Shown piece after piece: positions 1 through 60,116 of a DNA stretch of 60,116 bases. Location of the stretch: assembly GCA_021202335.1 (NCBI GenBank), contig JAJQDE010000021.1, forward strand, positions 1 to 60,116. The letters run 5' to 3'. The notes under the pieces were generated by a model. The model made no database searches. It saw only the letters and a program-made list of their open reading frames with translations, and was not told where the DNA came from. The stretch comes from Lachnospiraceae bacterium (GTDB lineage Bacteria > Bacillota > Clostridia > Lachnospirales > Lachnospiraceae). Position 1 is the first letter of the stretch; each line of letters starts with the position of its first letter. A program made the translations under genes and the position numbers.

Positions 1-233
1 AGGTCGATTATATGACGCTGCTGCAGAGAGAAAGGGAAATTAGAAAAGAAGGCCGTGAGGAAGGACGTGAAGAAGGCCGCAAGGAAGGTATGGCGCACGG
101 TGAAGCCAAGATGATTATAAGGCTTTATAACAACGGCTACTCGCTGGAGCAGATAGCGGCGGTGGCGGAGAAAAGTGTGGATGAGATACGTGAGATTGTG
201 GAAAATGGCGGGTTTCCCGACAGCGGAGAGTAA
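1..233 (+). CDS. Rpn/PD-(D/E)XK nuclease family transposase-like protein, C-terminal end only (runs off the left edge)
   Basis: Only the last ~77 codons lie in the window; the frame is open from base 3. The peptide has the charged stretch of EGR/EGRKEG repeats and a small helical end (NNGYSLEQIAAVAEKS) typical of the C-terminal tail of Rpn-family (PDDEXK_2) proteins. About 175 nt are identical to the end of the complete gene at 12076-12936 and only the last ~55 nt diverge, so this is the tail of a recently duplicated or gene-converted paralogue. The catalytic domain is outside the window. Confidence 0.75.
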   Translation, partial: VDYMTLLQREREIRKEGREEGREEGRKEGMAHGEAKMIIRLYNNGYSLEQIAAVAEKSVDEIREIVENGGFPDSGE

Positions 234-250
234 ATGTCCTTTGCGTATGG

Positions 251-291
251 AAACCGGGATGCTGCATTGTTAATGCGGCATCCCGGTTTTT
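251..291 (+). terminator. Rho-independent terminator after the Rpn-like gene
   Basis: Arms AAACCGGGATGC and GCATCCCGGTTT surround a ~15-nt loop and are followed by a T run. It lies 18 nt after the stop codon at 233. Confidence 0.85.
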
Positions 292-329
292 GTCATATAG
301 TAAAGCTCGCGATAAAACGCTCCGCCCGG

Positions 330-390
330 GTAGAACTGCGAAACTTGCCTATGCGCAAAGAACAACGCAATAATTATGATGAAATATGTC
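330..390 (+). repeat. Partial copy of the dispersed hairpin repeat
   Basis: Contains GCGAAACTTGC, then TATGCGCAAAGAACAACGCA and an AT-rich tail. This matches the second half of the repeat at 11958-12005 and related sites near 1846, 42609 and 59805. The rest of the gene-free stretch 292-482 holds only a short CGCGC/GCGCG hairpin near 400-412. Confidence 0.6.
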
Positions 391-482
391 GCAAGTCACC
401 GCGCTCGGCGCGAGAATGAGCCGTTAAAGATATGAGCTTTATAAATATTCCACAAAAATGTAAAAAGCCGGGAGAAGTTCTC

Positions 483-1007
483 TCAAACGGATTCCTTTCC
501 CCCATGCTCTCTCTTAGTTAAATGCTCCATCGCCGACTCATACAGCACATCGCTTATACGAATATCCAACATTTTAAGCCTATCAATGCAACCCGCCACT
601 TCATCCCGATTAAGCAATCCTTCGTCATACGCCTGAAGCAAAATGCCGATCGTTCCGATTTTTCTTATCTGCAGCTGACTTGCTATCGTTCTGCCCTTGC
701 GTTCATCAATAGCCAAAAAATCGGCTTCTTGCTCATCATAAAGCACAATCGCCTCACTTTCACCTGCATCTAACCCCGTGACATCTCTTAATATCTTTAC
801 AGACTCCTTGTTTTGTATATCCTTAAGCAGCAAAAAACTGCACTCTCTGATTTGCACGGCTTCAGCTTCAAATTTAGCGTTAATAGTCAGCTCCTCATAC
901 ACAGCCCTCGGAAGCATCACGCGTCCAAAGAGCTTTTGCAGCAAGTCCAATTTTCCTATTTTTACAAGTGAAATAATCGGCGTAGTATCAGATACCACCA
1001 GCATCAT
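483..1007 (-). CDS. DUF3368-type PIN-domain toxin
   Basis: The 174-residue protein begins VVSDTTPIISLVKIG, the Asp-containing first strand of a PIN nuclease of the DUF3368 group. It has a mid-protein acidic motif (LDAGESEAIVLY) and a further Asp in LAIDERKGR, the expected acidic cluster of a metal-dependent RNase. It overlaps the upstream UPF0175 gene by 4 nt, the usual toxin-antitoxin arrangement. By family it is a probable VapC-like RNase toxin; its target cannot be read from the sequence. Confidence 0.8.
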   Translation of the reverse strand: MMLVVSDTTPIISLVKIGKLDLLQKLFGRVMLPRAVYEELTINAKFEAEAVQIRECSFLLLKDIQNKESVKILRDVTGLDAGESEAIVLYDEQEADFLAIDERKGRTIASQLQIRKIGTIGILLQAYDEGLLNRDEVAGCIDRLKMLDIRISDVLYESAMEHLTKREHGGKESV

Positions 1008-1282
1008 TCAATCCCCCTGTACGTCTTCATCAATTCCAGTTCTTCTTCCAATTCTTCCGAGGTTTCGTCAAAATAAGCAAAGCCTAGCTTTCCATATAAC
1101 TGTATCAGCTCAATTTTAGACATTCCAAGCAGCTCTGCGGCTTTGCCGTATGAAATAATCTCTTTCTTTATATATGGGTAAACCAGCATGGCATTTCGTA
1201 TCTGTAAGTCGTCATTATCGTATAAAACTGTATATTTTTCTATACTCTCCGGAATTTTTATTTCCACTGTTTTCATTACCAT
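1004..1282 (-). CDS. UPF0175 family antitoxin
   Basis: A protein of ~92 residues starting MVMKTVEIKIPESI. It contains the region SYGKAAELLGMSKIELIQLYGKL, a helix-turn-helix-like segment typical of UPF0175 proteins, and an acidic C-terminus. An AAAGGAG Shine-Dalgarno 8 nt upstream favours the start at 1282 over an in-frame ATG 21 nt further up. It precedes and overlaps the DUF3368 toxin by 4 nt, so the pair is read as one operon. UPF0175 proteins are the known partners of DUF3368 toxins. Autoregulation is likely but inferred. Confidence 0.75.
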   Translation of the reverse strand: MVMKTVEIKIPESIEKYTVLYDNDDLQIRNAMLVYPYIKKEIISYGKAAELLGMSKIELIQLYGKLGFAYFDETSEELEEELELMKTYRGIE

Positions 1283-1408
1283 AACATCAACTCCTTTTTT
1301 CATAGTATATCACATACTCGAAAGCACGCGCTTTCGCGCTCTTTATATTTTATACTCCGCCGTGCATCATTCTATTCACGGGCTTACGCCCTATATCTGA
1401 CGTCATAG

Positions 1409-1651
1409 TCAAATTCGGCTGCAAGCAGCCAATTTGCCTCTGCCGCCATCTGCACGGCTCATTGCTTTCGTGGACATTATATCACATTTCCAGATCCACA
1501 ACAACCACAATTCCCCGCTCTTTGCCGTCTTGTCCGCGTACTCAAAAACAGGGCAAAAATCCGTCGCGCCAAAGCCATCAAGCGTTCCCTCTCTCATAAT
1601 CAGCGCTTCCAACGCTCTGACGTATACTGCATTTTTGTAAATATTCCACAA
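1409..1651 (-). CDS. Unrecognised 80-residue reading frame, possibly a gene remnant
   Basis: It lies in the 560-nt stretch between the toxin-antitoxin pair and the pectinase gene. The middle (GTLDGFGATDFCPVFEYADK) has a protein-like composition, but no Shine-Dalgarno, no partner and no recognised family are apparent, and the C-terminus looks random. The rest of 1304-1714 holds only small hairpins. It may be a decayed fragment or chance. Confidence 0.2.
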   Translation of the reverse strand: MWNIYKNAVYVRALEALIMREGTLDGFGATDFCPVFEYADKTAKSGELWLLWIWKCDIMSTKAMSRADGGRGKLAACSRI

Positions 1652-1714
1652 AAAAACACGAAAATATTTCGTGACGGATAAAGCATATTTGTGAACAAAA
1701 TGTGAAATTTAAAG

Positions 1715-1743
1715 TTGAAATGTAAAAAAATATCTGTTATCAT
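1715..1743 (+). promoter_or_regulatory. Candidate sigma-A promoter of the pectinase gene
   Basis: TTGAAA at 1715-1720 and TATCAT at 1738-1743 are separated by 17 bp. A leader of ~170 nt follows before the start at 1917; no known riboswitch was recognised in it. Confidence 0.45.
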
Positions 1744-1845
1744 TTAAGAAAATGGATTTTTTTAGTCACAATATCCAAAAAGACCGATGATGCGCCGGGA
1801 AGGAGAGGGATTGATAAAGGCAGGCAGCCGGGGTATTTGGAGAAA

Positions 1846-1912
1846 ACGTAACAGCTCTTTATTTGTTGCGTAAACATTGCTTTATGCGAAAAGAGCATCG
1901 CAGGAATGGAGG
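1846..1912 (+). repeat. Dispersed hairpin repeat plus Shine-Dalgarno unit in the pectinase leader
   Basis: A hairpin (ACGTAACA with TGTTGCGT) is followed by AACATTGCTTTATGCG, AAAGAGCATCGCAGG and AATGGAGG. This resembles the repeats at 11933-12005 and 42609-42700. Its end supplies the GGAGG that precedes the ATG at 1917. Confidence 0.5.
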
Positions 1913-1916
1913 AAAA

Positions 1917-4900
1917 ATGGGTAATTTAAAAAAGAAATTCGGAAGGCGGTTCTTGGCGTATCTTCTTTCGGGCGCCATGGTCATGTCGAGTATGACAGCC
2001 TTCGCAAGTGAAACCTCTTCGACTACCGGGGGGGGGTATTACGAGGAGACAACGGAAGAGGAAGCTGCTGAAACCCCGGACGCTTCGGAAGAGGAAACGG
2101 AGGACGATGCCGAAACGGCAAACAAGAGCAGCCTGTTCGCGGACGCGTTCGCGGATAATGACTCAATAGATTACAGCAGCAGTACGACCACAATCGATGT
2201 TTGGGATTTTGGCGGTGTGGAAGAATCCGACACAAACACGTACACCAATAATATCACAGGAAGCGATTGGGACGACTGTGATGATGTTGGCTCGGATGGT
2301 AAGTTTGTTGCGGGAACGACGACCTTTGATGATTTATCGATTACGCATAACGCTAATGACAGGTTGTACAGCGCGTACAGCACCAAAACCTATGCTTCTG
2401 CTGCCAATTTTTCAGCATGGGCTACCTATGCGTATGACGACGGCTATACGGCGGCGGGCGCCTATTACTGCAATGGTACAGGCACAAGCAGCACAAGATA
2501 TTTGACGCTTTCCAATGTTTCTGAAAGCGACAGAGTGGATGTCTATATGGGAACGAGCAACTCTACGGAAACGCCTGTTTATTTCACGGACGGAACGCAG
2601 GAGGACACGGTGACCTTAGGCACAAGCAACGAGAAGCTCTCCTTTATCGCTGAGGAGTCAGGCACTTATACGATATACACAAACGGCGGCGGCAAACCAA
2701 TTTACAACCGCGTGGTGCGTGTGCCGGCAGTTGACGTCAGCGGAACGATTACGCTGTGCGACGGTCTAAGCTCGCTTGGCGACGCGACTCTTAAATTCGT
2801 CAATCAGACAACAAAGACTGAAACGGAAGCAGAGCTTGACGGCACAAGCTTTACAGTACAGCTTGCGGCAGGCTATGACTACAACGCAGTCCTCAGCGGA
2901 TTGACAGGTTATGGATTTACAAGCGCCACTAAGGTGGTAACGACCACGGATTCCGAGGCGGTAAACGGCAAGGATGCGATTACGCTTGCCGTGGAGGTTA
3001 AGGAAACCTATACGTATTCCGGTAAGATTACGGGATTTGCGGACGATTATGATACTTCAAAGCTGGCTGTTACGATGGTGGCTGACGAGGAATCGCTCTG
3101 CGAAGACGTGGAGCTTACCATCGCGGACGATTTAAGCTTTACGGCGACACTTGAGCCGGATGTGGAATATACAATCACGCTTGAGGGTGTGAATGATTAT
3201 GAAGTAAAGAGTGAGCAAACGGTAAATCAGAGCGCGGAATATACGGCTGACATCGAGGTGGGCTTAAAGGATATGTATGAGGTCAGCGGCGGATTTATCG
3301 ACCTTGACGGAAACGCCGTAACGGGAGTGAGCGCCCTTGTGTTTACGAATGTCGATGATGAGTATACATACACGGCGACAGTTACGGACGGCGCGTCATA
3401 CAGCGTTTCGCTGCGCGACGGCTCATACAGCGCGGCTGTCACGATTGACAATTATACGACAAGTACGCACGTTGTAGTTGACGGGGCGGCAGTAGAGAAG
3501 GACTTACTGCTTGTTTCGACGCTTGCGGACGAGTCGCTTACTTTGGTATCTGACCTTTATGTGGGATATTCGGACAAGGACAACAATTATGAAACGGTAA
3601 GCGCGGCTGTAAAGGCTGCAAAGCTTATGAACCCTTCAAGCGAGAGCGAGCGTATTACCATTCATATAGCGCCCGGCACATACAGGGAACAGATTACGGT
3701 TGACGTGCCTTATATTACCTTTACAAATGACAGCTCGTCAGGTGAGGTGCTGCTTACATGGTACTATGGCATCGGTTATCAGTATTACAGTGTAGGCGAC
3801 GACGGCTATTACGATGCTGAAAAGGCATATGACCAATATGAAAAAATTACGGTCAGCCAAAGATGGGGCAGCGCCGTGAGGGTTAAGGGCGATTATTTCA
3901 AGGCTGAAAATATTACCTTTGAGAACTCTTTTAACCGTTATGTTACGGATGAAGAGCTTGAAGATGGCGTAGAGGCTGACGGAAGCGGAAATACAAGCGT
4001 TGAAAGAAAATACAGTACGGACGTGCAGAGCAAGACGGCGACGGAGCGCGCGGCGGCAATAGCTCTTGACGGCAGCTACGCGGAGTTTTATAAGTGCTCC
4101 TTCTATGGCAGCCAGGACACGCTCTATACGGGCACGGGCCACTCGTATTTTAAGGATTGCCTTATTGAGGGCAACACGGATTATATCTTCGGCGACGGAG
4201 ACGTTGTATTTGATAACTGCGAATTGAGCTTTGCAGGGTACAGCTCAGGAAGCGTGGGCGGTTATATTACGGCGGCTAAAGCGACAGCTTCAGTATACGG
4301 TTATCTTTTCCGAAGCTGCACGGTAACGGCAAACGACGCGCTTACCGTAACGGCAGGGTATTTCGGCAGACCGTGGGAGCAGAACGCGAGAGTGACCTTT
4401 GCAGGCACAAGGCTGGAAACGGCGGATATTATTACGGCGGCGGGCTGGACGGATATGTCCGGAGCCACGGCTGAAGCGGCGGAAAATTTTGTTGAATATA
4501 ATTCGATCGCGCTTGACGGAGAGGAAATCACGATGAGTGATTTAAGGACGAGCAAGGTTGTGACGGAAAATCCGGTAAGCGATGTGACGGTATATTTTGG
4601 CGATTGGACGCCGACCTATTATACGGAGGACAGCAGCGACACGGTTTCGTTTACGACAGAACCGTCCATAAGCGATAACGGCGATTTGAACGCGCCTTAT
4701 CCGGGACATACATTTACGGCAGTTTATGAAGTGGACAGCGACAATGACGCTTCAATCATTAAATGGTACCGTGTGGATAGTGAAGGCGTTGAAACGCTTG
4801 TCAAGGCTTCAACGGCGACGGCAGGAAAAACCTATACCGTGCAGACGGCTGATATAGGCTATTACATAAAGCTGGAGATAACGCCGGCGACTACGAGCGG

Positions 4901-7900
4901 GCTTGAGGGAACGGCTGCAAGCTGCATTACGGAAAGCGTGATTTTGGACGGCTATGAGGTTCCCGGCTCAGGAACGAGCGCGGCTCTTGGAGATGGCGTG
5001 AATATTTTCCTTGCCGGCGATTCGACGGTAAAGGACTATTCCGCAAGCGGAATGTACATGAGCGGAACGGCTTCGGACTTAGGCTCATGGGGCGAGTTCC
5101 TTCAGGACTTTTTCAACGATGATGTGGTAACGGTCGTAAATTACGCAAATGGCGGCAGAAGCTCAAGAAGCTTCATCAATGAAGGAAAGCTTGATACGAT
5201 AGCGGAAACAATCGGAGAGGGTGATTATCTCTTTATTCAGTTTGGTCATAACGATTGCTCAAATGCTTCCGGTTATCTTACGGAGCGGTATGTGCCGCTT
5301 GGAGAGCCTGACGACGACGGGACTTATCCGACAACTGCGGGAACAAAGACCGAAACTCCGGAGAGCCTGCAGTCGTCTTATGGTGATACCTATTATTCTT
5401 ATGATTGCGGCGGCACGTTTAAATGGTATCTGCTGCAATATATTGAGGCTGCAAAGGAAGCGGGGGCGACGCCCGTGCTGGTGACGCCGGTATCAAGGAT
5501 GTACTATGATTCGGACGGAACAATCAAGGCGCACCATGACGCTACCGATGATACGACTGACACGCAGACGACTGAAAATAATGCGTATGTGACCGCAGTG
5601 CAGCAGCTTGCCGAAGAGCAGGATGTTCTGCTGATTGACGGCTTTGAGCTTACAAAGGCGATGTTTGAAACGGCTTATGCGGCGGATGAGAGCGCGTCAA
5701 GCGGTACAAGCGAGTATGGCACTCAGCTTATGGCAAGCGGCGACAAGACACATAGCAATAAGCTGGGCGGATTTATAACGGCTGCATATTTTGCTCAGGA
5801 AATATATGAAACGAGTGGGCTTTCTGACCTTGCGACGGCGATAGAGGCGCCTGCGGGAGTCCTGGCGGAAACAACAGACGGGGGTACGGTATTTACCGTT
5901 TCAAATAAGAATGTCCTTACGGCATACAGTATTACGGACGACTATGCGTCAAAAGCTGATTATTGGATGACAGTCGGTCAGGGACTGATTGATACAATTG
6001 CCGATGAAACAGCAGCGGATGAAGGCGGAAATGACGATGATAATACAGCCGGCTCTGACGATACGGACGACGAAGAAGAGGAGGAAACAGAGGACACAAA
6101 GATTACCGCAGGCAGCTCGACATCAGTATCAATGGACGACACAAGCATTGCGGTAAACGCGGCAAACCTTGTATACACCGGCAAGGTGCAGTATATGGTA
6201 ACTGTAACGTATACATATACGGTTACGGCGTCAGACGGAAAGACAACATCCTACAAGCAGCAGCTTACGGAGGGCGAGCATTATACGGTCGCTCCTGTTG
6301 GCACAAGCGACTGCATGAGTGCGACAACTCAGAAACTTAAGATTACGGGAACCGGAACGGAAACGGATTTGATTACGCTTAACGGTTCAACGACTGTGGA
6401 ATATACGATATATTCTAAGGAAGAGGCAAAGACGAACAGCTCGTATAATATCGCGAAGCTTAGCCTTGGGCTTAGCCAAAAGAGCTTTTCATACACTGGA
6501 GATTATATCCTGCCTGAGGTAACGGGGCTTAACGGTCTGACTGAAGGCACGGATTATGTAGCAACCTACAGCAACAACGTAAATGTGGGAAGCGGGACGG
6601 TGACTGTCCTCGGAATGGGAAGCTATTACGGCTCAAAGACATTGAAATTCAGCATAAAGAAAACAAGCCTGGCAAAGTCGATTGGTACGCTTACTCTTAA
6701 AGCGTCAAACGCTTCATTTAGCGTAAATGATAAAGGCAATGGCTATGTCGCGACGACGACGGACGGCAAAGACTTTACCTATAAGGGAAGCGCTGTTAAA
6801 TTCAGCAGCTTTGCGATTATGCTTGGCGGCGTAACGTTAAGCTCTCGTGAGGATTATACCGTGACCTATAAGAATAACGAAAAGGCAGGTACGGCGACCG
6901 CGACAATCAAGGGCGCAAACAACCTTTCAGGCTCCATCAAGGTGACATACACAATCGGCGCGGCTGATTTGGCATCGGCGCTTACGGCGGCAACTTTGGA
7001 TAATCCGCTTGCGGCTGAGTATTCTTCAAAGGGCGCAAGGCTTACGACCATTAATATTGACGGCGCGGTATTAAAGGAAAAGACAGACTATACCGTAAAA
7101 TATCCGACGGAGGCAAAGACGGCGGCTGTCGGTGATACAATACCGGTGACAATAAGCGGAAAGGGCGCGTACAAGGCTGTTAAAAACCAAAGCGCGTATA
7201 TTAAGGTCGGCGAAGGCTCATACCACCTGAAGAAGGCGGGCGTTGTGGTAGATTCCTCTAAGGTAATCTCTACCGATACGGCGAACCTTATCAAGAAGGC
7301 AAAGATTGTGGACGCGGCAGGAGCAGCGGCTTCGGCGGACACGGTTACGGTTACTGCCGAACCAAACAAGCTTACCGTAACACCGGCGGATGGAAACACC
7401 AATTACGTCACAACTACGCTTACGGATTTCCGCTACGCGGTAAAATTCAAGGGTAAGCAGAACTCAAAGGCGATAAAATCGTATGTCTATGACGGCGTAA
7501 ATTCGGTGACGCTGACAAAGGCGGAAATTGCGGAGCAGCTTAGACTGACGACGAATGAGGACGGCAGTATAGCGACATCTGACGACTTTACGATAACCTC
7601 ATACAAGAATAATAATAAGGTCGGCACGGCGACTGCGACAATCACATTCAAGAGCACAAGCAATTACTACGGAACCGCGAATGTGAAATTCAAGATAGTA
7701 AAGAGTACGGCTGCGCTTGGGGAAAATGAGGAGGATGAAGAGGAGTCTGAAAGCGGAAGTACGGACGAAAGCGGAAGTACGGACGAAGGCGGAAGCACGG
7801 ACGAAAGCGGAAGCACGGACGAAGGCGGAAGCACGGACGAAAGCGGAAGCACAACGGAAGCGCATACGGTATACCTTGTAGGCGATTCGACAGTATGCTC

Positions 7901-9047
7901 ATTCAGCGATTCCTACTACTATCCCCGCTACGGCTACGGCACGCAGCTTGCGAATTATTTGGATTCGGACGCATATACGGTGAGCAACCTTGCATTGTCG
8001 GGCAGAAGCTCAAAGAGCTTTATATCGGAGGGAAATTATACCACTCTGACAAGCAGCATTTCAGAGGGCGATGTGCTTATCATCGGCTTCGGGCATAACG
8101 ATGAAAAAGCAGATGATGAAAGATACACCAATCCGAATAATGATTATACTACGGAAGGCTCCTTTGCGTATTATCTGTATAAATACTACGTAAAGGTTGC
8201 GCTTGACGCGGGAGCGACGCCGATTCTCTGCACGCCGATTGTAAGAAGAAACGGCAGCTCGGACACGCTTACCGATGCAAACTGCCATATAACGTCAGAC
8301 AGCGGCGATTACGCGGGCGGCGACTATCCGCAGGCAATAAGGGATTTGGGTTCGGCGGTGAATGTCCCGGTGGTTGACCTGACTGCCCTTACAAAGGAGC
8401 TGTACGAAAGTATTGGATGTGCGGAAACGCTGTATCTGCACGCATGGACGAGCAGCAAGGAAACCTCGGTAGACAATACGCATTTGAACATATACGGCGC
8501 AAAGAAAGTTGCTTATATGCTCGCGACACAGATAAGCAAGCTTAGCGCAAGCGATTATACAACCTCAAATGTGGATTTGTCCATCGCGGACAGCACTAAC
8601 CTGGACACCGAGCCTGCAAAGGATAATGATTTAGTGTCTAACCCTGATTACACCGAGCCTGATTATACAGCTCCGACGGCAACCAGTACTATTTGGTCGG
8701 ATTACGGCATATTCCACGGCACGGTGTTCGGCTCAAACTCAAGCAAGTCAAATGCCACGCTGGGAACAGACGCCAGTGGAAACATGGAAATTGCGGTTAC
8801 AAGTAACAAGGGAAAAATCGCAAGCGCAAATGACAGTATAGCGATGTATTTCTATCGAATACCCGCGACAAGCACATTTACGCTTACGGCTACGGCAACC
8901 ATTAACAGCATAGATGTGAGCAGCACCGGCACACAGGTGGCGTTTGGTCTGATGGCGCGCGATGATATGTATATTGACGATACTTCCACGACCGTTGCTT
9001 CGGATTACGTGGCGGCAGCGACCTTTGGCTCAAGCGCGACTAACTGA
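1917..9047 (+). CDS. Giant secreted pectin-degrading enzyme: pectinesterase plus two rhamnogalacturonan acetylesterase domains
   Basis: The start at 1917 is set by GGAGG 4 nt upstream and begins a clear signal peptide (MGNLKKKFGRRFLAYLL... AFA). Regions in order: a beta-rich N-terminal module; Ig-like repeats; a CE8 pectin methylesterase (residues ~540-860) with GSQD (D734), GNTD (D755) and GRPW (R818), the expected active-site Asp pair and Arg; an Ig-like module; a CE12 SGNH esterase with GDS (S1036), GHND and DKTHSNKLG; several Ig-like repeats; a Ser/Gly/Asp/Glu linker; a second CE12 domain with GDS (S1991), GHND and DNTHLN; then a beta-sandwich cut by TGA at 9045-9047. It would remove methyl and acetyl esters from pectin outside the cell. 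The frame continues in register to 9866. Confidence 0.85.
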   Translation: MGNLKKKFGRRFLAYLLSGAMVMSSMTAFASETSSTTGGGYYEETTEEEAAETPDASEEETEDDAETANKSSLFADAFADNDSIDYSSSTTTIDVWDFGGVEESDTNTYTNNITGSDWDDCDDVGSDGKFVAGTTTFDDLSITHNANDRLYSAYSTKTYASAANFSAWATYAYDDGYTAAGAYYCNGTGTSSTRYLTLSNVSESDRVDVYMGTSNSTETPVYFTDGTQEDTVTLGTSNEKLSFIAEESGTYTIYTNGGGKPIYNRVVRVPAVDVSGTITLCDGLSSLGDATLKFVNQTTKTETEAELDGTSFTVQLAAGYDYNAVLSGLTGYGFTSATKVVTTTDSEAVNGKDAITLAVEVKETYTYSGKITGFADDYDTSKLAVTMVADEESLCEDVELTIADDLSFTATLEPDVEYTITLEGVNDYEVKSEQTVNQSAEYTADIEVGLKDMYEVSGGFIDLDGNAVTGVSALVFTNVDDEYTYTATVTDGASYSVSLRDGSYSAAVTIDNYTTSTHVVVDGAAVEKDLLLVSTLADESLTLVSDLYVGYSDKDNNYETVSAAVKAAKLMNPSSESERITIHIAPGTYREQITVDVPYITFTNDSSSGEVLLTWYYGIGYQYYSVGDDGYYDAEKAYDQYEKITVSQRWGSAVRVKGDYFKAENITFENSFNRYVTDEELEDGVEADGSGNTSVERKYSTDVQSKTATERAAAIALDGSYAEFYKCSFYGSQDTLYTGTGHSYFKDCLIEGNTDYIFGDGDVVFDNCELSFAGYSSGSVGGYITAAKATASVYGYLFRSCTVTANDALTVTAGYFGRPWEQNARVTFAGTRLETADIITAAGWTDMSGATAEAAENFVEYNSIALDGEEITMSDLRTSKVVTENPVSDVTVYFGDWTPTYYTEDSSDTVSFTTEPSISDNGDLNAPYPGHTFTAVYEVDSDNDASIIKWYRVDSEGVETLVKASTATAGKTYTVQTADIGYYIKLEITPATTSGLEGTAASCITESVILDGYEVPGSGTSAALGDGVNIFLAGDSTVKDYSASGMYMSGTASDLGSWGEFLQDFFNDDVVTVVNYANGGRSSRSFINEGKLDTIAETIGEGDYLFIQFGHNDCSNASGYLTERYVPLGEPDDDGTYPTTAGTKTETPESLQSSYGDTYYSYDCGGTFKWYLLQYIEAAKEAGATPVLVTPVSRMYYDSDGTIKAHHDATDDTTDTQTTENNAYVTAVQQLAEEQDVLLIDGFELTKAMFETAYAADESASSGTSEYGTQLMASGDKTHSNKLGGFITAAYFAQEIYETSGLSDLATAIEAPAGVLAETTDGGTVFTVSNKNVLTAYSITDDYASKADYWMTVGQGLIDTIADETAADEGGNDDDNTAGSDDTDDEEEEETEDTKITAGSSTSVSMDDTSIAVNAANLVYTGKVQYMVTVTYTYTVTASDGKTTSYKQQLTEGEHYTVAPVGTSDCMSATTQKLKITGTGTETDLITLNGSTTVEYTIYSKEEAKTNSSYNIAKLSLGLSQKSFSYTGDYILPEVTGLNGLTEGTDYVATYSNNVNVGSGTVTVLGMGSYYGSKTLKFSIKKTSLAKSIGTLTLKASNASFSVNDKGNGYVATTTDGKDFTYKGSAVKFSSFAIMLGGVTLSSREDYTVTYKNNEKAGTATATIKGANNLSGSIKVTYTIGAADLASALTAATLDNPLAAEYSSKGARLTTINIDGAVLKEKTDYTVKYPTEAKTAAVGDTIPVTISGKGAYKAVKNQSAYIKVGEGSYHLKKAGVVVDSSKVISTDTANLIKKAKIVDAAGAAASADTVTVTAEPNKLTVTPADGNTNYVTTTLTDFRYAVKFKGKQNSKAIKSYVYDGVNSVTLTKAEIAEQLRLTTNEDGSIATSDDFTITSYKNNNKVGTATATITFKSTSNYYGTANVKFKIVKSTAALGENEEDEEESESGSTDESGSTDEGGSTDESGSTDEGGSTDESGSTTEAHTVYLVGDSTVCSFSDSYYYPRYGYGTQLANYLDSDAYTVSNLALSGRSSKSFISEGNYTTLTSSISEGDVLIIGFGHNDEKADDERYTNPNNDYTTEGSFAYYLYKYYVKVALDAGATPILCTPIVRRNGSSDTLTDANCHITSDSGDYAGGDYPQAIRDLGSAVNVPVVDLTALTKELYESIGCAETLYLHAWTSSKETSVDNTHLNIYGAKKVAYMLATQISKLSASDYTTSNVDLSIADSTNLDTEPAKDNDLVSNPDYTEPDYTAPTATSTIWSDYGIFHGTVFGSNSSKSNATLGTDASGNMEIAVTSNKGKIASANDSIAMYFYRIPATSTFTLTATATINSIDVSSTGTQVAFGLMARDDMYIDDTSTTVASDYVAAATFGSSATN
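7747..7858 (+). repeat. 18-bp tandem repeat coding a GSTDE-type linker
   Basis: About six units of GAAAGCGGAAGTACGGAC and close variants encode alternating ESGSTD and EGGSTD. They separate the Ig-like repeats from the second CE12 domain. A low-complexity array like this can change copy number by slippage. Confidence 0.85.
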
Positions 9048-9866
9048 TTCCGCCGCCAAGACGGCACTCTGTCAAAGGGTTCATCAATTACAGACCCGCA
9101 AGCAGGCGAATCCTATGAGCTTAGCATCGTAAAAACGTCGGATGGGTATACCTGCACCTTTGGCGAAAACGACGCGCAGTCGGGAGGATATGATTACCAG
9201 CTGACCTCGATTGACACGGAATACCAGTATATCGGTATGTTTGCGGCAAGAAACATAGACGTTTCATTCAGCAACATTAAGCTTATCGTTGACGGGGAAG
9301 AGGTAGATACTACTGCCACTGACGACACCTATAGCAGCACCGAAGAAGATACCACTACCGACGCTACGGTAGAAGGCGACGGCGGAGCGGTTGAGATTTC
9401 AACAACAGACGGTCTTTTGACAGACACAAAATATGGTTACAGCGAAGTAGCGACCTTTGAGGTGCTCACGGCTATGCCGTTTCTGACGGAATCATCAGGC
9501 GGAACATCCTACGAATTTACTTTGGACGAGATAACCTATACGGGCGTCGTGCAGGGAAGCAGTAATCCGAGTGATTCGCACGCGGTACAGTCCGGTACAT
9601 CGGCGTTTGAGATAACGGCGGTCGCTGACAGCACGATAACCTTTATTACAAGAGAAAACGAAAAGAACCTCTACTTTGTGAACGCCTCTGATACCGCGGA
9701 CACATCTCAGGATATCGCAAGCAGTTCCAGAGGAAGTGATGGAACCGGAGCAAGCTATACCTTTAATATGACTGCGGGAAATACATATTATTTCTATGCG
9801 GGCAAATCTAATGTAATGGTAGCGGCAATCTCGATTGCAAAGGCTTCCGACACAACCACTGACTGA
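9048..9866 (+). CDS. C-terminal part of the pectin-degrading enzyme, separated by an in-frame TGA
   Basis: Reading in the same frame as the preceding gene, translation resumes directly after TGA 9045-9047 (FRRQDGTLSKGSSITDP) and stays open for 272 codons. The first ~75 codons complete the beta-sandwich begun upstream (YIGMFAARNIDVSFSNIKL). A Thr/Asp/Glu-rich linker follows, then a last beta-rich module (residues FEVLTAMPFLTESSGG onward). The first in-frame ATG is at 9237, without a convincing Shine-Dalgarno, so independent expression is unlikely. A point nonsense mutation or a sequence error explains this best. Confidence 0.7.
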   Translation, partial: FRRQDGTLSKGSSITDPQAGESYELSIVKTSDGYTCTFGENDAQSGGYDYQLTSIDTEYQYIGMFAARNIDVSFSNIKLIVDGEEVDTTATDDTYSSTEEDTTTDATVEGDGGAVEISTTDGLLTDTKYGYSEVATFEVLTAMPFLTESSGGTSYEFTLDEITYTGVVQGSSNPSDSHAVQSGTSAFEITAVADSTITFITRENEKNLYFVNASDTADTSQDIASSSRGSDGTGASYTFNMTAGNTYYFYAGKSNVMVAAISIAKASDTTTD

Positions 9867-9891
9867 CCCACTCCAATTAACTAAACAAACT

Positions 9892-9935
9892 AAAGTCCCC
9901 GGCTTTGCCGGGGACTTTTAATTTTCTTTCTTTTT
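9892..9935 (+). terminator. Strong Rho-independent terminator, probably bidirectional
   Basis: AAAGTCCCCGGC and GCCGGGGACTTT flank a TTT loop with T-rich sequence after and A-rich sequence before. It serves the pectinase gene and the converging ORF6N remnant. Confidence 0.9.
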
Positions 9936-10080
9936 TATTCTTCCGTTTCTGCTTCCAATTCTAATCGTTGCAAAATATCTTTGATTACCCCTTCGTCTTG
10001 AAGAAGACTTACTGCAAAGCATTTTTTTCCGGCGTCTTTTAAAGAAGCGCCAATATGGTACGCAATCTTTTCATCAAGAA
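9936..10080 (-). pseudogene. Out-of-frame C-terminal remnant of the ORF6N protein
   Basis: One frame over from the ORF6N gene, the minus strand encodes HDRFLILDEKIAYHIGASL, KDAGKKCFAVSLL and then a stop at 9936-9938. This is the usual end of longer ORF6N-domain proteins. It joins the main frame at the point where that frame stops (IALIMTAF), so a stretch of perhaps 50-60 codons has been deleted with a frameshift. Confidence 0.65.
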
Positions 10081-10746
10081 TCAGAAAGCGGTCATGATCA
10101 GCGCAATGCTTTTTTCGGCTTTTTGTATAAGACTGACCAACAAGCCAAAAGCATCGTAAATCTGTCCATCAAAGAAAACTTTTTGTGTGGACTCTTCATG
10201 CTTGGATATGTATTCAAATATCTGCGCCAATTTTTCGTCTGTTTGTTGCTGATACTGAAGCTGACGTAACTCTACAGTGCTAATTCGCTCAAACATCACT
10301 GCGTTATTAGAAATAAAACGACGCATTTCTACAAAAGCTCGCATAATACCAATGCTTACATTTACGGCAATTTCGCTATGAAGTACACTTGCAAGCATGG
10401 ATATGCCTTGCTCAGTGAAAACATAAGGTAGATATCGTCTGCCGCCTCGTCCTTCCGTGGTGTTTTCCGTGTCTGTTTTTGAGGTGCCAATTTGACACCT
10501 CAAAGTTTGATACTCGTCTTCAGACAATTGAAACATAAAATCTTCCGGAAATCGGTTAATATTTCTTTTTACTGAACGATTCAAAGCTTTTGTTTCAACC
10601 TGATACAGAATTGCCAAATCGCTATCCAACATAACTTGTTGGCCGCGAACAACATAAATCAGGCTGCGTATATCGACCTGCACTGACTCGGCAACAGCAA
10701 TGTCTGTTTTCTCTTTTGTGACGACCTCATTTTTTTCTGCTGTCAT
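10081..10746 (-). CDS. ORF6N domain-containing protein, truncated
   Basis: The 221-residue protein has the ORF6N core near residues 25-130: VRGQQVMLDSDLAILYQVE, then NRSVKRNINRFPEDFMFQL, and YVFTEQGISMLASVL. A helical region and VFFDGQIYDAFGLLVSLI follow. ORF6N proteins are DNA-binding-like proteins common in phages and accessory islands; the role is not established. GGGGAGG lies just upstream of the start at 10746. The protein ends early because of the deletion described for 9936-10080. It is divergent from the VapBC-like pair. Confidence 0.8.
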   Translation of the reverse strand: MTAEKNEVVTKEKTDIAVAESVQVDIRSLIYVVRGQQVMLDSDLAILYQVETKALNRSVKRNINRFPEDFMFQLSEDEYQTLRCQIGTSKTDTENTTEGRGGRRYLPYVFTEQGISMLASVLHSEIAVNVSIGIMRAFVEMRRFISNNAVMFERISTVELRQLQYQQQTDEKLAQIFEYISKHEESTQKVFFDGQIYDAFGLLVSLIQKAEKSIALIMTAF

Positions 10747-10903
10747 CGATTATCCTCCCCTTAGTTTCCTTTCGTTGTGATTTCCATAGTATAACGCAAA
10801 GCGCCAAAATACGACAGTATCTTTTGAACTTTTTGAAAAGAAATAGTAGTGCAAAAAGCTTCCGCAAAAGTCAAGGCATATTTTGTGAACAATGTTAAAA
10901 CTC

Positions 10904-10937
10904 GCACTTGAAGTGCATATATTCTTTGATGTATAAT
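10904..10937 (+). promoter_or_regulatory. Promoter with palindromic operator for the VapBC-like pair
   Basis: The palindrome GCACTTGAAGTGC (10904-10916) overlaps the -35 TTGAAG (10908-10913). TATAAT follows at 10932-10937 after an 18-bp spacer. The same arrangement occurs at 11806-11839. A palindrome on the -35 is a natural autorepressor site. Confidence 0.7.
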
Positions 10938-10984
10938 GCAAGAGGTAAATAAATTGGAAAGCAAGACTAAAGGGGGTATGCGTC

Positions 10985-11209
10985 ATGTTGGCGGCGGTAA
11001 GAGGAGTCATACAAGGCAATACAGTTGTAATAGAAAATGAAGATATGCGGGCATATGACGGAACAGAGGTTATTGTTACTCTGTTGGAATATCCGGCACA
11101 TTTAAAGAAGAAAGCGCCTGTTGATTGGGATAGTTTTGTTAAACCGAGCGAAAGAGGAAAACACGTTGATGAATATATGAAGGAGATGCGAGAGGATGAC
11201 AGAATGTAG
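10985..11209 (+). CDS. Small antitoxin-like protein paired with a PIN toxin
   Basis: The 74-residue protein begins MLAAVRGVIQGNTVVIENED, a short beta-rich N-terminus like AbrB/DUF104-type antitoxins. It ends in a charged tail (ERGKHVDEYMKEMREDDRM). AGGGGG lies 8 nt upstream. It overlaps the following PIN gene by 14 nt. By position it should bind the operator at 10904 and neutralise the toxin; the exact antitoxin family is uncertain. Confidence 0.7.
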   Translation: MLAAVRGVIQGNTVVIENEDMRAYDGTEVIVTLLEYPAHLKKKAPVDWDSFVKPSERGKHVDEYMKEMREDDRM

Positions 11210-11630
11210 GAAAGTTTTCATTGATACGGTACCGTTCATATATTATATAGAAAAGAATGAGGACAATCCGCAGTATTTTGATAAGGTAAAGCGTTTCCTG
11301 ATGAAATGCTATGATGAAAATGTACAATTTGTGACATCCGTAATCACAATGGAAGAATATATGGTATTCCCGTATAAGAATAATAAGTTTGAATATATTG
11401 AGATATTTGAAAATTTATTGCAGACATTAGAATTTGATGTAATGGATATTGACAAAGCGAAAGCAAAGAAAGCCTCAAGAATAAGAGCAGAATATAAAGC
11501 GTTTAAAGGAATGGATGCTTTACAGTTGGCAACAGCCTGTGAAACTAAATGCGACTTGTTTCTGACAAATGATAAACAGTTAAGGCAGTTTGAAGAAATC
11601 CGATGCATTACTGTAGATGAATTAGAATAA
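11196..11630 (+). CDS. VapC-like PIN-domain RNase toxin
   Basis: The 144-residue protein shows the four acidic PIN positions: KVFIDTVPFIYYIE at the N-terminus, the Glu of TMEEYMV, the Asp of GMDALQLATA, and FLTNDKQL near the end. VapC toxins are Mg-dependent RNases, often against tRNA or rRNA. It is translationally coupled to the gene at 10985 (14-nt overlap). Confidence 0.85.
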   Translation: MTECRKVFIDTVPFIYYIEKNEDNPQYFDKVKRFLMKCYDENVQFVTSVITMEEYMVFPYKNNKFEYIEIFENLLQTLEFDVMDIDKAKAKKASRIRAEYKAFKGMDALQLATACETKCDLFLTNDKQLRQFEEIRCITVDELE

Positions 11631-11642
11631 GGTATAAATACG

Positions 11643-11677
11643 GCACAGTTGGAGAGTTCCTGCTGTGCTTATTTTTA
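11643..11677 (+). terminator. Candidate terminator after the PIN toxin
   Basis: GCACAG and CTGTGC arms, 14-nt loop, then TTATTTTTAATTTT. Modest stem. Confidence 0.5.
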
Positions 11678-11756
11678 ATTTTGCTCAGGGCGTATACCGT
11701 TAAAGATATGCGCCCCCTTAAACGGGCTTTTTAGGCTATAGCATAAATCCCGGTTC

Positions 11757-11784
11757 AAAGGGCGGCAGGCAACCCGCCCTTTTT
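11757..11784 (+). terminator. Rho-independent terminator
   Basis: AAAGGGCGG and CCGCCCTTT with an 8-nt loop and a T run. A weaker GCCC/GGGC hairpin with T5 lies at ~11712-11731. Together they insulate the toxin pair from the next promoter. Confidence 0.75.
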
Positions 11785-11805
11785 GGTTCTGAAATGTCAA
11801 AAATC

Positions 11806-11839
11806 GCACTTGAAGTGCACATCTTTTTTAATGTATAAT
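11806..11839 (+). promoter_or_regulatory. Promoter with palindromic operator for the Rpn-like gene
   Basis: GCACTTGAAGTGC (11806-11818) overlaps TTGAAG (11810-11815), with TATAAT at 11834-11839 and an 18-bp spacer. It is nearly identical to the VapBC-like promoter at 10904-10937. A degenerate copy of the upstream half lies at 59931-59955. Confidence 0.7.
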
Positions 11840-11859
11840 GCAAAAGCAAACAATTTGAA

Positions 11860-12005
11860 ATTTTTTCTAAAAAATCTTTCAAACTGCAAGTTTGAATCGT
11901 TGATGCGTTCGCATCGGATTTCCAAAGATATAATGAACGCAGTACCTGCGCTCATCAGCAAGTTTCTGTGAAACTTGCATTGTGCGCAAAGGACAGCGCA
12001 ATAAA
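11860..12005 (+). repeat. Leader with six consecutive hairpins; contains the best copy of the dispersed two-hairpin repeat
   Basis: Stems in order: ATTTTTT/AAAAAAT (11860-11875); TTCAAACT/AGTTTGAA (11878-11896); GATGCG/CGCATC (11902-11915); ATGAACGCAG/CTGCGCTCAT (11933-11955, one mismatch); GCAAGTTTC/GAAACTTGC (11958-11978); TGCGC/GCGCA (11983-12000). All lie between the promoter at 11806-11839 and the ATG at 12076. The fourth and fifth recur at 59805-59850. Function unknown; it could be a regulatory leader or a mobile palindromic repeat. Confidence 0.65.
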
Positions 12006-12075
12006 TATGAAGTTTTAAATTATTATGTTTTAACTCAAAAAAGCCTGTGCTATAATATGAAAGGAGAAGTAATTT

Positions 12076-12936
12076 ATGCCAAGCACGCAAAAATCCATAC
12101 AAGACCTGAATCTGGCGGACGATTTTCTTTTCGCCAAGGTAATGGAAGATAAGGAAATATGCCGTAAGGTGTTGGAAAAAATCCTCGGCGTATCAATCCG
12201 GAATGTCACAATGCCGGACACACAGAAAACCCTTGATATCCTTTATGAGGGGAAAGGAATACGTCTTGACGTGTATGTGAACGATGACAAGGGAACGGTA
12301 TACAACGTGGAGATGCAGCAGCGCAGCCGCAAAGGCTCACTGCCCAAGCGTACAAGATACTATCAGGGGAGCATTGACCTGAACCTGATTTCCGCAGGTG
12401 AGGACTATGAGAAGCTCCGGAAATCGTTTGTAATCTTCATCTGCACGTTTGACCCGTTCTCGGACGGGCGGCATGTCTACACGTTTGAGAACCGCTGCCG
12501 TGAGAACCCGTCCCTTGTGCTGGGGGATGAAACCGTAAAAATATTGCTTAACACACGGGGGAAGTTAGACGACGCGGATGAGGGACTGCTGGAGCTTTTG
12601 GCATACGTCGAAGATACCACTGATGATTTTGCCGGGAGAGCGGCAGACCCGTTAATCCGGGAAATACAGACACATGTCAACAAAATCAAGCTGAGTAAGG
12701 AATTGGAGGTCGATTATATGACGCTGCTGCAGAGAGAAAGGGAAATTAGAAAAGAAGGCCGTGAGGAAGGACGTGAAGAAGGCCGCAAGGAAGGTATGGC
12801 GCACGGTGAAGCCAAGATGATTATAAGGCTTTATAACAACGGCTACTCGCTGGAGCAGATAGCGGCGGTGGCGGAGAAAAGCGTGGAAGAGATACGTCAA
12901 ATTGTGCTTACGCAGAATGAGAGCAGTTCGTTCTAA
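12076..12936 (+). CDS. Rpn family recombination-promoting nuclease / PD-(D/E)XK transposase-like protein
   Basis: A 286-residue protein preceded by AAAGGAG. The N-terminal nuclease domain has D65 in IRLDVYVND and the E79-x-Q81 pair in YNVEMQQ, matching the D...ExQ signature of the PDDEXK_2 family. A middle helical region follows (LLELLAYVEDTT) and then the EGR-rich charged tail. Rpn proteins are DNA endonucleases linked to RecA-independent recombination, and newer work suggests phage-defence roles for some. The last ~230 nt duplicate positions 1-233. Confidence 0.85.
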   Translation: MPSTQKSIQDLNLADDFLFAKVMEDKEICRKVLEKILGVSIRNVTMPDTQKTLDILYEGKGIRLDVYVNDDKGTVYNVEMQQRSRKGSLPKRTRYYQGSIDLNLISAGEDYEKLRKSFVIFICTFDPFSDGRHVYTFENRCRENPSLVLGDETVKILLNTRGKLDDADEGLLELLAYVEDTTDDFAGRAADPLIREIQTHVNKIKLSKELEVDYMTLLQREREIRKEGREEGREEGRKEGMAHGEAKMIIRLYNNGYSLEQIAAVAEKSVEEIRQIVLTQNESSSF

Positions 12937-12967
12937 ATTTGCAGGTTTGAACAGGAATGGGGGATTT
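12936..12967 (+). repeat. Copy of the dispersed unit carrying a Shine-Dalgarno sequence
   Basis: AATTTGCAGGTTTGAACAGG followed by AATGGGGGATT. The unit recurs at 49679-49707, 51371-51399 (reverse) and 58860-58893, and in part at 1898-1912. Confidence 0.65.
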
Positions 12968-13051
12968 ATATGACGCTGCTGTAAAGTGTAACAGATAACG
13001 AAGGTGGCGGAGAAAACCGCGGATGAGATACGCGGGATTGTGGAAGGGTAA
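12966..13051 (+). pseudogene. Decayed tail remnant of an Rpn-like gene
   Basis: TTTATATGACGCTGCTG matches the tail at 7-23. The sequence then jumps to a GGTGGCGGAGAAAA segment and GGATGAGATACG, which match the last ~60 nt of the gene at 1-233. The middle of the tail, about 110 nt, is missing. This is a third partial copy in the window. Confidence 0.6.
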
Positions 13052-13140
13052 AAATTTTAATGTAAGCACTTTCATTTTTCATAAAATCGTAGTAAACTGG
13101 AAATATCAGATTTGTATTATTGTATATTGGAGGTAAACAC

Positions 13141-14334
13141 ATGAACATTTTAGTTATCAATTGCGGAAGCTCATCACTCAAATACCAGCTTATCAACAGT
13201 GACAGCGAGGCAGTTCTTGCAAAGGGGCTTTGCGAGCGCATAGGCATTGACGGAAGCGTGCTCACGCACACGCCCGCAGGCAGGGACAAGGTAAAGATAG
13301 AAACGCCCATGCCCAATCATACGGTGGCGGTAAAGCTTGTGATTGACGCATTGACAAACGCGGATCACGGCGTTATCAAGTCGCTGGACGAGATTAATGC
13401 AGTCGGACACCGCGTAGTGCACGGCGGCGAGAAGTTTGCATCATCGGTTATCATCGATGATGAGGTTATGAAGGCAATTGAGGAGTGCAACGACCTTGCG
13501 CCGCTGCATAACCCCGCAAACCTGATAGGCATTAATTCATGCAGGGAAATCATGCCGAATGTCCCTATGGTTGCGGTATTTGACACGGCATTCCATCAGA
13601 CGATGCCGGAGAAGGCTTATCTCTATGGGCTTCCTTATGAATATTATGAGAAGTACAAGGTTCGCCGCTACGGCTTCCATGGTACAAGCCATGACTATGT
13701 TTCGGCAAGAACGGCTGAAATTCTCGGCAAAAAGAGAGAGGATTTGAAAATAATCGTTTGCCATTTGGGAAACGGCGGCTCCGTATCTGCGGTTGACCAC
13801 GGAAAATGCGTAGATACCTCAATGGGTCTGACTCCTCTTGAGGGCGTTATCATGGGTACCCGCTCCGGAGATATTGACCCTGCCATCTGCGATTTTATCT
13901 GCCAAAAGGAGAATATCTCATCTGCTGAGATGAACAATATTCTCAATAAGAAATCAGGCGTGCTGGGGCTTTCAAAGGTTTCCTCTGACTTCAGGGATAT
14001 TGAGGCTGCGGCAAACGACGGCAACAGGCTGGCAAGAGTCACGCTGGACGCTTTCTATTACAGAGTTGCAAAGTACATAGGCGCATACGCGGCGGCTATG
14101 AACGGCGTTGACGCGATTGCCTTTACGGCGGGCGTTGGCGAGAACAACATCTCCGGACGTGTGGAAATAGCGAAGTATCTCGGATACCTCGGCACGGAAA
14201 TAGATTTGGACAAGAATAACGTAAGAGGTGAGGACACGGTTATCTCTAAGGACGGCAGCAAGGTTACGCTCCTGTGCGTACCGACAAACGAAGAGCTTTC
14301 CATCGCCCGTCAGACACTTGCGCTTGTAAAATAA
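13141..14334 (+). CDS. ackA: Acetate kinase
   Basis: A 397-residue protein, the usual length for AckA. It begins [17 protein letters not shown] and has [33 protein letters not shown] and TAGVGENN, the conserved ASKHA kinase motifs. It interconverts acetyl phosphate plus ADP with acetate plus ATP in the cytoplasm. A GGAGG 8 nt upstream supports the ATG at 13141; an in-frame start 21 nt earlier is less likely. No pta gene is adjacent. Confidence 0.97.
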
Positions 14335-14365
14335 TCCGGCAATATATTTAGTTTCTCTTTTTCTC

Positions 14366-14395
14366 AAAACCGCTGATTGAATTATCAGCGGTTTT
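14366..14395 (+). terminator. Terminator of ackA
   Basis: AAAACCGCTGAT and ATCAGCGGTTTT with a 5-nt loop. Confidence 0.8.
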
Positions 14396-14411
14396 CGTGT
14401 ATATTAAACTT

Positions 14412-15749
14412 ATGAAGATGCAGATACAATTACCCGAAAAAGTAAAATACATTATAAATAAGCTTGAAGCGGCAGGCTATGAGGCATACGCCGTCGGCGG
14501 CTGCGTGCGGGATTCCGTTCTCGGACGCAGACCCGACGACTGGGATATCACAACCTCGGCGACTCCCATGCAGATAAAGGCAGTTTTTCATCGGACGATT
14601 GACACGGGAATCCGGCACGGGACAGTGACGGTGATGCTTGAGCACGAGGGCTTTGAGGTCACGACCTACCGCATTGACGGTGAGTATGAGGACAACAGGC
14701 ACCCCAAGGAGGTAGTGTTTACCGCGAGCTTACGGGAGGATTTGAAACGCCGCGATTTTACAATCAATGCTATGGCGTACAATGATGCGTGCGGGCTGGT
14801 GGACGAGTTTGGCGGAATAGCGGATTTGGAAACCGGAATCGTGCGCTGCGTGGGCGATGCGGGGGAGCGCTTTACGGAGGACGCGCTCCGCATATTGCGC
14901 GCGGTGCGCTTCTCGGCGCAGCTGGGCTTTGAGATAGAGGGGGCGACCAAACGCGCCATAGAGCAGCTTGCGCCAAACCTTGCGCATATCAGCGCGGAGC
15001 GGGTTCAGGCAGAGTTGGTGAAGCTTTTGATATCCCCCAATCCCGATTATATGCGTACGGCGTACTCTTTGGGAATTACGAAGGTCGTGCTCCCGGAGCT
15101 GGACACGGCGTTTGAAACGGCGCAGAATAATCCGCACCACATGTACACGGTGGGCGAGCACCTTATGCATGGCCTTGTCAATACAAAGCCGGATAAATGC
15201 CTGCGGATAGCCGCGCTTTTCCACGATATCGGGAAGCCCGCAAGCCGTAAGACGGATTCGGACGGTACTGACCATTTTCACGGGCATGTGGAAATCAGCG
15301 AGGAGATGGCGGTAAAAATCCTAAAGCGGCTGAAATTTGATAACGATACGATTACAAGAGTCAGAATTTATATCCGCTACCATGACCGTCAGATTGAGCC
15401 GGACGAGAGGTCGGTCCGCCGCGCCGTGAGCAAAATAGGCGAGGCGTATTTTGACGGGGTGCTTGCGCTGAAACGGGCGGACTGTCTTTCCCAGAGCACA
15501 TACATGCGGGAGGATAAGCTTGACAGGCTGGACAAAATCCGGGCGCTGTATTTGGGCATTTTGGAAAAAAATCAATGCGTGTCGCTCAAAGACCTTAAAA
15601 TTTCCGGAAACGACCTTATCTGCGCGGGAGTGCCGCAGGGCAGGAAAATCGGCGAGGTTCTCGGCAGGCTTTTGGAGGACGTGCTCGAGGAGCCGTCGCA
15701 CAATACGCGGGAATATCTGCTTGAGAGGGCTAAGGCTTTACAGGCATAA
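14412..15749 (+). CDS. cca: CCA tRNA nucleotidyltransferase with HD domain
   Basis: A 445-residue class II CCA-adding enzyme. It has GGCVRD (29-34), the metal-binding DDWD (D43, D45), RRDFTINAMA and RVQAELVKLL in the head and neck regions, and an HD phosphohydrolase motif (ALFHDIGKP). It adds or repairs the CCA end of tRNAs. Starts are possible at 14397 (GTG, overlapping the terminator), 14412 and 14418; no good Shine-Dalgarno separates them. 14412 is chosen as an ATG outside the stem. Confidence 0.93.
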   Translation: MKMQIQLPEKVKYIINKLEAAGYEAYAVGGCVRDSVLGRRPDDWDITTSATPMQIKAVFHRTIDTGIRHGTVTVMLEHEGFEVTTYRIDGEYEDNRHPKEVVFTASLREDLKRRDFTINAMAYNDACGLVDEFGGIADLETGIVRCVGDAGERFTEDALRILRAVRFSAQLGFEIEGATKRAIEQLAPNLAHISAERVQAELVKLLISPNPDYMRTAYSLGITKVVLPELDTAFETAQNNPHHMYTVGEHLMHGLVNTKPDKCLRIAALFHDIGKPASRKTDSDGTDHFHGHVEISEEMAVKILKRLKFDNDTITRVRIYIRYHDRQIEPDERSVRRAVSKIGEAYFDGVLALKRADCLSQSTYMREDKLDRLDKIRALYLGILEKNQCVSLKDLKISGNDLICAGVPQGRKIGEVLGRLLEDVLEEPSHNTREYLLERAKALQA

Positions 15750-15765
15750 ATACATTTCCTTCCAC

Positions 15766-15836
15766 ATAATTATAGAATACGATTACACCTGTTCATGTGT
15801 GCTCGTGCTGAACAGTTGCTGAAATTCTATGATTAT
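15766..15836 (+). promoter_or_regulatory. Nested inverted repeat in the leader of the CotS-like gene
   Basis: The outer arms ATAATTATAGAAT (15766-15778) and ATTCTATGATTAT (15824-15836) pair at 12 of 13 positions. The inner arms CTGTTCA (15789-15795) and TGAACAG (15809-15815) pair perfectly. No T run follows, so it is not a terminator. It directly precedes the GGAGGGG ribosome binding site. Confidence 0.45.
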
Positions 15837-15853
15837 GCGGAGGGGATTTTTTA

Positions 15854-16111
15854 GTGAACGACAGGGCAGTGAATGTATTGGAGCAGTATGACATAGCGGT
15901 GTCGCGCACCTTTAAGGGCAGGGGTACGATAATCTGTGAAACAGATCAGGGGATGTGCGTGCTGAAGGAGTATAGGGGAAAGACGGAAAAGCTCGAGCTT
16001 TTAAATAAGCTGCAGGAGAAGGCGGCGGACAGCATAAGAACCGACACGCTTATCAGGAATAAAGAGGGCGGGCTGTCGGTGAAGGATATCGACGGCTGCG
16101 GTTACATATAA
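15854..16111 (+). CDS. CotS-like kinase-fold spore coat protein, N-terminal fragment
   Basis: GTG start after GGAGGGG. Its 85 residues look like the N-lobe of CotS/YutH-type proteins (LEQYDIAVSRTFKGRGTIIC, then VLKEYRG). TAA at 16109-16111 cuts it, but the same frame continues at once (KKQIAGRECSYKNEDDMLKA), where intact family members carry the GREC motif. It is the first half of a gene broken by one nonsense codon. Confidence 0.7.
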   Translation: MNDRAVNVLEQYDIAVSRTFKGRGTIICETDQGMCVLKEYRGKTEKLELLNKLQEKAADSIRTDTLIRNKEGGLSVKDIDGCGYI

Positions 16112-16831
16112 AAAAAGCAGATTGCCGGAAGAGAGTGCAGCTACAAAAATGAGGATGATATGTTAAAGGCGTTTGGCGCTATGGCAAGGCTGCACCTCAA
16201 AATGACGCAGGTACAGGCAGAGTATGAAATGCCGGTATTTTTTTATGGCGATGAGATGGAGAAGCATACGCGGGAATGTCGCAGGGTGAGAAACTATTTG
16301 GTGAGGCTGCGCACAAAGACGGAGTTTGAGCGCAGGCTTTTGCAGGAATATCCCTATTTCCTCAAAAAGGCGGAGGAGGTTACTGCGCTTGCGCGCCTTG
16401 AGTCAAAGCCGGAGTATGAGGCGTATGTAAAGAGCAACGGTCTATACTGCCACGGGGATTTTCAGTATCATAATGTCATTTACCCAAAGGACGGGGGCGG
16501 CATGTGCCTTATCAATTTTGAGCATTTTGCGCGCGACACGGGGGCGCGCGACTTTTATCTTCTTTTCCGGAAAATATCGGAGAAGAATGATTGGTCGATA
16601 AAGCTGGCGGAGGAAATGCTGGACGCTTATCAGAACAGGCGGCTACTTACGCCCATAGAGTGGCAGTCGCTGCGCCTGCGGCTGGCATATCCTGAAAAAT
16701 TTTGGAAAATCATCAATTTTTATTATAATTCGCGAAAGTCGTGGGTGTCCGGCAGGAACTATGAGAAGCTGGAGGGGCTTATCAGTCAGGAGCAGTCAAG
16801 GCAGTGCCTGCTGGAAAAGCTGTTTGGTTGA
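16112..16831 (+). CDS. CotS-like kinase-fold spore coat protein, C-terminal fragment
   Basis: In the same frame as 15854-16111 across a TAA. It contains the catalytic-loop-like CHGDFQYHNV and LINFEHFARDTGARDFYLLFR. The Asn in place of the metal-binding Asp resembles what I recall of this spore-coat family, so it is probably not itself damage. The end YPEKFWKIINFYYNSRKSW is typical. The first internal ATG is 16160, with a weak GAGGATGAT ahead of it. In intact form it would be a spore coat component. Confidence 0.7.
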   Translation, partial: KKQIAGRECSYKNEDDMLKAFGAMARLHLKMTQVQAEYEMPVFFYGDEMEKHTRECRRVRNYLVRLRTKTEFERRLLQEYPYFLKKAEEVTALARLESKPEYEAYVKSNGLYCHGDFQYHNVIYPKDGGGMCLINFEHFARDTGARDFYLLFRKISEKNDWSIKLAEEMLDAYQNRRLLTPIEWQSLRLRLAYPEKFWKIINFYYNSRKSWVSGRNYEKLEGLISQEQSRQCLLEKLFG

Positions 16832-16856
16832 CAATGCCGGCAAATTTGTATAAACT
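16828..16856 (+). promoter_or_regulatory. Candidate promoter of the PEGA lipoprotein
   Basis: TTGACA (16828-16833), 17 bp, then TAAACT (16851-16856). It overlaps the end of the preceding gene. Confidence 0.5.
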
Positions 16857-16895
16857 ATGGGCATATACATGGAAACATAAACGGGCAATTTGTAA

Positions 16896-18293
16896 ATGAG
16901 GAAAAGAGTGAAAAATTTGAAATACAGACCGGTATATGCAGCCGCCCTTATGTGCCTTATGCTGCTTGCGGCAGGCGGCTGCGCTGACAATACGGATGCG
17001 GACACGCAGGAAGCTTTGGAAAGCATAACGCCCGCAAATATATATGATTCAGAGGATGCGGCGGTTGTCGTGCAAAAAGACACGGAGGCGGGCACGATCA
17101 GGCTCCAGAATATCGCCACCTCCAAACGGTATACGCTGAATTACAGCGGCACGACGGCAGCTTATAATAAATACGGCGAGGCAATCTCAATGCAGCAGCT
17201 AAAGGAAGGAAGCGTGGTGACAGTGCGCTTTTACAAGTCTACAAAGGCGCTTTCCTATATTCAGGAAAATACCGATGCTTTTTCCTTTTTGGCTTTGTCC
17301 GGCTATGAGCTTGACCTTCAGAACGGAAAGATAACCGTCGGCGGGACAGCCTACACCATGAGCAGCAGCGTGGTGGTCGTGTCGGACGGCGCTGAAACGG
17401 AGCCGTGGGAGCTTAACGCGGTGGACGTCATAAGCATGTGGGGATATCAGGACAGGATTTACGGCATCAATGTGGAAAAAGGGCACGGCTATCTGCGCCT
17501 TCAGAATGAGGATTACTTTGTGGGCGGCTGGATTGATGTGGGCGATAAGGTAGTCAAAAAAATCGAGGAGGACATGCTTCTTGTGGTGCCCGAGGGCACA
17601 TACAGCGCGATGGTCAGCAATAATGGCAGCAGCGCCACACAGGAGATAACCTTTGCAAGGAACGAGGAAATGCTTTGGGATTTGGGCGACGTCGAAATCA
17701 CGGTCGTGCAGACGGGAAAAGTCATATTTACCCTGACGCCCGTGACGGCTGCAGTGACGATAGACGGGGCGGCGGTCGACACCTCGCAGCCTGTGGAGCT
17801 GGAATATGGCATACATTCCATGCGCGTGTCGGCGGACGGGTACGACACGGTAGCGCAGTATATAAAGGTAGCGGAGCCGTCAGCGTCCGTAAATGTGGAG
17901 CTGGAAGAGAGCAGCGGGGAGGAAACGCAGGACGAGACCCTGACGGACGCGGATAAAGAGGGCGGGCAGGAAAACGGAGAGGAGCCGCCCGAGGGAGAGG
18001 AGTCGCCTGACGGAGAGGAGCCGCCCGAGGAGTCGCAGGCGCAGAGCGGTACGGACGCCGTCGCGTCGTCGTCCGGTTATCGGGTTTATATAGACGCGCC
18101 CGAGGACGTGGAGGTCTATGTTGACGGCAGCTACATCGGCATTGCGCCCGTGGATTTTGCCAAGAAGGAGGGCAGCTATGTGGTGACGCTTCGAAAGACC
18201 GGCTGTCAGACAAGGAGCTATACGCTCCAGATTGACGGAGAGGAAAAGGATGTCAATTATTCCTTCGCGGAGCTGCTTGAGCTTGACGAATAG
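16896..18293 (+). CDS. PEGA-domain lipoprotein
   Basis: The 465-residue protein has a lipoprotein signal peptide with lipobox LAAGGC, so it is predicted to be lipid-anchored on the outer face of the membrane. A beta-rich middle is followed by a PEGA repeat (VTIDGAAVDTSQPVELEYG), a Glu/Pro-rich low-complexity linker (~350-390) and a second PEGA repeat (VEVYVDGSYIGIAPVDF). PEGA domains are common on cell-surface proteins. The substrate is unknown. It stands alone between the CotS-like gene and hup. Confidence 0.75.
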   Translation: MRKRVKNLKYRPVYAAALMCLMLLAAGGCADNTDADTQEALESITPANIYDSEDAAVVVQKDTEAGTIRLQNIATSKRYTLNYSGTTAAYNKYGEAISMQQLKEGSVVTVRFYKSTKALSYIQENTDAFSFLALSGYELDLQNGKITVGGTAYTMSSSVVVVSDGAETEPWELNAVDVISMWGYQDRIYGINVEKGHGYLRLQNEDYFVGGWIDVGDKVVKKIEEDMLLVVPEGTYSAMVSNNGSSATQEITFARNEEMLWDLGDVEITVVQTGKVIFTLTPVTAAVTIDGAAVDTSQPVELEYGIHSMRVSADGYDTVAQYIKVAEPSASVNVELEESSGEETQDETLTDADKEGGQENGEEPPEGEESPDGEEPPEESQAQSGTDAVASSSGYRVYIDAPEDVEVYVDGSYIGIAPVDFAKKEGSYVVTLRKTGCQTRSYTLQIDGEEKDVNYSFAELLELDE

Positions 18294-18342
18294 CCTGAAA
18301 ATGAAAAACTTATAAAAAACGGCAAAAAATGGGCGTTTTTTC

Positions 18343-18371
18343 TTGACAAAACACAGCTTTTCCCCTATAAA
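18343..18371 (+). promoter_or_regulatory. Sigma-A promoter of hup
   Basis: TTGACA (18343-18348), a 17-bp spacer and TATAAA (18366-18371), about 98 nt before the ATG. Confidence 0.85.
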
Positions 18372-18468
18372 TAGATATAGGCGCGTAAAAACGCGCAGGC
18401 TGTTTGGCAATCGGACAGTTTTCATTGCAAAAAGAGTATACAGTAAAACTAAGAGGAGGAGTTCAACA

Positions 18469-18744
18469 ATGAACAAAACAGAATTAGTAGCAGCAATTGC
18501 AGAGCAGGCTGAAATGCCAAAGAAGGATGCAGAGAAGGCTTTGACAGCGTTCACTGAGGTTGTTACAAAGGAATTAAAGAAGGGTGAGAAGATTCAGCTC
18601 GTTGGATTCGGTACGTTTGAGGTAGCAGAGAGAGCAGCCAGAGAGGGAAGAAATCCGCAGACAGGCGAAACAATGAAGATTGCTGCATCAAAGGCGCCCA
18701 AGTTCAAGCCCGGCAAGGCATTGAAGGATGAGGTAAACAGATAA
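18469..18744 (+). CDS. hup: HU-family DNA-binding protein
   Basis: The 91-residue protein [20 protein letters not shown]... carries the HU signature [21 protein letters not shown], of which the arm RNPQTG contacts DNA. It is a nucleoid-associated protein. AGGAGG 8 nt upstream fixes the start at 18469. It begins the conserved hup-rqcP-yabP-yabQ-divIC order. Confidence 0.95.
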
Positions 18745-18990
18745 TTGCGGTTAGATAAATATTTAAAGGTGTCGAGTCTGATTAAGCGCCGTACCGTGGC
18801 AAACGAGGCGTGCGATGCGGGCAGGGTCCTGATAAATGACAAGCCTGCAAAAGCGTCCGCGAATGTCAAGGTCGGCGACATATTGACCATTCAGTTTGGA
18901 AACAAGGATGTCAAAGTGGAAATCCTTGATGTCCGGGAAACTGTGAAGAAGGACGATGCCACGGAGCTTTTTAAGTATATCCAGGTCTGA
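18745..18990 (+). CDS. rqcP: S4-domain RNA-binding protein RqcP (YabO)
   Basis: The 81-residue protein is a lone S4 domain (LRLDKYLKVSSLIKRR, then GRVLINDKPAKAS). Homologues associate with 50S ribosomes and help RqcH add Ala tails in ribosome quality control. A TTG start abuts the hup stop with no gap, so translational coupling is likely. The position between hup and yabP agrees. Confidence 0.88.
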   Translation: MRLDKYLKVSSLIKRRTVANEACDAGRVLINDKPAKASANVKVGDILTIQFGNKDVKVEILDVRETVKKDDATELFKYIQV

Positions 18991-19043
18991 AAGCGCCCCT
19001 TTTCTCATATATTGAAATATGAGGAGAGGGGTGCTTTATTATT

Positions 19044-19385
19044 ATGATAAATACCGGATTTGAGAACAGCGGCTTCGGAAACATCGGCTTAAAGGGCGCA
19101 AATGCGGGGAACGCGGATGCCGGGGCGCATAAGCTTTGCCTGGAGCAGCGCAGGGATTGTAAAATAACGAGTGTGATTAACGTTCACGCGTTTGATGAAA
19201 ACAATATATTGATGGAAACTGTTGATGGAATGTTGGCAATCAAGGGAGCAGGTCTGCATGTCAGCCGCCTTAATCTTGAGAAGGGGGAGGCAGATGTGGA
19301 CGGAAGGGTGGACTCGCTTGCGTATTCGGATAAAAATACGCTCGCTAAAAAGGGAGAGGGGCTTCTGACACGCCTGTTTGGCTGA
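19044..19385 (+). CDS. yabP: Sporulation protein YabP
   Basis: The 113-residue protein has the YabP core CKITSVINVHAFDENNILMET, then GAGLHVSRLNLEKGE. A Gly/Asn-rich N-terminal extension of ~30 residues is unusual. It has a 1-nt overlap with yabQ. It is expected to be needed for spore envelope assembly in sporulating members. Confidence 0.85.
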   Translation: MINTGFENSGFGNIGLKGANAGNADAGAHKLCLEQRRDCKITSVINVHAFDENNILMETVDGMLAIKGAGLHVSRLNLEKGEADVDGRVDSLAYSDKNTLAKKGEGLLTRLFG

Positions 19386-19861
19386 TGAGTGAAAATATTA
19401 TTGCTGATTTTGATTTATGGCTCGCATCCGTGGCGGCGGGCTTATGCATGGCGTTTGCCTACGATCTGCTGCGGCTGCTGCGGCGGCTTGTGCGGCACGG
19501 CAGGCTTGCCGTGGATTTTGAAGATTTGCTGTATTGGACGCTCTGTTTTTTTGCAAGCTTTACGCTTCTTTATTATGGAAACAACGGAGTAATCCGCTTT
19601 GTGGCTGTGCTCGGGGCAGCCATAGGGATGCTGATTTACAGTGTTTCCGTCGGGCGCTTTTTCGTGCGGCTTGGCTGTTTTCTGATAAATAAGACAATTG
19701 GAAGCATTTTCCGGCATTTGTGCAGGATTTTCGGAAGATTGCATAAATTGATCCGTTTTAAAGCCCGAAAAATCCGAAACCGGGTGGAAAATGTCGGAAT
19801 TTTTAACAAAATTAAAAAAAATTCGCCGCGACAGGTTGACGCAAAAGCGGTATCGGCATAA
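19385..19861 (+). CDS. yabQ: Spore cortex biosynthesis protein YabQ
   Basis: The 158-residue protein has several hydrophobic segments (LASVAAGLCMAFAYDLL; LYWTLCFFASFTLLYYG; FVAVLGAAIGMLIY) and a basic C-terminal tail, as in YabQ membrane proteins. Its start overlaps the yabP stop by 1 nt, so it is coupled. Confidence 0.82.
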   Translation: MSENIIADFDLWLASVAAGLCMAFAYDLLRLLRRLVRHGRLAVDFEDLLYWTLCFFASFTLLYYGNNGVIRFVAVLGAAIGMLIYSVSVGRFFVRLGCFLINKTIGSIFRHLCRIFGRLHKLIRFKARKIRNRVENVGIFNKIKKNSPRQVDAKAVSA

Positions 19862-19923
19862 AATAGATGTACACCGTGATTTTTTCATAGCTAATCGCAA
19901 AAATAAGGAAAGGAGCGGACCGC

Positions 19924-20253
19924 ATGTCAGGAAGAACGGCAAAAAGAAGAAAAAAACCAAAATTTCGACGCAACGGGAATGAAAATCGTCTTGGCATGAC
20001 GGCGGCAATGATTGCCATTGTCATAATGACACTGGTGGTCGGCGTTAATTCCATTTCCTTAAAACAGAAGGAAGAGAAATACGCGGCGCGGGAGGAGGAG
20101 CTTTTGGAGCTTATCGCCGATGAGGAGGCAAGGACGCAGGAGCTTGAGGAGCTTGCCACCTATACGAAAACTAAGAAATATGCCGAGGAAGTGGCAAAGG
20201 AGAAGCTCGGGCTGGTGTATGAGAACGAGATTATTTTTCAGGAGGTTGATTAG
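19924..20253 (+). CDS. divIC: Septum formation initiator DivIC/FtsB-like
   Basis: The 109-residue protein has a basic cytoplasmic N-terminus, one membrane segment (MTAAMIAIVIMTLVVGV), a coiled coil (QKEEKYAAREEELLELIAD) and the extracellular KLGLVYENEIIF end typical of FtsB/DivIC. It would form part of the FtsL-DivIC-DivIB division complex. AAGGAG precedes the ATG. Confidence 0.85.
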   Translation: MSGRTAKRRKKPKFRRNGNENRLGMTAAMIAIVIMTLVVGVNSISLKQKEEKYAAREEELLELIADEEARTQELEELATYTKTKKYAEEVAKEKLGLVYENEIIFQEVD

Positions 20254-20280
20254 TGCGCTCTGCGGGGGCGCACTTTTTGT
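20252..20280 (+). terminator. Terminator after divIC
   Basis: AGTGCGC and GCGCACT with a 9-nt loop, then TTTTTG. The stem begins within the stop region. Confidence 0.75.
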
Positions 20281-20310
20281 CAACAAAAATATGCGGCAAG
20301 GGTCTTTGGT

Positions 20311-20343
20311 TTGACAAAATAATATTCCGGAAACCCTTATACT
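20311..20343 (+). promoter_or_regulatory. Spo0A-type promoter of spoIIE with a 21-bp spacer
   Basis: TTGACA (20311-20316) and TATACT (20338-20343) are separated by 21 bp. The Spo0A-activated sigma-A promoters spoIIE and spoIIG of Bacillus subtilis are known for 21-22 bp spacers. TTTGACAAAA at the -35 resembles a 0A box loosely. Confidence 0.6.
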
Positions 20344-20382
20344 TGATACAAAATACCTTTTGGCAGGGGAGGATTAAGGGTT

Positions 20383-21567
20383 ATGAAAACAAATCTTACG
20401 GAAAATAAATCGTTGTTTACGGGTTACAGCAGAAAGAAGCTTTACTGCCTGGCGCAGACCTATGAGGAGCTGGCAAAGCTTTACAGGGACGGTCAGAGCG
20501 TGGACAGGCTGTCTTTTACCGGCAATATGCCGGACAGAAAGGATATTCTGTACCGCATGGAGATGAATGAAACAAAGCAGATATTTGCGAGCTATCTGGA
20601 GGAAATATCGGAGGCGTTTACCGACGTGGCGGACACGGTAATGCAGGTAAGCCTTCCGCTTGAGCACAGGAAAAGGGCGTTGGTGCAATACCTGAAAAAA
20701 CAGGGAATACAGGTGAAGGAGATTATTTTTATCGAGGGCGGGCAGTCGCGCCGCGTAAGCCTTGAGGCGCGGGCGCTCGGCAGGGGGCAGATACCCGTGC
20801 GGGAGCTGGCAGGGCTTTTGTCGGTGTATTTTGACAGGAGGCTTATGCCGTCGCTTGAGAGCGCGGAAACGCTCGGCAGAGGCTATAATCTTTTCGTGCT
20901 TGAGGACGAGCCGCGCTATTCGGTATTGAGCGCGATGTCACGGGCGGTAAAGGAGGACGAAAAAGTTTCAGGTGACAATTTTTCGATTGAGGAATATAAT
21001 CAAAATCAAACAGTCGCGATGATATCCGACGGCATGGGCAGCGGAGAGCGGGCGTGCGGCGACAGCCGCCGCGTGATTGAATTTATGGAAAGATTTTTGG
21101 AGGCGGGATTTTCAAAGGAAAGGGCGCTTAGCATGGCAAACGGGGCGCTTTTCTCACAGAACCCGTTTGGAAATCTTGCGACGCTTGACATCTGCAGCAT
21201 CAATCTTTTGAACGGAGAGGCGGAATTTATCAAGGCGGGAGCCGCCTCAAGCTTCGTGAAGCATGGGGGCAGGGTCGAGGAGATAGCCGCCGACACGCTG
21301 CCGCTTGGCAGCATGGAGGAGCTGAATACGATGCAGCTTGACGTGCAGCTTTGCGATACGGATATACTGATAATGGCTTCCGACGGAGTGACGGACGCCT
21401 TTGATGGTATTGGGACAGGGAGGCTTGCGGATATTATTGCCAAAACCGCCTTTGTCAATCCGCGGGAGCTTGCGGATTATATCCTGCAGTATGCGATAAG
21501 CTGCCGGGGAGGGCATATACGCGACGACATGACGGTGCTTGCGATGTATGTGAACAAGGCAGATTGA
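20383..21567 (+). CDS. spoIIE: Stage II sporulation protein E, short form without the membrane domain
   Basis: The 394-residue protein ends in a PP2C/SpoIIE phosphatase domain: VAMISDGMGSGERACGDSRR, TLDICSINLLNGEAEFIK, MASDGVTDAF and RDDMTVL supply the metal-binding Asp residues. SpoIIE dephosphorylates SpoIIAA to activate sigma-F in the forespore. The usual form is ~800 residues with ten N-terminal membrane segments; here there is none, and only ~130 nt separate it from divIC. A GGGGAGG before the ATG and its own promoter suggest an expressed gene. The order divIC-spoIIE-tilS supports the name. Confidence 0.82.
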   Translation: MKTNLTENKSLFTGYSRKKLYCLAQTYEELAKLYRDGQSVDRLSFTGNMPDRKDILYRMEMNETKQIFASYLEEISEAFTDVADTVMQVSLPLEHRKRALVQYLKKQGIQVKEIIFIEGGQSRRVSLEARALGRGQIPVRELAGLLSVYFDRRLMPSLESAETLGRGYNLFVLEDEPRYSVLSAMSRAVKEDEKVSGDNFSIEEYNQNQTVAMISDGMGSGERACGDSRRVIEFMERFLEAGFSKERALSMANGALFSQNPFGNLATLDICSINLLNGEAEFIKAGAASSFVKHGGRVEEIAADTLPLGSMEELNTMQLDVQLCDTDILIMASDGVTDAFDGIGTGRLADIIAKTAFVNPRELADYILQYAISCRGGHIRDDMTVLAMYVNKAD

Positions 21568-21589
21568 CAGGCGCACGGGGAGTGTACAA

Positions 21590-23017
21590 ATGATTGCGAA
21601 AAAGGTATCGGAATACGCGGACAGGCATCATATGCTTGAGGAAAATGATTACGTGGTGGCGGGAGTATCGGGCGGCGCGGACTCGGTATGCCTTATTTTT
21701 ATGCTGCAAGAGCTGAAAAAGAAAATTCCCATAACGCTGCATGCGGTGCATGTAAATCACATGATCCGGCAGGACGCGGCAGACGACGCCGCTTATGTGG
21801 AGCGGCTCTGCAAAACGCTTAACATTCCGTTTACGCTTGTGGAGCGCAACGTGGAGAGGCTTGCCGCAGAGCGGCATATTTCCGTCGAGGAGGCGGGAAG
21901 GGATGCGCGCTATGAGGCGTTTAGCCGCGTGCTGGATAACAGGCAGGGGAAAATCGCTGTCGCGCACAATAAAAACGATTGCTGCGAAACCTTTCTTTTC
22001 AACCTGTTCCGGGGAAGCTCGCTTAAGGGGCTTTCCGGAATACCGCCCGTGCGCGGTCAGATCATACGTCCGCTCCTGTGCCTTGAGAGAAGTGAAATCG
22101 AGGAATTTTTGGATAAAAACGGAATAAAATATTGTATAGACAGCACAAATTTGGAGGATAATTATACAAGGAATAAAATCAGGCACCGTATATTGGGGAC
22201 GGCAGCGCAGGAAATAAGCCCCGCCGCGGTGGAGCATATTGGCGATGCGTGCGAGCGGATAAGCGAGGCATATTCGCTCCTTGACGATATGGCGGGGAGC
22301 GCATATTCCGCGTGTGTGTCCGCGGATACGGAAGGACTCAGCATAGACGGCACAGGCTTTGCGGGGCTGCACCCGACAATTCAGGGCTATGTCATCATGG
22401 AAGCGCTTGCAAGGCTTGCGGGCAGCAGAAGGGATATCGAGTCGGTCCACATCGGACAGGTTAAGGCGCTGTTTGAAAAACAGTGCGGGCGGAAAATAAA
22501 TCTGCCGTATGGGATATGCGCGCAGCGCGGTTACGCGGGAGTGACGCTGCGTAAGACAGCTTGGGCGCCGGCAAAGGCAGGCGCCGCGCGGGAATATAGG
22601 GTGACGCCCTCCGACACGGAGCGCCTTTTAAGGGGGGAGCGCGTGGAGATAAGCCTGCGCGCGGGCGAAACGCTGTTTCTGTGCGTAAAGGACGCTGCAG
22701 CGCAAAAAGAAAAAAATATTCCGCAAAAAAAGTATACTAAATGGCTTGATTATGATAGAATAAAAGATAATATTGTCGTAAGATGCAGAAAAGAGGGGGA
22801 TTATCTCACTATCGACATGCCCGGAGGGGAAGTCCGGAGAAAGACCCTCAAGTCTTACTTTATTGATAATAAAATACCCGCAGGCGAACGCGGCGAAATT
22901 TTCCTTGTGACGGAGGGGAGCCATGTTCTGTGGATTGCGGGCGGACGCATCAGCAGCTTTTATAAGGTAAGCGGCAGCACAAAGCGCATTTTGGAGCTTG
23001 TGCTGGTGAAGGCTTAA
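21590..23017 (+). CDS. tilS: tRNA(Ile)-lysidine synthase
   Basis: The 475-residue protein has the PP-loop SGGADS at 27-32, HVNHMIR, and HNKNDCCETFLFNLFRGS. It also has the TilS C-terminal substrate-recognition part. It converts the wobble C of the tRNA for AUA codons to lysidine with ATP and lysine, which is essential for AUA decoding. Confidence 0.93.
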   Translation: MIAKKVSEYADRHHMLEENDYVVAGVSGGADSVCLIFMLQELKKKIPITLHAVHVNHMIRQDAADDAAYVERLCKTLNIPFTLVERNVERLAAERHISVEEAGRDARYEAFSRVLDNRQGKIAVAHNKNDCCETFLFNLFRGSSLKGLSGIPPVRGQIIRPLLCLERSEIEEFLDKNGIKYCIDSTNLEDNYTRNKIRHRILGTAAQEISPAAVEHIGDACERISEAYSLLDDMAGSAYSACVSADTEGLSIDGTGFAGLHPTIQGYVIMEALARLAGSRRDIESVHIGQVKALFEKQCGRKINLPYGICAQRGYAGVTLRKTAWAPAKAGAAREYRVTPSDTERLLRGERVEISLRAGETLFLCVKDAAAQKEKNIPQKKYTKWLDYDRIKDNIVVRCRKEGDYLTIDMPGGEVRRKTLKSYFIDNKIPAGERGEIFLVTEGSHVLWIAGGRISSFYKVSGSTKRILELVLVKA

Positions 23018-23063
23018 AGGAAAGCGGACAATTAAAAGAAGGCGAACAAAGGAGGAACGCAAA

Positions 23064-23588
23064 ATGGCAGAGCATGTGCGGGTCATGCTGACGGAAAAGG
23101 AACTGGATGCAAGAATACAGGCGCTTGGCAATGAAATCAGCCGCGATTATGCGGGGAAAAGCGTGCATCTTGTATGTGTCCTTAAGGGCGGCATTTTTTT
23201 TATGTGCGAGCTTGCAAAGCGCATTACCGTCCCGGTTTCGATAGACTTTATGTCAGTGTCAAGCTACGGGAAGGACACAAAGTCGAGCGGAGTAGTTAAA
23301 ATTGTGAAGGATTTGGATGAATCGCTTAAGGATAAGGATGTAATCGTGGTGGAGGATATTGTGGATTCGGGGAGGACTTTGAGCTATCTGTTTGAGCTTT
23401 TGGGGAAAAGGGGACCTAAGAGCCTTGCACTGTGCACGCTCCTTGACAAGCCGTCAAGGCGTGTGGTCGACATACGCGCGGACTATACCGGCTTTGAGAT
23501 ACCCGATGAATTTGTGGTAGGCTATGGTCTGGACTACAACCAAAGATACAGAAATCTGCCATATATAGGGGTAGTTGAATTTAACTAG
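23064..23588 (+). CDS. hpt: Hypoxanthine phosphoribosyltransferase
   Basis: The 174-residue protein has the PRPP-binding motif VVEDIVDSGRTL, the flexible-loop region SVSSYGKDTKSSG, and a YRNLPYIG end. It makes IMP (and GMP) from the base and PRPP. The Shine-Dalgarno is AAGGAGG. It lies between tilS and ftsH as in many Firmicutes. Confidence 0.95.
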   Translation: MAEHVRVMLTEKELDARIQALGNEISRDYAGKSVHLVCVLKGGIFFMCELAKRITVPVSIDFMSVSSYGKDTKSSGVVKIVKDLDESLKDKDVIVVEDIVDSGRTLSYLFELLGKRGPKSLALCTLLDKPSRRVVDIRADYTGFEIPDEFVVGYGLDYNQRYRNLPYIGVVEFN

Positions 23589-23603
23589 AAAAGAGGAAAA
23601 GCA

Positions 23604-25439
23604 TTGGGAAAAAATTCAAGAAGCATTAATCTTACGTTTATAGTGATCATGATTTTGATAGGCGTGACAATCTGGCTGAGCTTCACTAAGGAGAGTGAAG
23701 AGCTCTATACGAGAGGCGAGCTTATCACTCAGCTTGAAGCGGGCGAGGTGGTAAGCGCGGAGATACAGCCGAACGCACAGGTGCCTACAGGAACCGTGTA
23801 TTTTACGCTGAGAAGCTCCCAGCAGGTGAAAAAGCTGTATGTATCGGATGTTGTGGAGATACAGGAGCTTTTGGAGGAATATAATCTGGATCCAGTGGTG
23901 AATGATGTGCCGCAGGAAAACTGGTTTTTGACGGAGCTGCTGCCGCTGTTGATGCTTTTAGTGGTAGTGGTGTTTATGTTCAGCATGATGACGGCGCAGA
24001 ATTCCGGCGGTGGCGGCGGAAAAATGATGAATTTCGGCAAGAGCCGCGCGCGCCTCACCACGGGAGGCGAGGTCACGTTCAAGGATGTCGCGGGTATGCA
24101 GGAGGAGAAGGAGGATTTGGAGGAAATCGTTGATTTTCTCAAGGATCCTTCAAAGTATACAAAGGTGGGCGCGAGAATCCCCAAGGGCGTGCTGCTTGAG
24201 GGTGCGCCGGGTACAGGTAAGACCCTGCTTGCAAAGGCGATTGCTGGAGAAGCGCATGTGCCGTTTTTCTCTATTTCAGGTTCGGATTTTGTGGAAATGT
24301 TTGTCGGCGTGGGCGCGTCGCGCGTGCGCGATCTGTTTTCGGACGCTAAGAAAAACGCGCCGTGCATTGTTTTCATTGATGAGATTGACGCCGTGGCAAG
24401 ACGCCGCGGAACAGGTATGGGCGGCGGACATGACGAGCGTGAGCAGACGCTGAACCAAATGCTTGTTGAGATGGACGGATTTGGCACGAACGAGGGGATT
24501 ATCGTCATGGCGGCGACAAACCGTGTGGATATCTTAGACCCTGCGATTTTAAGACCGGGGCGCTTTGACCGCAAAATCAGTGTGGGACGCCCTGATGTAG
24601 GCGGCAGGGAGGAAATCCTGAACGTACATGCCAAAAACAAGCCGCTTTCCGAGGATGTTGACTTAAAGCAGGTGGCGCAGACCACAGCAGGCTTTACGGG
24701 AGCGGATTTGGAAAACCTGCTGAACGAGTCGGCAATACAGGCCGCGAAGGAGAACAGAGCCTATATTGTGCAGGAGGACATCAACAAGTCCTTTATAAAG
24801 GTGGGAATCGGCGCGGAGAAAAAGAGCCGCATTATTTCTGATAAGGAAAAAAGGATTACGGCTTACCATGAGGCGGGGCATGCGATACTGTTCCATGTGC
24901 TTCCCGATGTGGGTCCGGTGCATATGGTTTCCATCATTCCTACCGGATTGGGCGCGGCGGGCTATACGATGCCGCTGCCGGAGCGGGATGAGATGTTCAA
25001 CACAAAGGGGCATATGATGCAGGATATCATGGTATCGCTGGGCGGGCGCATCGCGGAGGAGCTTATCTTTGACGATGTGACGACGGGCGCGTCAAGCGAT
25101 ATTAAAAAAGCGACTAAGGAAGCAAGGGCTATGGTGACGCGCTACGGATTTTCCGAAAACATCGGCGTGATCAACTATGATGAGGACGACAACGAGGTGT
25201 TTATCGGCCGCGACCTTGCACACACAAGAAGCCATTCCGAGGCAGTCGCAAATGAGATTGACATTGAAGTGAAGGCAATTATCGACGAGTGCTATAAAAA
25301 GGCGAAGGATATTATTTTGAAGCATGAAAATGTTCTTCACTCCTGCGCGAAGCTTCTGCTGGAGCGGGAAAAGATAGGGCGCGCTGACTTTGAGGCGCTG
25401 TTTGATACGCCGGCAGAGGGCGCGGAAGCTGCGGAGTAA
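23604..25439 (+). CDS. ftsH: ATP-dependent zinc metalloprotease FtsH
   Basis: The 611-residue protein has a TTG start after AGAGG. There are two membrane segments (residues ~9-27 and ~107-128), a Gly-rich linker, and an AAA domain with Walker A GAPGTGKT (200-207), Walker [11 protein letters not shown] and the SRH region [18 protein letters not shown]. The zinc site is HEAGH (422-426). It degrades membrane and regulatory proteins at the inner face of the membrane. Confidence 0.97.
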
Positions 25440-25653
25440 TAAGCCTGAAAAACCTTCAAGCCCGAGTTGGTGTCGCAGATGGGTGAAAAGTGCACAAATA
25501 AAGCTCATAAAATTTGTAAATTTTGTGGAATAAATGGATAGATTTTACAGGGGGTTTATGCAATAATACATATTGTAATCCCCAATATATATAAATATAT
25601 TACTTATAGTAAAATCTAATTTTACTATACCCCATAAAGAAATACCTTCTCTA

Positions 25654-25690
25654 AAAAGAAACAGCTTGAAATAAGCTGTTTCTTTTTTAT
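25654..25690. terminator. Bidirectional terminator between converging ftsH and the CAP-domain gene
   Basis: AAAAGAAACAGCTT and AAGCTGTTTCTTTT with a 5-nt loop, T-rich on one side and A-rich on the other. The remaining sequence 25440-25653 is AT-rich and holds nothing else recognised. Confidence 0.85.
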
Positions 25691-25706
25691 GAGCAACTCC
25701 TATTAT

Positions 25707-26402
25707 TTAGTACGTAAACAATTGCACCCAGTAATTTATGCCGTTGGTATCCTGATAATGCCCTATGCCGATATTTTTAAAATTGACGTTTAAAATATTT
25801 GCGCGGTGTCCGTCGCTGTTCATCCAGGCGTTCATCACCTCCTCGGGGCTTTTCTGACCCCAGGCAATGTTTTCGCCGCTGCCACGGTATGATACGTTGA
25901 ATTGGCTAAGTACGCTGCTGAAGCTGCTGCCGTCAGGTCTTGTATGAGAAAAGCTCTGTTTGATTTCCACGGCTCTTACGTCTGCCGCCGCAGATATATC
26001 CTCTGACAGGGTAACTGCTGAAAGCCCTGCTTTTGCGCGTTCCGCATTGACAAGCTCTGCAATCTGTTCAGCATAGGATAACGTGTCCGTGTCGGAAACC
26101 TCCGTGTTCGGAATATCACCGCCGGACTCGCCGGCGCTTGGAGCGTCCGAGGCAGGCGGAACGGTCACATTCGGTTTATCCGTGCTGCCTGAATTTCCGC
26201 CTGTTGTGCAGCCGCTGATGATTTCCGAGCAAATATCCTTTAAGGTCTGCGGCAGACAGTCAAAGCCCTGTCCGACATAAACCGTATAACAATTTCCGGA
26301 TGAAACGCTGCTTACCTTCAGCTCCGCCGCAGAAGCAGTCAGCGGCGCGGCGCTCATCAAAGCGGTTGATAACAGTGTCATTAAAAAAAGATTCTTTTTC
26401 AT
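25707..26402 (-). CDS. Secreted CAP-domain (SCP/PR1, YkwD-like) protein
   Basis: The 231-residue protein has a Sec signal peptide (MKKNLFLMTLLSTALMSAA... ASA), a Ser/Pro/Gly linker (~75-105) and a CAP domain with NAERAKAGL, FSHTRPDG, GENIAWG and HRANILN, including the conserved His/Glu cavity residues. A Shine-Dalgarno GGAGG lies upstream. Clostridial relatives are often cell-surface or spore-associated proteins; the activity is unknown. Confidence 0.88.
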   Translation of the reverse strand: MKKNLFLMTLLSTALMSAAPLTASAAELKVSSVSSGNCYTVYVGQGFDCLPQTLKDICSEIISGCTTGGNSGSTDKPNVTVPPASDAPSAGESGGDIPNTEVSDTDTLSYAEQIAELVNAERAKAGLSAVTLSEDISAAADVRAVEIKQSFSHTRPDGSSFSSVLSQFNVSYRGSGENIAWGQKSPEEVMNAWMNSDGHRANILNVNFKNIGIGHYQDTNGINYWVQLFTY

Positions 26403-26498
26403 GGTAATCCTCCAATCATTCCCCTTAAATATTAACTATTTGTTACAAAAGTTATGCTAACATATTACAAAGGGAAATGATACAGGAAAATACCGGTA

Positions 26499-27791
26499 TC
26501 AGGGCTGCCCTGTTATGACTGCGCCGTTCAGATTAATATTTTCGTCCTCCGCAATCGGCACCATGAGATATTTCTGCCCGTCGATGATTTGGCATTTCAC
26601 CTGTTTTGCCTTGTCGGGCTTCATGCGCAGAAAGACCTCCGCCCAATTTTTGGCTTCCTCGGGGTTGAGAGGGGCTTCCATACTTACAAGGGTGTCAATC
26701 TGCTCCGCCTTTTCAAGATTTTCCTGCTTGAGAGCGGCAACCTCCTCAAGAAGCCGGATTTCCTTTTTCTCCTTATTGTTTTTCTCGATAGCTTTTTCGT
26801 TGATGAGATTTTTCACTGCGGGCGGCGTGTCGCCAAACTCCTCCGTGACATGCTCCTGTATCAGCGCAGCCGTGGCGTCCGGAATTTCCCTGTCTGCAAG
26901 AACGTCTTTTATGATTTCGGCAGTCAGTGTCAGCTCATCAGGATCGATGACCACCAAGTCCTCCATAGCCGCCTCGTGCTCGTCTACGATATCGTTCAGC
27001 TTTTCCTGAATATCAAGAAGCACGCCTTCGCTGTCCTCAATGACAGGGGCGACGGCTGCCTTTACAATGCTGCTGAAGGTATTCAGCTCTTCTGTGGCAG
27101 TGCGCTTTGCGCCGCATCCCAGCGCCGCTTCGATGAAGTCCCGGTGAGAGTCGTTTGCGTCGCGCACATAATATGTAAGAGTGTGGATATCAGAGGAACG
27201 CTCCACAAACGATGGGAACATAAAGCCCACGTCGGGCGCTCCGACAACCCTATCCTGAATCCGCACGCCGATGCGGTTTTCGTCAGCGCGGTAGCCAAGC
27301 CCCGGCTTCGAGAGATTGACCGGACAGATTGCACACAGCAGATAGGTGAACACTTCCTCGGACTCGTCTGTTTTCAGATTGTCATTGGTCTTTGTTATCA
27401 CGTCATAGGCGTCATGAAATATTAAAATCAGATAATTGCCGGCGTAATCATAGTTCTCAATGATCATGTCGTAGAGGTGCTCAAGCAAATCGGGGTTTTT
27501 GAGCCCGCTCTCACGCAGCCCGAGCAGATACTGCTGCTTCCCTCCGCTTTCCGCCTCCTTTTTCTCAAAGCTGAGCTCAAGAAGATTATTTCCTATGGTT
27601 CCGGAAAGCGCCTTTTTGGCAATTTCCAGATACTTATAAAATTCCTCTTCATCTAAATTCAGAAAATTTTCATTCAGCTCCACAATCCTGTTTTTATTGG
27701 AATCCACGTAGCAGCCGCACATTCTTGTGATGGTGCAGGCTTCCTTTTTAAAACGTCTTTTTAATTCAAGTAAATCTTTGTTTCTTAACAT
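26499..27791 (-). CDS. DUF4317 family protein
   Basis: A 430-residue protein starting MLRNKDLLELKRRFKKEACT; GGAGG 6 nt upstream sets the start at 27791 rather than an in-frame ATG 48 nt earlier. RMCGCYVDSNKNRI and the long Glu/Lys-rich C-terminal half match DUF4317, a family largely restricted to Clostridia and of unknown function. No signal peptide or membrane segment. Confidence 0.82.
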   Translation of the reverse strand: MLRNKDLLELKRRFKKEACTITRMCGCYVDSNKNRIVELNENFLNLDEEEFYKYLEIAKKALSGTIGNNLLELSFEKKEAESGGKQQYLLGLRESGLKNPDLLEHLYDMIIENYDYAGNYLILIFHDAYDVITKTNDNLKTDESEEVFTYLLCAICPVNLSKPGLGYRADENRIGVRIQDRVVGAPDVGFMFPSFVERSSDIHTLTYYVRDANDSHRDFIEAALGCGAKRTATEELNTFSSIVKAAVAPVIEDSEGVLLDIQEKLNDIVDEHEAAMEDLVVIDPDELTLTAEIIKDVLADREIPDATAALIQEHVTEEFGDTPPAVKNLINEKAIEKNNKEKKEIRLLEEVAALKQENLEKAEQIDTLVSMEAPLNPEEAKNWAEVFLRMKPDKAKQVKCQIIDGQKYLMVPIAEDENINLNGAVITGQP

Positions 27792-27858
27792 TGGCTTCCT
27801 CCGTTTCGACCGGTTATTAAAAAATATTTCAGCAAACATGTCTGTTACAGACAGATAT

Positions 27859-27888
27859 ATTATAGCACTGTTTTTTTCCTTTTGACAA
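27859..27888 (-). promoter_or_regulatory. Promoter of the DUF4317 gene
   Basis: On the minus strand TTGTCA, an 18-bp spacer and TATAAT, ~68 nt upstream of the ATG. Confidence 0.65.
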
Positions 27889-27927
27889 TCCTGACGGACG
27901 GCTCGGGCGCAAAGGCGGCTGTGATAA

Positions 27928-28611
<684 letters not shown>

Positions 28612-28641
28612 CTGTATCAAAAGGTGTACTTTTTGATACAG
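28612..28641 (+). repeat. Perfect inverted repeat after the recombinase (site 1)
   Basis: CTGTATCAAAA and TTTTGATACAG with an 8-nt centre. There is no T run after it, so not a typical terminator. The right half is directly repeated at 28791-28813 (about 18 of 22 positions). Confidence 0.6.
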
Positions 28642-28787
28642 CCGATATTCTTTCAAAATTGACACTAATATAATAGCATAAATCGTAATTAATGTCACTA
28701 AAACATCTTTTTTTTGTATTTTTTGTGCACATTTGCCAAAACCGGCGTTTGCATTTTGGGAGTCAGGCATACATGGATTTACAATCT

Positions 28788-28813
28788 CAAAAAGTACACT
28801 TTTTGACACAGCT
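28788..28813 (+). repeat. Palindromic direct repeat of the site after the recombinase (site 2)
   Basis: CAAAAAGT-AC-ACTTTTTG, continuing GACACAGC. Together with 28612-28641 it brackets the 150-nt upstream region of the cytidylyltransferase gene. Confidence 0.55.
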
Positions 28814-28828
28814 GCGCGGGGGAAAAGT

Positions 28829-29545
28829 ATGGCAGCAGCGCTCATATTTGCCGGAGGAACAGGCAAAAGGATGAATTCAAGGACGAAGCCGAAGCAGTTT
28901 TTAGAAATGCACGGCAAGCCGATTATCATATATACATTGGAGCATTTTGAATACCATAACGAGATAGACATGATTATCGTCGTCTGCCTTAAGGAATGGA
29001 TACATGAGCTTAAGGGGATGCTGGAACGCTATGGTATCACTAAGGTAAGGCGGATTACTGAAGGCGGTGAAACGGGACACGATTCCATATATCTCGGGCT
29101 GGAAGCGATGGAGGGGATGGTGGATGATGAGGAAATTGTGCTGATACACGATGGAGTGCGCCCCCTTATCAATGAGGAGCTTATATCAAAAAATATAGCT
29201 GCGGTCAGAAAATACGGCAATGCCATTACGGCGGAGCCTGCAAGGGAAAGCATTGTCCGCAGCGTGGACGGGCAGTCCGTTGCGGATGTCCCCGCAAGGG
29301 GGCAGATGTATTCGGCAAAAGCGCCTCAGAGCTTTTATTACGGCAAAATAAGAAGTCTGTACCGTATGGCGAGGAAGGACGGAATAAAATCCATTGACTC
29401 CGCGCATCTGTGCAGCCTGTACGGGGAACCGATGCACATGGTAAAGAGTACGCCCAACAATCTGAAGATAACGGAGCCGGCGGATTTTTATATGTACAGG
29501 GCTGTCTATGAAGCACTTGAGGGGCAGCAGCTCTACGGGATATAG
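28829..29545 (+). CDS. IspD/TarI-type sugar- or polyol-phosphate cytidylyltransferase
   Basis: A 238-residue protein starting MAAALIFAGGTGKRM with the Gly-rich CTP-binding loop, TKPKQFLEMHGKP, and LIHDGVRPLI. GGGGGA upstream selects the start at 28829. IspD (isoprenoids) and TarI (CDP-ribitol) share this fold. As the first gene of a glycan cluster next to a CDP-glycerol transferase-like gene, a CDP-polyol role is plausible, but no TarJ dehydrogenase is present. Confidence 0.8.
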   Translation: MAAALIFAGGTGKRMNSRTKPKQFLEMHGKPIIIYTLEHFEYHNEIDMIIVVCLKEWIHELKGMLERYGITKVRRITEGGETGHDSIYLGLEAMEGMVDDEEIVLIHDGVRPLINEELISKNIAAVRKYGNAITAEPARESIVRSVDGQSVADVPARGQMYSAKAPQSFYYGKIRSLYRMARKDGIKSIDSAHLCSLYGEPMHMVKSTPNNLKITEPADFYMYRAVYEALEGQQLYGI

Positions 29546-29568
29546 GATAAGGGATGGGGAACGTTGAC

Positions 29569-30042
29569 ATGAAGAAAAAAGAAATGCTTGCAATGGTCGT
29601 GGAAATGGATAAGGCAAATGACGACTGCCGGAACCAAAATAAAGCCGTATCGGTGGAAGAGCTGGCGCAGTGCCAGCAGACTGCCATTACGCTCGGCAGC
29701 GAACTGGAAAAAAGAGGGGAACGCGGCGAACAGCTCATGCATATGCTTGAGGAATACTGTGAGTATATCTGTCAGTTGGGAACGGATAAGGGGGACGCTA
29801 CTGCCCGCAGGAAGCTGACAAAAAAAATCAGGCAGCAGCTCTCGCGGGTAAAAAACGCAATCACTTATGACCTTCCGGATGACAAAAAGGAGATAGTTTT
29901 CCTGCCGTACAAGGCGTCCATGTGGGATTCACTGGAAAGCATATGGCTTGCTGCAAAAGAGGATGACACATGCGAAACCTTTGTCATACCGATTCCGTAC
30001 TGCGATAAAAACCCCGACGGGAGTATAAAGCAGTGGCACTGA
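29569..30042 (+). CDS. CDP-glycerol transferase-like/DUF4422 protein, N-terminal fragment
   Basis: It encodes 157 residues with a helical start and then DKKEIVFLPYKASMWDSLE and FVIPIPYCDKNPDGS. In relatives this is the first half of the CDP-glycerol glycerophosphotransferase-like domain. TGA at 30040-30042 interrupts it, and the frame continues without shift (EAGEYPDYVPVTPWEEYD). The ATG at 29569 has GGGGA 9 nt upstream; an in-frame ATG at 29554 is possible. Confidence 0.7.
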   Translation: MKKKEMLAMVVEMDKANDDCRNQNKAVSVEELAQCQQTAITLGSELEKRGERGEQLMHMLEEYCEYICQLGTDKGDATARRKLTKKIRQQLSRVKNAITYDLPDDKKEIVFLPYKASMWDSLESIWLAAKEDDTCETFVIPIPYCDKNPDGSIKQWH

Positions 30043-32010
30043 GAAGCCGGTGAATACCCCGATTATGTGCCGGTGACGCCGTGGGAGGAATATGACATTG
30101 CGGAAAGGAAGCCGGATATTATATTTTTCCATAACCCCTATGATGAATATAACTATGTGACCGGCGTGCATCCGAAGTATTATTCGTCTGAGTTAAAAAA
30201 GCATACGGATAAGCTGGTGTATGTCCCCTACTTTGTGGCGCTGAATGACGTGAGTGAGCATTTCATTACGGTACCCGGTGTGGTTAATGCTGATTACGTG
30301 ATAGTACAGTCGGAGAAAGTGAAGGAAACATATGCAAGGGTGTTCATTGATTTTATGGGAAAGCAGCAGAAGGAGCTTGAAGAGCGCACGGGACAGGTAA
30401 ACAGGGAGTTTTGGAAACGGCTGAGGAAAACGGCGGATGAAAAATTCCTGCCGCTAGGCTCCCCCAAGACCGATAAGGCGGTAAATACCAAAAGGGAGGA
30501 TGTCTCGCTGCCGGAGGAATGGGAAAGACTCATCGTAAGTGAGGACGGTACGCGCAAAAAAGTAATCCTCTATAATACCACTATAGATGCATTGCTGAAA
30601 AACAGGGAAGCCTACATAAAGAAGCTGCAGTCAGTGCTGGAGGAATTTAAGGAAAACCGGGAGGCAGTCCTGTGGTGGAGACCGCATCCGCTGCTGCAGA
30701 GCACGCTCGACTCTATGATACCCCGGCTCTCCGATGATTACCGCCGTATTGTCTGGCAGTACCGGGAGGCGGGCCGGGGCATATATGACGATACCGCGGA
30801 TTTAAACAGGTCGATTGCCGTGTCGGACGCATATTATGGGGATTGGAGCAGCGTGGTGGCGCTGTACCGTGAAACGGGAAAGCCAGTCATGATACAGAAT
30901 ACTGACGAAGCCGTTGTGCTGGGTGAGGATATGCGGAGGAATGACGCATACATACTCTACGGAGCCGGCGTTGTGGCTTATGAAACATACAATGCCGTTT
31001 TAAGTCTGTATGGCAGGAAGCCCGCGTGTGTGGTTGTGTCGGAAAAGAACGGCACCGGTGGAAATTGGATGCCGGAGGGGATGGACATTCGAACCCCGGA
31101 GGAGGTTGACGCGCAGCTGTGGGATTATCCTGTAGTGATAGCGGCGCCGGAGCCTTATCATGATGAAATCCGCAGCGTGCTCGGGAGATATCCGGCAAAG
31201 AACATATACTGTGTGACCTCACATTTGGAGTATATGCTGACAGGGGAATATTTCAGGAAGAACGGCAGGTTTTTGCTGGCGGAGGATTTGCGGGGCAGTG
31301 AGGAAACGCCAAAGCCGGATGCTGTCAGGTGTGTGCGGGTATATATGGCAAAATCGCATAAGGATGTGGAGCTTAAAAACCTGTATGAAATCCCAAAGTG
31401 GATTAAGCCCATACAGGCGGGATATGCAGTTGCGGATGCCGACCTGGGGATACTCAGGGATGATACGGGCGAAAATATTTCCGTGAAAAATGCGGATTAC
31501 TGTGAGCTGACAGTCACCTATTGGGTCTGGAAGAATGTTAAAAGCCGATATAAGGGAGTCTGCCATTACAGGAGGATGCTCATACTGAGTGAAAACCAAC
31601 TGGAGCGCTGCATCGCGCAGGATGTGGACGCCATCCTGCCGCTGTCTTTTACCTGTTATCCTGATGCGTCCGGACAGTATCGCAGATACATTTCCGGAGC
31701 GGATTGTGAAGGGCTGAAAAAAGCCCTGCGCGATGTGTCGCCCGAATATTTGGAGGAATGGGAGAAGCTCGACAGTCAGCCGTATTTTTATAATTACAAC
31801 ATGCTGATTGCTAAGGAAAATGTGTTTGACAGCTACTGCGGGTGGCTGTTTAGTGTGCTGGAGCGGGCGGAGATATATTGCAGACCGGGCGGAGCGGAGC
31901 GGGGGGACCGCTACGCGGGGTACCTGGGAGAGCTGCTGACGACGCTGTATTTCATGAAAAACAGCGACAGTCTTAAGATTGTACATGCGGAGAGGAACTG
32001 GATGGTATGA
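30043..32010 (+). CDS. CDP-glycerol transferase-like/DUF4422 fusion protein, main fragment
   Basis: The 655-codon continuation of the frame at 29569 (first likely internal start at 30067, GTG-rich area). Regions: rest of the CDP-glycerol transferase-like domain (HNPYDEYNYVTGVHP; WWRPHPLL; SDAYYGDWSSVVALY); a Rossmann-like module (YILYGAGVVAYET, ~30946-31240); and a C-terminal DUF4422 domain (VYMAKSHKDVELKNLYEIP; YKGVCHYRRML). DUF4422 proteins are glycosyltransferases of surface glycans. It overlaps the Stealth gene by 4 nt. A nonsense codon upstream probably separates two of the catalytic parts. Confidence 0.75.
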   Translation, partial: EAGEYPDYVPVTPWEEYDIAERKPDIIFFHNPYDEYNYVTGVHPKYYSSELKKHTDKLVYVPYFVALNDVSEHFITVPGVVNADYVIVQSEKVKETYARVFIDFMGKQQKELEERTGQVNREFWKRLRKTADEKFLPLGSPKTDKAVNTKREDVSLPEEWERLIVSEDGTRKKVILYNTTIDALLKNREAYIKKLQSVLEEFKENREAVLWWRPHPLLQSTLDSMIPRLSDDYRRIVWQYREAGRGIYDDTADLNRSIAVSDAYYGDWSSVVALYRETGKPVMIQNTDEAVVLGEDMRRNDAYILYGAGVVAYETYNAVLSLYGRKPACVVVSEKNGTGGNWMPEGMDIRTPEEVDAQLWDYPVVIAAPEPYHDEIRSVLGRYPAKNIYCVTSHLEYMLTGEYFRKNGRFLLAEDLRGSEETPKPDAVRCVRVYMAKSHKDVELKNLYEIPKWIKPIQAGYAVADADLGILRDDTGENISVKNADYCELTVTYWVWKNVKSRYKGVCHYRRMLILSENQLERCIAQDVDAILPLSFTCYPDASGQYRRYISGADCEGLKKALRDVSPEYLEEWEKLDSQPYFYNYNMLIAKENVFDSYCGWLFSVLERAEIYCRPGGAERGDRYAGYLGELLTTLYFMKNSDSLKIVHAERNWMV

Positions 32011-33020
32011 ATGACGCAATAGACATTGTTATCCCGTGGGTGGATGGCAGTGATGAAAAGTGGAAGGCTCAAAAGGAGGAAGCATTCCATGCCGCAAAAG
32101 CGGATATGGCTTCAGATAGCAGCATACGCTTTGAGAGCTGGGGGAATTTGCGATACTGGTTCCGTGCGGTGGAGAAATTCATGCCGTGGTTTAACCGGAT
32201 TGTGTTTGTCACATGGGGACATCTGCCAAGCTTTCTGAATACGCGAAATCCGAGGCTTAAGATTGTAAAGCATTCCGATTATATACCGGAAAAGTATTTG
32301 CCGACATTTAATTCAAACACGATAGAGATGAACTACCACCGGATAGCGGATTTAGAGGAAAATTTTATCCTGTTTAATGATGATTTTTTCCCGTTACAGC
32401 CTATAGAGGAAACGTATTTTTTTAAAAATAACAGGGTGTGCGATGAAGCGGTCGAGGGTGTTGTCGTTCCCGTGAAGGAGGACGACAGTACGCTCATGAC
32501 ACGGTATGTGCAGATAAACAATCTGAGTATCATTAATAAATACTTTAACAAAAGAGAAGTGCAGAAGAAAAATCACGATAAGTGGTACTGCGAGGATTAC
32601 GGTGAGCTGCTTGAGAGGACCATAAGTATGTCATACTGGGATAATTTTATGGGAATACGCGACCCGCATCTGCCGAGTGCGCTGAAGAAATCAACGCTTG
32701 CACGACTTTGGGATTTGGAATATGAAGCGCTGGACAGAGCCTCGCGCAACCGATTCAGACACCATAATGACATCTCCCAGTGGCTGATAAGATACTGGCA
32801 GCTGTGTGAAGGGGATTTTGAACCGAGAAGGACACAGGGGAAATTTTACGTAGTTGATATAAAAAACTGCAATGATATTGCACAAGTGATAAGAAAGCAA
32901 TCTCAGAAGATGATAGGGATAAATGAGAATTGCACTGAAGAGGAATTTAGGACAATAAGGGAAAAAATCAACCGGGCATTTGAAGAAATACTTCCGGAGA
33001 AGAGTTCATTTGAGTTATAG
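32007..33020 (+). CDS. Stealth-family capsular polysaccharide phosphotransferase
   Basis: The 337-residue protein has Stealth conserved regions CR1 (IDIVIPWVDGSDEKW), CR2 (LRYWFRAVEKFMPWFNRIVF; NSNTIEMNYHRI; FILFNDDFF) and CR3 (RFRHHNDISQWLIRYWQL). These enzymes transfer sugar-1-phosphate units to build phosphodiester-linked capsule or teichoic-acid-like chains. It is coupled to the preceding gene by an ATGA overlap. Confidence 0.92.
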   Translation: MNDAIDIVIPWVDGSDEKWKAQKEEAFHAAKADMASDSSIRFESWGNLRYWFRAVEKFMPWFNRIVFVTWGHLPSFLNTRNPRLKIVKHSDYIPEKYLPTFNSNTIEMNYHRIADLEENFILFNDDFFPLQPIEETYFFKNNRVCDEAVEGVVVPVKEDDSTLMTRYVQINNLSIINKYFNKREVQKKNHDKWYCEDYGELLERTISMSYWDNFMGIRDPHLPSALKKSTLARLWDLEYEALDRASRNRFRHHNDISQWLIRYWQLCEGDFEPRRTQGKFYVVDIKNCNDIAQVIRKQSQKMIGINENCTEEEFRTIREKINRAFEEILPEKSSFEL

Positions 33021-33028
33021 GAGAAGCA

Positions 33029-34450
33029 ATGAAATATGTGATATGGGGCTGCGGAAAACAGGGGAAAAGACTGTTTGACGCATTCGGGAAAAACTGCATA
33101 TGTGCTTTCATTGACAGCAGCGAAAAGCTGCAAGGCTCTTACTATGAAGGCATTCCGATTATTTCGTATGAAACATATCTGCGCGAGTTTCGCAAAGCAG
33201 TGATTATAATATCGCCGGCGCGGAATACTGAAACAATTGTGGAGCGGCTGACGCGGGACGGTATTGATTTTTTGGGAAATGCGTCAATACCGAAGGAAAT
33301 AATAACTGGATATCATGACGGGTCGTTTGCAGATTTGGAAAGGCTTGCGGAGGGCAGGGAGGGTCTTTACCTGTATTGCTTTACCGCATACAATGCACTG
33401 CTGTACGAGTATTTCACAATGCGCGGGAAAAAGGTGAGCATTGTCTTGGACGGCGCGCACGATGAGAAAGTTCCCAAAGCGTTTGAAAGTGTGACAGTGC
33501 CGTATGAAGCAGGAAAATACGATGCGCTGTGTGTGACAGACTTTGAGCTTTGCGACAGTTTAAATGGTGAAAATATTTTGCCGTTTTATTTATTGGAGAA
33601 TTACCCGTTTATCAGCAGACCGTCGGAGGCACTGGAAGTTCCGAAAGGCTTTCTGAATACGCAGAGCAGGGAAAAGAAGATAATCGTTTCACTTACGACA
33701 TACGACAAAAGGCTTGACGCTGTGCCTTACGCAATAGGGACAATAATGAGGCAGACGATGAAGCCTGACAGGATTATTGTTTATATGGCGGAGAGCAACA
33801 GGGATAAGCTCCCGCAGGAGCTGAAAATACAGATATCGCAAGGGGTTGAGGTGCGCTATGTGGAGGATTTGAAGCCGCATACGAAGTATTACTACGCCAT
33901 GCGGGAATATCCTGAGGATATTGTGGTAACTGTTGACGATGATATTTTTTACAGACTGGATTTGATTGAAAGACTATACAAATCCTATCTCAAATTTCCC
34001 GGCTGTGTGTCAGCTGTGCTTGCGGAGAAAATTACCTTTGACGGGGCGGGCAGGCTCAGACCGTACAATGAGTGGGGCAGATACGGCGCGGAAAATTATG
34101 GGGAAGCGGGACAGCCGTCCATGGCTTTAAGTGCAATGGGAGCAGGGGGCGTTTTATATCCTCCGCACTGCATGACCGGTGAAGTGTTTAATAAAGAAAA
34201 TTTTATGAAGCTTTGCCCCGGGGCAGACGATTTGTGGCTTAAGGTTATGCAGACGCTGAACGGAACCGCCGTAGTGCTTGCCGCCGATGAAAGGCATCCG
34301 CCGATAGAGGTCGGAGCCGTGCAGAAATACGGTCTGCGTAACGCGAATATTGAGAATAACGGGAATGATGCGCAGATGAAAGCAATACTTGAGGTGTATA
34401 ACGAATGTGCAGAGGGCGTGACTGTTTTGGAGAAGATAATGAGAGGGTGA
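33029..34450 (+). CDS. Rossmann module fused to a GT-A glycosyltransferase
   Basis: The 473-residue protein has an N-terminal Rossmann-like module (MKYVIWGCGKQGKRLFDAFG; residues 1-~95), a linker region, and a glycosyltransferase part from ~215 (IIVSLTTYDKRLDAVPYAI) with a DDD metal motif (VTVDDDIFYRLD). The GT part resembles transferases that hold KIIVSLTT starts in capsule clusters. The exact sugar is unknown. AGGAG lies 7 nt upstream. Confidence 0.78.
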   Translation: MKYVIWGCGKQGKRLFDAFGKNCICAFIDSSEKLQGSYYEGIPIISYETYLREFRKAVIIISPARNTETIVERLTRDGIDFLGNASIPKEIITGYHDGSFADLERLAEGREGLYLYCFTAYNALLYEYFTMRGKKVSIVLDGAHDEKVPKAFESVTVPYEAGKYDALCVTDFELCDSLNGENILPFYLLENYPFISRPSEALEVPKGFLNTQSREKKIIVSLTTYDKRLDAVPYAIGTIMRQTMKPDRIIVYMAESNRDKLPQELKIQISQGVEVRYVEDLKPHTKYYYAMREYPEDIVVTVDDDIFYRLDLIERLYKSYLKFPGCVSAVLAEKITFDGAGRLRPYNEWGRYGAENYGEAGQPSMALSAMGAGGVLYPPHCMTGEVFNKENFMKLCPGADDLWLKVMQTLNGTAVVLAADERHPPIEVGAVQKYGLRNANIENNGNDAQMKAILEVYNECAEGVTVLEKIMRG

Positions 34451-34457
34451 CGGTCAA

Positions 34458-35966
34458 ATGTGGTATTTGGAGTCGGGGCTGCTCGGTGACAGTGGGTTTG
34501 GAAGGGTACAGAAGGAGATTCTTAAGGCAGCAGGAATATTCGACTGTTACATAGGGGAGCGCACAGAGATAACAAAATATACTTCGGGGCCGGTTATAAG
34601 AAGGCTGTGCCGTTTCCGCGAATATGATAACGAGGGTGGCAGAAAGGTGTTTCATTTTCCCTACAATTTCATACCGGAACAATGCTGTGCGGGCGTTGCC
34701 ATTGTGACAATCCATGACATTATCCCGTTGCGGTATCGGACATATGACAATGATTCGGAGTACGAGGAATATAAAAGAAACATTATTTGGACGGTCAGGC
34801 GCGCGGATTATATTCTGACGGTGTCGGAAGCTTCTAAAAATGATATACAGGATTATTTTGGCATTGAGGAAAAACAGATAACCGTGATACACGATTCTAT
34901 TAATGAATATTTCCATAGATTGGATGAGGGGCGGATAAGCACTTTTAAGGACTCGTTCACGGAAATATCAGGTAAAAGGATTATACTGACGATGGCAAAC
35001 AGGTATTTGTATAAAAATCTCCATAAGACTTTGGAAGCGTTCGCAATGCTGTGGGACAGGAATGTTGTGCTGGTTGTGGCAGGGAACCTGAAGGAGAGGG
35101 AAACGCATTACTTAAAAAAGACCAAAGAGCTGGGGATTGAAAAAAGCGTTATCTTTATCGGAAATATTCCGGATGAAGAGCTTCGTCTTTGGTATAATGC
35201 TGCGGATATATTTGTGTTTCCATCACTTATGGAGGGTTTCGGGCTGCCGCCCGTGGAGGCAATGGCGTGTGGGACGCCCGTAATCACGTCAAATGTTTCA
35301 TCGTTGCCCGAGGTTGTCGGTGACGCGGCTATCTTGGTAAATCCAAATGATGAAAAAGAAATAGCGATGGCTATGAGAAAGCTGCTTGAGGATGGGCAGA
35401 CACGTGAAAAGCTGATAGCAGCCGGATATGAAAGGGTGAAGCTGTTTTCCGGCAAAAAGTATCGGGAAAGAATGAGAAGATTTTATGCGGAGATAGCGGA
35501 GGACATCCGAAACGACGGCATACCCGTTAGGGATTTTTCAGGATATACGGTTAAGAAGGATGAAAAAGAGAAAAGCATTTATAAGTTTAGTATGCTGTTT
35601 GACATTGCCGCATATTGGCTGGAATTAAAAAATAAAAACATCAGTGTTTCCGAATATTTCCTTTTACGGAATTACCGTAAAATAGCCATATATGGAATGG
35701 GAAAGCTTTCAAAGCTTTTGGCTGAAGAACTGTCAGGCAGCGGGATAGAAATACTATATGGCATAGATTGCAGTATACGTGGGACGGTCTGCGGGATTGA
35801 GGTGTATGATTCTGATGAAATCGGCGTGCTGGAAAGCCCCGATGTTTACGTTGTTACCACGCCGTATATTTTTGACGAGATAGAGGCAATGCTTTTAGAA
35901 AAATCGGGGCAGGAAAAGACCGCCATAATCGGCATTGACGAGGTAGTTTTTGATTATTCGATTTAA
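34458..35966 (+). CDS. GT4 glycosyltransferase with C-terminal Rossmann module
   Basis: The 502-residue protein has a GT-B fold GT4 core: [27 protein letters not shown] and the retaining EX7E motif [11 protein letters not shown]. From ~residue 400 there is a second, separate module ([35 protein letters not shown]) of the Rossmann type recurring in this cluster. It probably adds one sugar to the repeat unit on the cytoplasmic face. Confidence 0.85.
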
Positions 35967-35988
35967 ATAAGAATGAGGAGATGCATTA

Positions 35989-37095
35989 TTGAGTGGGAAA
36001 AAAATAAGAGCAGGGTATGTTTTGGTTAATATGGAGAAAAACCCGACAGGAATTAACAGATATTCACAGGAGATTTTGAAAAACTTATTAAACCATGAGG
36101 AAATCTCAATGGAAATATTGGGAGAAAACTTTCTTGTTCCGGGGAAAATCAGAGAAAGATACGGTTTATATACCCGTTTGCAAGGTGACATAAGGAGGCA
36201 GAAGGAGATTTGGGCTGCGGCAGTCATGGACAGGCTGGATATTGTCCATTCATTTTACCACCCTGTACCTGATAAAAAGGGAGTGGTAAAAATTTTGACA
36301 ATACATGACCTTTCGCCGCTTGCAAATGAGGAATGGTTTGCGGATAAGAAATCCTACCGGTATTTTAACGAAAACATTCGCCATTCTGCGGAAACGGCTG
36401 ATGCCGTTATTGCGGTTTCCGAGGCGACGAAACGGGAAATCCTGCATTTTTTTCATATTCCTGAAAATAAGATACGGGTTATTTATGAAGGGTTGAACTG
36501 CCATCAGGCTGGGGAAGAGCATCCGCTTGATGTTCATGATAAATGGGGAATAGAAGGGGAATACATTTTGTCGGTAGGGACATTGCAGCCGAGAAAAAAC
36601 CTTGTTTCGCTTATCAAAGCTTTTTGCATTTACAAAGGCCGGCACAGAGCTTCCGATGTTAAGCTGGTCCTGACAGGACAAAGGGGTTGGAGCTATAATG
36701 CAATATTTGATGAGGCCGAGGCGGGCAAATATGTTAATGACATTATTTTTACAGGCTATGTGTCGGATGAGGATTTAAGCCATTTATATAAAAACGCTTT
36801 GGCGTTTGCGTATGTATCTTTTTATGAAGGGTTTGGACTTCCGATTTTAGAGGCAATGGCGCATGGAAAAGCAGTGCTGTCCTCAAATACGACATCAATG
36901 CCGGAGGTTGGAGGCGATGCAGTGGTATACTGCAATCCGTATGATTTGGAATCCATTTGTGATGGGCTGACATGCCTGATAGAGGACATCGGTTTAAGGA
37001 ACGGACTGGAGCAAAAGGCGGAGTTGCAGGCTGCAAAATTCTCTTATAAGAAGGCTGCCGAAGAAATCTGTGATTTGTATAAGGAGTTTGTCTGA
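35989..37095 (+). CDS. GT4 family glycosyltransferase
   Basis: The 368-residue protein has a TTG start 9 nt after GAGGAG. It has NPTGINRYSQEILKNL, LTIHDLSPLANEEWF, ADAVIAVSEATKREI, LSVGTLQPRKNL and the EX7E motif EGFGLPILEAM. It is typical of mannosyl- or rhamnosyl-type GT4 enzymes, but the specificity cannot be read. Its stop overlaps the next start by 1 nt. Confidence 0.88.
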   Translation: MSGKKIRAGYVLVNMEKNPTGINRYSQEILKNLLNHEEISMEILGENFLVPGKIRERYGLYTRLQGDIRRQKEIWAAAVMDRLDIVHSFYHPVPDKKGVVKILTIHDLSPLANEEWFADKKSYRYFNENIRHSAETADAVIAVSEATKREILHFFHIPENKIRVIYEGLNCHQAGEEHPLDVHDKWGIEGEYILSVGTLQPRKNLVSLIKAFCIYKGRHRASDVKLVLTGQRGWSYNAIFDEAEAGKYVNDIIFTGYVSDEDLSHLYKNALAFAYVSFYEGFGLPILEAMAHGKAVLSSNTTSMPEVGGDAVVYCNPYDLESICDGLTCLIEDIGLRNGLEQKAELQAAKFSYKKAAEEICDLYKEFV

Positions 37096-37640
37096 TGGTT
37101 AGAAAAGAGGAATATGACCGTATTATTGATGAATTAAAGGAATGTGAGAAAGTCAGTTTCAAGCTGGAAAATGGAAGCGGCTTATCGATGCTGGAGAATA
37201 AGAATGTTTTTATGATTCGTTCCGTGCGTGAGGAAACCTTTAGGCAGATATTGTCAAAGCTGAATAAGCAGGCACCAAACTGTAAGTTGTGTATATTGGG
37301 GCGTGCGGGAGATGGTGAAATATTAAAGCAGGAATTTCCACATGATTATCGATTGTTTGAAGTGCATGATGATAAACAATATGACGTGGCGGGCATAGGT
37401 GGAATTTTAGATGAAATCAGGGCGGTAAATTTTAATGCATGCCTGTTTATGACGAAAGAGTCGATTAGCTTTAGCCAAGTAAATCTGATGGAAATTTTAT
37501 ATAAGCTTCCATGCAGTATGAAAGGAGTCGTTACCAAGCATTGCAAAGTAAATTTATTACAGACTGAATGGGAACGATACATCAGAATAAAAGCTGATTA
37601 TGACATGTTATGTGATGAAATTTGGAAAATGTATGATTAG
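37095..37640 (+). CDS. Unrecognised 181-residue protein of the glycan cluster
   Basis: No family recognised. No signal peptide or membrane segment. The middle has a Rossmann-like strand-turn (KLCILGRAGDGEIL), and ACLFMTKESISFSQVNLMEIL suggests a second alpha/beta half. It is tightly coupled (1-nt overlap with the GT4 gene, GT8 28 nt downstream), so it most likely acts in the same pathway. It may be a degenerate GT-B half or an accessory protein. Confidence 0.6.
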   Translation: MVRKEEYDRIIDELKECEKVSFKLENGSGLSMLENKNVFMIRSVREETFRQILSKLNKQAPNCKLCILGRAGDGEILKQEFPHDYRLFEVHDDKQYDVAGIGGILDEIRAVNFNACLFMTKESISFSQVNLMEILYKLPCSMKGVVTKHCKVNLLQTEWERYIRIKADYDMLCDEIWKMYD

Positions 37641-37668
37641 TGACAATTACGTTAAATCAGGGGATAGT

Positions 37669-39018
37669 ATGATACATATTGTTTTTATAACGGATGAAAA
37701 CTATATAATGCCGACCAAAGCGGCGATACGCTCAATTATCAGAAATGCGTCAGGAAATACACAGGGGACAATCTATGTGGTAGGCGATATTGAAACGGAT
37801 TTGCAAAATCATTTTGCGGGATTGGCAACGGACAGATTTTATATAAATGTTATACCGGTCATTAAAGAAAACAGGTTAGCATATAAAAAAGAGCATTTAT
37901 ATGTTTCGTCCGCCGCATTGTACAAATTTATGCTGCCTGAACTTTTGGGAAAGCTGGATAAAGTGCTTTACCTTGATGGGGATGTAATCGTGGAGGGCGA
38001 TTTACGGGAATTGTTCGACACGGATATAGAGGGCTTTTATCTTGCAGCTGTCGAGGATATGTGTGCAGTCAAACAGGAGAACGTGTTGGAGAAAACAGGC
38101 AATGAACGTTATTTTAATTCCGGTGTTATGCTGCTGAATCTTGCAATGCTTCGGGGCGAGAATATGCCGAAGGAACTGATTGATGAGCGGATGCGGGATG
38201 AAGATATGCGTTTTATGGATCAAAATGTATTTAACAGGGTACTGGGGGGCAAAGTGAAATATCTTTCAGCAAAATTTAATTTTATGAAAGTAAATCTAAG
38301 AAATTTTACGGAAAGAGAGATTGGATATTTTTACGGAATTTCATCTGCTGAATACCGGACGGTATGCAATAATCCGGTTATTTTACATTTCACGAATAAG
38401 GAAAAACCATGGAATACATATGAAGCTTTGGATTTTGAAAAGTGGTGCATGTACCTTGAGGGAGAGGAAATACCACTGGTGTTAAAAAACTGTTACGGGA
38501 GATTCAGAGATGATATAAGAGAAAAAGTTGCAGAACTGGAAACGATGTACTCTCTAAGTATTCAAAGGCTGGAGCGTTCAATGATGTTCAGAATACGGCA
38601 GGATAATGAAAGCCAGGCTTATTTATTGAAAGAAAAGCAGAAAGAGATAGATAGTCTGAAAATGTTGGTTAAAAAATATCTGCCGGAGGAGAAATCTGAC
38701 TTGGAGGCGGAAGATGGCAGACCGGAGAAAAGGTATGTAATATACGGTGCAGGGGATTATGCAATGCAGGTATTTAAAAATTGCCATGCCGCGAAAAAGG
38801 ATAAAGAAATTTTGGCGTTCGCAGTAACAGAGCCGGAAAAAAATCCTCTTTATCTTTACGGAATACCGGTGGTTTCCATTGGGGAACTAAAGAAGCAAAA
38901 GGATAAAGTGACGGTGATTGTGGCGGTAAGTCAGGCATATTTGCCGGAGATTTGCGATAAACTTTACGCGTTTGGATTTACGGATATTGTGGAGAACGGT
39001 TTGCAGTATAAGTGGTGA
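37669..39018 (+). CDS. GT8 glycosyltransferase with C-terminal Rossmann module
   Basis: The 449-residue protein has a GT8 domain: MIHIVFITDENYIMPTKAAI, LYLDGDVIVEGDL (DxD), FNSGVMLLNL and HFTNKEKPW. A coiled-coil-like link (~280-340) follows, then the recurring module (RYVIYGAGDYAMQVFKNC; VTVIVAVSQAYLPEI). GGGGATAGT before the ATG sets the start at 37669. It probably transfers glucose or galactose; acceptor unknown. Confidence 0.86.
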   Translation: MIHIVFITDENYIMPTKAAIRSIIRNASGNTQGTIYVVGDIETDLQNHFAGLATDRFYINVIPVIKENRLAYKKEHLYVSSAALYKFMLPELLGKLDKVLYLDGDVIVEGDLRELFDTDIEGFYLAAVEDMCAVKQENVLEKTGNERYFNSGVMLLNLAMLRGENMPKELIDERMRDEDMRFMDQNVFNRVLGGKVKYLSAKFNFMKVNLRNFTEREIGYFYGISSAEYRTVCNNPVILHFTNKEKPWNTYEALDFEKWCMYLEGEEIPLVLKNCYGRFRDDIREKVAELETMYSLSIQRLERSMMFRIRQDNESQAYLLKEKQKEIDSLKMLVKKYLPEEKSDLEAEDGRPEKRYVIYGAGDYAMQVFKNCHAAKKDKEILAFAVTEPEKNPLYLYGIPVVSIGELKKQKDKVTVIVAVSQAYLPEICDKLYAFGFTDIVENGLQYKW

Positions 39019-39085
39019 AGCTTAATTTGCACTAAAAAAGTATACGAAAATAAGTGAAACTGGGAGATTGGAGGATGCTGCTGAA

Positions 39086-40072
39086 ATGAAAATAGTGGTA
39101 TATGGATTGGGAAATAAAGGAAAAGCTTTTTTAGGGCATATGATTGATGTATTAAAACAACAAAAAATTGAGTTACTTGCAATTTCAGACAGTAATGTTG
39201 ATTGTGATATGAGCACTGACAGAAGGTTTGTCATGCCGCAGCAGTTGGTAAACTGTGTGTTAGATTATGTGGTTGTTACCACAACGGAAATGTATTTTGA
39301 AGAAATCAAGGAGCAGCTGGTAAATTTAGGTATTCAGTGTGGGAAGATTGTTTCGATAGATGAGTTTGTGAATATTGCTGCGCCGTTTGAGTGTAATATG
39401 TGCGGTTCGAGGAACCTTGCTTGGAGAGAAACGGGGTTGGATTTATCATTTATGAATAAAAGGATAGTTGGTGGAGGAAGAAGGAAAGGTGTTTGTCCTA
39501 TTTGTGGAAGTATTGATAGAACAAGATATGTGTATCACTTTTTGAAAGAATATACAGATATTTTTAAGAATACTTGCTCTGTGCTGCATTTTGCGCCTGA
39601 GGAATGCTTGACTAAGAAGTTGAAAGAAAACAAGGCGTGCAGCTGCATATCGGCTGATATAGAGCTGGGAAGGGCTGATGCTGTTGCGGATATAACGAAC
39701 CTTCAATTTGCAAATGATACATTTGATTATATCATATGTAATCATGTATTGGAGCATATAGTAGATTTGCCAAAGGCTCTTTCAGAGTTAAAGCGCGTGT
39801 TGAAGAAAAATGGAAAAGCGATAGTGACAGTGCCTATATGTTGGGAAATTAAAACGTATGAGGATAGCAGCATAATAACACCTGAGAATAGATTTGAAAA
39901 TTATGGGCAGGAAGATCATGTTAGGTTGTTCGGGTGTGATACTGCAGAAATAATAGAAAACGCCGGATGGAAAGTAAATGAGTATAAATGCAGAGATATT
40001 GCGGATGCAGAAACCATAGAGAAAAGAGGTTTTATTGCAGATGATTGTTTGTTTGAGGTGACCAAGGAATAA
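39086..40072 (+). CDS. Rossmann module fused to a zinc-ribbon SAM methyltransferase
   Basis: The 328-residue protein has an N-terminal Rossmann-like module (MKIVVYGLGNKGKAFLGHM), two CxxC pairs (FECNMCGSRN; GVCPICGSIDR) forming a likely zinc site, and a class I methyltransferase core (VLHFAPEECL; YIICNHVLEHIVDLPKAL; VTVPICWE). It would methylate a sugar or lipid-linked glycan. GGAGG 11 nt upstream supports 39086. Confidence 0.8.
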   Translation: MKIVVYGLGNKGKAFLGHMIDVLKQQKIELLAISDSNVDCDMSTDRRFVMPQQLVNCVLDYVVVTTTEMYFEEIKEQLVNLGIQCGKIVSIDEFVNIAAPFECNMCGSRNLAWRETGLDLSFMNKRIVGGGRRKGVCPICGSIDRTRYVYHFLKEYTDIFKNTCSVLHFAPEECLTKKLKENKACSCISADIELGRADAVADITNLQFANDTFDYIICNHVLEHIVDLPKALSELKRVLKKNGKAIVTVPICWEIKTYEDSSIITPENRFENYGQEDHVRLFGCDTAEIIENAGWKVNEYKCRDIADAETIEKRGFIADDCLFEVTKE

Positions 40073-40110
40073 CGTTGCTGTATTAAAAGGATTAAAGGGA
40101 GGCAATTATT

Positions 40111-41382
40111 ATGGAAGAAATTATGGTTTCAATAGTATGCGTTACATACAATCATTCGCAATACATAAGGGCGGCGTTGGATGGATTTTTAATGCAGAAA
40201 ACAAATTTCAAATATGAAATATTGGTACATGATGATGCTTCAACAGACGGCACAACAGAAATTTTGAAAGAGTATAAGGAGAGGTATCCGGATAAAATCA
40301 ATTTGATATTGCAAACGGAAAACCAATATTCTAAAGGAGTAAAAAACTCTGTGAAATATATGTATCCTGTAGTACGTGGAAAATATGTTGCTTTGTGTGA
40401 GGGAGATGATGCATGGATATACGCCGGCAAGCTGCAGGAACAGTTTGATTTTTTGGAAATGCATTCGGATGTGGCGATGTATATACATAACGCTTTAAGG
40501 ATTGATGCAAGGACCGGAGAGAAAGTTTTACAGATAAATGGTATGGATTCGGGCTATATAAGCGATGAAGAAATAATTTTGTGCACAAAAGGAAGTGTAC
40601 CGACAGCTTCTTTTTTCTATCGGAGTCAATACATAAAAAATTTGCCGGAATGGTTTGACAAATCGCCGGTCGGCGACAATCCATTACGTTATCTGTGTGC
40701 ACTGAACGGGAAAATATATTACCAAAATGAGGCTTGGTCTGTCCGTAATTATATGCATGAAGGCTCGTGGAACAGCACAATGGCTGATGATGTCGAACGG
40801 TATAATTTAATGGCTAACAGAAATATTGCGTTTTTATCACTATTTAATGAGTGTTCGGGAAAGAGGTTTGAAGCTTATATTGATGTGTTGATTGAAATTT
40901 ATTGTAGAGAGATATTTAACAGGCAAATGGGAAAAAAATGCAGTATAGGTGAAATAAAATGTGTCGTGGAAAAGTGCAAGGAAGATTCAATGCATAAATT
41001 TGATAAAATTTATCAGAGTATTTATAGCAAAAAGATGCTGCATGAAATTGATTGTTTACGGCAAAGTGTTGATTATTGGGAAAATATCGAAGAAGAAATC
41101 AAGGATGCAGGATTACGGGGAGAGAAGGTATTCATATATGGAATAGGTGCAGAAGCAGAAGAAAGATATTTAAAGATTGGCAGTTTGTCGGCGTACATAG
41201 ACGGTTTTGTGGTATCAAAGAAATCGGATGTCGCGGAATTTAAAAATCGCAGAGTATATGGATTAGACGATTTGGCAGACAGCAAGGAAAACACATTTTT
41301 GTGGCTCTGCATGAATATGAAAAATACATTGGAAGTGATTGAAACCCTAGATAGTAAGGGATTTAAAAATTATATCATATAA
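40111..41382 (+). CDS. GT2 glycosyltransferase with C-terminal Rossmann module
   Basis: The 423-residue protein has a GT2 start (VSIVCVTYNHSQYIRAAL), EILVHDDASTDGTTEIL and CEGDDAWI (metal motif). The final ~95 residues (KVFIYGIGAEAEERYLKI) are the recurring Rossmann-like module, here somewhat shortened. GGGAGG upstream. Confidence 0.86.
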   Translation: MEEIMVSIVCVTYNHSQYIRAALDGFLMQKTNFKYEILVHDDASTDGTTEILKEYKERYPDKINLILQTENQYSKGVKNSVKYMYPVVRGKYVALCEGDDAWIYAGKLQEQFDFLEMHSDVAMYIHNALRIDARTGEKVLQINGMDSGYISDEEIILCTKGSVPTASFFYRSQYIKNLPEWFDKSPVGDNPLRYLCALNGKIYYQNEAWSVRNYMHEGSWNSTMADDVERYNLMANRNIAFLSLFNECSGKRFEAYIDVLIEIYCREIFNRQMGKKCSIGEIKCVVEKCKEDSMHKFDKIYQSIYSKKMLHEIDCLRQSVDYWENIEEEIKDAGLRGEKVFIYGIGAEAEERYLKIGSLSAYIDGFVVSKKSDVAEFKNRRVYGLDDLADSKENTFLWLCMNMKNTLEVIETLDSKGFKNYII

Positions 41383-41421
41383 AGTGCGTTATATAAAGTG
41401 TGTTAAGAAAGGGCAGGTGGA

Positions 41422-42603
41422 ATGGTGAAAGCGGATATATATTATCTTTCGGCGATGAATGGTGTAATAATCGATGATAAGCTGATAATGGTAAATATGC
41501 TTTATGGGATTGTGCTTGAATATGATTTAAAAGATTTTAATTATACTATATTAGGTTACATAAAGCTGCCGGAGGAGTTTGATATGGTGCGGGTCACATC
41601 AATCATTCCTTATGATGGATTTTTATATATGACCTTGGAAAATGCACATGAGATATTACGGTTTTCACGGGACACAAAAGAAATATGCGTGCCGGGAGGA
41701 ACAAACGGCGAGCTGCGCATGACGTCTCTGAACAGGTCGAAAGCATATTTACACGGTGATGTTATTTGGAGTCTGCCATATGACTGCAGTGAGTATATTT
41801 TGAGATATGATATCCGGTCGGACAGGCTTGAAAATTGGAAAAGCATAGAGGAGCTTTTGACGGGTGAAGACGGCTGGGAGAAGGATTTTATTGTGGATTC
41901 GTGCTTAAGGGAGGGCAGATATATTTATCTGGTGATAAGAAATACGGATATGGTGATTGTGATAGACATGGATTTGGAAAGCATTGCGCTGCATCACATT
42001 GGCAAAGAGTACCACATTAAATGCATTGAAAGATTGGGTGAGGATTTAAGCCTGACTGTAGACGACGGCAATTTTTTCCTGAGGCTGAAGGAAGATTGCA
42101 GTGTCGAAAAAATCTCCTATGAGTATATGGGGATAAGCCCGGATGCAGAGCTGCGGACAGTATTTATGGATAGCGGCAGGTATGTGGCAGTTATGTCACA
42201 TGACCCTGTTGTATATATGCTTGACGAAAATACTAAAGCTTTAGGCAGATATGATTTTTCGGAGGGTTTTCGTCATATTATAAATGAAAAAAGAGCTTGC
42301 ATCCTTAATTTAATTCAATATGAAAATTACTTGTATTACATCCCGTTTTCAATGAACTGCATTGTGAGGATAAATCTTGATTTATTGAAAGGGGAAAAGC
42401 TTTCGGGCGAATTGCGGAGGCAGGATGTGTTTCGGTATTATCGGATGGAGCGCTTAAAATCCGAAAATGCATTTTGGGCTGAGGGTGATGACTTAAATTT
42501 AGGTGAGTATTTAGAATATGTGGCATGTTCTATAGCAGAGAGTGATAAAGAAAAAGCGCATTCTCAGGCGGGAGAGCTTATATATCATACAATTTGCAAT
42601 TAG
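41422..42603 (+). CDS. Unrecognised 393-residue protein, beta-propeller-like
   Basis: No family recognised with certainty. Short hydrophobic strands alternate with turns (GVIIDDKLIMVNMLYGIVLEY; YLHGDVIWSLPYDCSEYILRY; YIYLVIRNTDMVIVIDMD), a rhythm like a beta-propeller. There is no signal peptide, so it is cytoplasmic. Comparable proteins appear in clusters with DUF4422 and GT2 genes, but the role is unknown. Confidence 0.6.
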   Translation: MVKADIYYLSAMNGVIIDDKLIMVNMLYGIVLEYDLKDFNYTILGYIKLPEEFDMVRVTSIIPYDGFLYMTLENAHEILRFSRDTKEICVPGGTNGELRMTSLNRSKAYLHGDVIWSLPYDCSEYILRYDIRSDRLENWKSIEELLTGEDGWEKDFIVDSCLREGRYIYLVIRNTDMVIVIDMDLESIALHHIGKEYHIKCIERLGEDLSLTVDDGNFFLRLKEDCSVEKISYEYMGISPDAELRTVFMDSGRYVAVMSHDPVVYMLDENTKALGRYDFSEGFRHIINEKRACILNLIQYENYLYYIPFSMNCIVRINLDLLKGEKLSGELRRQDVFRYYRMERLKSENAFWAEGDDLNLGEYLEYVACSIAESDKEKAHSQAGELIYHTICN

Positions 42604-42608
42604 GGAGG

Positions 42609-42700
42609 GAGAGAACCAACTTTGTTGGTTCTGCAAGTTTGTGACTGCGCGTTGCTTGCACAAACGTTGCTTTATGCGCAAAGAGCAGCGCAGAAATGAG
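42609..42700 (+). repeat. Dispersed two-hairpin repeat before the radical SAM gene
   Basis: Hairpin 1: AGAACCAA/TTGGTTCT. Hairpin 2: GCAAGTTTGTG with CACAAACGTTGC. The tail TTTATGCGCAAAGAGCAGCG is shared with 338-390 and 11979-12000. It sits in the only sizeable gap inside the glycan cluster and runs into the radical SAM Shine-Dalgarno. Confidence 0.6.
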
Positions 42701-42707
42701 GGAAATA

Positions 42708-44117
42708 ATGAAATTATGCAGGAGAGGCGTTCATTTAATTCAGATAATAAATGCGCAGGGTGATGTACGTGTGTGTGGCTGGAATTGTAACAATATTATA
42801 GGGAATATTTTGAAGGATGATTTTCGGACAATCATGCACAGCGAAAGGGCAGAAAGTGTGCGCAAGCCATTGATTGAGCAGACTTATACGGATTGTCCTG
42901 CTGATAATTGCCCGTATTTAGCAAATAAGACAATGGGGGAACATCTTATTGAGTTGGACGAAATCCCTGATTATCCGGAGGAGCTTTACTTGGGCTACGA
43001 AGGGGTATGTAATTATAATTGTACATGCTGTACCAGCAAGGACAATATGGATGATGCAAGAACTCATGATTATGAAGAAAATTACAGATTAATAGCAGAA
43101 AAACTGAAACCGATTTTGCCAAGAGTAAAGAAAATTTCAGCAAACGGCAGAGGTGAACTGTTTGCAAGCAGGCATATCATGGAGCTTTTGGCGCAATGGG
43201 AACCGGAATATCCCGCAGAGGAGTGTTCGGTGATTTTGGAAACCAATGGTTCGCTGTTTAATGAAAAGAATTGGGAGAAAATATCGAATTTAGGGAAATA
43301 TCACTTAAAAGTTGCGATAACAATCATGAGCTTTGACGAGATGATTTATCGGCATTTGTCAGGCACAAAGCTGCCAATCAGCAATATTGAAAGTAATTTG
43401 CGTTTTGTAAAATCTCTGCGTGAAAAGGGGATTATCAATGAATTGGAGCTTGCGACTGTTCTGCAGGAGGAAAATTTCAGGGAGATGCCGGAATTTACCC
43501 GCAGGTGTATTGAGGAATTTGGGGCAGATTGTGTCAGAATAAGACCTATTAGACCGGGAGGCTGTTATGACAAAAATATACAGTGGTTTATGGATGTAAG
43601 AAATCCGCGTCACCCATATTATCATCAATATAAGGAGATTATGAGCAATCCTATATTTAAAAATCCAAAGGTGTTGCTATGGTCGGGTGAGCTTGATAGC
43701 TGCGCGGGCAGGCTTCCGGCGGTAGAGGAGTTGGAGAAAAAACAGCAGGAATTGCTGAAAAATCAAAAAATACAGAGGGTAGTGGATTGTATTTTGACAA
43801 AATGCAGTTTTGCAAATTGCCTTGAAGCTCAAAATTTGAAGTCGGATAAATATGTAATATACGGGATAGGGACAATAGGTAAGCTGCTGATAAGGCTATA
43901 CAAGGATAAAATCCAAATAGAGGGCGCTTTAGACATTAAAGGTGGTGCTTCATGGAGGTTTGACTGCTTTGATGTTATGAAGCCCTGCGAAAAGCGGGAA
44001 TCGTTTTTAGATGCGAATATAATTGTGACGACTTACGGCAAATATGAACAGATTGAAAAAATGCTGCGTGAGTATGGCTATCGGGGTACGATAATGAACA
44101 TTTTCGATATTTTATGA
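42708..44117 (+). CDS. Radical SAM protein with N-terminal SPASM-like domain and C-terminal Rossmann module
   Basis: The 469-residue protein has a SPASM-like region at the N-terminus (INAQGDVRVCGWNCNNIIGNI; C23, C27, C63, C68). The radical SAM cluster motif CNYNCTCC (C101, C105, C108) follows, then a barrel (KKISANGRGE; ILETNGSLF). The final ~95 residues are a Rossmann-like module (KYVIYGIGTIGKLLIRLY). SPASM normally follows the radical SAM core, so the order is unusual. Substrate unknown, likely a sugar or glycan intermediate. GAGGGA supports 42708. Confidence 0.8.
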   Translation: MKLCRRGVHLIQIINAQGDVRVCGWNCNNIIGNILKDDFRTIMHSERAESVRKPLIEQTYTDCPADNCPYLANKTMGEHLIELDEIPDYPEELYLGYEGVCNYNCTCCTSKDNMDDARTHDYEENYRLIAEKLKPILPRVKKISANGRGELFASRHIMELLAQWEPEYPAEECSVILETNGSLFNEKNWEKISNLGKYHLKVAITIMSFDEMIYRHLSGTKLPISNIESNLRFVKSLREKGIINELELATVLQEENFREMPEFTRRCIEEFGADCVRIRPIRPGGCYDKNIQWFMDVRNPRHPYYHQYKEIMSNPIFKNPKVLLWSGELDSCAGRLPAVEELEKKQQELLKNQKIQRVVDCILTKCSFANCLEAQNLKSDKYVIYGIGTIGKLLIRLYKDKIQIEGALDIKGGASWRFDCFDVMKPCEKRESFLDANIIVTTYGKYEQIEKMLREYGYRGTIMNIFDIL

Positions 44118-44127
44118 GGTTCAAGCT

Positions 44128-45243
44128 ATGGAAGAAACAAAAAACATATACGTAACACAATCCTCGATGCCGCCATACGAGGAATACATAGAAGCCATCA
44201 AACCGTTATGGGACAGTCATTGGCTGACGAACATGGGAAAATACCATAAAGAACTGGAAGCACAGCTGAAAGAGTATTTGGATGTGCTGGAGCTGTCGCT
44301 CATGGTGAACGGGCATATGGCGTTGGAGCTTGCAATACAGGCTTTTGGGTTCCCGGAAGGGGCGGAGGTTATCACGACGCCGTTCACATTTATTTCAACG
44401 ACGCACGCCATTGTAAGAAACCGCTTAAAACCCGTGTTCTGCGATGTAAAGAAAAGTGACGGCACGATTGACGAAAGCAAAATCGAAGATTTGATTACGG
44501 AGCGCACTGTCGCAATCGTTCCGGTGCATGTATACGGGAATGTCTGCAATATAGAGGAGATACAGAGGATTGCGGATAAATATAATTTAAAGGTAATTTA
44601 TGATGCCGCGCATGCATTCGGCGTGAGATACAAGGGAAAGGGAATCGGGAGCTTTGGCGACGCTTCGGTTTTCAGTTTCCATGCAACGAAGGTGTTCAAT
44701 ACGATAGAGGGCGGCGCGGTAACATTTTCAGAACGCAGATTGTATGACAAGCTCTATAATCTTAAGAATTTCGGCATACGCAGCGAGGAGCTGGTGGCGG
44801 AGGTCGGAGCAAACGCCAAAATGAATGAATTTGCGGCGATTATGGGCTTGTGCAATTTAAGACATATTGGTACCGCTTTGGATGAAAGAAAAAAAAGATA
44901 TGATTTTTATATGGAAAATCTGAGAAACGTCAAAGGAATCAGAATGTTTGAGAAGAAGGATGCTGCGACAAATAATTATGCGTATTTCCCGATTCTGATT
45001 GAGGACGGCTATGGGAAATCGCGGGACGAGCTGTATATGTTATTAAAAGAAAGCAATATATATTCGAGGAAGTATTTTTATCCGATTACTGCTGACCACG
45101 CGTGTTTTAAAAATAAATACAGAAAAGATGATTTGGGAAATGCAAGGGAGATTTCCCAAAAAGTTTTAGTGCTGCCGCTCTATGAAATGTTAGGAATGGA
45201 TGATATTGCCGGAATTACAAAAATCCTAAGAAAAAATGTGTGA
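44128..45243 (+). CDS. DegT/DnrJ/EryC1/StrS family sugar aminotransferase
   Basis: The 371-residue PLP enzyme has PFTFISTTHAI, DAAHAFGVRYKGKGIG, and the cofactor Lys in FHATKVFNTIEGGAV. These enzymes aminate NDP-4-keto (or 3-keto) sugars. No 4,6-dehydratase lies in the window, so the keto-sugar must be made elsewhere. With WbqC and GNAT nearby, an N-acylated amino-dideoxy sugar is a reasonable inference. Confidence 0.9.
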   Translation: MEETKNIYVTQSSMPPYEEYIEAIKPLWDSHWLTNMGKYHKELEAQLKEYLDVLELSLMVNGHMALELAIQAFGFPEGAEVITTPFTFISTTHAIVRNRLKPVFCDVKKSDGTIDESKIEDLITERTVAIVPVHVYGNVCNIEEIQRIADKYNLKVIYDAAHAFGVRYKGKGIGSFGDASVFSFHATKVFNTIEGGAVTFSERRLYDKLYNLKNFGIRSEELVAEVGANAKMNEFAAIMGLCNLRHIGTALDERKKRYDFYMENLRNVKGIRMFEKKDAATNNYAYFPILIEDGYGKSRDELYMLLKESNIYSRKYFYPITADHACFKNKYRKDDLGNAREISQKVLVLPLYEMLGMDDIAGITKILRKNV

Positions 45244-45257
45244 AAGGTGGGGTGGCT

Positions 45258-45965
45258 ATGAGAGTTGCAATAATGCAGCCATACTTATTTCCGTATATTG
45301 GATATTTTTCATTGATAAAGAACACAGATTATTTTATGTTCTTTGACACGCCCCAATATATAAGGCACGGATGGATAAACAGAAATCGGATATTGGACGC
45401 AAAAGAAAATGATATTTACTTTACGGTGCCAATAGAGAAAAGCCATCGCGAAACAGCAATTAAGGATGTAAAAATATCATACAACAGCAATTGGCGTAAA
45501 AAACTAATAGGGCAGTTGACTGTATATAAAAAACGTGCGCCATTCTATAATACGGTCATAGATTTGGTAAGGGAAGTAATAGAAAAGGATTGGGTTTATA
45601 TTTCGGAGCTTGCAATAAACAGTATTGTAAAAACAAGTGATTATCTAAGGCTTGATATTAAATATGATATATATTCAAAAATGCAGTTTCCTGAGTTTGA
45701 AGTGAATGCTCCGGATGAGTGGGCACTTAGGATTACAAAGTATTTAGGCTATGACACATATGTAAATCCTCCTGGTGGAAAAAGCTTTTTCGACAGGCAA
45801 AAATATAAGTCCGAGGGAATAGAGTTGCAGTTTTTAACGCAGGAGCTTGTGGAATACAATCAAGGAATGCCAAGCTTCTTGCCGGGGTTATCCATCTTGG
45901 ATGTTATGATGTTCTGCTCACCTAAGGAGATAAGGGAAATGTTAGGGAATTGTACATGGGAGTAG
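45258..45965 (+). CDS. WbqC-like family protein
   Basis: The 235-residue protein begins MRVAIMQPYLFPYIGYFSLI and has FFDTPQYIRHGWINRNRI, a hallmark of WbqC-like proteins. These proteins usually accompany DegT aminotransferases and are thought to act in amino-sugar acylation. AAGGTGG upstream favours 45258 over a GTG start at 45240. Confidence 0.88.
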   Translation: MRVAIMQPYLFPYIGYFSLIKNTDYFMFFDTPQYIRHGWINRNRILDAKENDIYFTVPIEKSHRETAIKDVKISYNSNWRKKLIGQLTVYKKRAPFYNTVIDLVREVIEKDWVYISELAINSIVKTSDYLRLDIKYDIYSKMQFPEFEVNAPDEWALRITKYLGYDTYVNPPGGKSFFDRQKYKSEGIELQFLTQELVEYNQGMPSFLPGLSILDVMMFCSPKEIREMLGNCTWE

Positions 45966-46050
45966 CTTTTACTTGCTTCCGATAAAAACGTTATTAATGG
46001 AGTATTAAGCGCTATAAGCCTGCAGAACAATTGTAGAATGGAGAATATAA

Positions 46051-47361
46051 ATGAGAAGTATTTTGGTAACCGGATTATGTACTTTGCACTGGGGAAGGTT
46101 GCAATATGGCAACGTTGGAAACTACTATATTGTAGAGCCATTATTCCGTCAGTTGAGCAAGCATTTTAAAAATTATAAAATAATTACTACATTTCAGATG
46201 GATGATAGCTTTATCGAAAAGGAACATATTGAAGTGCTTCCGATGGAATTTTACTATTCTTGGAATAATGATTTAGATTTACAAAATGCATATCACGATG
46301 TGGAAAATGCAGAGAAGTTCGTACATCACCAATCATCCTGTGCATTAACACCATATCTAAATGTGTTGCTTGAATGTGATTACGTTATTGACGTTTCAGG
46401 CGATATGTGGGGCGATAACGCTGAGCACGTGGGGCACAATCGTTTTATTGTAGACTGCCTAAAAATGAAAGCCGCACAGATTCTTGGTAAGAAGACAATT
46501 CTTTATGCCGTAACACCTGGTCCCTTTTCTAAGAGAGAAGAAGAATTACTGGCGAGAGAAGTCTTTCCCAAATTTTCCTTGGTTCTCATTCGCGAGAAGG
46601 TGTCTGAGAAAAATTTGCAGCAATGGGGGTTCCCTGTGGATAATGTACAATGGGCTCCTTGCCCATCTTATCTGTTTGAGCCAAATGCTTCTTACAAGTC
46701 ACAGTGGACTCAATGGATTGAGAAATCACAATTGCAGGGAAGTAAGGTAGTTGGATTGACTTTTGGGGGATTTAATATGCCTCAAGGTCCTTATGATATG
46801 TGGCCGAGAGAAAATTCACAGTATGACAATTTCGTCACGTTGGCTGAATATATTGTGAATGAATTGAGCGCAAATATTATTATTTTTTCGCATACAAATG
46901 GATTTGAACTTCCACCTGAATTTAAACTGAAAAATGGCAGAGACTTTCTCATACTTAATCAGTTTTACAATATTCTATTAAATAAGCAAGCGACATATAA
47001 AGAAAAAGTGGCACTAATAGATGAACCGCTTTTGCCGTGTAATCTTAAGGAAGTTATTGGGGAATTAGATATGTTGGTTACCGGAAGGGTACACGCTTCT
47101 GTGGCAGCTACCAGTCAATATGTACCTACGGTGTACATTGAGTATGACAGGAATGTCATATATAGTGATAAGATGACAGGCTTTTCAGAACAGTTAGGAA
47201 TGGCTGAATTTGTATGTAATCCAAAGAATATAGATGAATTGAAGAAAAAAACTGCTAAATGTTACTATAATCTAAGCAGTGTAAGAAAGCGGTTGCAACA
47301 TGAAATACCAATTATTCAGAAAAAGGCAGAAGAAGTATTTGAGGAAATAAAAAAGGTATGA
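46051..47361 (+). CDS. Polysaccharide pyruvyltransferase family protein
   Basis: The 436-residue protein has GNVGNYYIVEPLFRQL, CDYVIDVSGDMWGDN, LYAVTPGPFSKREEE and VTGRVHASVAATS, matching the polysaccharide pyruvyltransferase family. It would add a pyruvate ketal from PEP to a glycan unit. GGAG precedes the ATG. It overlaps the next gene by 4 nt. Noticeably A+T-rich compared with the core genes. Confidence 0.85.
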   Translation: MRSILVTGLCTLHWGRLQYGNVGNYYIVEPLFRQLSKHFKNYKIITTFQMDDSFIEKEHIEVLPMEFYYSWNNDLDLQNAYHDVENAEKFVHHQSSCALTPYLNVLLECDYVIDVSGDMWGDNAEHVGHNRFIVDCLKMKAAQILGKKTILYAVTPGPFSKREEELLAREVFPKFSLVLIREKVSEKNLQQWGFPVDNVQWAPCPSYLFEPNASYKSQWTQWIEKSQLQGSKVVGLTFGGFNMPQGPYDMWPRENSQYDNFVTLAEYIVNELSANIIIFSHTNGFELPPEFKLKNGRDFLILNQFYNILLNKQATYKEKVALIDEPLLPCNLKEVIGELDMLVTGRVHASVAATSQYVPTVYIEYDRNVIYSDKMTGFSEQLGMAEFVCNPKNIDELKKKTAKCYYNLSSVRKRLQHEIPIIQKKAEEVFEEIKKV

Positions 47362-47801
47362 ATAGATTAAAAAAGGAGTGGGTACAAGGAAACGCATATA
47401 ATGATAGAATCGCAGATTTCTTAAGAGAAATAGATTCAGAGATGATACCTGAATTAAGTGGCAGGGTGAAGATAGAAGAGTATGCATTAAAGTTATCGGA
47501 GACAGCGCATAATCTTTTCATAGTTTCTGATGGGATAGATATAGCATCAAGCTCTGTTTATTGTAACACGAAGAATGCGTATATTTCTTCTATTGCGGTT
47601 AAAAAAATTTATTTGCGGCAGCATATAGGAACATGCATGATGCAAGAGATAAAATCGTATGTTAAAGAGGAAAAATGCAGTATAATTCGTTTGCAAGTAT
47701 GGCATAGCAATATACCGGCATTAATTTTCTACCAAAGAAATGGTTTTCTAATACAAAACAATATAGGGGATTGGCTTGAGATGGAGTATGTGATAGGTTA
47801 A
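47358..47801 (+). CDS. GNAT family N-acetyltransferase
   Basis: The 147-residue protein has the GNAT motif A region (ISSIAVKKIYLRQHIGTCMM) and the C-terminal NIPALIFYQRNGF. It acetylates an amine with acetyl-CoA. ATGA coupling to the pyruvyltransferase and the upstream aminotransferase suggest it acetylates the amino sugar. Last gene of the cluster. Confidence 0.8.
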   Translation: MNRLKKEWVQGNAYNDRIADFLREIDSEMIPELSGRVKIEEYALKLSETAHNLFIVSDGIDIASSSVYCNTKNAYISSIAVKKIYLRQHIGTCMMQEIKSYVKEEKCSIIRLQVWHSNIPALIFYQRNGFLIQNNIGDWLEMEYVIG

Positions 47802-47832
47802 AAATGAAGCAAAGGGGCTGTTTCCAATACAC

Positions 47833-47869
47833 TTATAGTGAACGACAAATTATTTTTGCCGTTCATAAA
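47833..47869 (+). promoter_or_regulatory. Palindrome downstream of the YoeB operon (copy 2 of 3)
   Basis: TTATAGTGAACGACAAA then, after 5 nt, TTTGCCGTTCATAA. Same arm as 27948-27961 and 48588-48604. It lies between the GNAT gene and the converging toxin operon. Confidence 0.6.
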
Positions 47870-47893
47870 CATGAGGTATTCCTGCCGCTGTTC

Positions 47894-48016
47894 CTACAGC
47901 GGCAGCTCCTCCAATCCAAGCTCCTCACGGATTTCCTCATCCGATTTGCCCTGGTTGCGCAGTGAACGGATGGCAAGGGAAAGAGTGCGCTCATTTGGGT
48001 GTTGCCTATTTGTCAT
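47894..48016 (-). CDS. Small third reading frame of the RelB/YoeB operon (40 residues)
   Basis: ATG at 48016 overlaps the end of the toxin gene by 11 nt and has AAAGG 7 nt upstream. The peptide is MTNRQHPNERTLSLAIRSLR followed by NQGKSDEEIREELGLEELPL. It looks like one or two helices, resembling the helical ends of Rpn-type tails (KSDEEIREELG). No function is known. It could be a real downstream partner or the remnant of a larger gene. Confidence 0.45.
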   Translation of the reverse strand: MTNRQHPNERTLSLAIRSLRNQGKSDEEIREELGLEELPL

Positions 48017-48275
48017 CGTAATGACCTTTACAGTGTGCAATATAAAGGCGGCCATTTTCCATGTGGTAAACAAGCCTATCCTTGCTGTTTATCTTGCGGC
48101 TGTATTCACCCTGCAGATTGCCTGACAGGAGCTCGGGCTCTCCAATGCCTTTGTTGCACCCGTTGCGCTCAATATCTTTAATTAATTGATTGATGCGCTT
48201 CAAAGTTTTTTTATCCTGTGTCTGCCAATACAGGTAGTCCGCCCATGCATCGTCAGACCATATTTTTTCACTCAT
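48006..48275 (-). CDS. yoeB: YoeB/Txe family mRNA-interferase toxin
   Basis: The 89-residue protein starts IWSDDAWADYLYWQTQDKKT and has the family end KDRLVYHMENGRLYIAHCKGHY, with the Glu/His/Tyr residues of YoeB catalysis. YoeB cleaves mRNA at the ribosomal A site. It overlaps the antitoxin by 8 nt. Confidence 0.93.
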   Translation of the reverse strand: MSEKIWSDDAWADYLYWQTQDKKTLKRINQLIKDIERNGCNKGIGEPELLSGNLQGEYSRKINSKDRLVYHMENGRLYIAHCKGHYDDK

Positions 48276-48537
48276 CGTCCACCTCTATCAGCTCGTGCGG
48301 AGTACCTTTGCCGTTGCGAAGCTCTGTGACGGATTTTTGTACATAGGCGATGTTTGCGCTTGAAAAGAATGGATCTGCGTTTTGGGTGATTTCAAAGGGG
48401 ATGCGGTTTTCACGCAAAACGGCTTTTACGAAAAGATTAATTGCGCTTGATGTATTTAACCCTACGTTTGAGCAGAAAGCGTCAAAGCTGATTTTGTCCT
48501 GTGCGTCCACACGTGCTGTTATTGTTGAGAGTGCCAT
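48268..48537 (-). CDS. RelB/DinJ family antitoxin
   Basis: The 89-residue protein begins MALSTITARVDAQDKISFDA (ribbon-helix-helix), then NTSSAINLFVKAVLRENRIPF and an acidic tail. AAAGGAG 8 nt upstream sets the start at 48537; an upstream in-frame ATG is poorer. RelB-type antitoxins repress their own promoter; the palindrome at 48567-48604 is the likely operator. Confidence 0.9.
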   Translation of the reverse strand: MALSTITARVDAQDKISFDAFCSNVGLNTSSAINLFVKAVLRENRIPFEITQNADPFFSSANIAYVQKSVTELRNGKGTPHELIEVDDE

Positions 48538-48566
48538 AGTATCAACTCCTTTCATGTGCATCGTTG

Positions 48567-48604
48567 CTATAGTGAATGGCAAATATTTTTGTCGTTCACT
48601 ATAG
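48567..48604 (-). promoter_or_regulatory. Promoter/operator palindrome of the RelB/YoeB operon (copy 3 of 3)
   Basis: CTATAGTGAATGGCAAA (48567-48583) and TTTGTCGTTCACTATAG (48588-48604) are 17-bp arms with 2 mismatches and a 4-nt centre. It lies 30 nt upstream of the antitoxin start. Confidence 0.65.
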
Positions 48605-48714
48605 GCTGATTATATCACTATCGTGTGCGGATAGCAAGGTTATATAATACATTTCATCTTATGTCGCGACAGCAGGATTATTATTTATTAAGCTGACAGA
48701 AAGGACTGATTCAG

Positions 48715-49692
48715 ATGGAATTTTATCCCAAGCATTCCTGGCTCATCACCGGAGCCACCGGCTATATCGGCTCCATGCTTGTGAAAAAACTTAATAACGA
48801 AACCCCGGATGCTGATATTACCGTCATTGTCCGCAGCCGCGCCAAAGCGGAGGCGATGCTGCCGCGCGGCATCCGTATTCTTGAGGCCGACCTGACCGAT
48901 ACGGGGGCGGTGTCGCGGATTGACGGGCGTTTTGATTACGTCGTACACTGCGCCTGCGTTACGAAATCGCGGGAGATGGTGACCCGCCCTACAGAAACGG
49001 TAAAGAGCATCGTAAACGCGACACAGAATGTTTTGGATCTCGCAGTCCGAAATCACGCAAAAAGCGCCGTTTATGTTTCCTCAATGGAGGTCTACGGGGA
49101 TATGCGCTGCCCGGACGGGCGCCGCTGCGGGGAGGACGAGGCAGGCGCGGGCAGGGTGGACATACTGAGCGCGCGAAGCTGCTATCCGCTGGCAAAGCGG
49201 ATGGCGGAAAACATCTGCTGCAGCTTTTACGTGGAATACGGGCTGCCCGTGAAGATTGCGCGGCTTGCCCAGACCTTCGGAAAAGGCGTGCTGCCCGGGG
49301 AGGGCAGGGTGTTTGCGCAGTTTGCGGAATGTGCCGCACACGGGCGCGACATCGTGCTTCACACTGAGGGAAAATCCGTCGGGAACTATTGTGAGATTGA
49401 AGATGCGCTTGAGGGCATCCTTACGGTACTGCATAAGGGTAAGCCCGGTGAGGCGTACAACATAGTGAATGAAGCCTGCACCATGAGAATCCGCGAGGTT
49501 GCGGGGTTTGTCGCGGAGCGGATTGCGGGCGGGGAAATATCCGTGCGGTTCGACATTCCGGAAGATGACCGTTTCGGGTACGCGCCGGACACCGGGCTGA
49601 TGATGTCCGGGGAAAAGCTTAAGGGTCTCGGCTGGGAGCCGCACAAGGGGCTTGAGGAGATGTTCCGGGACATGCTGAATTCGCGGGCTTGA
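48715..49692 (+). CDS. NAD-dependent epimerase/dehydratase family protein
   Basis: The 325-residue extended SDR has GATGYIG (NAD binding, ~residues 14-20), a VVHCACVTKS segment, SSMEVYG, and the catalytic Tyr-Lys pair in CYPLAKRMAEN. It probably epimerises, dehydrates or reduces an NDP-sugar. It is separated from the glycan cluster by the toxin operon, and could be a cargo or a displaced member. AGAAAGGA lies upstream. Confidence 0.88.
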   Translation: MEFYPKHSWLITGATGYIGSMLVKKLNNETPDADITVIVRSRAKAEAMLPRGIRILEADLTDTGAVSRIDGRFDYVVHCACVTKSREMVTRPTETVKSIVNATQNVLDLAVRNHAKSAVYVSSMEVYGDMRCPDGRRCGEDEAGAGRVDILSARSCYPLAKRMAENICCSFYVEYGLPVKIARLAQTFGKGVLPGEGRVFAQFAECAAHGRDIVLHTEGKSVGNYCEIEDALEGILTVLHKGKPGEAYNIVNEACTMRIREVAGFVAERIAGGEISVRFDIPEDDRFGYAPDTGLMMSGEKLKGLGWEPHKGLEEMFRDMLNSRA

Positions 49693-49707
49693 GCAGGAAT
49701 GGGAGGG
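49679..49707 (+). repeat. Dispersed Shine-Dalgarno unit, left side of the TnpB-like element
   Basis: ATTCGCGGGCTTGAGCAGG plus AATGGGAGGG. It overlaps the epimerase stop and supplies the Shine-Dalgarno of the TnpB-like gene. An inverted copy lies at 51371-51399. Confidence 0.6.
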
Positions 49708-49712
49708 TTGAC

Positions 49713-50768
49713 GTGAGGGCTTCAGGGAAGGAAAACACGCTCTGCAAAACGGCGCAGCAGTTCAGCAGGCGTCCGCTGTCCGCGGAGGAGATGGGAAAGC
49801 TGCGGGACATAGCAAAGGACGCCCGCACGGTAAAAAATTACGTATACCGGCGCTACGGCGGGGTAAAGAGCATCGGGAAGCTTTACTCCGGCTATACCGT
49901 TCAGAACGAGATGACGGCATGCGGGCTGCGGGAGGAGCTGGGGCTCCCGTCGGCGTTCTATTACAGCGCGATGAATGACGCGCTGGCGGATATCAGGGCA
50001 CAGTGGACGCGGGTCGTTTCCGTGATAAGGGATAATGCCCGCAGGAACCCGGGCTTCTGCGACGGTGACAGGCATTACATAAGGTTCGTGCTGAAATTTG
50101 AAAGCTGCTATGCAAATATCTTTAACGGCATGGAGCCGGTGATCGATGATAAGTTAAAGGACAGACTGGACGCCCTGCGAAGCGGCGCCGACTGCAAAAG
50201 GCTTGACGGCTATATGCGCAGGCAGGCAAGGAGGCATGAAAAAAAGCTCCGCGCCGTCAATGCTTCGGGGTTTTCCGTGACGGAGAAGGGCTACAGGTAC
50301 GGAGACCACGGAATATACATCACCACGAAGGAGCGCCGGAAGAGGATATACGTGGAGCTGACGGACACGGCGCGCTATGGCGGGCGGCTGTATATCCTGT
50401 TGGATGAGGAGCGCCGCATGATAAACATTAAAGCTCCGGTCTACGTGCATATAAAAAACCGCGGCGGCCGGTCCGGAAGCGTGGGGCTTTCCCTCGGGGT
50501 GGAGCATATGCTGACCACCGATGCGGGGAACGTGTACGGGGCGGAGTACGGCGCATACCACCGCAGGCTGGTCGGGTACGTGAAGGAGAAGGGCGGCGGC
50601 AACCGGCGCGAAAAGGAAAACAATCCCGGCAGCCAAAAATATTCCGCCGGGAAAAGAAGGCTGGAGGAAGGGCTGCATAATTACGTCAATCGGGAGGTGA
50701 ACAGGCTGCTGAGGGAGGAAAAGCCCGGGGCGGTCTGCCTTCCGAAGCTCCCCCCGAACCCGGCGTGA
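49713..50768 (+). CDS. TnpB-like (IS605 OrfB-type) protein, N-terminal and RuvC part, ends at in-frame TGA
   Basis: GTG start 5 nt after GGGAGGG. Its 351 residues before TGA 50766-50768 include an N-terminal helical/WED-like part (RRYGGVKSIGKLYSGYTVQN) and a RuvC-like part (GLSLGVEHMLTTDAGNVYG). By eye, the RuvC-I Asp position holds Ser260 and the RuvC-II Glu position holds Pro344, so the nuclease may be inactive or this family aligns differently. TnpB proteins are RNA-guided endonucleases of IS605-type elements. No TnpA lies nearby. Confidence 0.65.
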   Translation: MRASGKENTLCKTAQQFSRRPLSAEEMGKLRDIAKDARTVKNYVYRRYGGVKSIGKLYSGYTVQNEMTACGLREELGLPSAFYYSAMNDALADIRAQWTRVVSVIRDNARRNPGFCDGDRHYIRFVLKFESCYANIFNGMEPVIDDKLKDRLDALRSGADCKRLDGYMRRQARRHEKKLRAVNASGFSVTEKGYRYGDHGIYITTKERRKRIYVELTDTARYGGRLYILLDEERRMINIKAPVYVHIKNRGGRSGSVGLSLGVEHMLTTDAGNVYGAEYGAYHRRLVGYVKEKGGGNRREKENNPGSQKYSAGKRRLEEGLHNYVNREVNRLLREEKPGAVCLPKLPPNPA

Positions 50769-50801
50769 GGGGGGAACCGGCAGGCGAACGCCTCACTGAC
50801 G

Positions 50802-51041
50802 ATGTGGCAGAGGGGGTACGTCACGGAGCGCATAAGGCAGAAATGCCTTGAAAACGGCATCCTGTTCGTTGAGGTTTTCGGTAAGGACATCGGAAAGGAA
50901 TGCAGCGCGTGCGGGGGAAAGGACTTTACCCTTAAGGAGGGGCTGTATATATGCGGGCGGTGCGCGCTTGAAATCGACAGCCGCCGCAATGCCGCGATAA
51001 ATGAGCTCCGCCGTGGGGAACGGATCATACCGGAACCGTGA
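50802..51041 (+). CDS. TnpB-like protein, C-terminal zinc-ribbon fragment
   Basis: Same frame as 49713-50768. The sequence directly after the TGA (GGNRQANASLTMWQRGYV) matches the usual OrfB/TnpB continuation. It carries a four-Cys zinc ribbon (CSACGG, C397 and C400; YICGRC, C414 and C417; numbering from 49713) and then EIDSRRNAAINEL. The RuvC-III motif usually reads DRDxNAA; here D422 is kept but Arg424 occupies the second Asp position. It is the rest of the split gene. Confidence 0.65.
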   Translation: MWQRGYVTERIRQKCLENGILFVEVFGKDIGKECSACGGKDFTLKEGLYICGRCALEIDSRRNAAINELRRGERIIPEP

Positions 51042-51370
51042 CAGGTGAACAGGCTTCCCGGTGAACGGGACTCCTGTTTTACCGCGTAAAGCGGACTGCT
51101 GCGGTAACGATGATATATAAAAAGAAGAGTCGGCGTTAGGAGGCGCCCTTTGGGCGCGTAATAGGTACGCCAGGACCCGGGGAACACAGAATAACCTGCA
51201 AAGCAGGTTATTCTGCAGGTTGTTACGCAACTTGTAATTATTTTACAGGTTATTCTGCAGGTTATTCTGCAGGTTGTTCTGTGATTAACCGGGAGCGAAG
51301 TGGGAGACCACATTACCGGAAGGTAACTATTGTGCCTTATTTTGTAAAAGCAAAAAATTTATTTTTCATA
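51042..51370 (+). other. Structured 3' region of the TnpB-like gene, possible guide-RNA/right-end region
   Basis: No gene. Stems: GGCGT/ACGCC (51132-51136, 51167-51171) enclosing GCGCCC/GGGCGC (51143-51157); a perfect 13-bp stem CAGAATAACCTGC/GCAGGTTATTCTG (51187-51215); three tandem 12-mers (ACAGGTTATTCT and GCAGGTTRTTCT, 51245-51280); and TTACC/GGTAA (~51313-51326). In TnpB loci the omega RNA and right end lie here; this identity is inferred. Confidence 0.45.
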
Positions 51371-51399
51371 TCCCTCATTCCTGCTCAAGTCCGCAAATT
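51371..51399 (-). repeat. Inverted copy of the Shine-Dalgarno unit, right side of the TnpB-like element
   Basis: On the minus strand AAATTTGCGGACTTGAGCAGG then AATGAGGGAT is interrupted only by minor differences from 49679-49707. The inverted pair brackets 1.7 kb holding the TnpB-like gene. Confidence 0.6.
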
Positions 51400-51470
51400 T
51401 GTGCTTGCCAATCAAGCGGTATAGGGTTTATCATAGAATAAATGGCATTAGAGGGTATGAGGTGATTATG

Positions 51471-52949
51471 ATGAAGCAGGCAGACGAAAGAAACATTACG
51501 ATGGTAATGGATTTGTACGAGTTGACAATGGCAAACGGCTATTTTAACGATGGCGACATGGAGTCGAGAGTCGCCTTTGACGTGTTTTACAGGAAAAATC
51601 CTGACAGAGGCGGTTTTACAATCTTTGCGGGTCTTGAGCAGATTGTGGAGTATATAGAAAACCTTCATTTTTCGGAGGCTGATATTGAGTATCTGAGCTC
51701 GCTGAACACATTTACGGACAAATTTTTGGATTATCTGAAGGGCTTTAAATTTCATGGGGATATTTGGTCTTTCCCGGAGGGCACGATTATGTACCCCAAC
51801 GAGCCGGTCATGACAATCGTGGCTCCCCTGATTGACGCGCAGATTATTGAAACGGCAATCCTTGCGCAGGTAAACCATCAATCGCTTGTGGCGACAAAGA
51901 CGGCGCGCATCGTGAAGGCTGCGGAGGGAAAGCCGGTGTCGGATTTTGGAGCAAGGCGCGCACACAATATGGACGCGGCGGTTTACGGCGCAAGAGCCTC
52001 ATATATAGGCGGTGCGGCGGGTACGGCGACAGTGCTCGCGGGACAGATGTTCGGCATACCCGTAAGCGGAACTATGGCGCACAGTTGGGTAATGTATTAT
52101 AAGGATGAGTTTGAGGCGTTTAAAAACTACGCCGTAAATTATCCCGACAATACCGTGCTTTTGGTGGACACCTACGACACTATTCAGTCAGGTATTCCCA
52201 ATGCAATCCGCGTGGCGCATGAGATTTTGGAGCCGATGGGCAGGCGCCTCAAGGGCATCCGCATCGACAGCGGAGATTTGGCATACCAGTCTGTAAGAGT
52301 CAGGGAAATGCTTGACAGCGCGGGGCTTGAGGACTGCAAGATTATTGTGTCAAACAGCTTGGACGAGCATACCATTTCTTCTTTAAATTCGCAGAAGGCA
52401 TGCATCGACAGCTACGGAGTGGGCGAGCGGCTCATCACAGGGGCGACAAGCGATTATTCTGACGATACGCTGGCTCTTTTGGGGGCGGTCTATAAAATAG
52501 CGGCGGTCGAGGAAAACGGCAGCTTTGTGCCGCGCATCAAAATTTCGGGAACGGTGGAAAAGATAACAAATCCGGGGCTGAAAAAGGTTTATAGGATATA
52601 TGACCAAAAGGGAAAGGCAAAGGCAGACCTCATTGCAAAAGCGGACGAGGTCATTGACATGAGCGGCGAGTTTAGGTTTGTGGACCAGCAGATGCCGTGG
52701 AGAAATCTCAAATTTACCAACTGCACCGCAAAGGCGTTGCAGGTAAAGGTGTTTGAGAACGGAAAAAGAGTGTATGAGCTTCCCACGCTGGAGGAAATCA
52801 GGGCGTATGTCCAAAAGCAGCTTAGCGAGGAAATCTGGGAGGAGGAGCAGCGTTTCATCAATCCTCATGTGCACTATATGGACATGACTCCCGATTATTA
52901 TGAGCTGAAAAAGAGCCTGCTGCATGAGAAAGGGAAAAATACACAATAA
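51471..52949 (+). CDS. pncB: Nicotinate phosphoribosyltransferase
   Basis: The 492-residue protein begins MKQADERNITMVMDLYELTM and has RKNPDRGGFTIFAGLEQ, SDFGARRAHNMDAAVYGARA, SGTMAHSWV and GIRIDSGDLAYQS, the conserved NAPRTase residues. It makes nicotinate mononucleotide from nicotinate and PRPP for NAD salvage. GAGGTGA precedes two adjacent ATGs (51468, 51471). Confidence 0.94.
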   Translation: MKQADERNITMVMDLYELTMANGYFNDGDMESRVAFDVFYRKNPDRGGFTIFAGLEQIVEYIENLHFSEADIEYLSSLNTFTDKFLDYLKGFKFHGDIWSFPEGTIMYPNEPVMTIVAPLIDAQIIETAILAQVNHQSLVATKTARIVKAAEGKPVSDFGARRAHNMDAAVYGARASYIGGAAGTATVLAGQMFGIPVSGTMAHSWVMYYKDEFEAFKNYAVNYPDNTVLLVDTYDTIQSGIPNAIRVAHEILEPMGRRLKGIRIDSGDLAYQSVRVREMLDSAGLEDCKIIVSNSLDEHTISSLNSQKACIDSYGVGERLITGATSDYSDDTLALLGAVYKIAAVEENGSFVPRIKISGTVEKITNPGLKKVYRIYDQKGKAKADLIAKADEVIDMSGEFRFVDQQMPWRNLKFTNCTAKALQVKVFENGKRVYELPTLEEIRAYVQKQLSEEIWEEEQRFINPHVHYMDMTPDYYELKKSLLHEKGKNTQ

Positions 52950-52982
52950 AAATGCGGAATGATATGCAAAGCAGGGATTAAA

Positions 52983-54320
52983 ATGTGCAGGGAAACAGGG
53001 AAGAGGATTGGAATACCCAAAATGGGGATACCAAGAATTGGAATACCAAGAATTGGTATGCGTATCACAAAATCGGCAATCGCGATTTTATTGTGTTATT
53101 TTATCTCTTTTTTGAGAGGAAACAGCGGAATTGTCGTTTACTCACAACTGGCGGCGCTCTGGTGCATACAGGGATATGTGTCAAACAGCAAAAAGAATGC
53201 GCTGCAGCGTTTTATCGGGACGGTAATCGGCGCGGTTTACGGGTTGGCATTTCTGCTGGCGCGTCAGGCACTGGAGCGGCTTTGCGGCAGAGAAACGGGC
53301 GGCTTGGCAAACGCGCTTGCAGTGTCCGCGTTTATCATTCTCGTGCTCTATACGACGGTGCTCATTAAGAAAAAGCAGGCGTCTTATTTTTCCTGCGTGG
53401 TTTTCTTAAGCATCGTCGTAAATCATGTGGCGGACGCTAATCCGTATCTTTTTGTTTGGAACCGTTTTTTGGACACCGTTATCGGTATTTGTGTCGGGAT
53501 CGGCGTGAACGTCGCGTCCCTGCCGCACAAAAAACGTCGGGATATCCTTTTCGTGTCGGGGCTTGACAATACGCTGCTCAGCGCCGGCGACAGACTGAGT
53601 GATTACAGCAGGGTTGAGCTGAACCGTATGCTGGACGACGGAGTAAACTTTACGATATCCACCATGCGCACGCCCGCGTCGCTTATGGAGCCGATGCGCG
53701 ACATCAGGCTGAGGCTGCCCGTGATTGCGATGGACGGCGCGGTGCTCTATGACATTCGCGAAAAAATGTACCTCAAGGTCTATATCATTTCAAGGGAAAC
53801 GGCAAGGCGCATACGGGCTTTGGCAAAAAGTGAGGGTCTTTGCTGCTTTACCAATGTGGTCATAGACGATATGCTCGTCATTTATTATGAAAAGAGCGGG
53901 GACGAGGTGCACCAAAGGCTTGTCAGTGCGCTTAGGCGTTCACCGTACAGAAATTATGTGTGCAGAGAGCTGCCCGAGGAGGAGGATGTGGTTTATTTCA
54001 TGCTCCTGTACCCGTCGCAGGTGATAGAGGCTTTTTACGATACGCTTTCCGCGTCGGGGCTTGTCAGCGAGCTTAAAATCCTCAAATACGACTCGGACGA
54101 TTATCCCGGATATTCCTATATTAAGATTTACAATAAAAATGCGACAAAGGAAAACATGATGGCGTATTTGAAAAATATGACACAGGTGTCGGAAATCGTC
54201 ACCTTCGGAAGCGTCGCCGGGCGCTGTGACGTGCTGATTGAAAACGGGGATTCAAACAAGGCGGTGCATGTGCTTAAAAAAATGTATGAGCCGGTAGGGA
54301 TAAAAAAGAATGTGACTTAA
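52983..54320 (+). CDS. FUSC/aromatic-acid-exporter-like membrane domain fused to a HAD (Cof-type) domain
   Basis: The 445-residue protein has three to four membrane segments in the first ~175 residues (AIAILLCYFISFLRGNSG; FIGTVIGAVYGLAFLLA; SAFIILVLYTTVLI), resembling ArAE/FUSC proteins. A Cof-type HAD domain starts at ~188 (DILFVSGLDNTLLS). The first Asp of the DxD motif is Gly193; Asp195 remains, so phosphatase activity is unlikely. The later part (VIAMDGAVLYDI) keeps the cap domain. A short IGIPRIG repeat marks the N-terminus. GCAGGG supports 52983. Confidence 0.75.
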   Translation: MCRETGKRIGIPKMGIPRIGIPRIGMRITKSAIAILLCYFISFLRGNSGIVVYSQLAALWCIQGYVSNSKKNALQRFIGTVIGAVYGLAFLLARQALERLCGRETGGLANALAVSAFIILVLYTTVLIKKKQASYFSCVVFLSIVVNHVADANPYLFVWNRFLDTVIGICVGIGVNVASLPHKKRRDILFVSGLDNTLLSAGDRLSDYSRVELNRMLDDGVNFTISTMRTPASLMEPMRDIRLRLPVIAMDGAVLYDIREKMYLKVYIISRETARRIRALAKSEGLCCFTNVVIDDMLVIYYEKSGDEVHQRLVSALRRSPYRNYVCRELPEEEDVVYFMLLYPSQVIEAFYDTLSASGLVSELKILKYDSDDYPGYSYIKIYNKNATKENMMAYLKNMTQVSEIVTFGSVAGRCDVLIENGDSNKAVHVLKKMYEPVGIKKNVT

Positions 54321-54325
54321 CACAG

Positions 54326-54352
54326 AATGTGCTAACACATTCTTCTTTTTTT
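54326..54352 (+). terminator. Terminator before the hprK promoter
   Basis: AGAATGTG and CACATTCT with CTAA loop, then a long T run that leads into TTGACA of the next promoter. Confidence 0.8.
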
Positions 54353-54381
54353 TTGACAAATATTTTCGCAGTGTTTATACT
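54353..54381 (+). promoter_or_regulatory. Sigma-A promoter of the hprK operon
   Basis: TTGACA (54353-54358), 17 bp, TATACT (54376-54381). Confidence 0.8.
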
Positions 54382-54472
54382 ATAAATATATTAAAGGGCG
54401 AAGCTGTTACGTAAGCCTGCACCGGGTATGCCGGATTGCGCAGCAGAACATGCGCGGAAAGGAAGTCTTTAC

Positions 54473-55411
54473 ATGTCAAGCGTAAGCATTGCAAGAGTAA
54501 TTGAGAAGCTCAAGCTCACTAATCTCACTCCTGAAATAGATATTTCAGGCATTAAAATACACCAGCCGGATATCAACAGACCCGCGCTGCAGCTTTCGGG
54601 CTATTTTGAACATTTTGAGGAAACAAGACCGCAGATTATCGGATTTGTGGAATTTTCCTATATGGGGAATTTAAGCGATGAAAAAAAACGGGAGGTATAC
54701 CCGCACGTTATCTCGGAGAAAACCCCCTGTATTATTTTTTGCAGGGATTTGAGGCCCGACGATATTTTTATTGAAATTGCGATGAAGAACAACGTTCCGC
54801 TGCTGAAAACCGCAAAGCCGACATCGGCGTTTATGGCGGAAATCATCCGCTGGCTGAACGTGGAGCTTGCGCCCTGCATCTCCGTGCATGGTGTGCTTGT
54901 GGACGTTTACGGCGAGGGCGTTTTGATTACGGGCGAGAGCGGCATTGGAAAGAGCGAGGCGGCGCTTGAGCTTATTAAGCGCGGGCACAGACTGGTATCA
55001 GATGATGTGGTGGAAATCCACAAGGTCAGCGACGATACGCTTGTCGGCTCCGCGCCTGAGATCACAAGGCATTTCATCGAGCTGCGCGGCATTGGCATCA
55101 TAGACGTAAAGACGCTTTACGGTGTGCAGAGCGTTATGGATACGACCAACATCAACCTTGTAATCCGCCTTGAGGATTGGGACAAGGAGAAAAAATATGA
55201 CCGTCTGGGGCTTGAGGAGAGCTATACGGAATATCTTGGAAATAAGGTCGTCTGCCACAATATTCCCATCAGACCGGGGAGAAATATTGCAATCATATGT
55301 GAATCGGCGGCAATCAATTACCGTCAGAAAAAGATGGGCTACAATGCGGCGCAGGAGCTTTACCGCCGTGTGCAAAATTCATTGACAAAGCCCCGGGAAG
55401 AGGATGAATAA
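54473..55411 (+). CDS. hprK: HPr kinase/phosphorylase
   Basis: The 312-residue protein has Walker A GESGIGKS (154-161), the catalytic region LVSDDVVEI, and the HprK signature ELRGIGIIDVKTLYG. It phosphorylates Ser46 of HPr and Crh-type proteins with ATP and reverses this with phosphate, controlling carbon catabolite repression. AGGAAG precedes the ATG at 54473. It starts the hprK-glcK-murB-rapZ-whiA operon; glcK follows with no gap. Confidence 0.95.
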   Translation: MSSVSIARVIEKLKLTNLTPEIDISGIKIHQPDINRPALQLSGYFEHFEETRPQIIGFVEFSYMGNLSDEKKREVYPHVISEKTPCIIFCRDLRPDDIFIEIAMKNNVPLLKTAKPTSAFMAEIIRWLNVELAPCISVHGVLVDVYGEGVLITGESGIGKSEAALELIKRGHRLVSDDVVEIHKVSDDTLVGSAPEITRHFIELRGIGIIDVKTLYGVQSVMDTTNINLVIRLEDWDKEKKYDRLGLEESYTEYLGNKVVCHNIPIRPGRNIAIICESAAINYRQKKMGYNAAQELYRRVQNSLTKPREEDE

Positions 55412-56350
55412 ATGAATAATTATTGTTTTGGTGTGGATTTGGGAGGCACTACGGTAAAAATCGGATTGTTTGACACGGAGGGCACGGCGCTCGACAAGTG
55501 GGAAATTCCGACAAGGAAAGAGGCTGGCGGAAGCAGAATCCTTCCCGATATCGCGGCGGCGGTGCGCGCGAAGCTGGAGGAGCGCGGTATTGCGAAGGAA
55601 GCCGTGACGGGCGTGGGAATAGGCGTTCCCGGCCCCGTGGACGATAACGGCGTGATATATAAGGCTGTCAATCTTGGCTGGGACGTGATGAATATTAACG
55701 AAACGCTCGGCGGCTTGCTGGGGCTGCCCGTAAAGGCGGCAAACGACGCGAACGCGGCGGCGCTTGGCGAGATGTGGGCAGGCGGCGGCAGGGGCTTTAA
55801 AAGCATGGTGCTTGTGACGCTCGGCACGGGTGTCGGCGGCGGCATTATCGTGAACGGAAAAATCGTGTCAGGCTCTAAGGGCGCGGCGGGAGAGATCGGT
55901 CATATTCCCATTGAGGATGGGGAGCCTGACGAGTGCGGCTGCGGAAAGCACGGCTGCCTTGAGCAGTATACGTCTGCCACGGGCATTGCAAGGCTTGCCG
56001 AAAGAAAGCTTGCCGCCTCGGACCGGGAGAGCGTGCTGCGCAATGTGCCTGCGCCGGGCGCAAAGGCGGTGTTTGACGCGGTTAAGTCCAAAGATGCGCT
56101 TGCCTGTGAGATTGCGGAGGAGTTTGGCGCATATTTGGGCAAGGGACTGGCTTCGGTTGCGGCGGTCGTAAATCCTGAAGCGTTTGTGCTCGGCGGCGGC
56201 GTGTCAAAGGCGGGCGATGTGCTGTGCGGATATGTTGAAAAATATTATGGAAAATATGCCTTCCATGCCTGCAAAAATGCGGTATTTAAGCTTGCGACGC
56301 TTGGAAACGACGCGGGCATTTACGGGGCGGCGAAATTAATTCTTGGGTAA
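55412..56350 (+). CDS. glcK: ROK family glucokinase
   Basis: The 312-residue protein has the ATP loop GVDLGGTTVKIGLFD, NDANAAALGEMW and the ROK zinc motif CGCGKHGCLEQY with the preceding GEIGH. It phosphorylates glucose in the cytoplasm. Its ATG abuts the hprK stop. Confidence 0.93.
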   Translation: MNNYCFGVDLGGTTVKIGLFDTEGTALDKWEIPTRKEAGGSRILPDIAAAVRAKLEERGIAKEAVTGVGIGVPGPVDDNGVIYKAVNLGWDVMNINETLGGLLGLPVKAANDANAAALGEMWAGGGRGFKSMVLVTLGTGVGGGIIVNGKIVSGSKGAAGEIGHIPIEDGEPDECGCGKHGCLEQYTSATGIARLAERKLAASDRESVLRNVPAPGAKAVFDAVKSKDALACEIAEEFGAYLGKGLASVAAVVNPEAFVLGGGVSKAGDVLCGYVEKYYGKYAFHACKNAVFKLATLGNDAGIYGAAKLILG

Positions 56351-56363
56351 TGGAGATAGTTGA

Positions 56364-57302
56364 TTGAATAAGGATTTATTGTTTAATGAATTGACGGCAG
56401 CTTTAAAAAAAGGCAGGGTTCTTGCCGATGAGCCAATGAATAAGCATACGACGTTCCGGACAGGCGGCGCAGCGGCAATTTTTGCAGAGCCGTATGACGC
56501 GGATGAGCTTAGAAGGGTGTTGGAGCTTTTGGACGGTAAGGTTTTTTGCCTGATTGGGAACGGCAGCAATCTTCTTGTGAGCGATGCGGGGATTGACGGT
56601 GTGGTTATCAAGCTTGGCAAAGGCTTTTGCCATGCAGAAGCAGATGCGGATAATGCTTTTATTTCCTGCGGCGCGGGAGCAACTCTTGCGCAGCTTGCGA
56701 GGTCGGCGCTTGACGCTTCGCTTACCGGGTGTGAGTTTGCGGCGGGAATACCGGGGAGCCTTGGCGGCGCGATTTTCATGAACGCGGGCGCCTACGGCGG
56801 TGAGATGAAGCAGATAGTATCGAGTGTGACGCTTATGGACTATAATGGAGGGATTTTGAAAAAGAGCGCAGATGAGATGAGGTTTTCCTACCGCAGCAGC
56901 ATTTTAAAGGAAGAGCCATATATAGTCCTTGGAGCCGGGCTGAAGCTTTGGCATGGCAAAAAGGAGCAAATCAGGGAAAAAATGGATGAGCTTGCGGCAA
57001 AAAGGCGCGAAAAGCAGCCGCTCGAATACCCCAGCGCAGGCTCTGCATTTAAACGCCCCGAAGGGTATTTTGCGGCAAAGCTGATAGAAGATGCGGGGCT
57101 GCGCGGCTTTTGCGTCGGCGGGGCGCAGGTGTCCGAAAAGCACTGCGGCTTTGTGATAAATAAGGGAAACGCCACATCTGCGGATATTTATGCGCTGATA
57201 AGTGAGGTTCGCAGCAGAGTCAGGGACAGCGCGGGAGTGGACATTGAGCCGGAAGTGATTATGCTGGGGGATTTTGACCGGGAGGAGGCTTATTTGCAAT
57301 GA
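56364..57302 (+). CDS. murB: UDP-N-acetylenolpyruvoylglucosamine reductase
   Basis: The 312-residue protein has a TTG start after GGAGA. It has FAD-binding NGSNLLVSDAGI, FAAGIPGSLGGAIFMNAGAYGG written here as two motifs (FAAGIPGSLGG; MNAGAYGGE), the active-site Ser in YPSAGSAFKRP, and the C-terminal EPEVIMLGDF. It reduces enolpyruvyl-UDP-GlcNAc to UDP-MurNAc for peptidoglycan. Its stop overlaps rapZ by 4 nt. Confidence 0.94.
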   Translation: MNKDLLFNELTAALKKGRVLADEPMNKHTTFRTGGAAAIFAEPYDADELRRVLELLDGKVFCLIGNGSNLLVSDAGIDGVVIKLGKGFCHAEADADNAFISCGAGATLAQLARSALDASLTGCEFAAGIPGSLGGAIFMNAGAYGGEMKQIVSSVTLMDYNGGILKKSADEMRFSYRSSILKEEPYIVLGAGLKLWHGKKEQIREKMDELAAKRREKQPLEYPSAGSAFKRPEGYFAAKLIEDAGLRGFCVGGAQVSEKHCGFVINKGNATSADIYALISEVRSRVRDSAGVDIEPEVIMLGDFDREEAYLQ

Positions 57303-58150
57303 GATTCGTGATTGTCACGGGTATGAGCGGCGGCGGAAAATCTACCGCGATGAAAATGCTTGAGGACGCAGGCTTTTACTGTGCGGACAACATGCCTGTA
57401 TCTCTGATTGAAAAATTTATGGAGCTTTTGGCGATGCCCGATAACGGCATCAGGAAGGTGGCGCTTGGGCTGGATGTGAGGGCGGATCAGTCCTTCGAGG
57501 AGGTGCCGCGGCTGATTGCAAGGCTTCGCGATACCTATTCCTTTGAAATACTTTTCCTGGAAGCATCGGATAATGTGCTCCTCAAACGCTACAAGGAAAC
57601 GAGAAGAATCCACCCGCTTTCGACGGACGGGGACTTGATGAGCGGCATCAGGCGCGAGCGGATACTGCTTGGGAGCATCCGGACAGAGGCGGATTATGTA
57701 ATCGACACTACAAATTTGCTGACGAGGGAGCTGAAGGCTGAGCTTGATAAGATTTTTGTGAACGACCGTGCATACAACAGTCTTATGGTGAATGTCATGT
57801 CCTTTGGCTTCAAATATGGAATACCGCAGGACGCCGACCTTGTATTTGACGTGCGGTTTCTGCCGAACCCGTTTTATATAGAAGGTCTGAAGCAGAAAAC
57901 CGGACTGGACAGGGAGGTTCAGGATTATGTCATGGGCTTTGATGAGGCGCATGTTTTTCTTGACAAGCTTGTGGACATGCTGAGCTTTTTGATTCCGAAT
58001 TATATTAATGAAGGGAAATATCAGCTTGTCATTGCAATCGGCTGCACGGGGGGACAGCACCGGAGCGTGACGCTTGCGGGGGAGCTTTACAACAGGCTTA
58101 AGGATAAGGGCGACTATGGGCTTACGCTGCGGCACCGTGATACGAAATGA
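57299..58150 (+). CDS. rapZ: RNase adapter / nucleotide-binding protein RapZ (YvcJ)
   Basis: The 283-residue protein has Walker A GMSGGGKST (8-16), LEASDNVLLKRYKETRR, and the C-terminal GCTGGQHRS. YvcJ/RapZ binds ATP/GTP; in E. coli it steers GlmZ sRNA decay, in Bacillus it influences competence. It is followed directly by whiA; the usual middle gene yvcK (glmR) is missing. Confidence 0.93.
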   Translation: MRFVIVTGMSGGGKSTAMKMLEDAGFYCADNMPVSLIEKFMELLAMPDNGIRKVALGLDVRADQSFEEVPRLIARLRDTYSFEILFLEASDNVLLKRYKETRRIHPLSTDGDLMSGIRRERILLGSIRTEADYVIDTTNLLTRELKAELDKIFVNDRAYNSLMVNVMSFGFKYGIPQDADLVFDVRFLPNPFYIEGLKQKTGLDREVQDYVMGFDEAHVFLDKLVDMLSFLIPNYINEGKYQLVIAIGCTGGQHRSVTLAGELYNRLKDKGDYGLTLRHRDTK

Positions 58151-58159
58151 GGTCTGAGT

Positions 58160-58804
58160 ATGTCATTTTCGGAGGATGTGAAAAGGGAAATATCGCAGAA
58201 GCGATTCCTTCTGCAGGGCGCGATGAGTCCTGAGAGGGAGTTTTTGTGCAACGCGTTTTTGGAAACGGGTTCAATGAGCAATCCTGAAAAGGGCTATCAT
58301 TTGGAGTTTGTCTGCGAAACGAAAGACCGGGCGCAGAGCATACTTGATGCGCTGCAAAAATTCGGCATAGAGGCAAAAACCGTGAAACGAAAGCGCTACA
58401 CGGTTGTTTATATAAAGGAGAGCGAGGACATTGTCGAGCTTTTGAACGTGATGGGGGCGCACGTATGCCTGATGAATTTGGAGAATGTGCGTATTTTAAA
58501 GGACATGCGCAACTCAATCAACAGGCAGGTCAATTGTGAAACGGCGAATATTTCAAAAACCGTCAGCGCGGCAAACAAGCAGATAGAGGATATCCGGTAT
58601 ATCAGGGAGCATTACGGCTTTGACAACCTGAGTGAAAATCTGCGCGAGGCAGCCGAGGCAAGGCTTAAATATCCCGATGATACGCTCAAGGAGCTGGGAG
58701 AGCGGCTTGTGCCGCCTGTCGGAAAATCGGGGATAAATCACAGGCTGCGCAAGCTCGGCGAGCTGGCGGATAGTGTGAGAAGAACTTCTAACACTCATGC
58801 CTAA
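58160..58804 (+). CDS. whiA: WhiA-like DNA-binding protein with internal in-frame deletion
   Basis: 214 residues, against ~315 in the family. The start MSFSEDVKREISQ is normal, but it leads after ~10 residues straight to REFLCNAFLETGSMSNPEKG, which should lie ~115 residues in. The rest is intact: MGAHVCLMNLENVRILKDMR, VNCETANISKTVSAA and the helix-turn-helix end KSGINHRLRKLGELAD. About 100 residues, most of the first LAGLIDADG-like half, are missing. Sequencing error is unlikely as the frame is kept. Confidence 0.88.
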   Translation: MSFSEDVKREISQKRFLLQGAMSPEREFLCNAFLETGSMSNPEKGYHLEFVCETKDRAQSILDALQKFGIEAKTVKRKRYTVVYIKESEDIVELLNVMGAHVCLMNLENVRILKDMRNSINRQVNCETANISKTVSAANKQIEDIRYIREHYGFDNLSENLREAAEARLKYPDDTLKELGERLVPPVGKSGINHRLRKLGELADSVRRTSNTHA

Positions 58805-58825
58805 TGGCATTTCGTGAAGAAGTTC

Positions 58826-58893
58826 TAAATCTCACACGGCGAATTTGCAAAGAAGCGCAAATTCGCGGGTTTGAACAGGAATGGGGGATTAGA
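58826..58893 (+). repeat. Dispersed Shine-Dalgarno unit with hairpin before the lipid kinase gene
   Basis: GCGAATTTGC and GCGCAAATTCGC form a hairpin. GGGTTTGAACAGGAATGGGG follows and provides the Shine-Dalgarno for the ATG at 58894. Confidence 0.65.
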
Positions 58894-59805
58894 ATGAAAA
58901 AAAAGGCGCTTTTTATAGTAAATCAACATTCGGGTAAGGGGCTGATTAAAAACCGGCTTTTGGAGATAACGGATATTTTGGTGAAGGCAGGCTATGAGGT
59001 GACGGTCTATCCCACTCAGAGCAAGGGGGACGCGAAAGAAACGGTAAAAAACCGCGATAAAAGCTATGAGCTTGTGGTGTGCAGCGGAGGCGACGGGACG
59101 CTTGATGAGATTGTGTCGGGTATGATGCAGTCGGGCTTTCAGACTGCAATCGGTTACATTCCGGCAGGGAGCACAAATGACTTTGCAAACAGCCTTAAGC
59201 TGCCGCTTGCGATGAAAAAGGCAGCCGAGGTCATTGCGGCGGGCAGGGAGTTTGCCTGCGATGTCGGGCGCTTTAACGAGGAGATTTTTGTCTATATTGC
59301 GGCGTTCGGGCTTTTCACGGAGGTTTCGTATGAAACGCCTCAGGGAATGAAGAACCTGCTCGGGCATATGGCATATATTTTGGAGGGTGTAAAGCAGCTT
59401 GCCAATATCAAGTCTTACCCGATGCGGGTGACATATCTGACTGAGGATGGAAGCGAAGCGGTGATTGAGGACGAATTTATTTATGGCATGGTCACGAATT
59501 CACACTCGATTGGCGGCTTTAAGAGCATTGCGGGCAATGTCTTTAAAGGAAATATTGATTTGAACGACGGGCTTTTTGAGGTGATTTTGATTAAAGTGCC
59601 AAAAAATCCGCTGGAGCTTAATTCCATTCTCGCCGCGCTCACAATAGCTGACATTGACACGGAATATATGTACAGCTTCAAGTCGGCAAGGCTTACGTTT
59701 GAAGGGGAAAATGAAACTGCGTGGACGCTCGACGGCGAGTACGGCGGCATATGCAGAAAGGCTGTGCTTCAAAATGAAAAAGAGGCAATGCGGATTATGA
59801 CATGA
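58894..59805 (+). CDS. Diacylglycerol kinase family lipid kinase
   Basis: The 303-residue protein has the nucleotide motif CSGGDGTLDE (GGDGT 65-69), YIPAGSTNDFANSL and a late acidic LDGEYGG. It belongs to the YegS/DgkB-type lipid kinases and would phosphorylate diacylglycerol or another lipid. AATGGGGG ahead of the ATG supports 58894; an in-frame ATG at 58804 would translate the repeat and is unlikely. Confidence 0.92.
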   Translation: MKKKALFIVNQHSGKGLIKNRLLEITDILVKAGYEVTVYPTQSKGDAKETVKNRDKSYELVVCSGGDGTLDEIVSGMMQSGFQTAIGYIPAGSTNDFANSLKLPLAMKKAAEVIAAGREFACDVGRFNEEIFVYIAAFGLFTEVSYETPQGMKNLLGHMAYILEGVKQLANIKSYPMRVTYLTEDGSEAVIEDEFIYGMVTNSHSIGGFKSIAGNVFKGNIDLNDGLFEVILIKVPKNPLELNSILAALTIADIDTEYMYSFKSARLTFEGENETAWTLDGEYGGICRKAVLQNEKEAMRIMT

Positions 59806-59880
59806 TGAACGCAAGGACAGCGTTCATCAGCAAGTTTCTGCGAAACTTGCGGTATGTGAAAGGACGGACGCGAAGCGGCA
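59805..59880 (+). repeat. Dispersed two-hairpin repeat after the lipid kinase gene
   Basis: ATGAACGC/GCGTTCAT (59805-59827) and GCAAGTTTC/GAAACTTGC (59830-59850), then GGTATGTGAAAGGACGGACG. Same two hairpins and order as 11933-11978. It is followed at 59931-59955 by a degenerate GTCAAAATCAGCACTTGAA element like that at 11795-11815. Confidence 0.65.
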
Positions 59881-59978
59881 TTTGTTTTTCTTGCGTGATT
59901 AACGGGGAAACGCGATTGATATTCATTTCCGAAATGTCAAAATCAGCACTTGAAATTACCTGATCGATATGATATATT

Positions 59979-60116
59979 TTAAACGAATTTTGGTTCTTTT
60001 GAGGCTCCGGCTTCAATCAATGATGTGATCACATCACCAATCCAATATTTATACCCCGGCTCGCAAATGACGGACTTTGAAGCCTTGCCACGGCAGTTTT
60101 GGAATGTTATAATGTA
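59979..60116 (-). CDS. C-terminal end of an unrecognised protein (runs off the right edge)
   Basis: An open minus-strand frame of 45 codons ends at TAA 59979-59981. The peptide FQNCRGKASKSVICEPGYKY, followed by WIGDVITSLIEAGASKEPKF, has a protein-like composition. No start lies in the window and no family is recognised. Confidence 0.4.
   Translation of the reverse strand, partial: YIITFQNCRGKASKSVICEPGYKYWIGDVITSLIEAGASKEPKFV

What the first reader, a model, noticed from the sequence alone, without database searches (positions are those of the whole stretch)
29569..44117. One Rossmann-like module fused to seven different catalytic domains in a single glycan cluster
Segments with a strand-glycine-turn start (YVIYGAG, YVIWGCG, IAIYGMG, VVYGLGNKG, FIYGIG) followed by a beta strand of type VIVAVS/VVVTTT occur in the CDP-glycerol/DUF4422 protein (~30946-31240), the GT-A protein (N-terminus, 33029), GT4 (C-terminus, ~35660), GT8 (C-terminus, ~38725), methyltransferase (N-terminus, 39086), GT2 (C-terminus, ~41120) and radical SAM protein (C-terminus, ~43845). 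They resemble the N-terminal nucleotide/sugar-binding domain of PglD-type or FlaA1-type proteins. Placement at either end of unrelated enzymes suggests a shared ligand sensor, a tether to one carrier, or a docking domain that assembles the enzymes into one machine.
Basis: partly seen in the sequence, partly recalled or inferred. Interest (0 to 1): 0.75.

Follow-up and report, generated by a model that had tools for sequence, protein, structure and literature searches.

The report
Shared Rossmann module tagging glycan enzymes
Seven different enzymes in one bacterial surface-sugar gene cluster carry the same small nucleotide-binding-type domain, and related bacteria repeat the pattern and also carry the domain alone behind a likely membrane anchor, which suggests a shared sensor or docking part for sugar-building enzymes.

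The parts
30067..32010 (+). CDP-glycerol transferase-like + DUF4422 protein; module internal
   Evidence: Pfam PF04464 34.9 bits, PF14393 156.9 bits
30940..31224 (+). module 1 (VVS subtype), between the two catalytic domains
   Evidence: profiles, (E 7.7e-10); subtype
33029..34450 (+). GT-A type transferase, N-terminal module
   Evidence: PF00535 below cut-off; paralogue without module at G000:C65:74971
33029..33292 (+). module 2 (Asp subtype), the one modelled
   Evidence: 8.3e-18; AlphaFold2 model
34458..35966 (+). GT4 transferase, C-terminal module
   Evidence: PF00534 146 bits
35532..35675 (+). segment before module 3 ([15 protein letters not shown]; helical by eye, not predicted) that also precedes the module in the stand-alone proteins
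   Evidence: alignment A6
35676..35942 (+). module 3 (Asp subtype)
   Evidence: 6.1e-16
37600..39018 (+). GT8 transferase, C-terminal module
   Evidence: PF01501 148.7 bits
38725..39003 (+). module 4 (VVS subtype)
   Evidence: 1e-16; PglD_N 19.8 bits, below the 23.4 cut-off
39068..40072 (+). class I methyltransferase, N-terminal module (ORF from TTG 39068; ATG at 39086)
   Evidence: PF08241 50.6 bits
39083..39364 (+). module 5 (Asp subtype)
   Evidence: 1.5e-11; C2185-like_N 20.6 bits, below the 27 cut-off
40111..41382 (+). GT2 transferase, C-terminal module
   Evidence: PF00535 61.6 bits
41122..41379 (+). module 6 (VVS subtype)
   Evidence: 3e-13
42696..44117 (+). radical SAM/SPASM protein, C-terminal module
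   Evidence: PF04055 32.6, PF13186 24.3 bits; CxxxCxxC kept
43845..44108 (+). module 7 (Asp subtype)
   Evidence: 3.4e-13
28733..47801 (+). surface-glycan gene cluster around the modules: IspD-like CTP transferase, Stealth, GT4s, DegT aminotransferase, WbqC, pyruvyl transferase, GNAT

Best explanation
Each of the seven enzymes carries an extra domain of about 90 residues from the small-Rossmann superfamily that also supplies the accessory domain of large phosphoglycosyl transferases (WbaP) and FlaA1/CapD dehydratases, the N-domain of PglD-type enzymes and the NAD(H) domain of Rex. It most likely has no chemistry of its own. It keeps, in most copies, the nucleotide-binding edge of the fold and probably senses a nucleotide or nucleotide-sugar (a UMP/UDP-like pool signal is my first guess), and it may self-associate, as the WbaP domain does. 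Fusing one such module to many transferases and modifying enzymes would let one pool signal set the activity or association of a whole glycan pathway. Shown: homology, the fold of one module, fusion to many enzymes, absence from some catalytic homologues, the partial fingerprint. Inferred: ligand, regulation, self-association.
Confidence: 0.45

Rival explanations
1. Docking system: the modules bind each other, and a membrane-anchored stand-alone module acts as a hub that gathers the enzymes at the membrane where the lipid-linked glycan is built.
For: Stand-alone proteins of about 160 aa (hydrophobic N-terminus, conserved segment, module) in 13 of 200 family genomes. Of 22 gathered, 14 reach a Kyte-Doolittle maximum of 1.6 in the first 70 residues, against 3 of 182 module-bearing enzymes. 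13 of 14 regions fetched around stand-alone copies hold further module genes, while 6 of 6 control regions elsewhere in six of the same genomes hold none. Nearest module enzyme within 1500 bases for 12 of 15 such genes. Two glycines four apart in the hydrophobic segment (GxxxG) are each kept in 20 of 22, and the module region averages 40% pairwise identity, against about 19% among enzyme-borne modules. The same segment+module unit ends GT4, WbsX, GT2 and epimerase proteins. WbaP dimer contacts, and modelled EpsZ contacts, lie in this domain (PMC10942596, PMC12802240; passages).
Against: The window's own cluster has no stand-alone copy; the genome's is at C48:61178, and its hydrophobic maximum is only 1.33. 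11 of 24 genomes with the segment+module unit show no full-length stand-alone ORF, and stand-alone copies in L170 and L171 have no hydrophobic anchor. No dedicated TM predictor was run. No same-cluster similarity between modules on different enzymes or between stand-alone and fused copies. The stand-alone set was collected by similarity, which inflates its identity. No multimer prediction or pull-down was possible.
Confidence: 0.3
2. The module is part of the active site in cis: it holds the nucleotide part of the enzyme's own substrate, as I recall for the PglD N-domain and its UDP-sugar.
For: PglD-type acetyltransferases are among the nearest folds and a PglD is itself found by the module profile (L167).
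Against: GT2, GT4, GT8, methyltransferase and radical SAM folds have their own cofactor sites (general knowledge), homologues without the module exist, and the module sits at either end of the enzymes.
Confidence: 0.13
3. Inert or decaying domain: a promiscuous Rossmann unit that spread by fusion and serves only as a stabilising appendix.
For: Fast divergence and erosion of GxGxxG in many copies; in the stand-alone family the second glycine is Ser in 6 of 22.
Against: Recurrence on many enzyme families; the radical SAM family keeps a detectable C-terminal module in 22 of 29 homologues, one of them weak and partial; Tyr-Gly, the third glycine and the Asp after strand 2 are kept in 22 of 22 stand-alone proteins.
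Confidence: 0.12

Closest known systems
Accessory domain (DUF, PF13727 CoA_binding_3) of large phosphoglycosyl transferases such as WbaP
   Different: There one domain on one initiating enzyme, with a hairpin swap; here about 90 aa on seven enzymes of one cluster and on many enzyme families elsewhere. Ligand unknown; no PF13727 match in the window proteins
N-terminal domain of FlaA1/CapD/PglF-type dehydratases (3NKL)
   Different: The seven window proteins have no Polysacc_synt_2 dehydratase domain; this genome's own CapD-like protein is elsewhere (C65)
PglD_N (PF17836) of NeuD/PglD/VioB acetyltransferases
   Different: No hexapeptide acetyltransferase attached; below the Pfam cut-off
C2185-like_N (PF22674); structure 2G6T from Clostridium acetobutylicum (that it is CAC2185 is recalled)
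   Different: Window modules stay below the cut-off (best 20.6 bits); 2G6T is titled an uncharacterized protein
Rex NAD(H)-binding domain (PF02629 CoA_binding)
   Different: No DNA-binding domain was found in the window proteins
C-terminal domain of sugar C-methyltransferases (PF08484; structure 4RV9)
   Same: Profile match 3e-4; subthreshold Pfam matches in one L004 and one L035 protein; 3 of 99 module proteins match
   Different: In the window's methyltransferase the module is N-terminal and PF08484 is not matched

Membership tests
Small Rossmann superfamily (CoA_binding / CoA_binding_3 / PglD_N / Rex type) | compact beta-alpha-beta Rossmann fold | tested here: met
Small Rossmann superfamily (CoA_binding / CoA_binding_3 / PglD_N / Rex type) | sequence kinship detectable by profile | tested here: met
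   A3 profile: 2VT2 4.9e-10, 3NKL 7.8e-10, WbaP 2e-4
PF17836 PglD_N | score above Pfam gathering cut-off | tested here: not met
   best window module 19.8 bits against 23.4
PF17836 PglD_N | fusion to hexapeptide acetyltransferase | tested here: not met
   no Hexapep match in the seven window proteins
PF22674 C2185-like_N | score above Pfam gathering cut-off | tested here: not met
   best window module 20.6 against 27 bits; one related module elsewhere, L128, passes at 33.3
PF13727 CoA_binding_3 / WbaP-type accessory domain | Pfam match | tested here: not met
   no PF13727 match in the window proteins, though the genome's CapD-like protein matches at 55.8 bits
PF13727 CoA_binding_3 / WbaP-type accessory domain | uridine nucleotide binding and dimerisation | not testable with these tools
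   needs protein
Rex (PF02629 + Put_DNA-bind_N) | N-terminal DNA-binding domain | tested here: not met
   absent from the seven proteins; present in this genome's Rex, C39
PF08484 Methyltransf_14 | Pfam match in window proteins | tested here: not met
   no match in the window proteins

The most novel reading that the evidence does not exclude
A glycan-assembly tagging system: one nucleotide-responsive Rossmann module is appended to many enzymes of a surface-glycan pathway, and a membrane-anchored, self-associating stand-alone copy of the module recruits or releases these enzymes according to a nucleotide pool, so that clusters can swap enzymes freely while keeping one common control and assembly part.
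Probability: 0.25. Interest if true: 0.85.

Novelty: new variant of a known kind. Interest (0 to 1): 0.62.

Why it matters
How separate glycosyltransferases of a surface-glycan pathway are coordinated is poorly known (my judgement). The WbaP work suggested that this fold lets glycan enzymes sense UMP, and its authors wondered whether such domains act more widely (PMC10942596, passages read). Here the fold is attached to about 20 proteins in one genome and to many enzyme families in Lachnospiraceae and two Selenomonas clusters, with a stand-alone copy of which three examples match no Pfam or NCBIfam family above its cut-off. That makes the idea testable on short soluble domains.

Tried and rejected
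Unique to this cluster: rejected. Chance or a generic Rossmann signal: rejected. A second Rossmann domain in the 33029 protein (residues 96-215), suggested by eye because related MptE-like proteins seem to have two: not supported (E 1.4). A cluster-specific code: not supported for modules on different enzymes; modules on the same enzyme family within one cluster are somewhat more alike (63 pairs, mean 0.247, median 0.192, against a mean of 0.195 across clusters), which fits local gene duplication. 'Module at either end' as a rule: broken by the 30067 protein and by a GT2-module-module-GT-D protein (L117). One named family for the module: not possible, because it straddles several Pfam families under their cut-offs. 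A GT8 query for named genomes found nothing; the radical SAM alignment worked, so the 29 named loci are biased to clusters with that enzyme. Only two of the lone hits were checked for identity, both in this genome: CapD-like and Rex; others of those lengths are assumed. Literature searches gave the WbaP/EpsZ precedents and no description of these arrays; most papers of subscription journals are not held.

A few repeats remain (one G042 gene counted twice because it was cut by a locus end; a 98.6% identical pair in G013). Three short ORFs (L094, L096, L097) look like Rex by sequence; they are also in the 187. In one search seven of 29 radical SAM homologues lack a module by score: three (L134, L135, L136) have a module-like tail below threshold by eye, three (L125, L129, L130) end before it, one (L137) is cut short.
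Full report
What was checked. The window cluster runs from an IspD-like CTP transferase (28733) through CDP-glycerol transferase/DUF4422, Stealth, several glycosyltransferases, a methyltransferase, a radical SAM protein, a DegT aminotransferase, WbqC, a pyruvyl transferase and a GNAT protein to about 47801, all on the + strand. A profile made from 187 modules of other genomes, with none from this genome, ranks exactly those seven first among 182 window ORFs (domain E 8.3e-18 to 7.7e-10); the next is IspD-like at 4.1e-4 and the best of 20 shuffles of each ORF is 0.17. The 187 had been found with profiles first seeded from this genome, so the test is strong but not fully independent. The seven are about 17-25% identical to the first of them.

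How widespread. The profile of the seven finds eight further places in this genome at E 8.6e-9 to 2.2e-3. A 19-sequence profile, made of those and weaker finds, has 22 hits at E of 1e-3 or better: 7 in the window, 9 on contig C48, 4 on C26, one CapD-like protein and one Rex; 19 of the 22 are in the profile itself. The C48 and C26 partners include DUF4422, GT2, RgpF, GT92, a TupA-like ATP-grasp, a GDSL match below its cut-off, and MptE-like proteins (a second one on C26 by similarity). Of 60 genomes of the family (own included), 50 have a hit at that cut-off, but many are lone hits in ORFs of Rex or CapD length; I count six with three or more on one contig (G000, G013, G022, G031, G042, G056). 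Of 119 genomes of the phylum (own included), 13 have a hit at 1e-9 or better, and G000, G127, G185 and G193 have three or more on one contig. A scan with the radical SAM protein gave 29 named loci, 21 titled Lachnospiraceae and two Selenomonas ruminantium; 27 of the 29 carry at least one module gene, 128 module genes in all (L122/L124 are near repeats and L109/L132 repeat genomes already seen). In the array of G042, 14 module genes lie in about 21 kb.

Partners and position. Of 208 modules, 82 are N-terminal, 101 C-terminal, 5 internal and 20 in ORFs under 230 aa. Pfam on 99 module proteins of the window and the named loci counts 34 GT2, 25 radical SAM (inflated by the query), 10 FkbM, 4 DUF4422, 4 GT4, 2 WbsX, 2 GT-D and 2 RgpF, among others. 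The catalytic parts also occur without the module: a 42% identical GT-A paralogue in this genome, 32 of 35 listed GT8 homologue ORFs (some loci are short), and three of 29 radical SAM homologues. The closest relatives found for the window's radical SAM, GT2 and methyltransferase proteins do carry it. The first ~145 residues of the window's GT-A protein, module included, match the N-termini of two G022 proteins at 35% whose catalytic parts are MptE-like (38-41% to the C26 protein), so one module type sits on different catalytic domains.

What is conserved. Over 176 modules the strongest non-core positions are an aromatic residue before the first glycine, that glycine (168), the second glycine (138), the third (94 Gly, 39 Ala) and an acidic residue after strand 2 (131 D/E; 38 V/I/T; 7 other). 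By a strict pattern GxG is in 133 and G.G..G in 82 of 176. The V type is the VVS subtype seen in three window modules. No conserved catalytic residue stands out. Modules diverge faster than their enzymes (548 of 568 pairs, a biased choice of pairs), and modules on different enzymes of one cluster are not more alike than those of different clusters; modules on the same enzyme family within a cluster are somewhat more alike. This argues against cluster-specific recognition and fits a common ligand or a generic contact.

The stand-alone copy. Among short ORFs a family recurs: a hydrophobic N-terminus, a segment of the type LNQWL-KQEGKSL-YF, then the module. A profile of it (which includes the window's GT4 tail and a C48 protein of this genome, so those two match by construction) finds full-length stand-alone ORFs in 13 of 200 family genomes, including this one (C48) and a congener; 11 further genomes have the unit only in other forms. 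Fourteen regions around stand-alone copies were fetched: 13 hold further module genes and one (L169) only the stand-alone copy, while six control stretches hold none. Two of the 14 (L170, L171) hold stand-alone copies without a hydrophobic anchor. Of 22 gathered anchored-type proteins, 14 reach a Kyte-Doolittle maximum of 1.6 in the first 70 residues, against 3 of 182 module enzymes; this genome's copy reaches only 1.33. No dedicated membrane predictor was available. The 22 keep Tyr-Gly, the third glycine and the Asp after strand 2 in all, a GxxxG pair in the hydrophobic segment in 20, while the second glycine of GxG is Ser in 6. Of the three examples scanned, none reaches a Pfam or NCBIfam cut-off. 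The same segment+module unit ends the window's GT4 and, elsewhere, five WbsX, one GT4, one GT2 and one epimerase protein. This window's cluster has no stand-alone copy, and stand-alone and fused copies of one locus are no closer to each other than to those of other loci (28.2% against 29.1%).

Mechanism. The best precedent is WbaP: its domain of this fold, cut out, is stabilised by UMP, UDP and UTP, the whole enzyme is inhibited by UMP (possibly at the active site too), and the domain makes most of the dimer contact (PMC10942596, passages read). EpsZ, another large phosphoglycosyl transferase, is activated by a partner protein, and models put dimer contacts in the same domain (PMC12802240, passages read). 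I therefore favour a non-catalytic nucleotide-sensing and association module (0.45), with docking to an anchored hub next (0.30). Ligand, regulation and assembly are inferred; nothing here shows them.

Verdict. The fold is known and one role of it is known in WbaP; its serial use on many kinds of glycan enzyme, with a stand-alone copy, I did not find described in the searches named under Tried and rejected.

Noticed in passing
own genome C48:61178-61651 (L003:13179-13652, - strand); also L110, L116, L118, L136, L137, L158-L169: Unnamed family of ~160-aa stand-alone Rossmann-module proteins with a hydrophobic N-terminus, mostly beside module-bearing glycan enzymes
   Followed up: partly
27946-28611: Resolvase-type recombinase (PF00239) just upstream of the glycan cluster; possible switching or mobility of the cluster
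   Followed up: no
37095-37640: 181-aa ORF inside the cluster without any Pfam match
   Followed up: no
41422-42603: 393-aa cluster protein with only a weak DUF5050 match below its cut-off
   Followed up: no
1863-9047: 2394-aa protein with pectinesterase and GDSL esterase domains
   Followed up: no
L117:12538-14856: GT2 - module - module - GT-D protein: two tandem modules between two transferases
   Followed up: partly
L004:3125-5796: Two adjacent MptE-like proteins with N-terminal modules; the second has a weak PseD flagellin-modification match far below its cut-off
   Followed up: partly
L052:7689-9614 and L053:5965-6606 (own genome C65, C39): The genome's CapD-like dehydratase and its Rex carry the known relatives of the module
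   Followed up: yes
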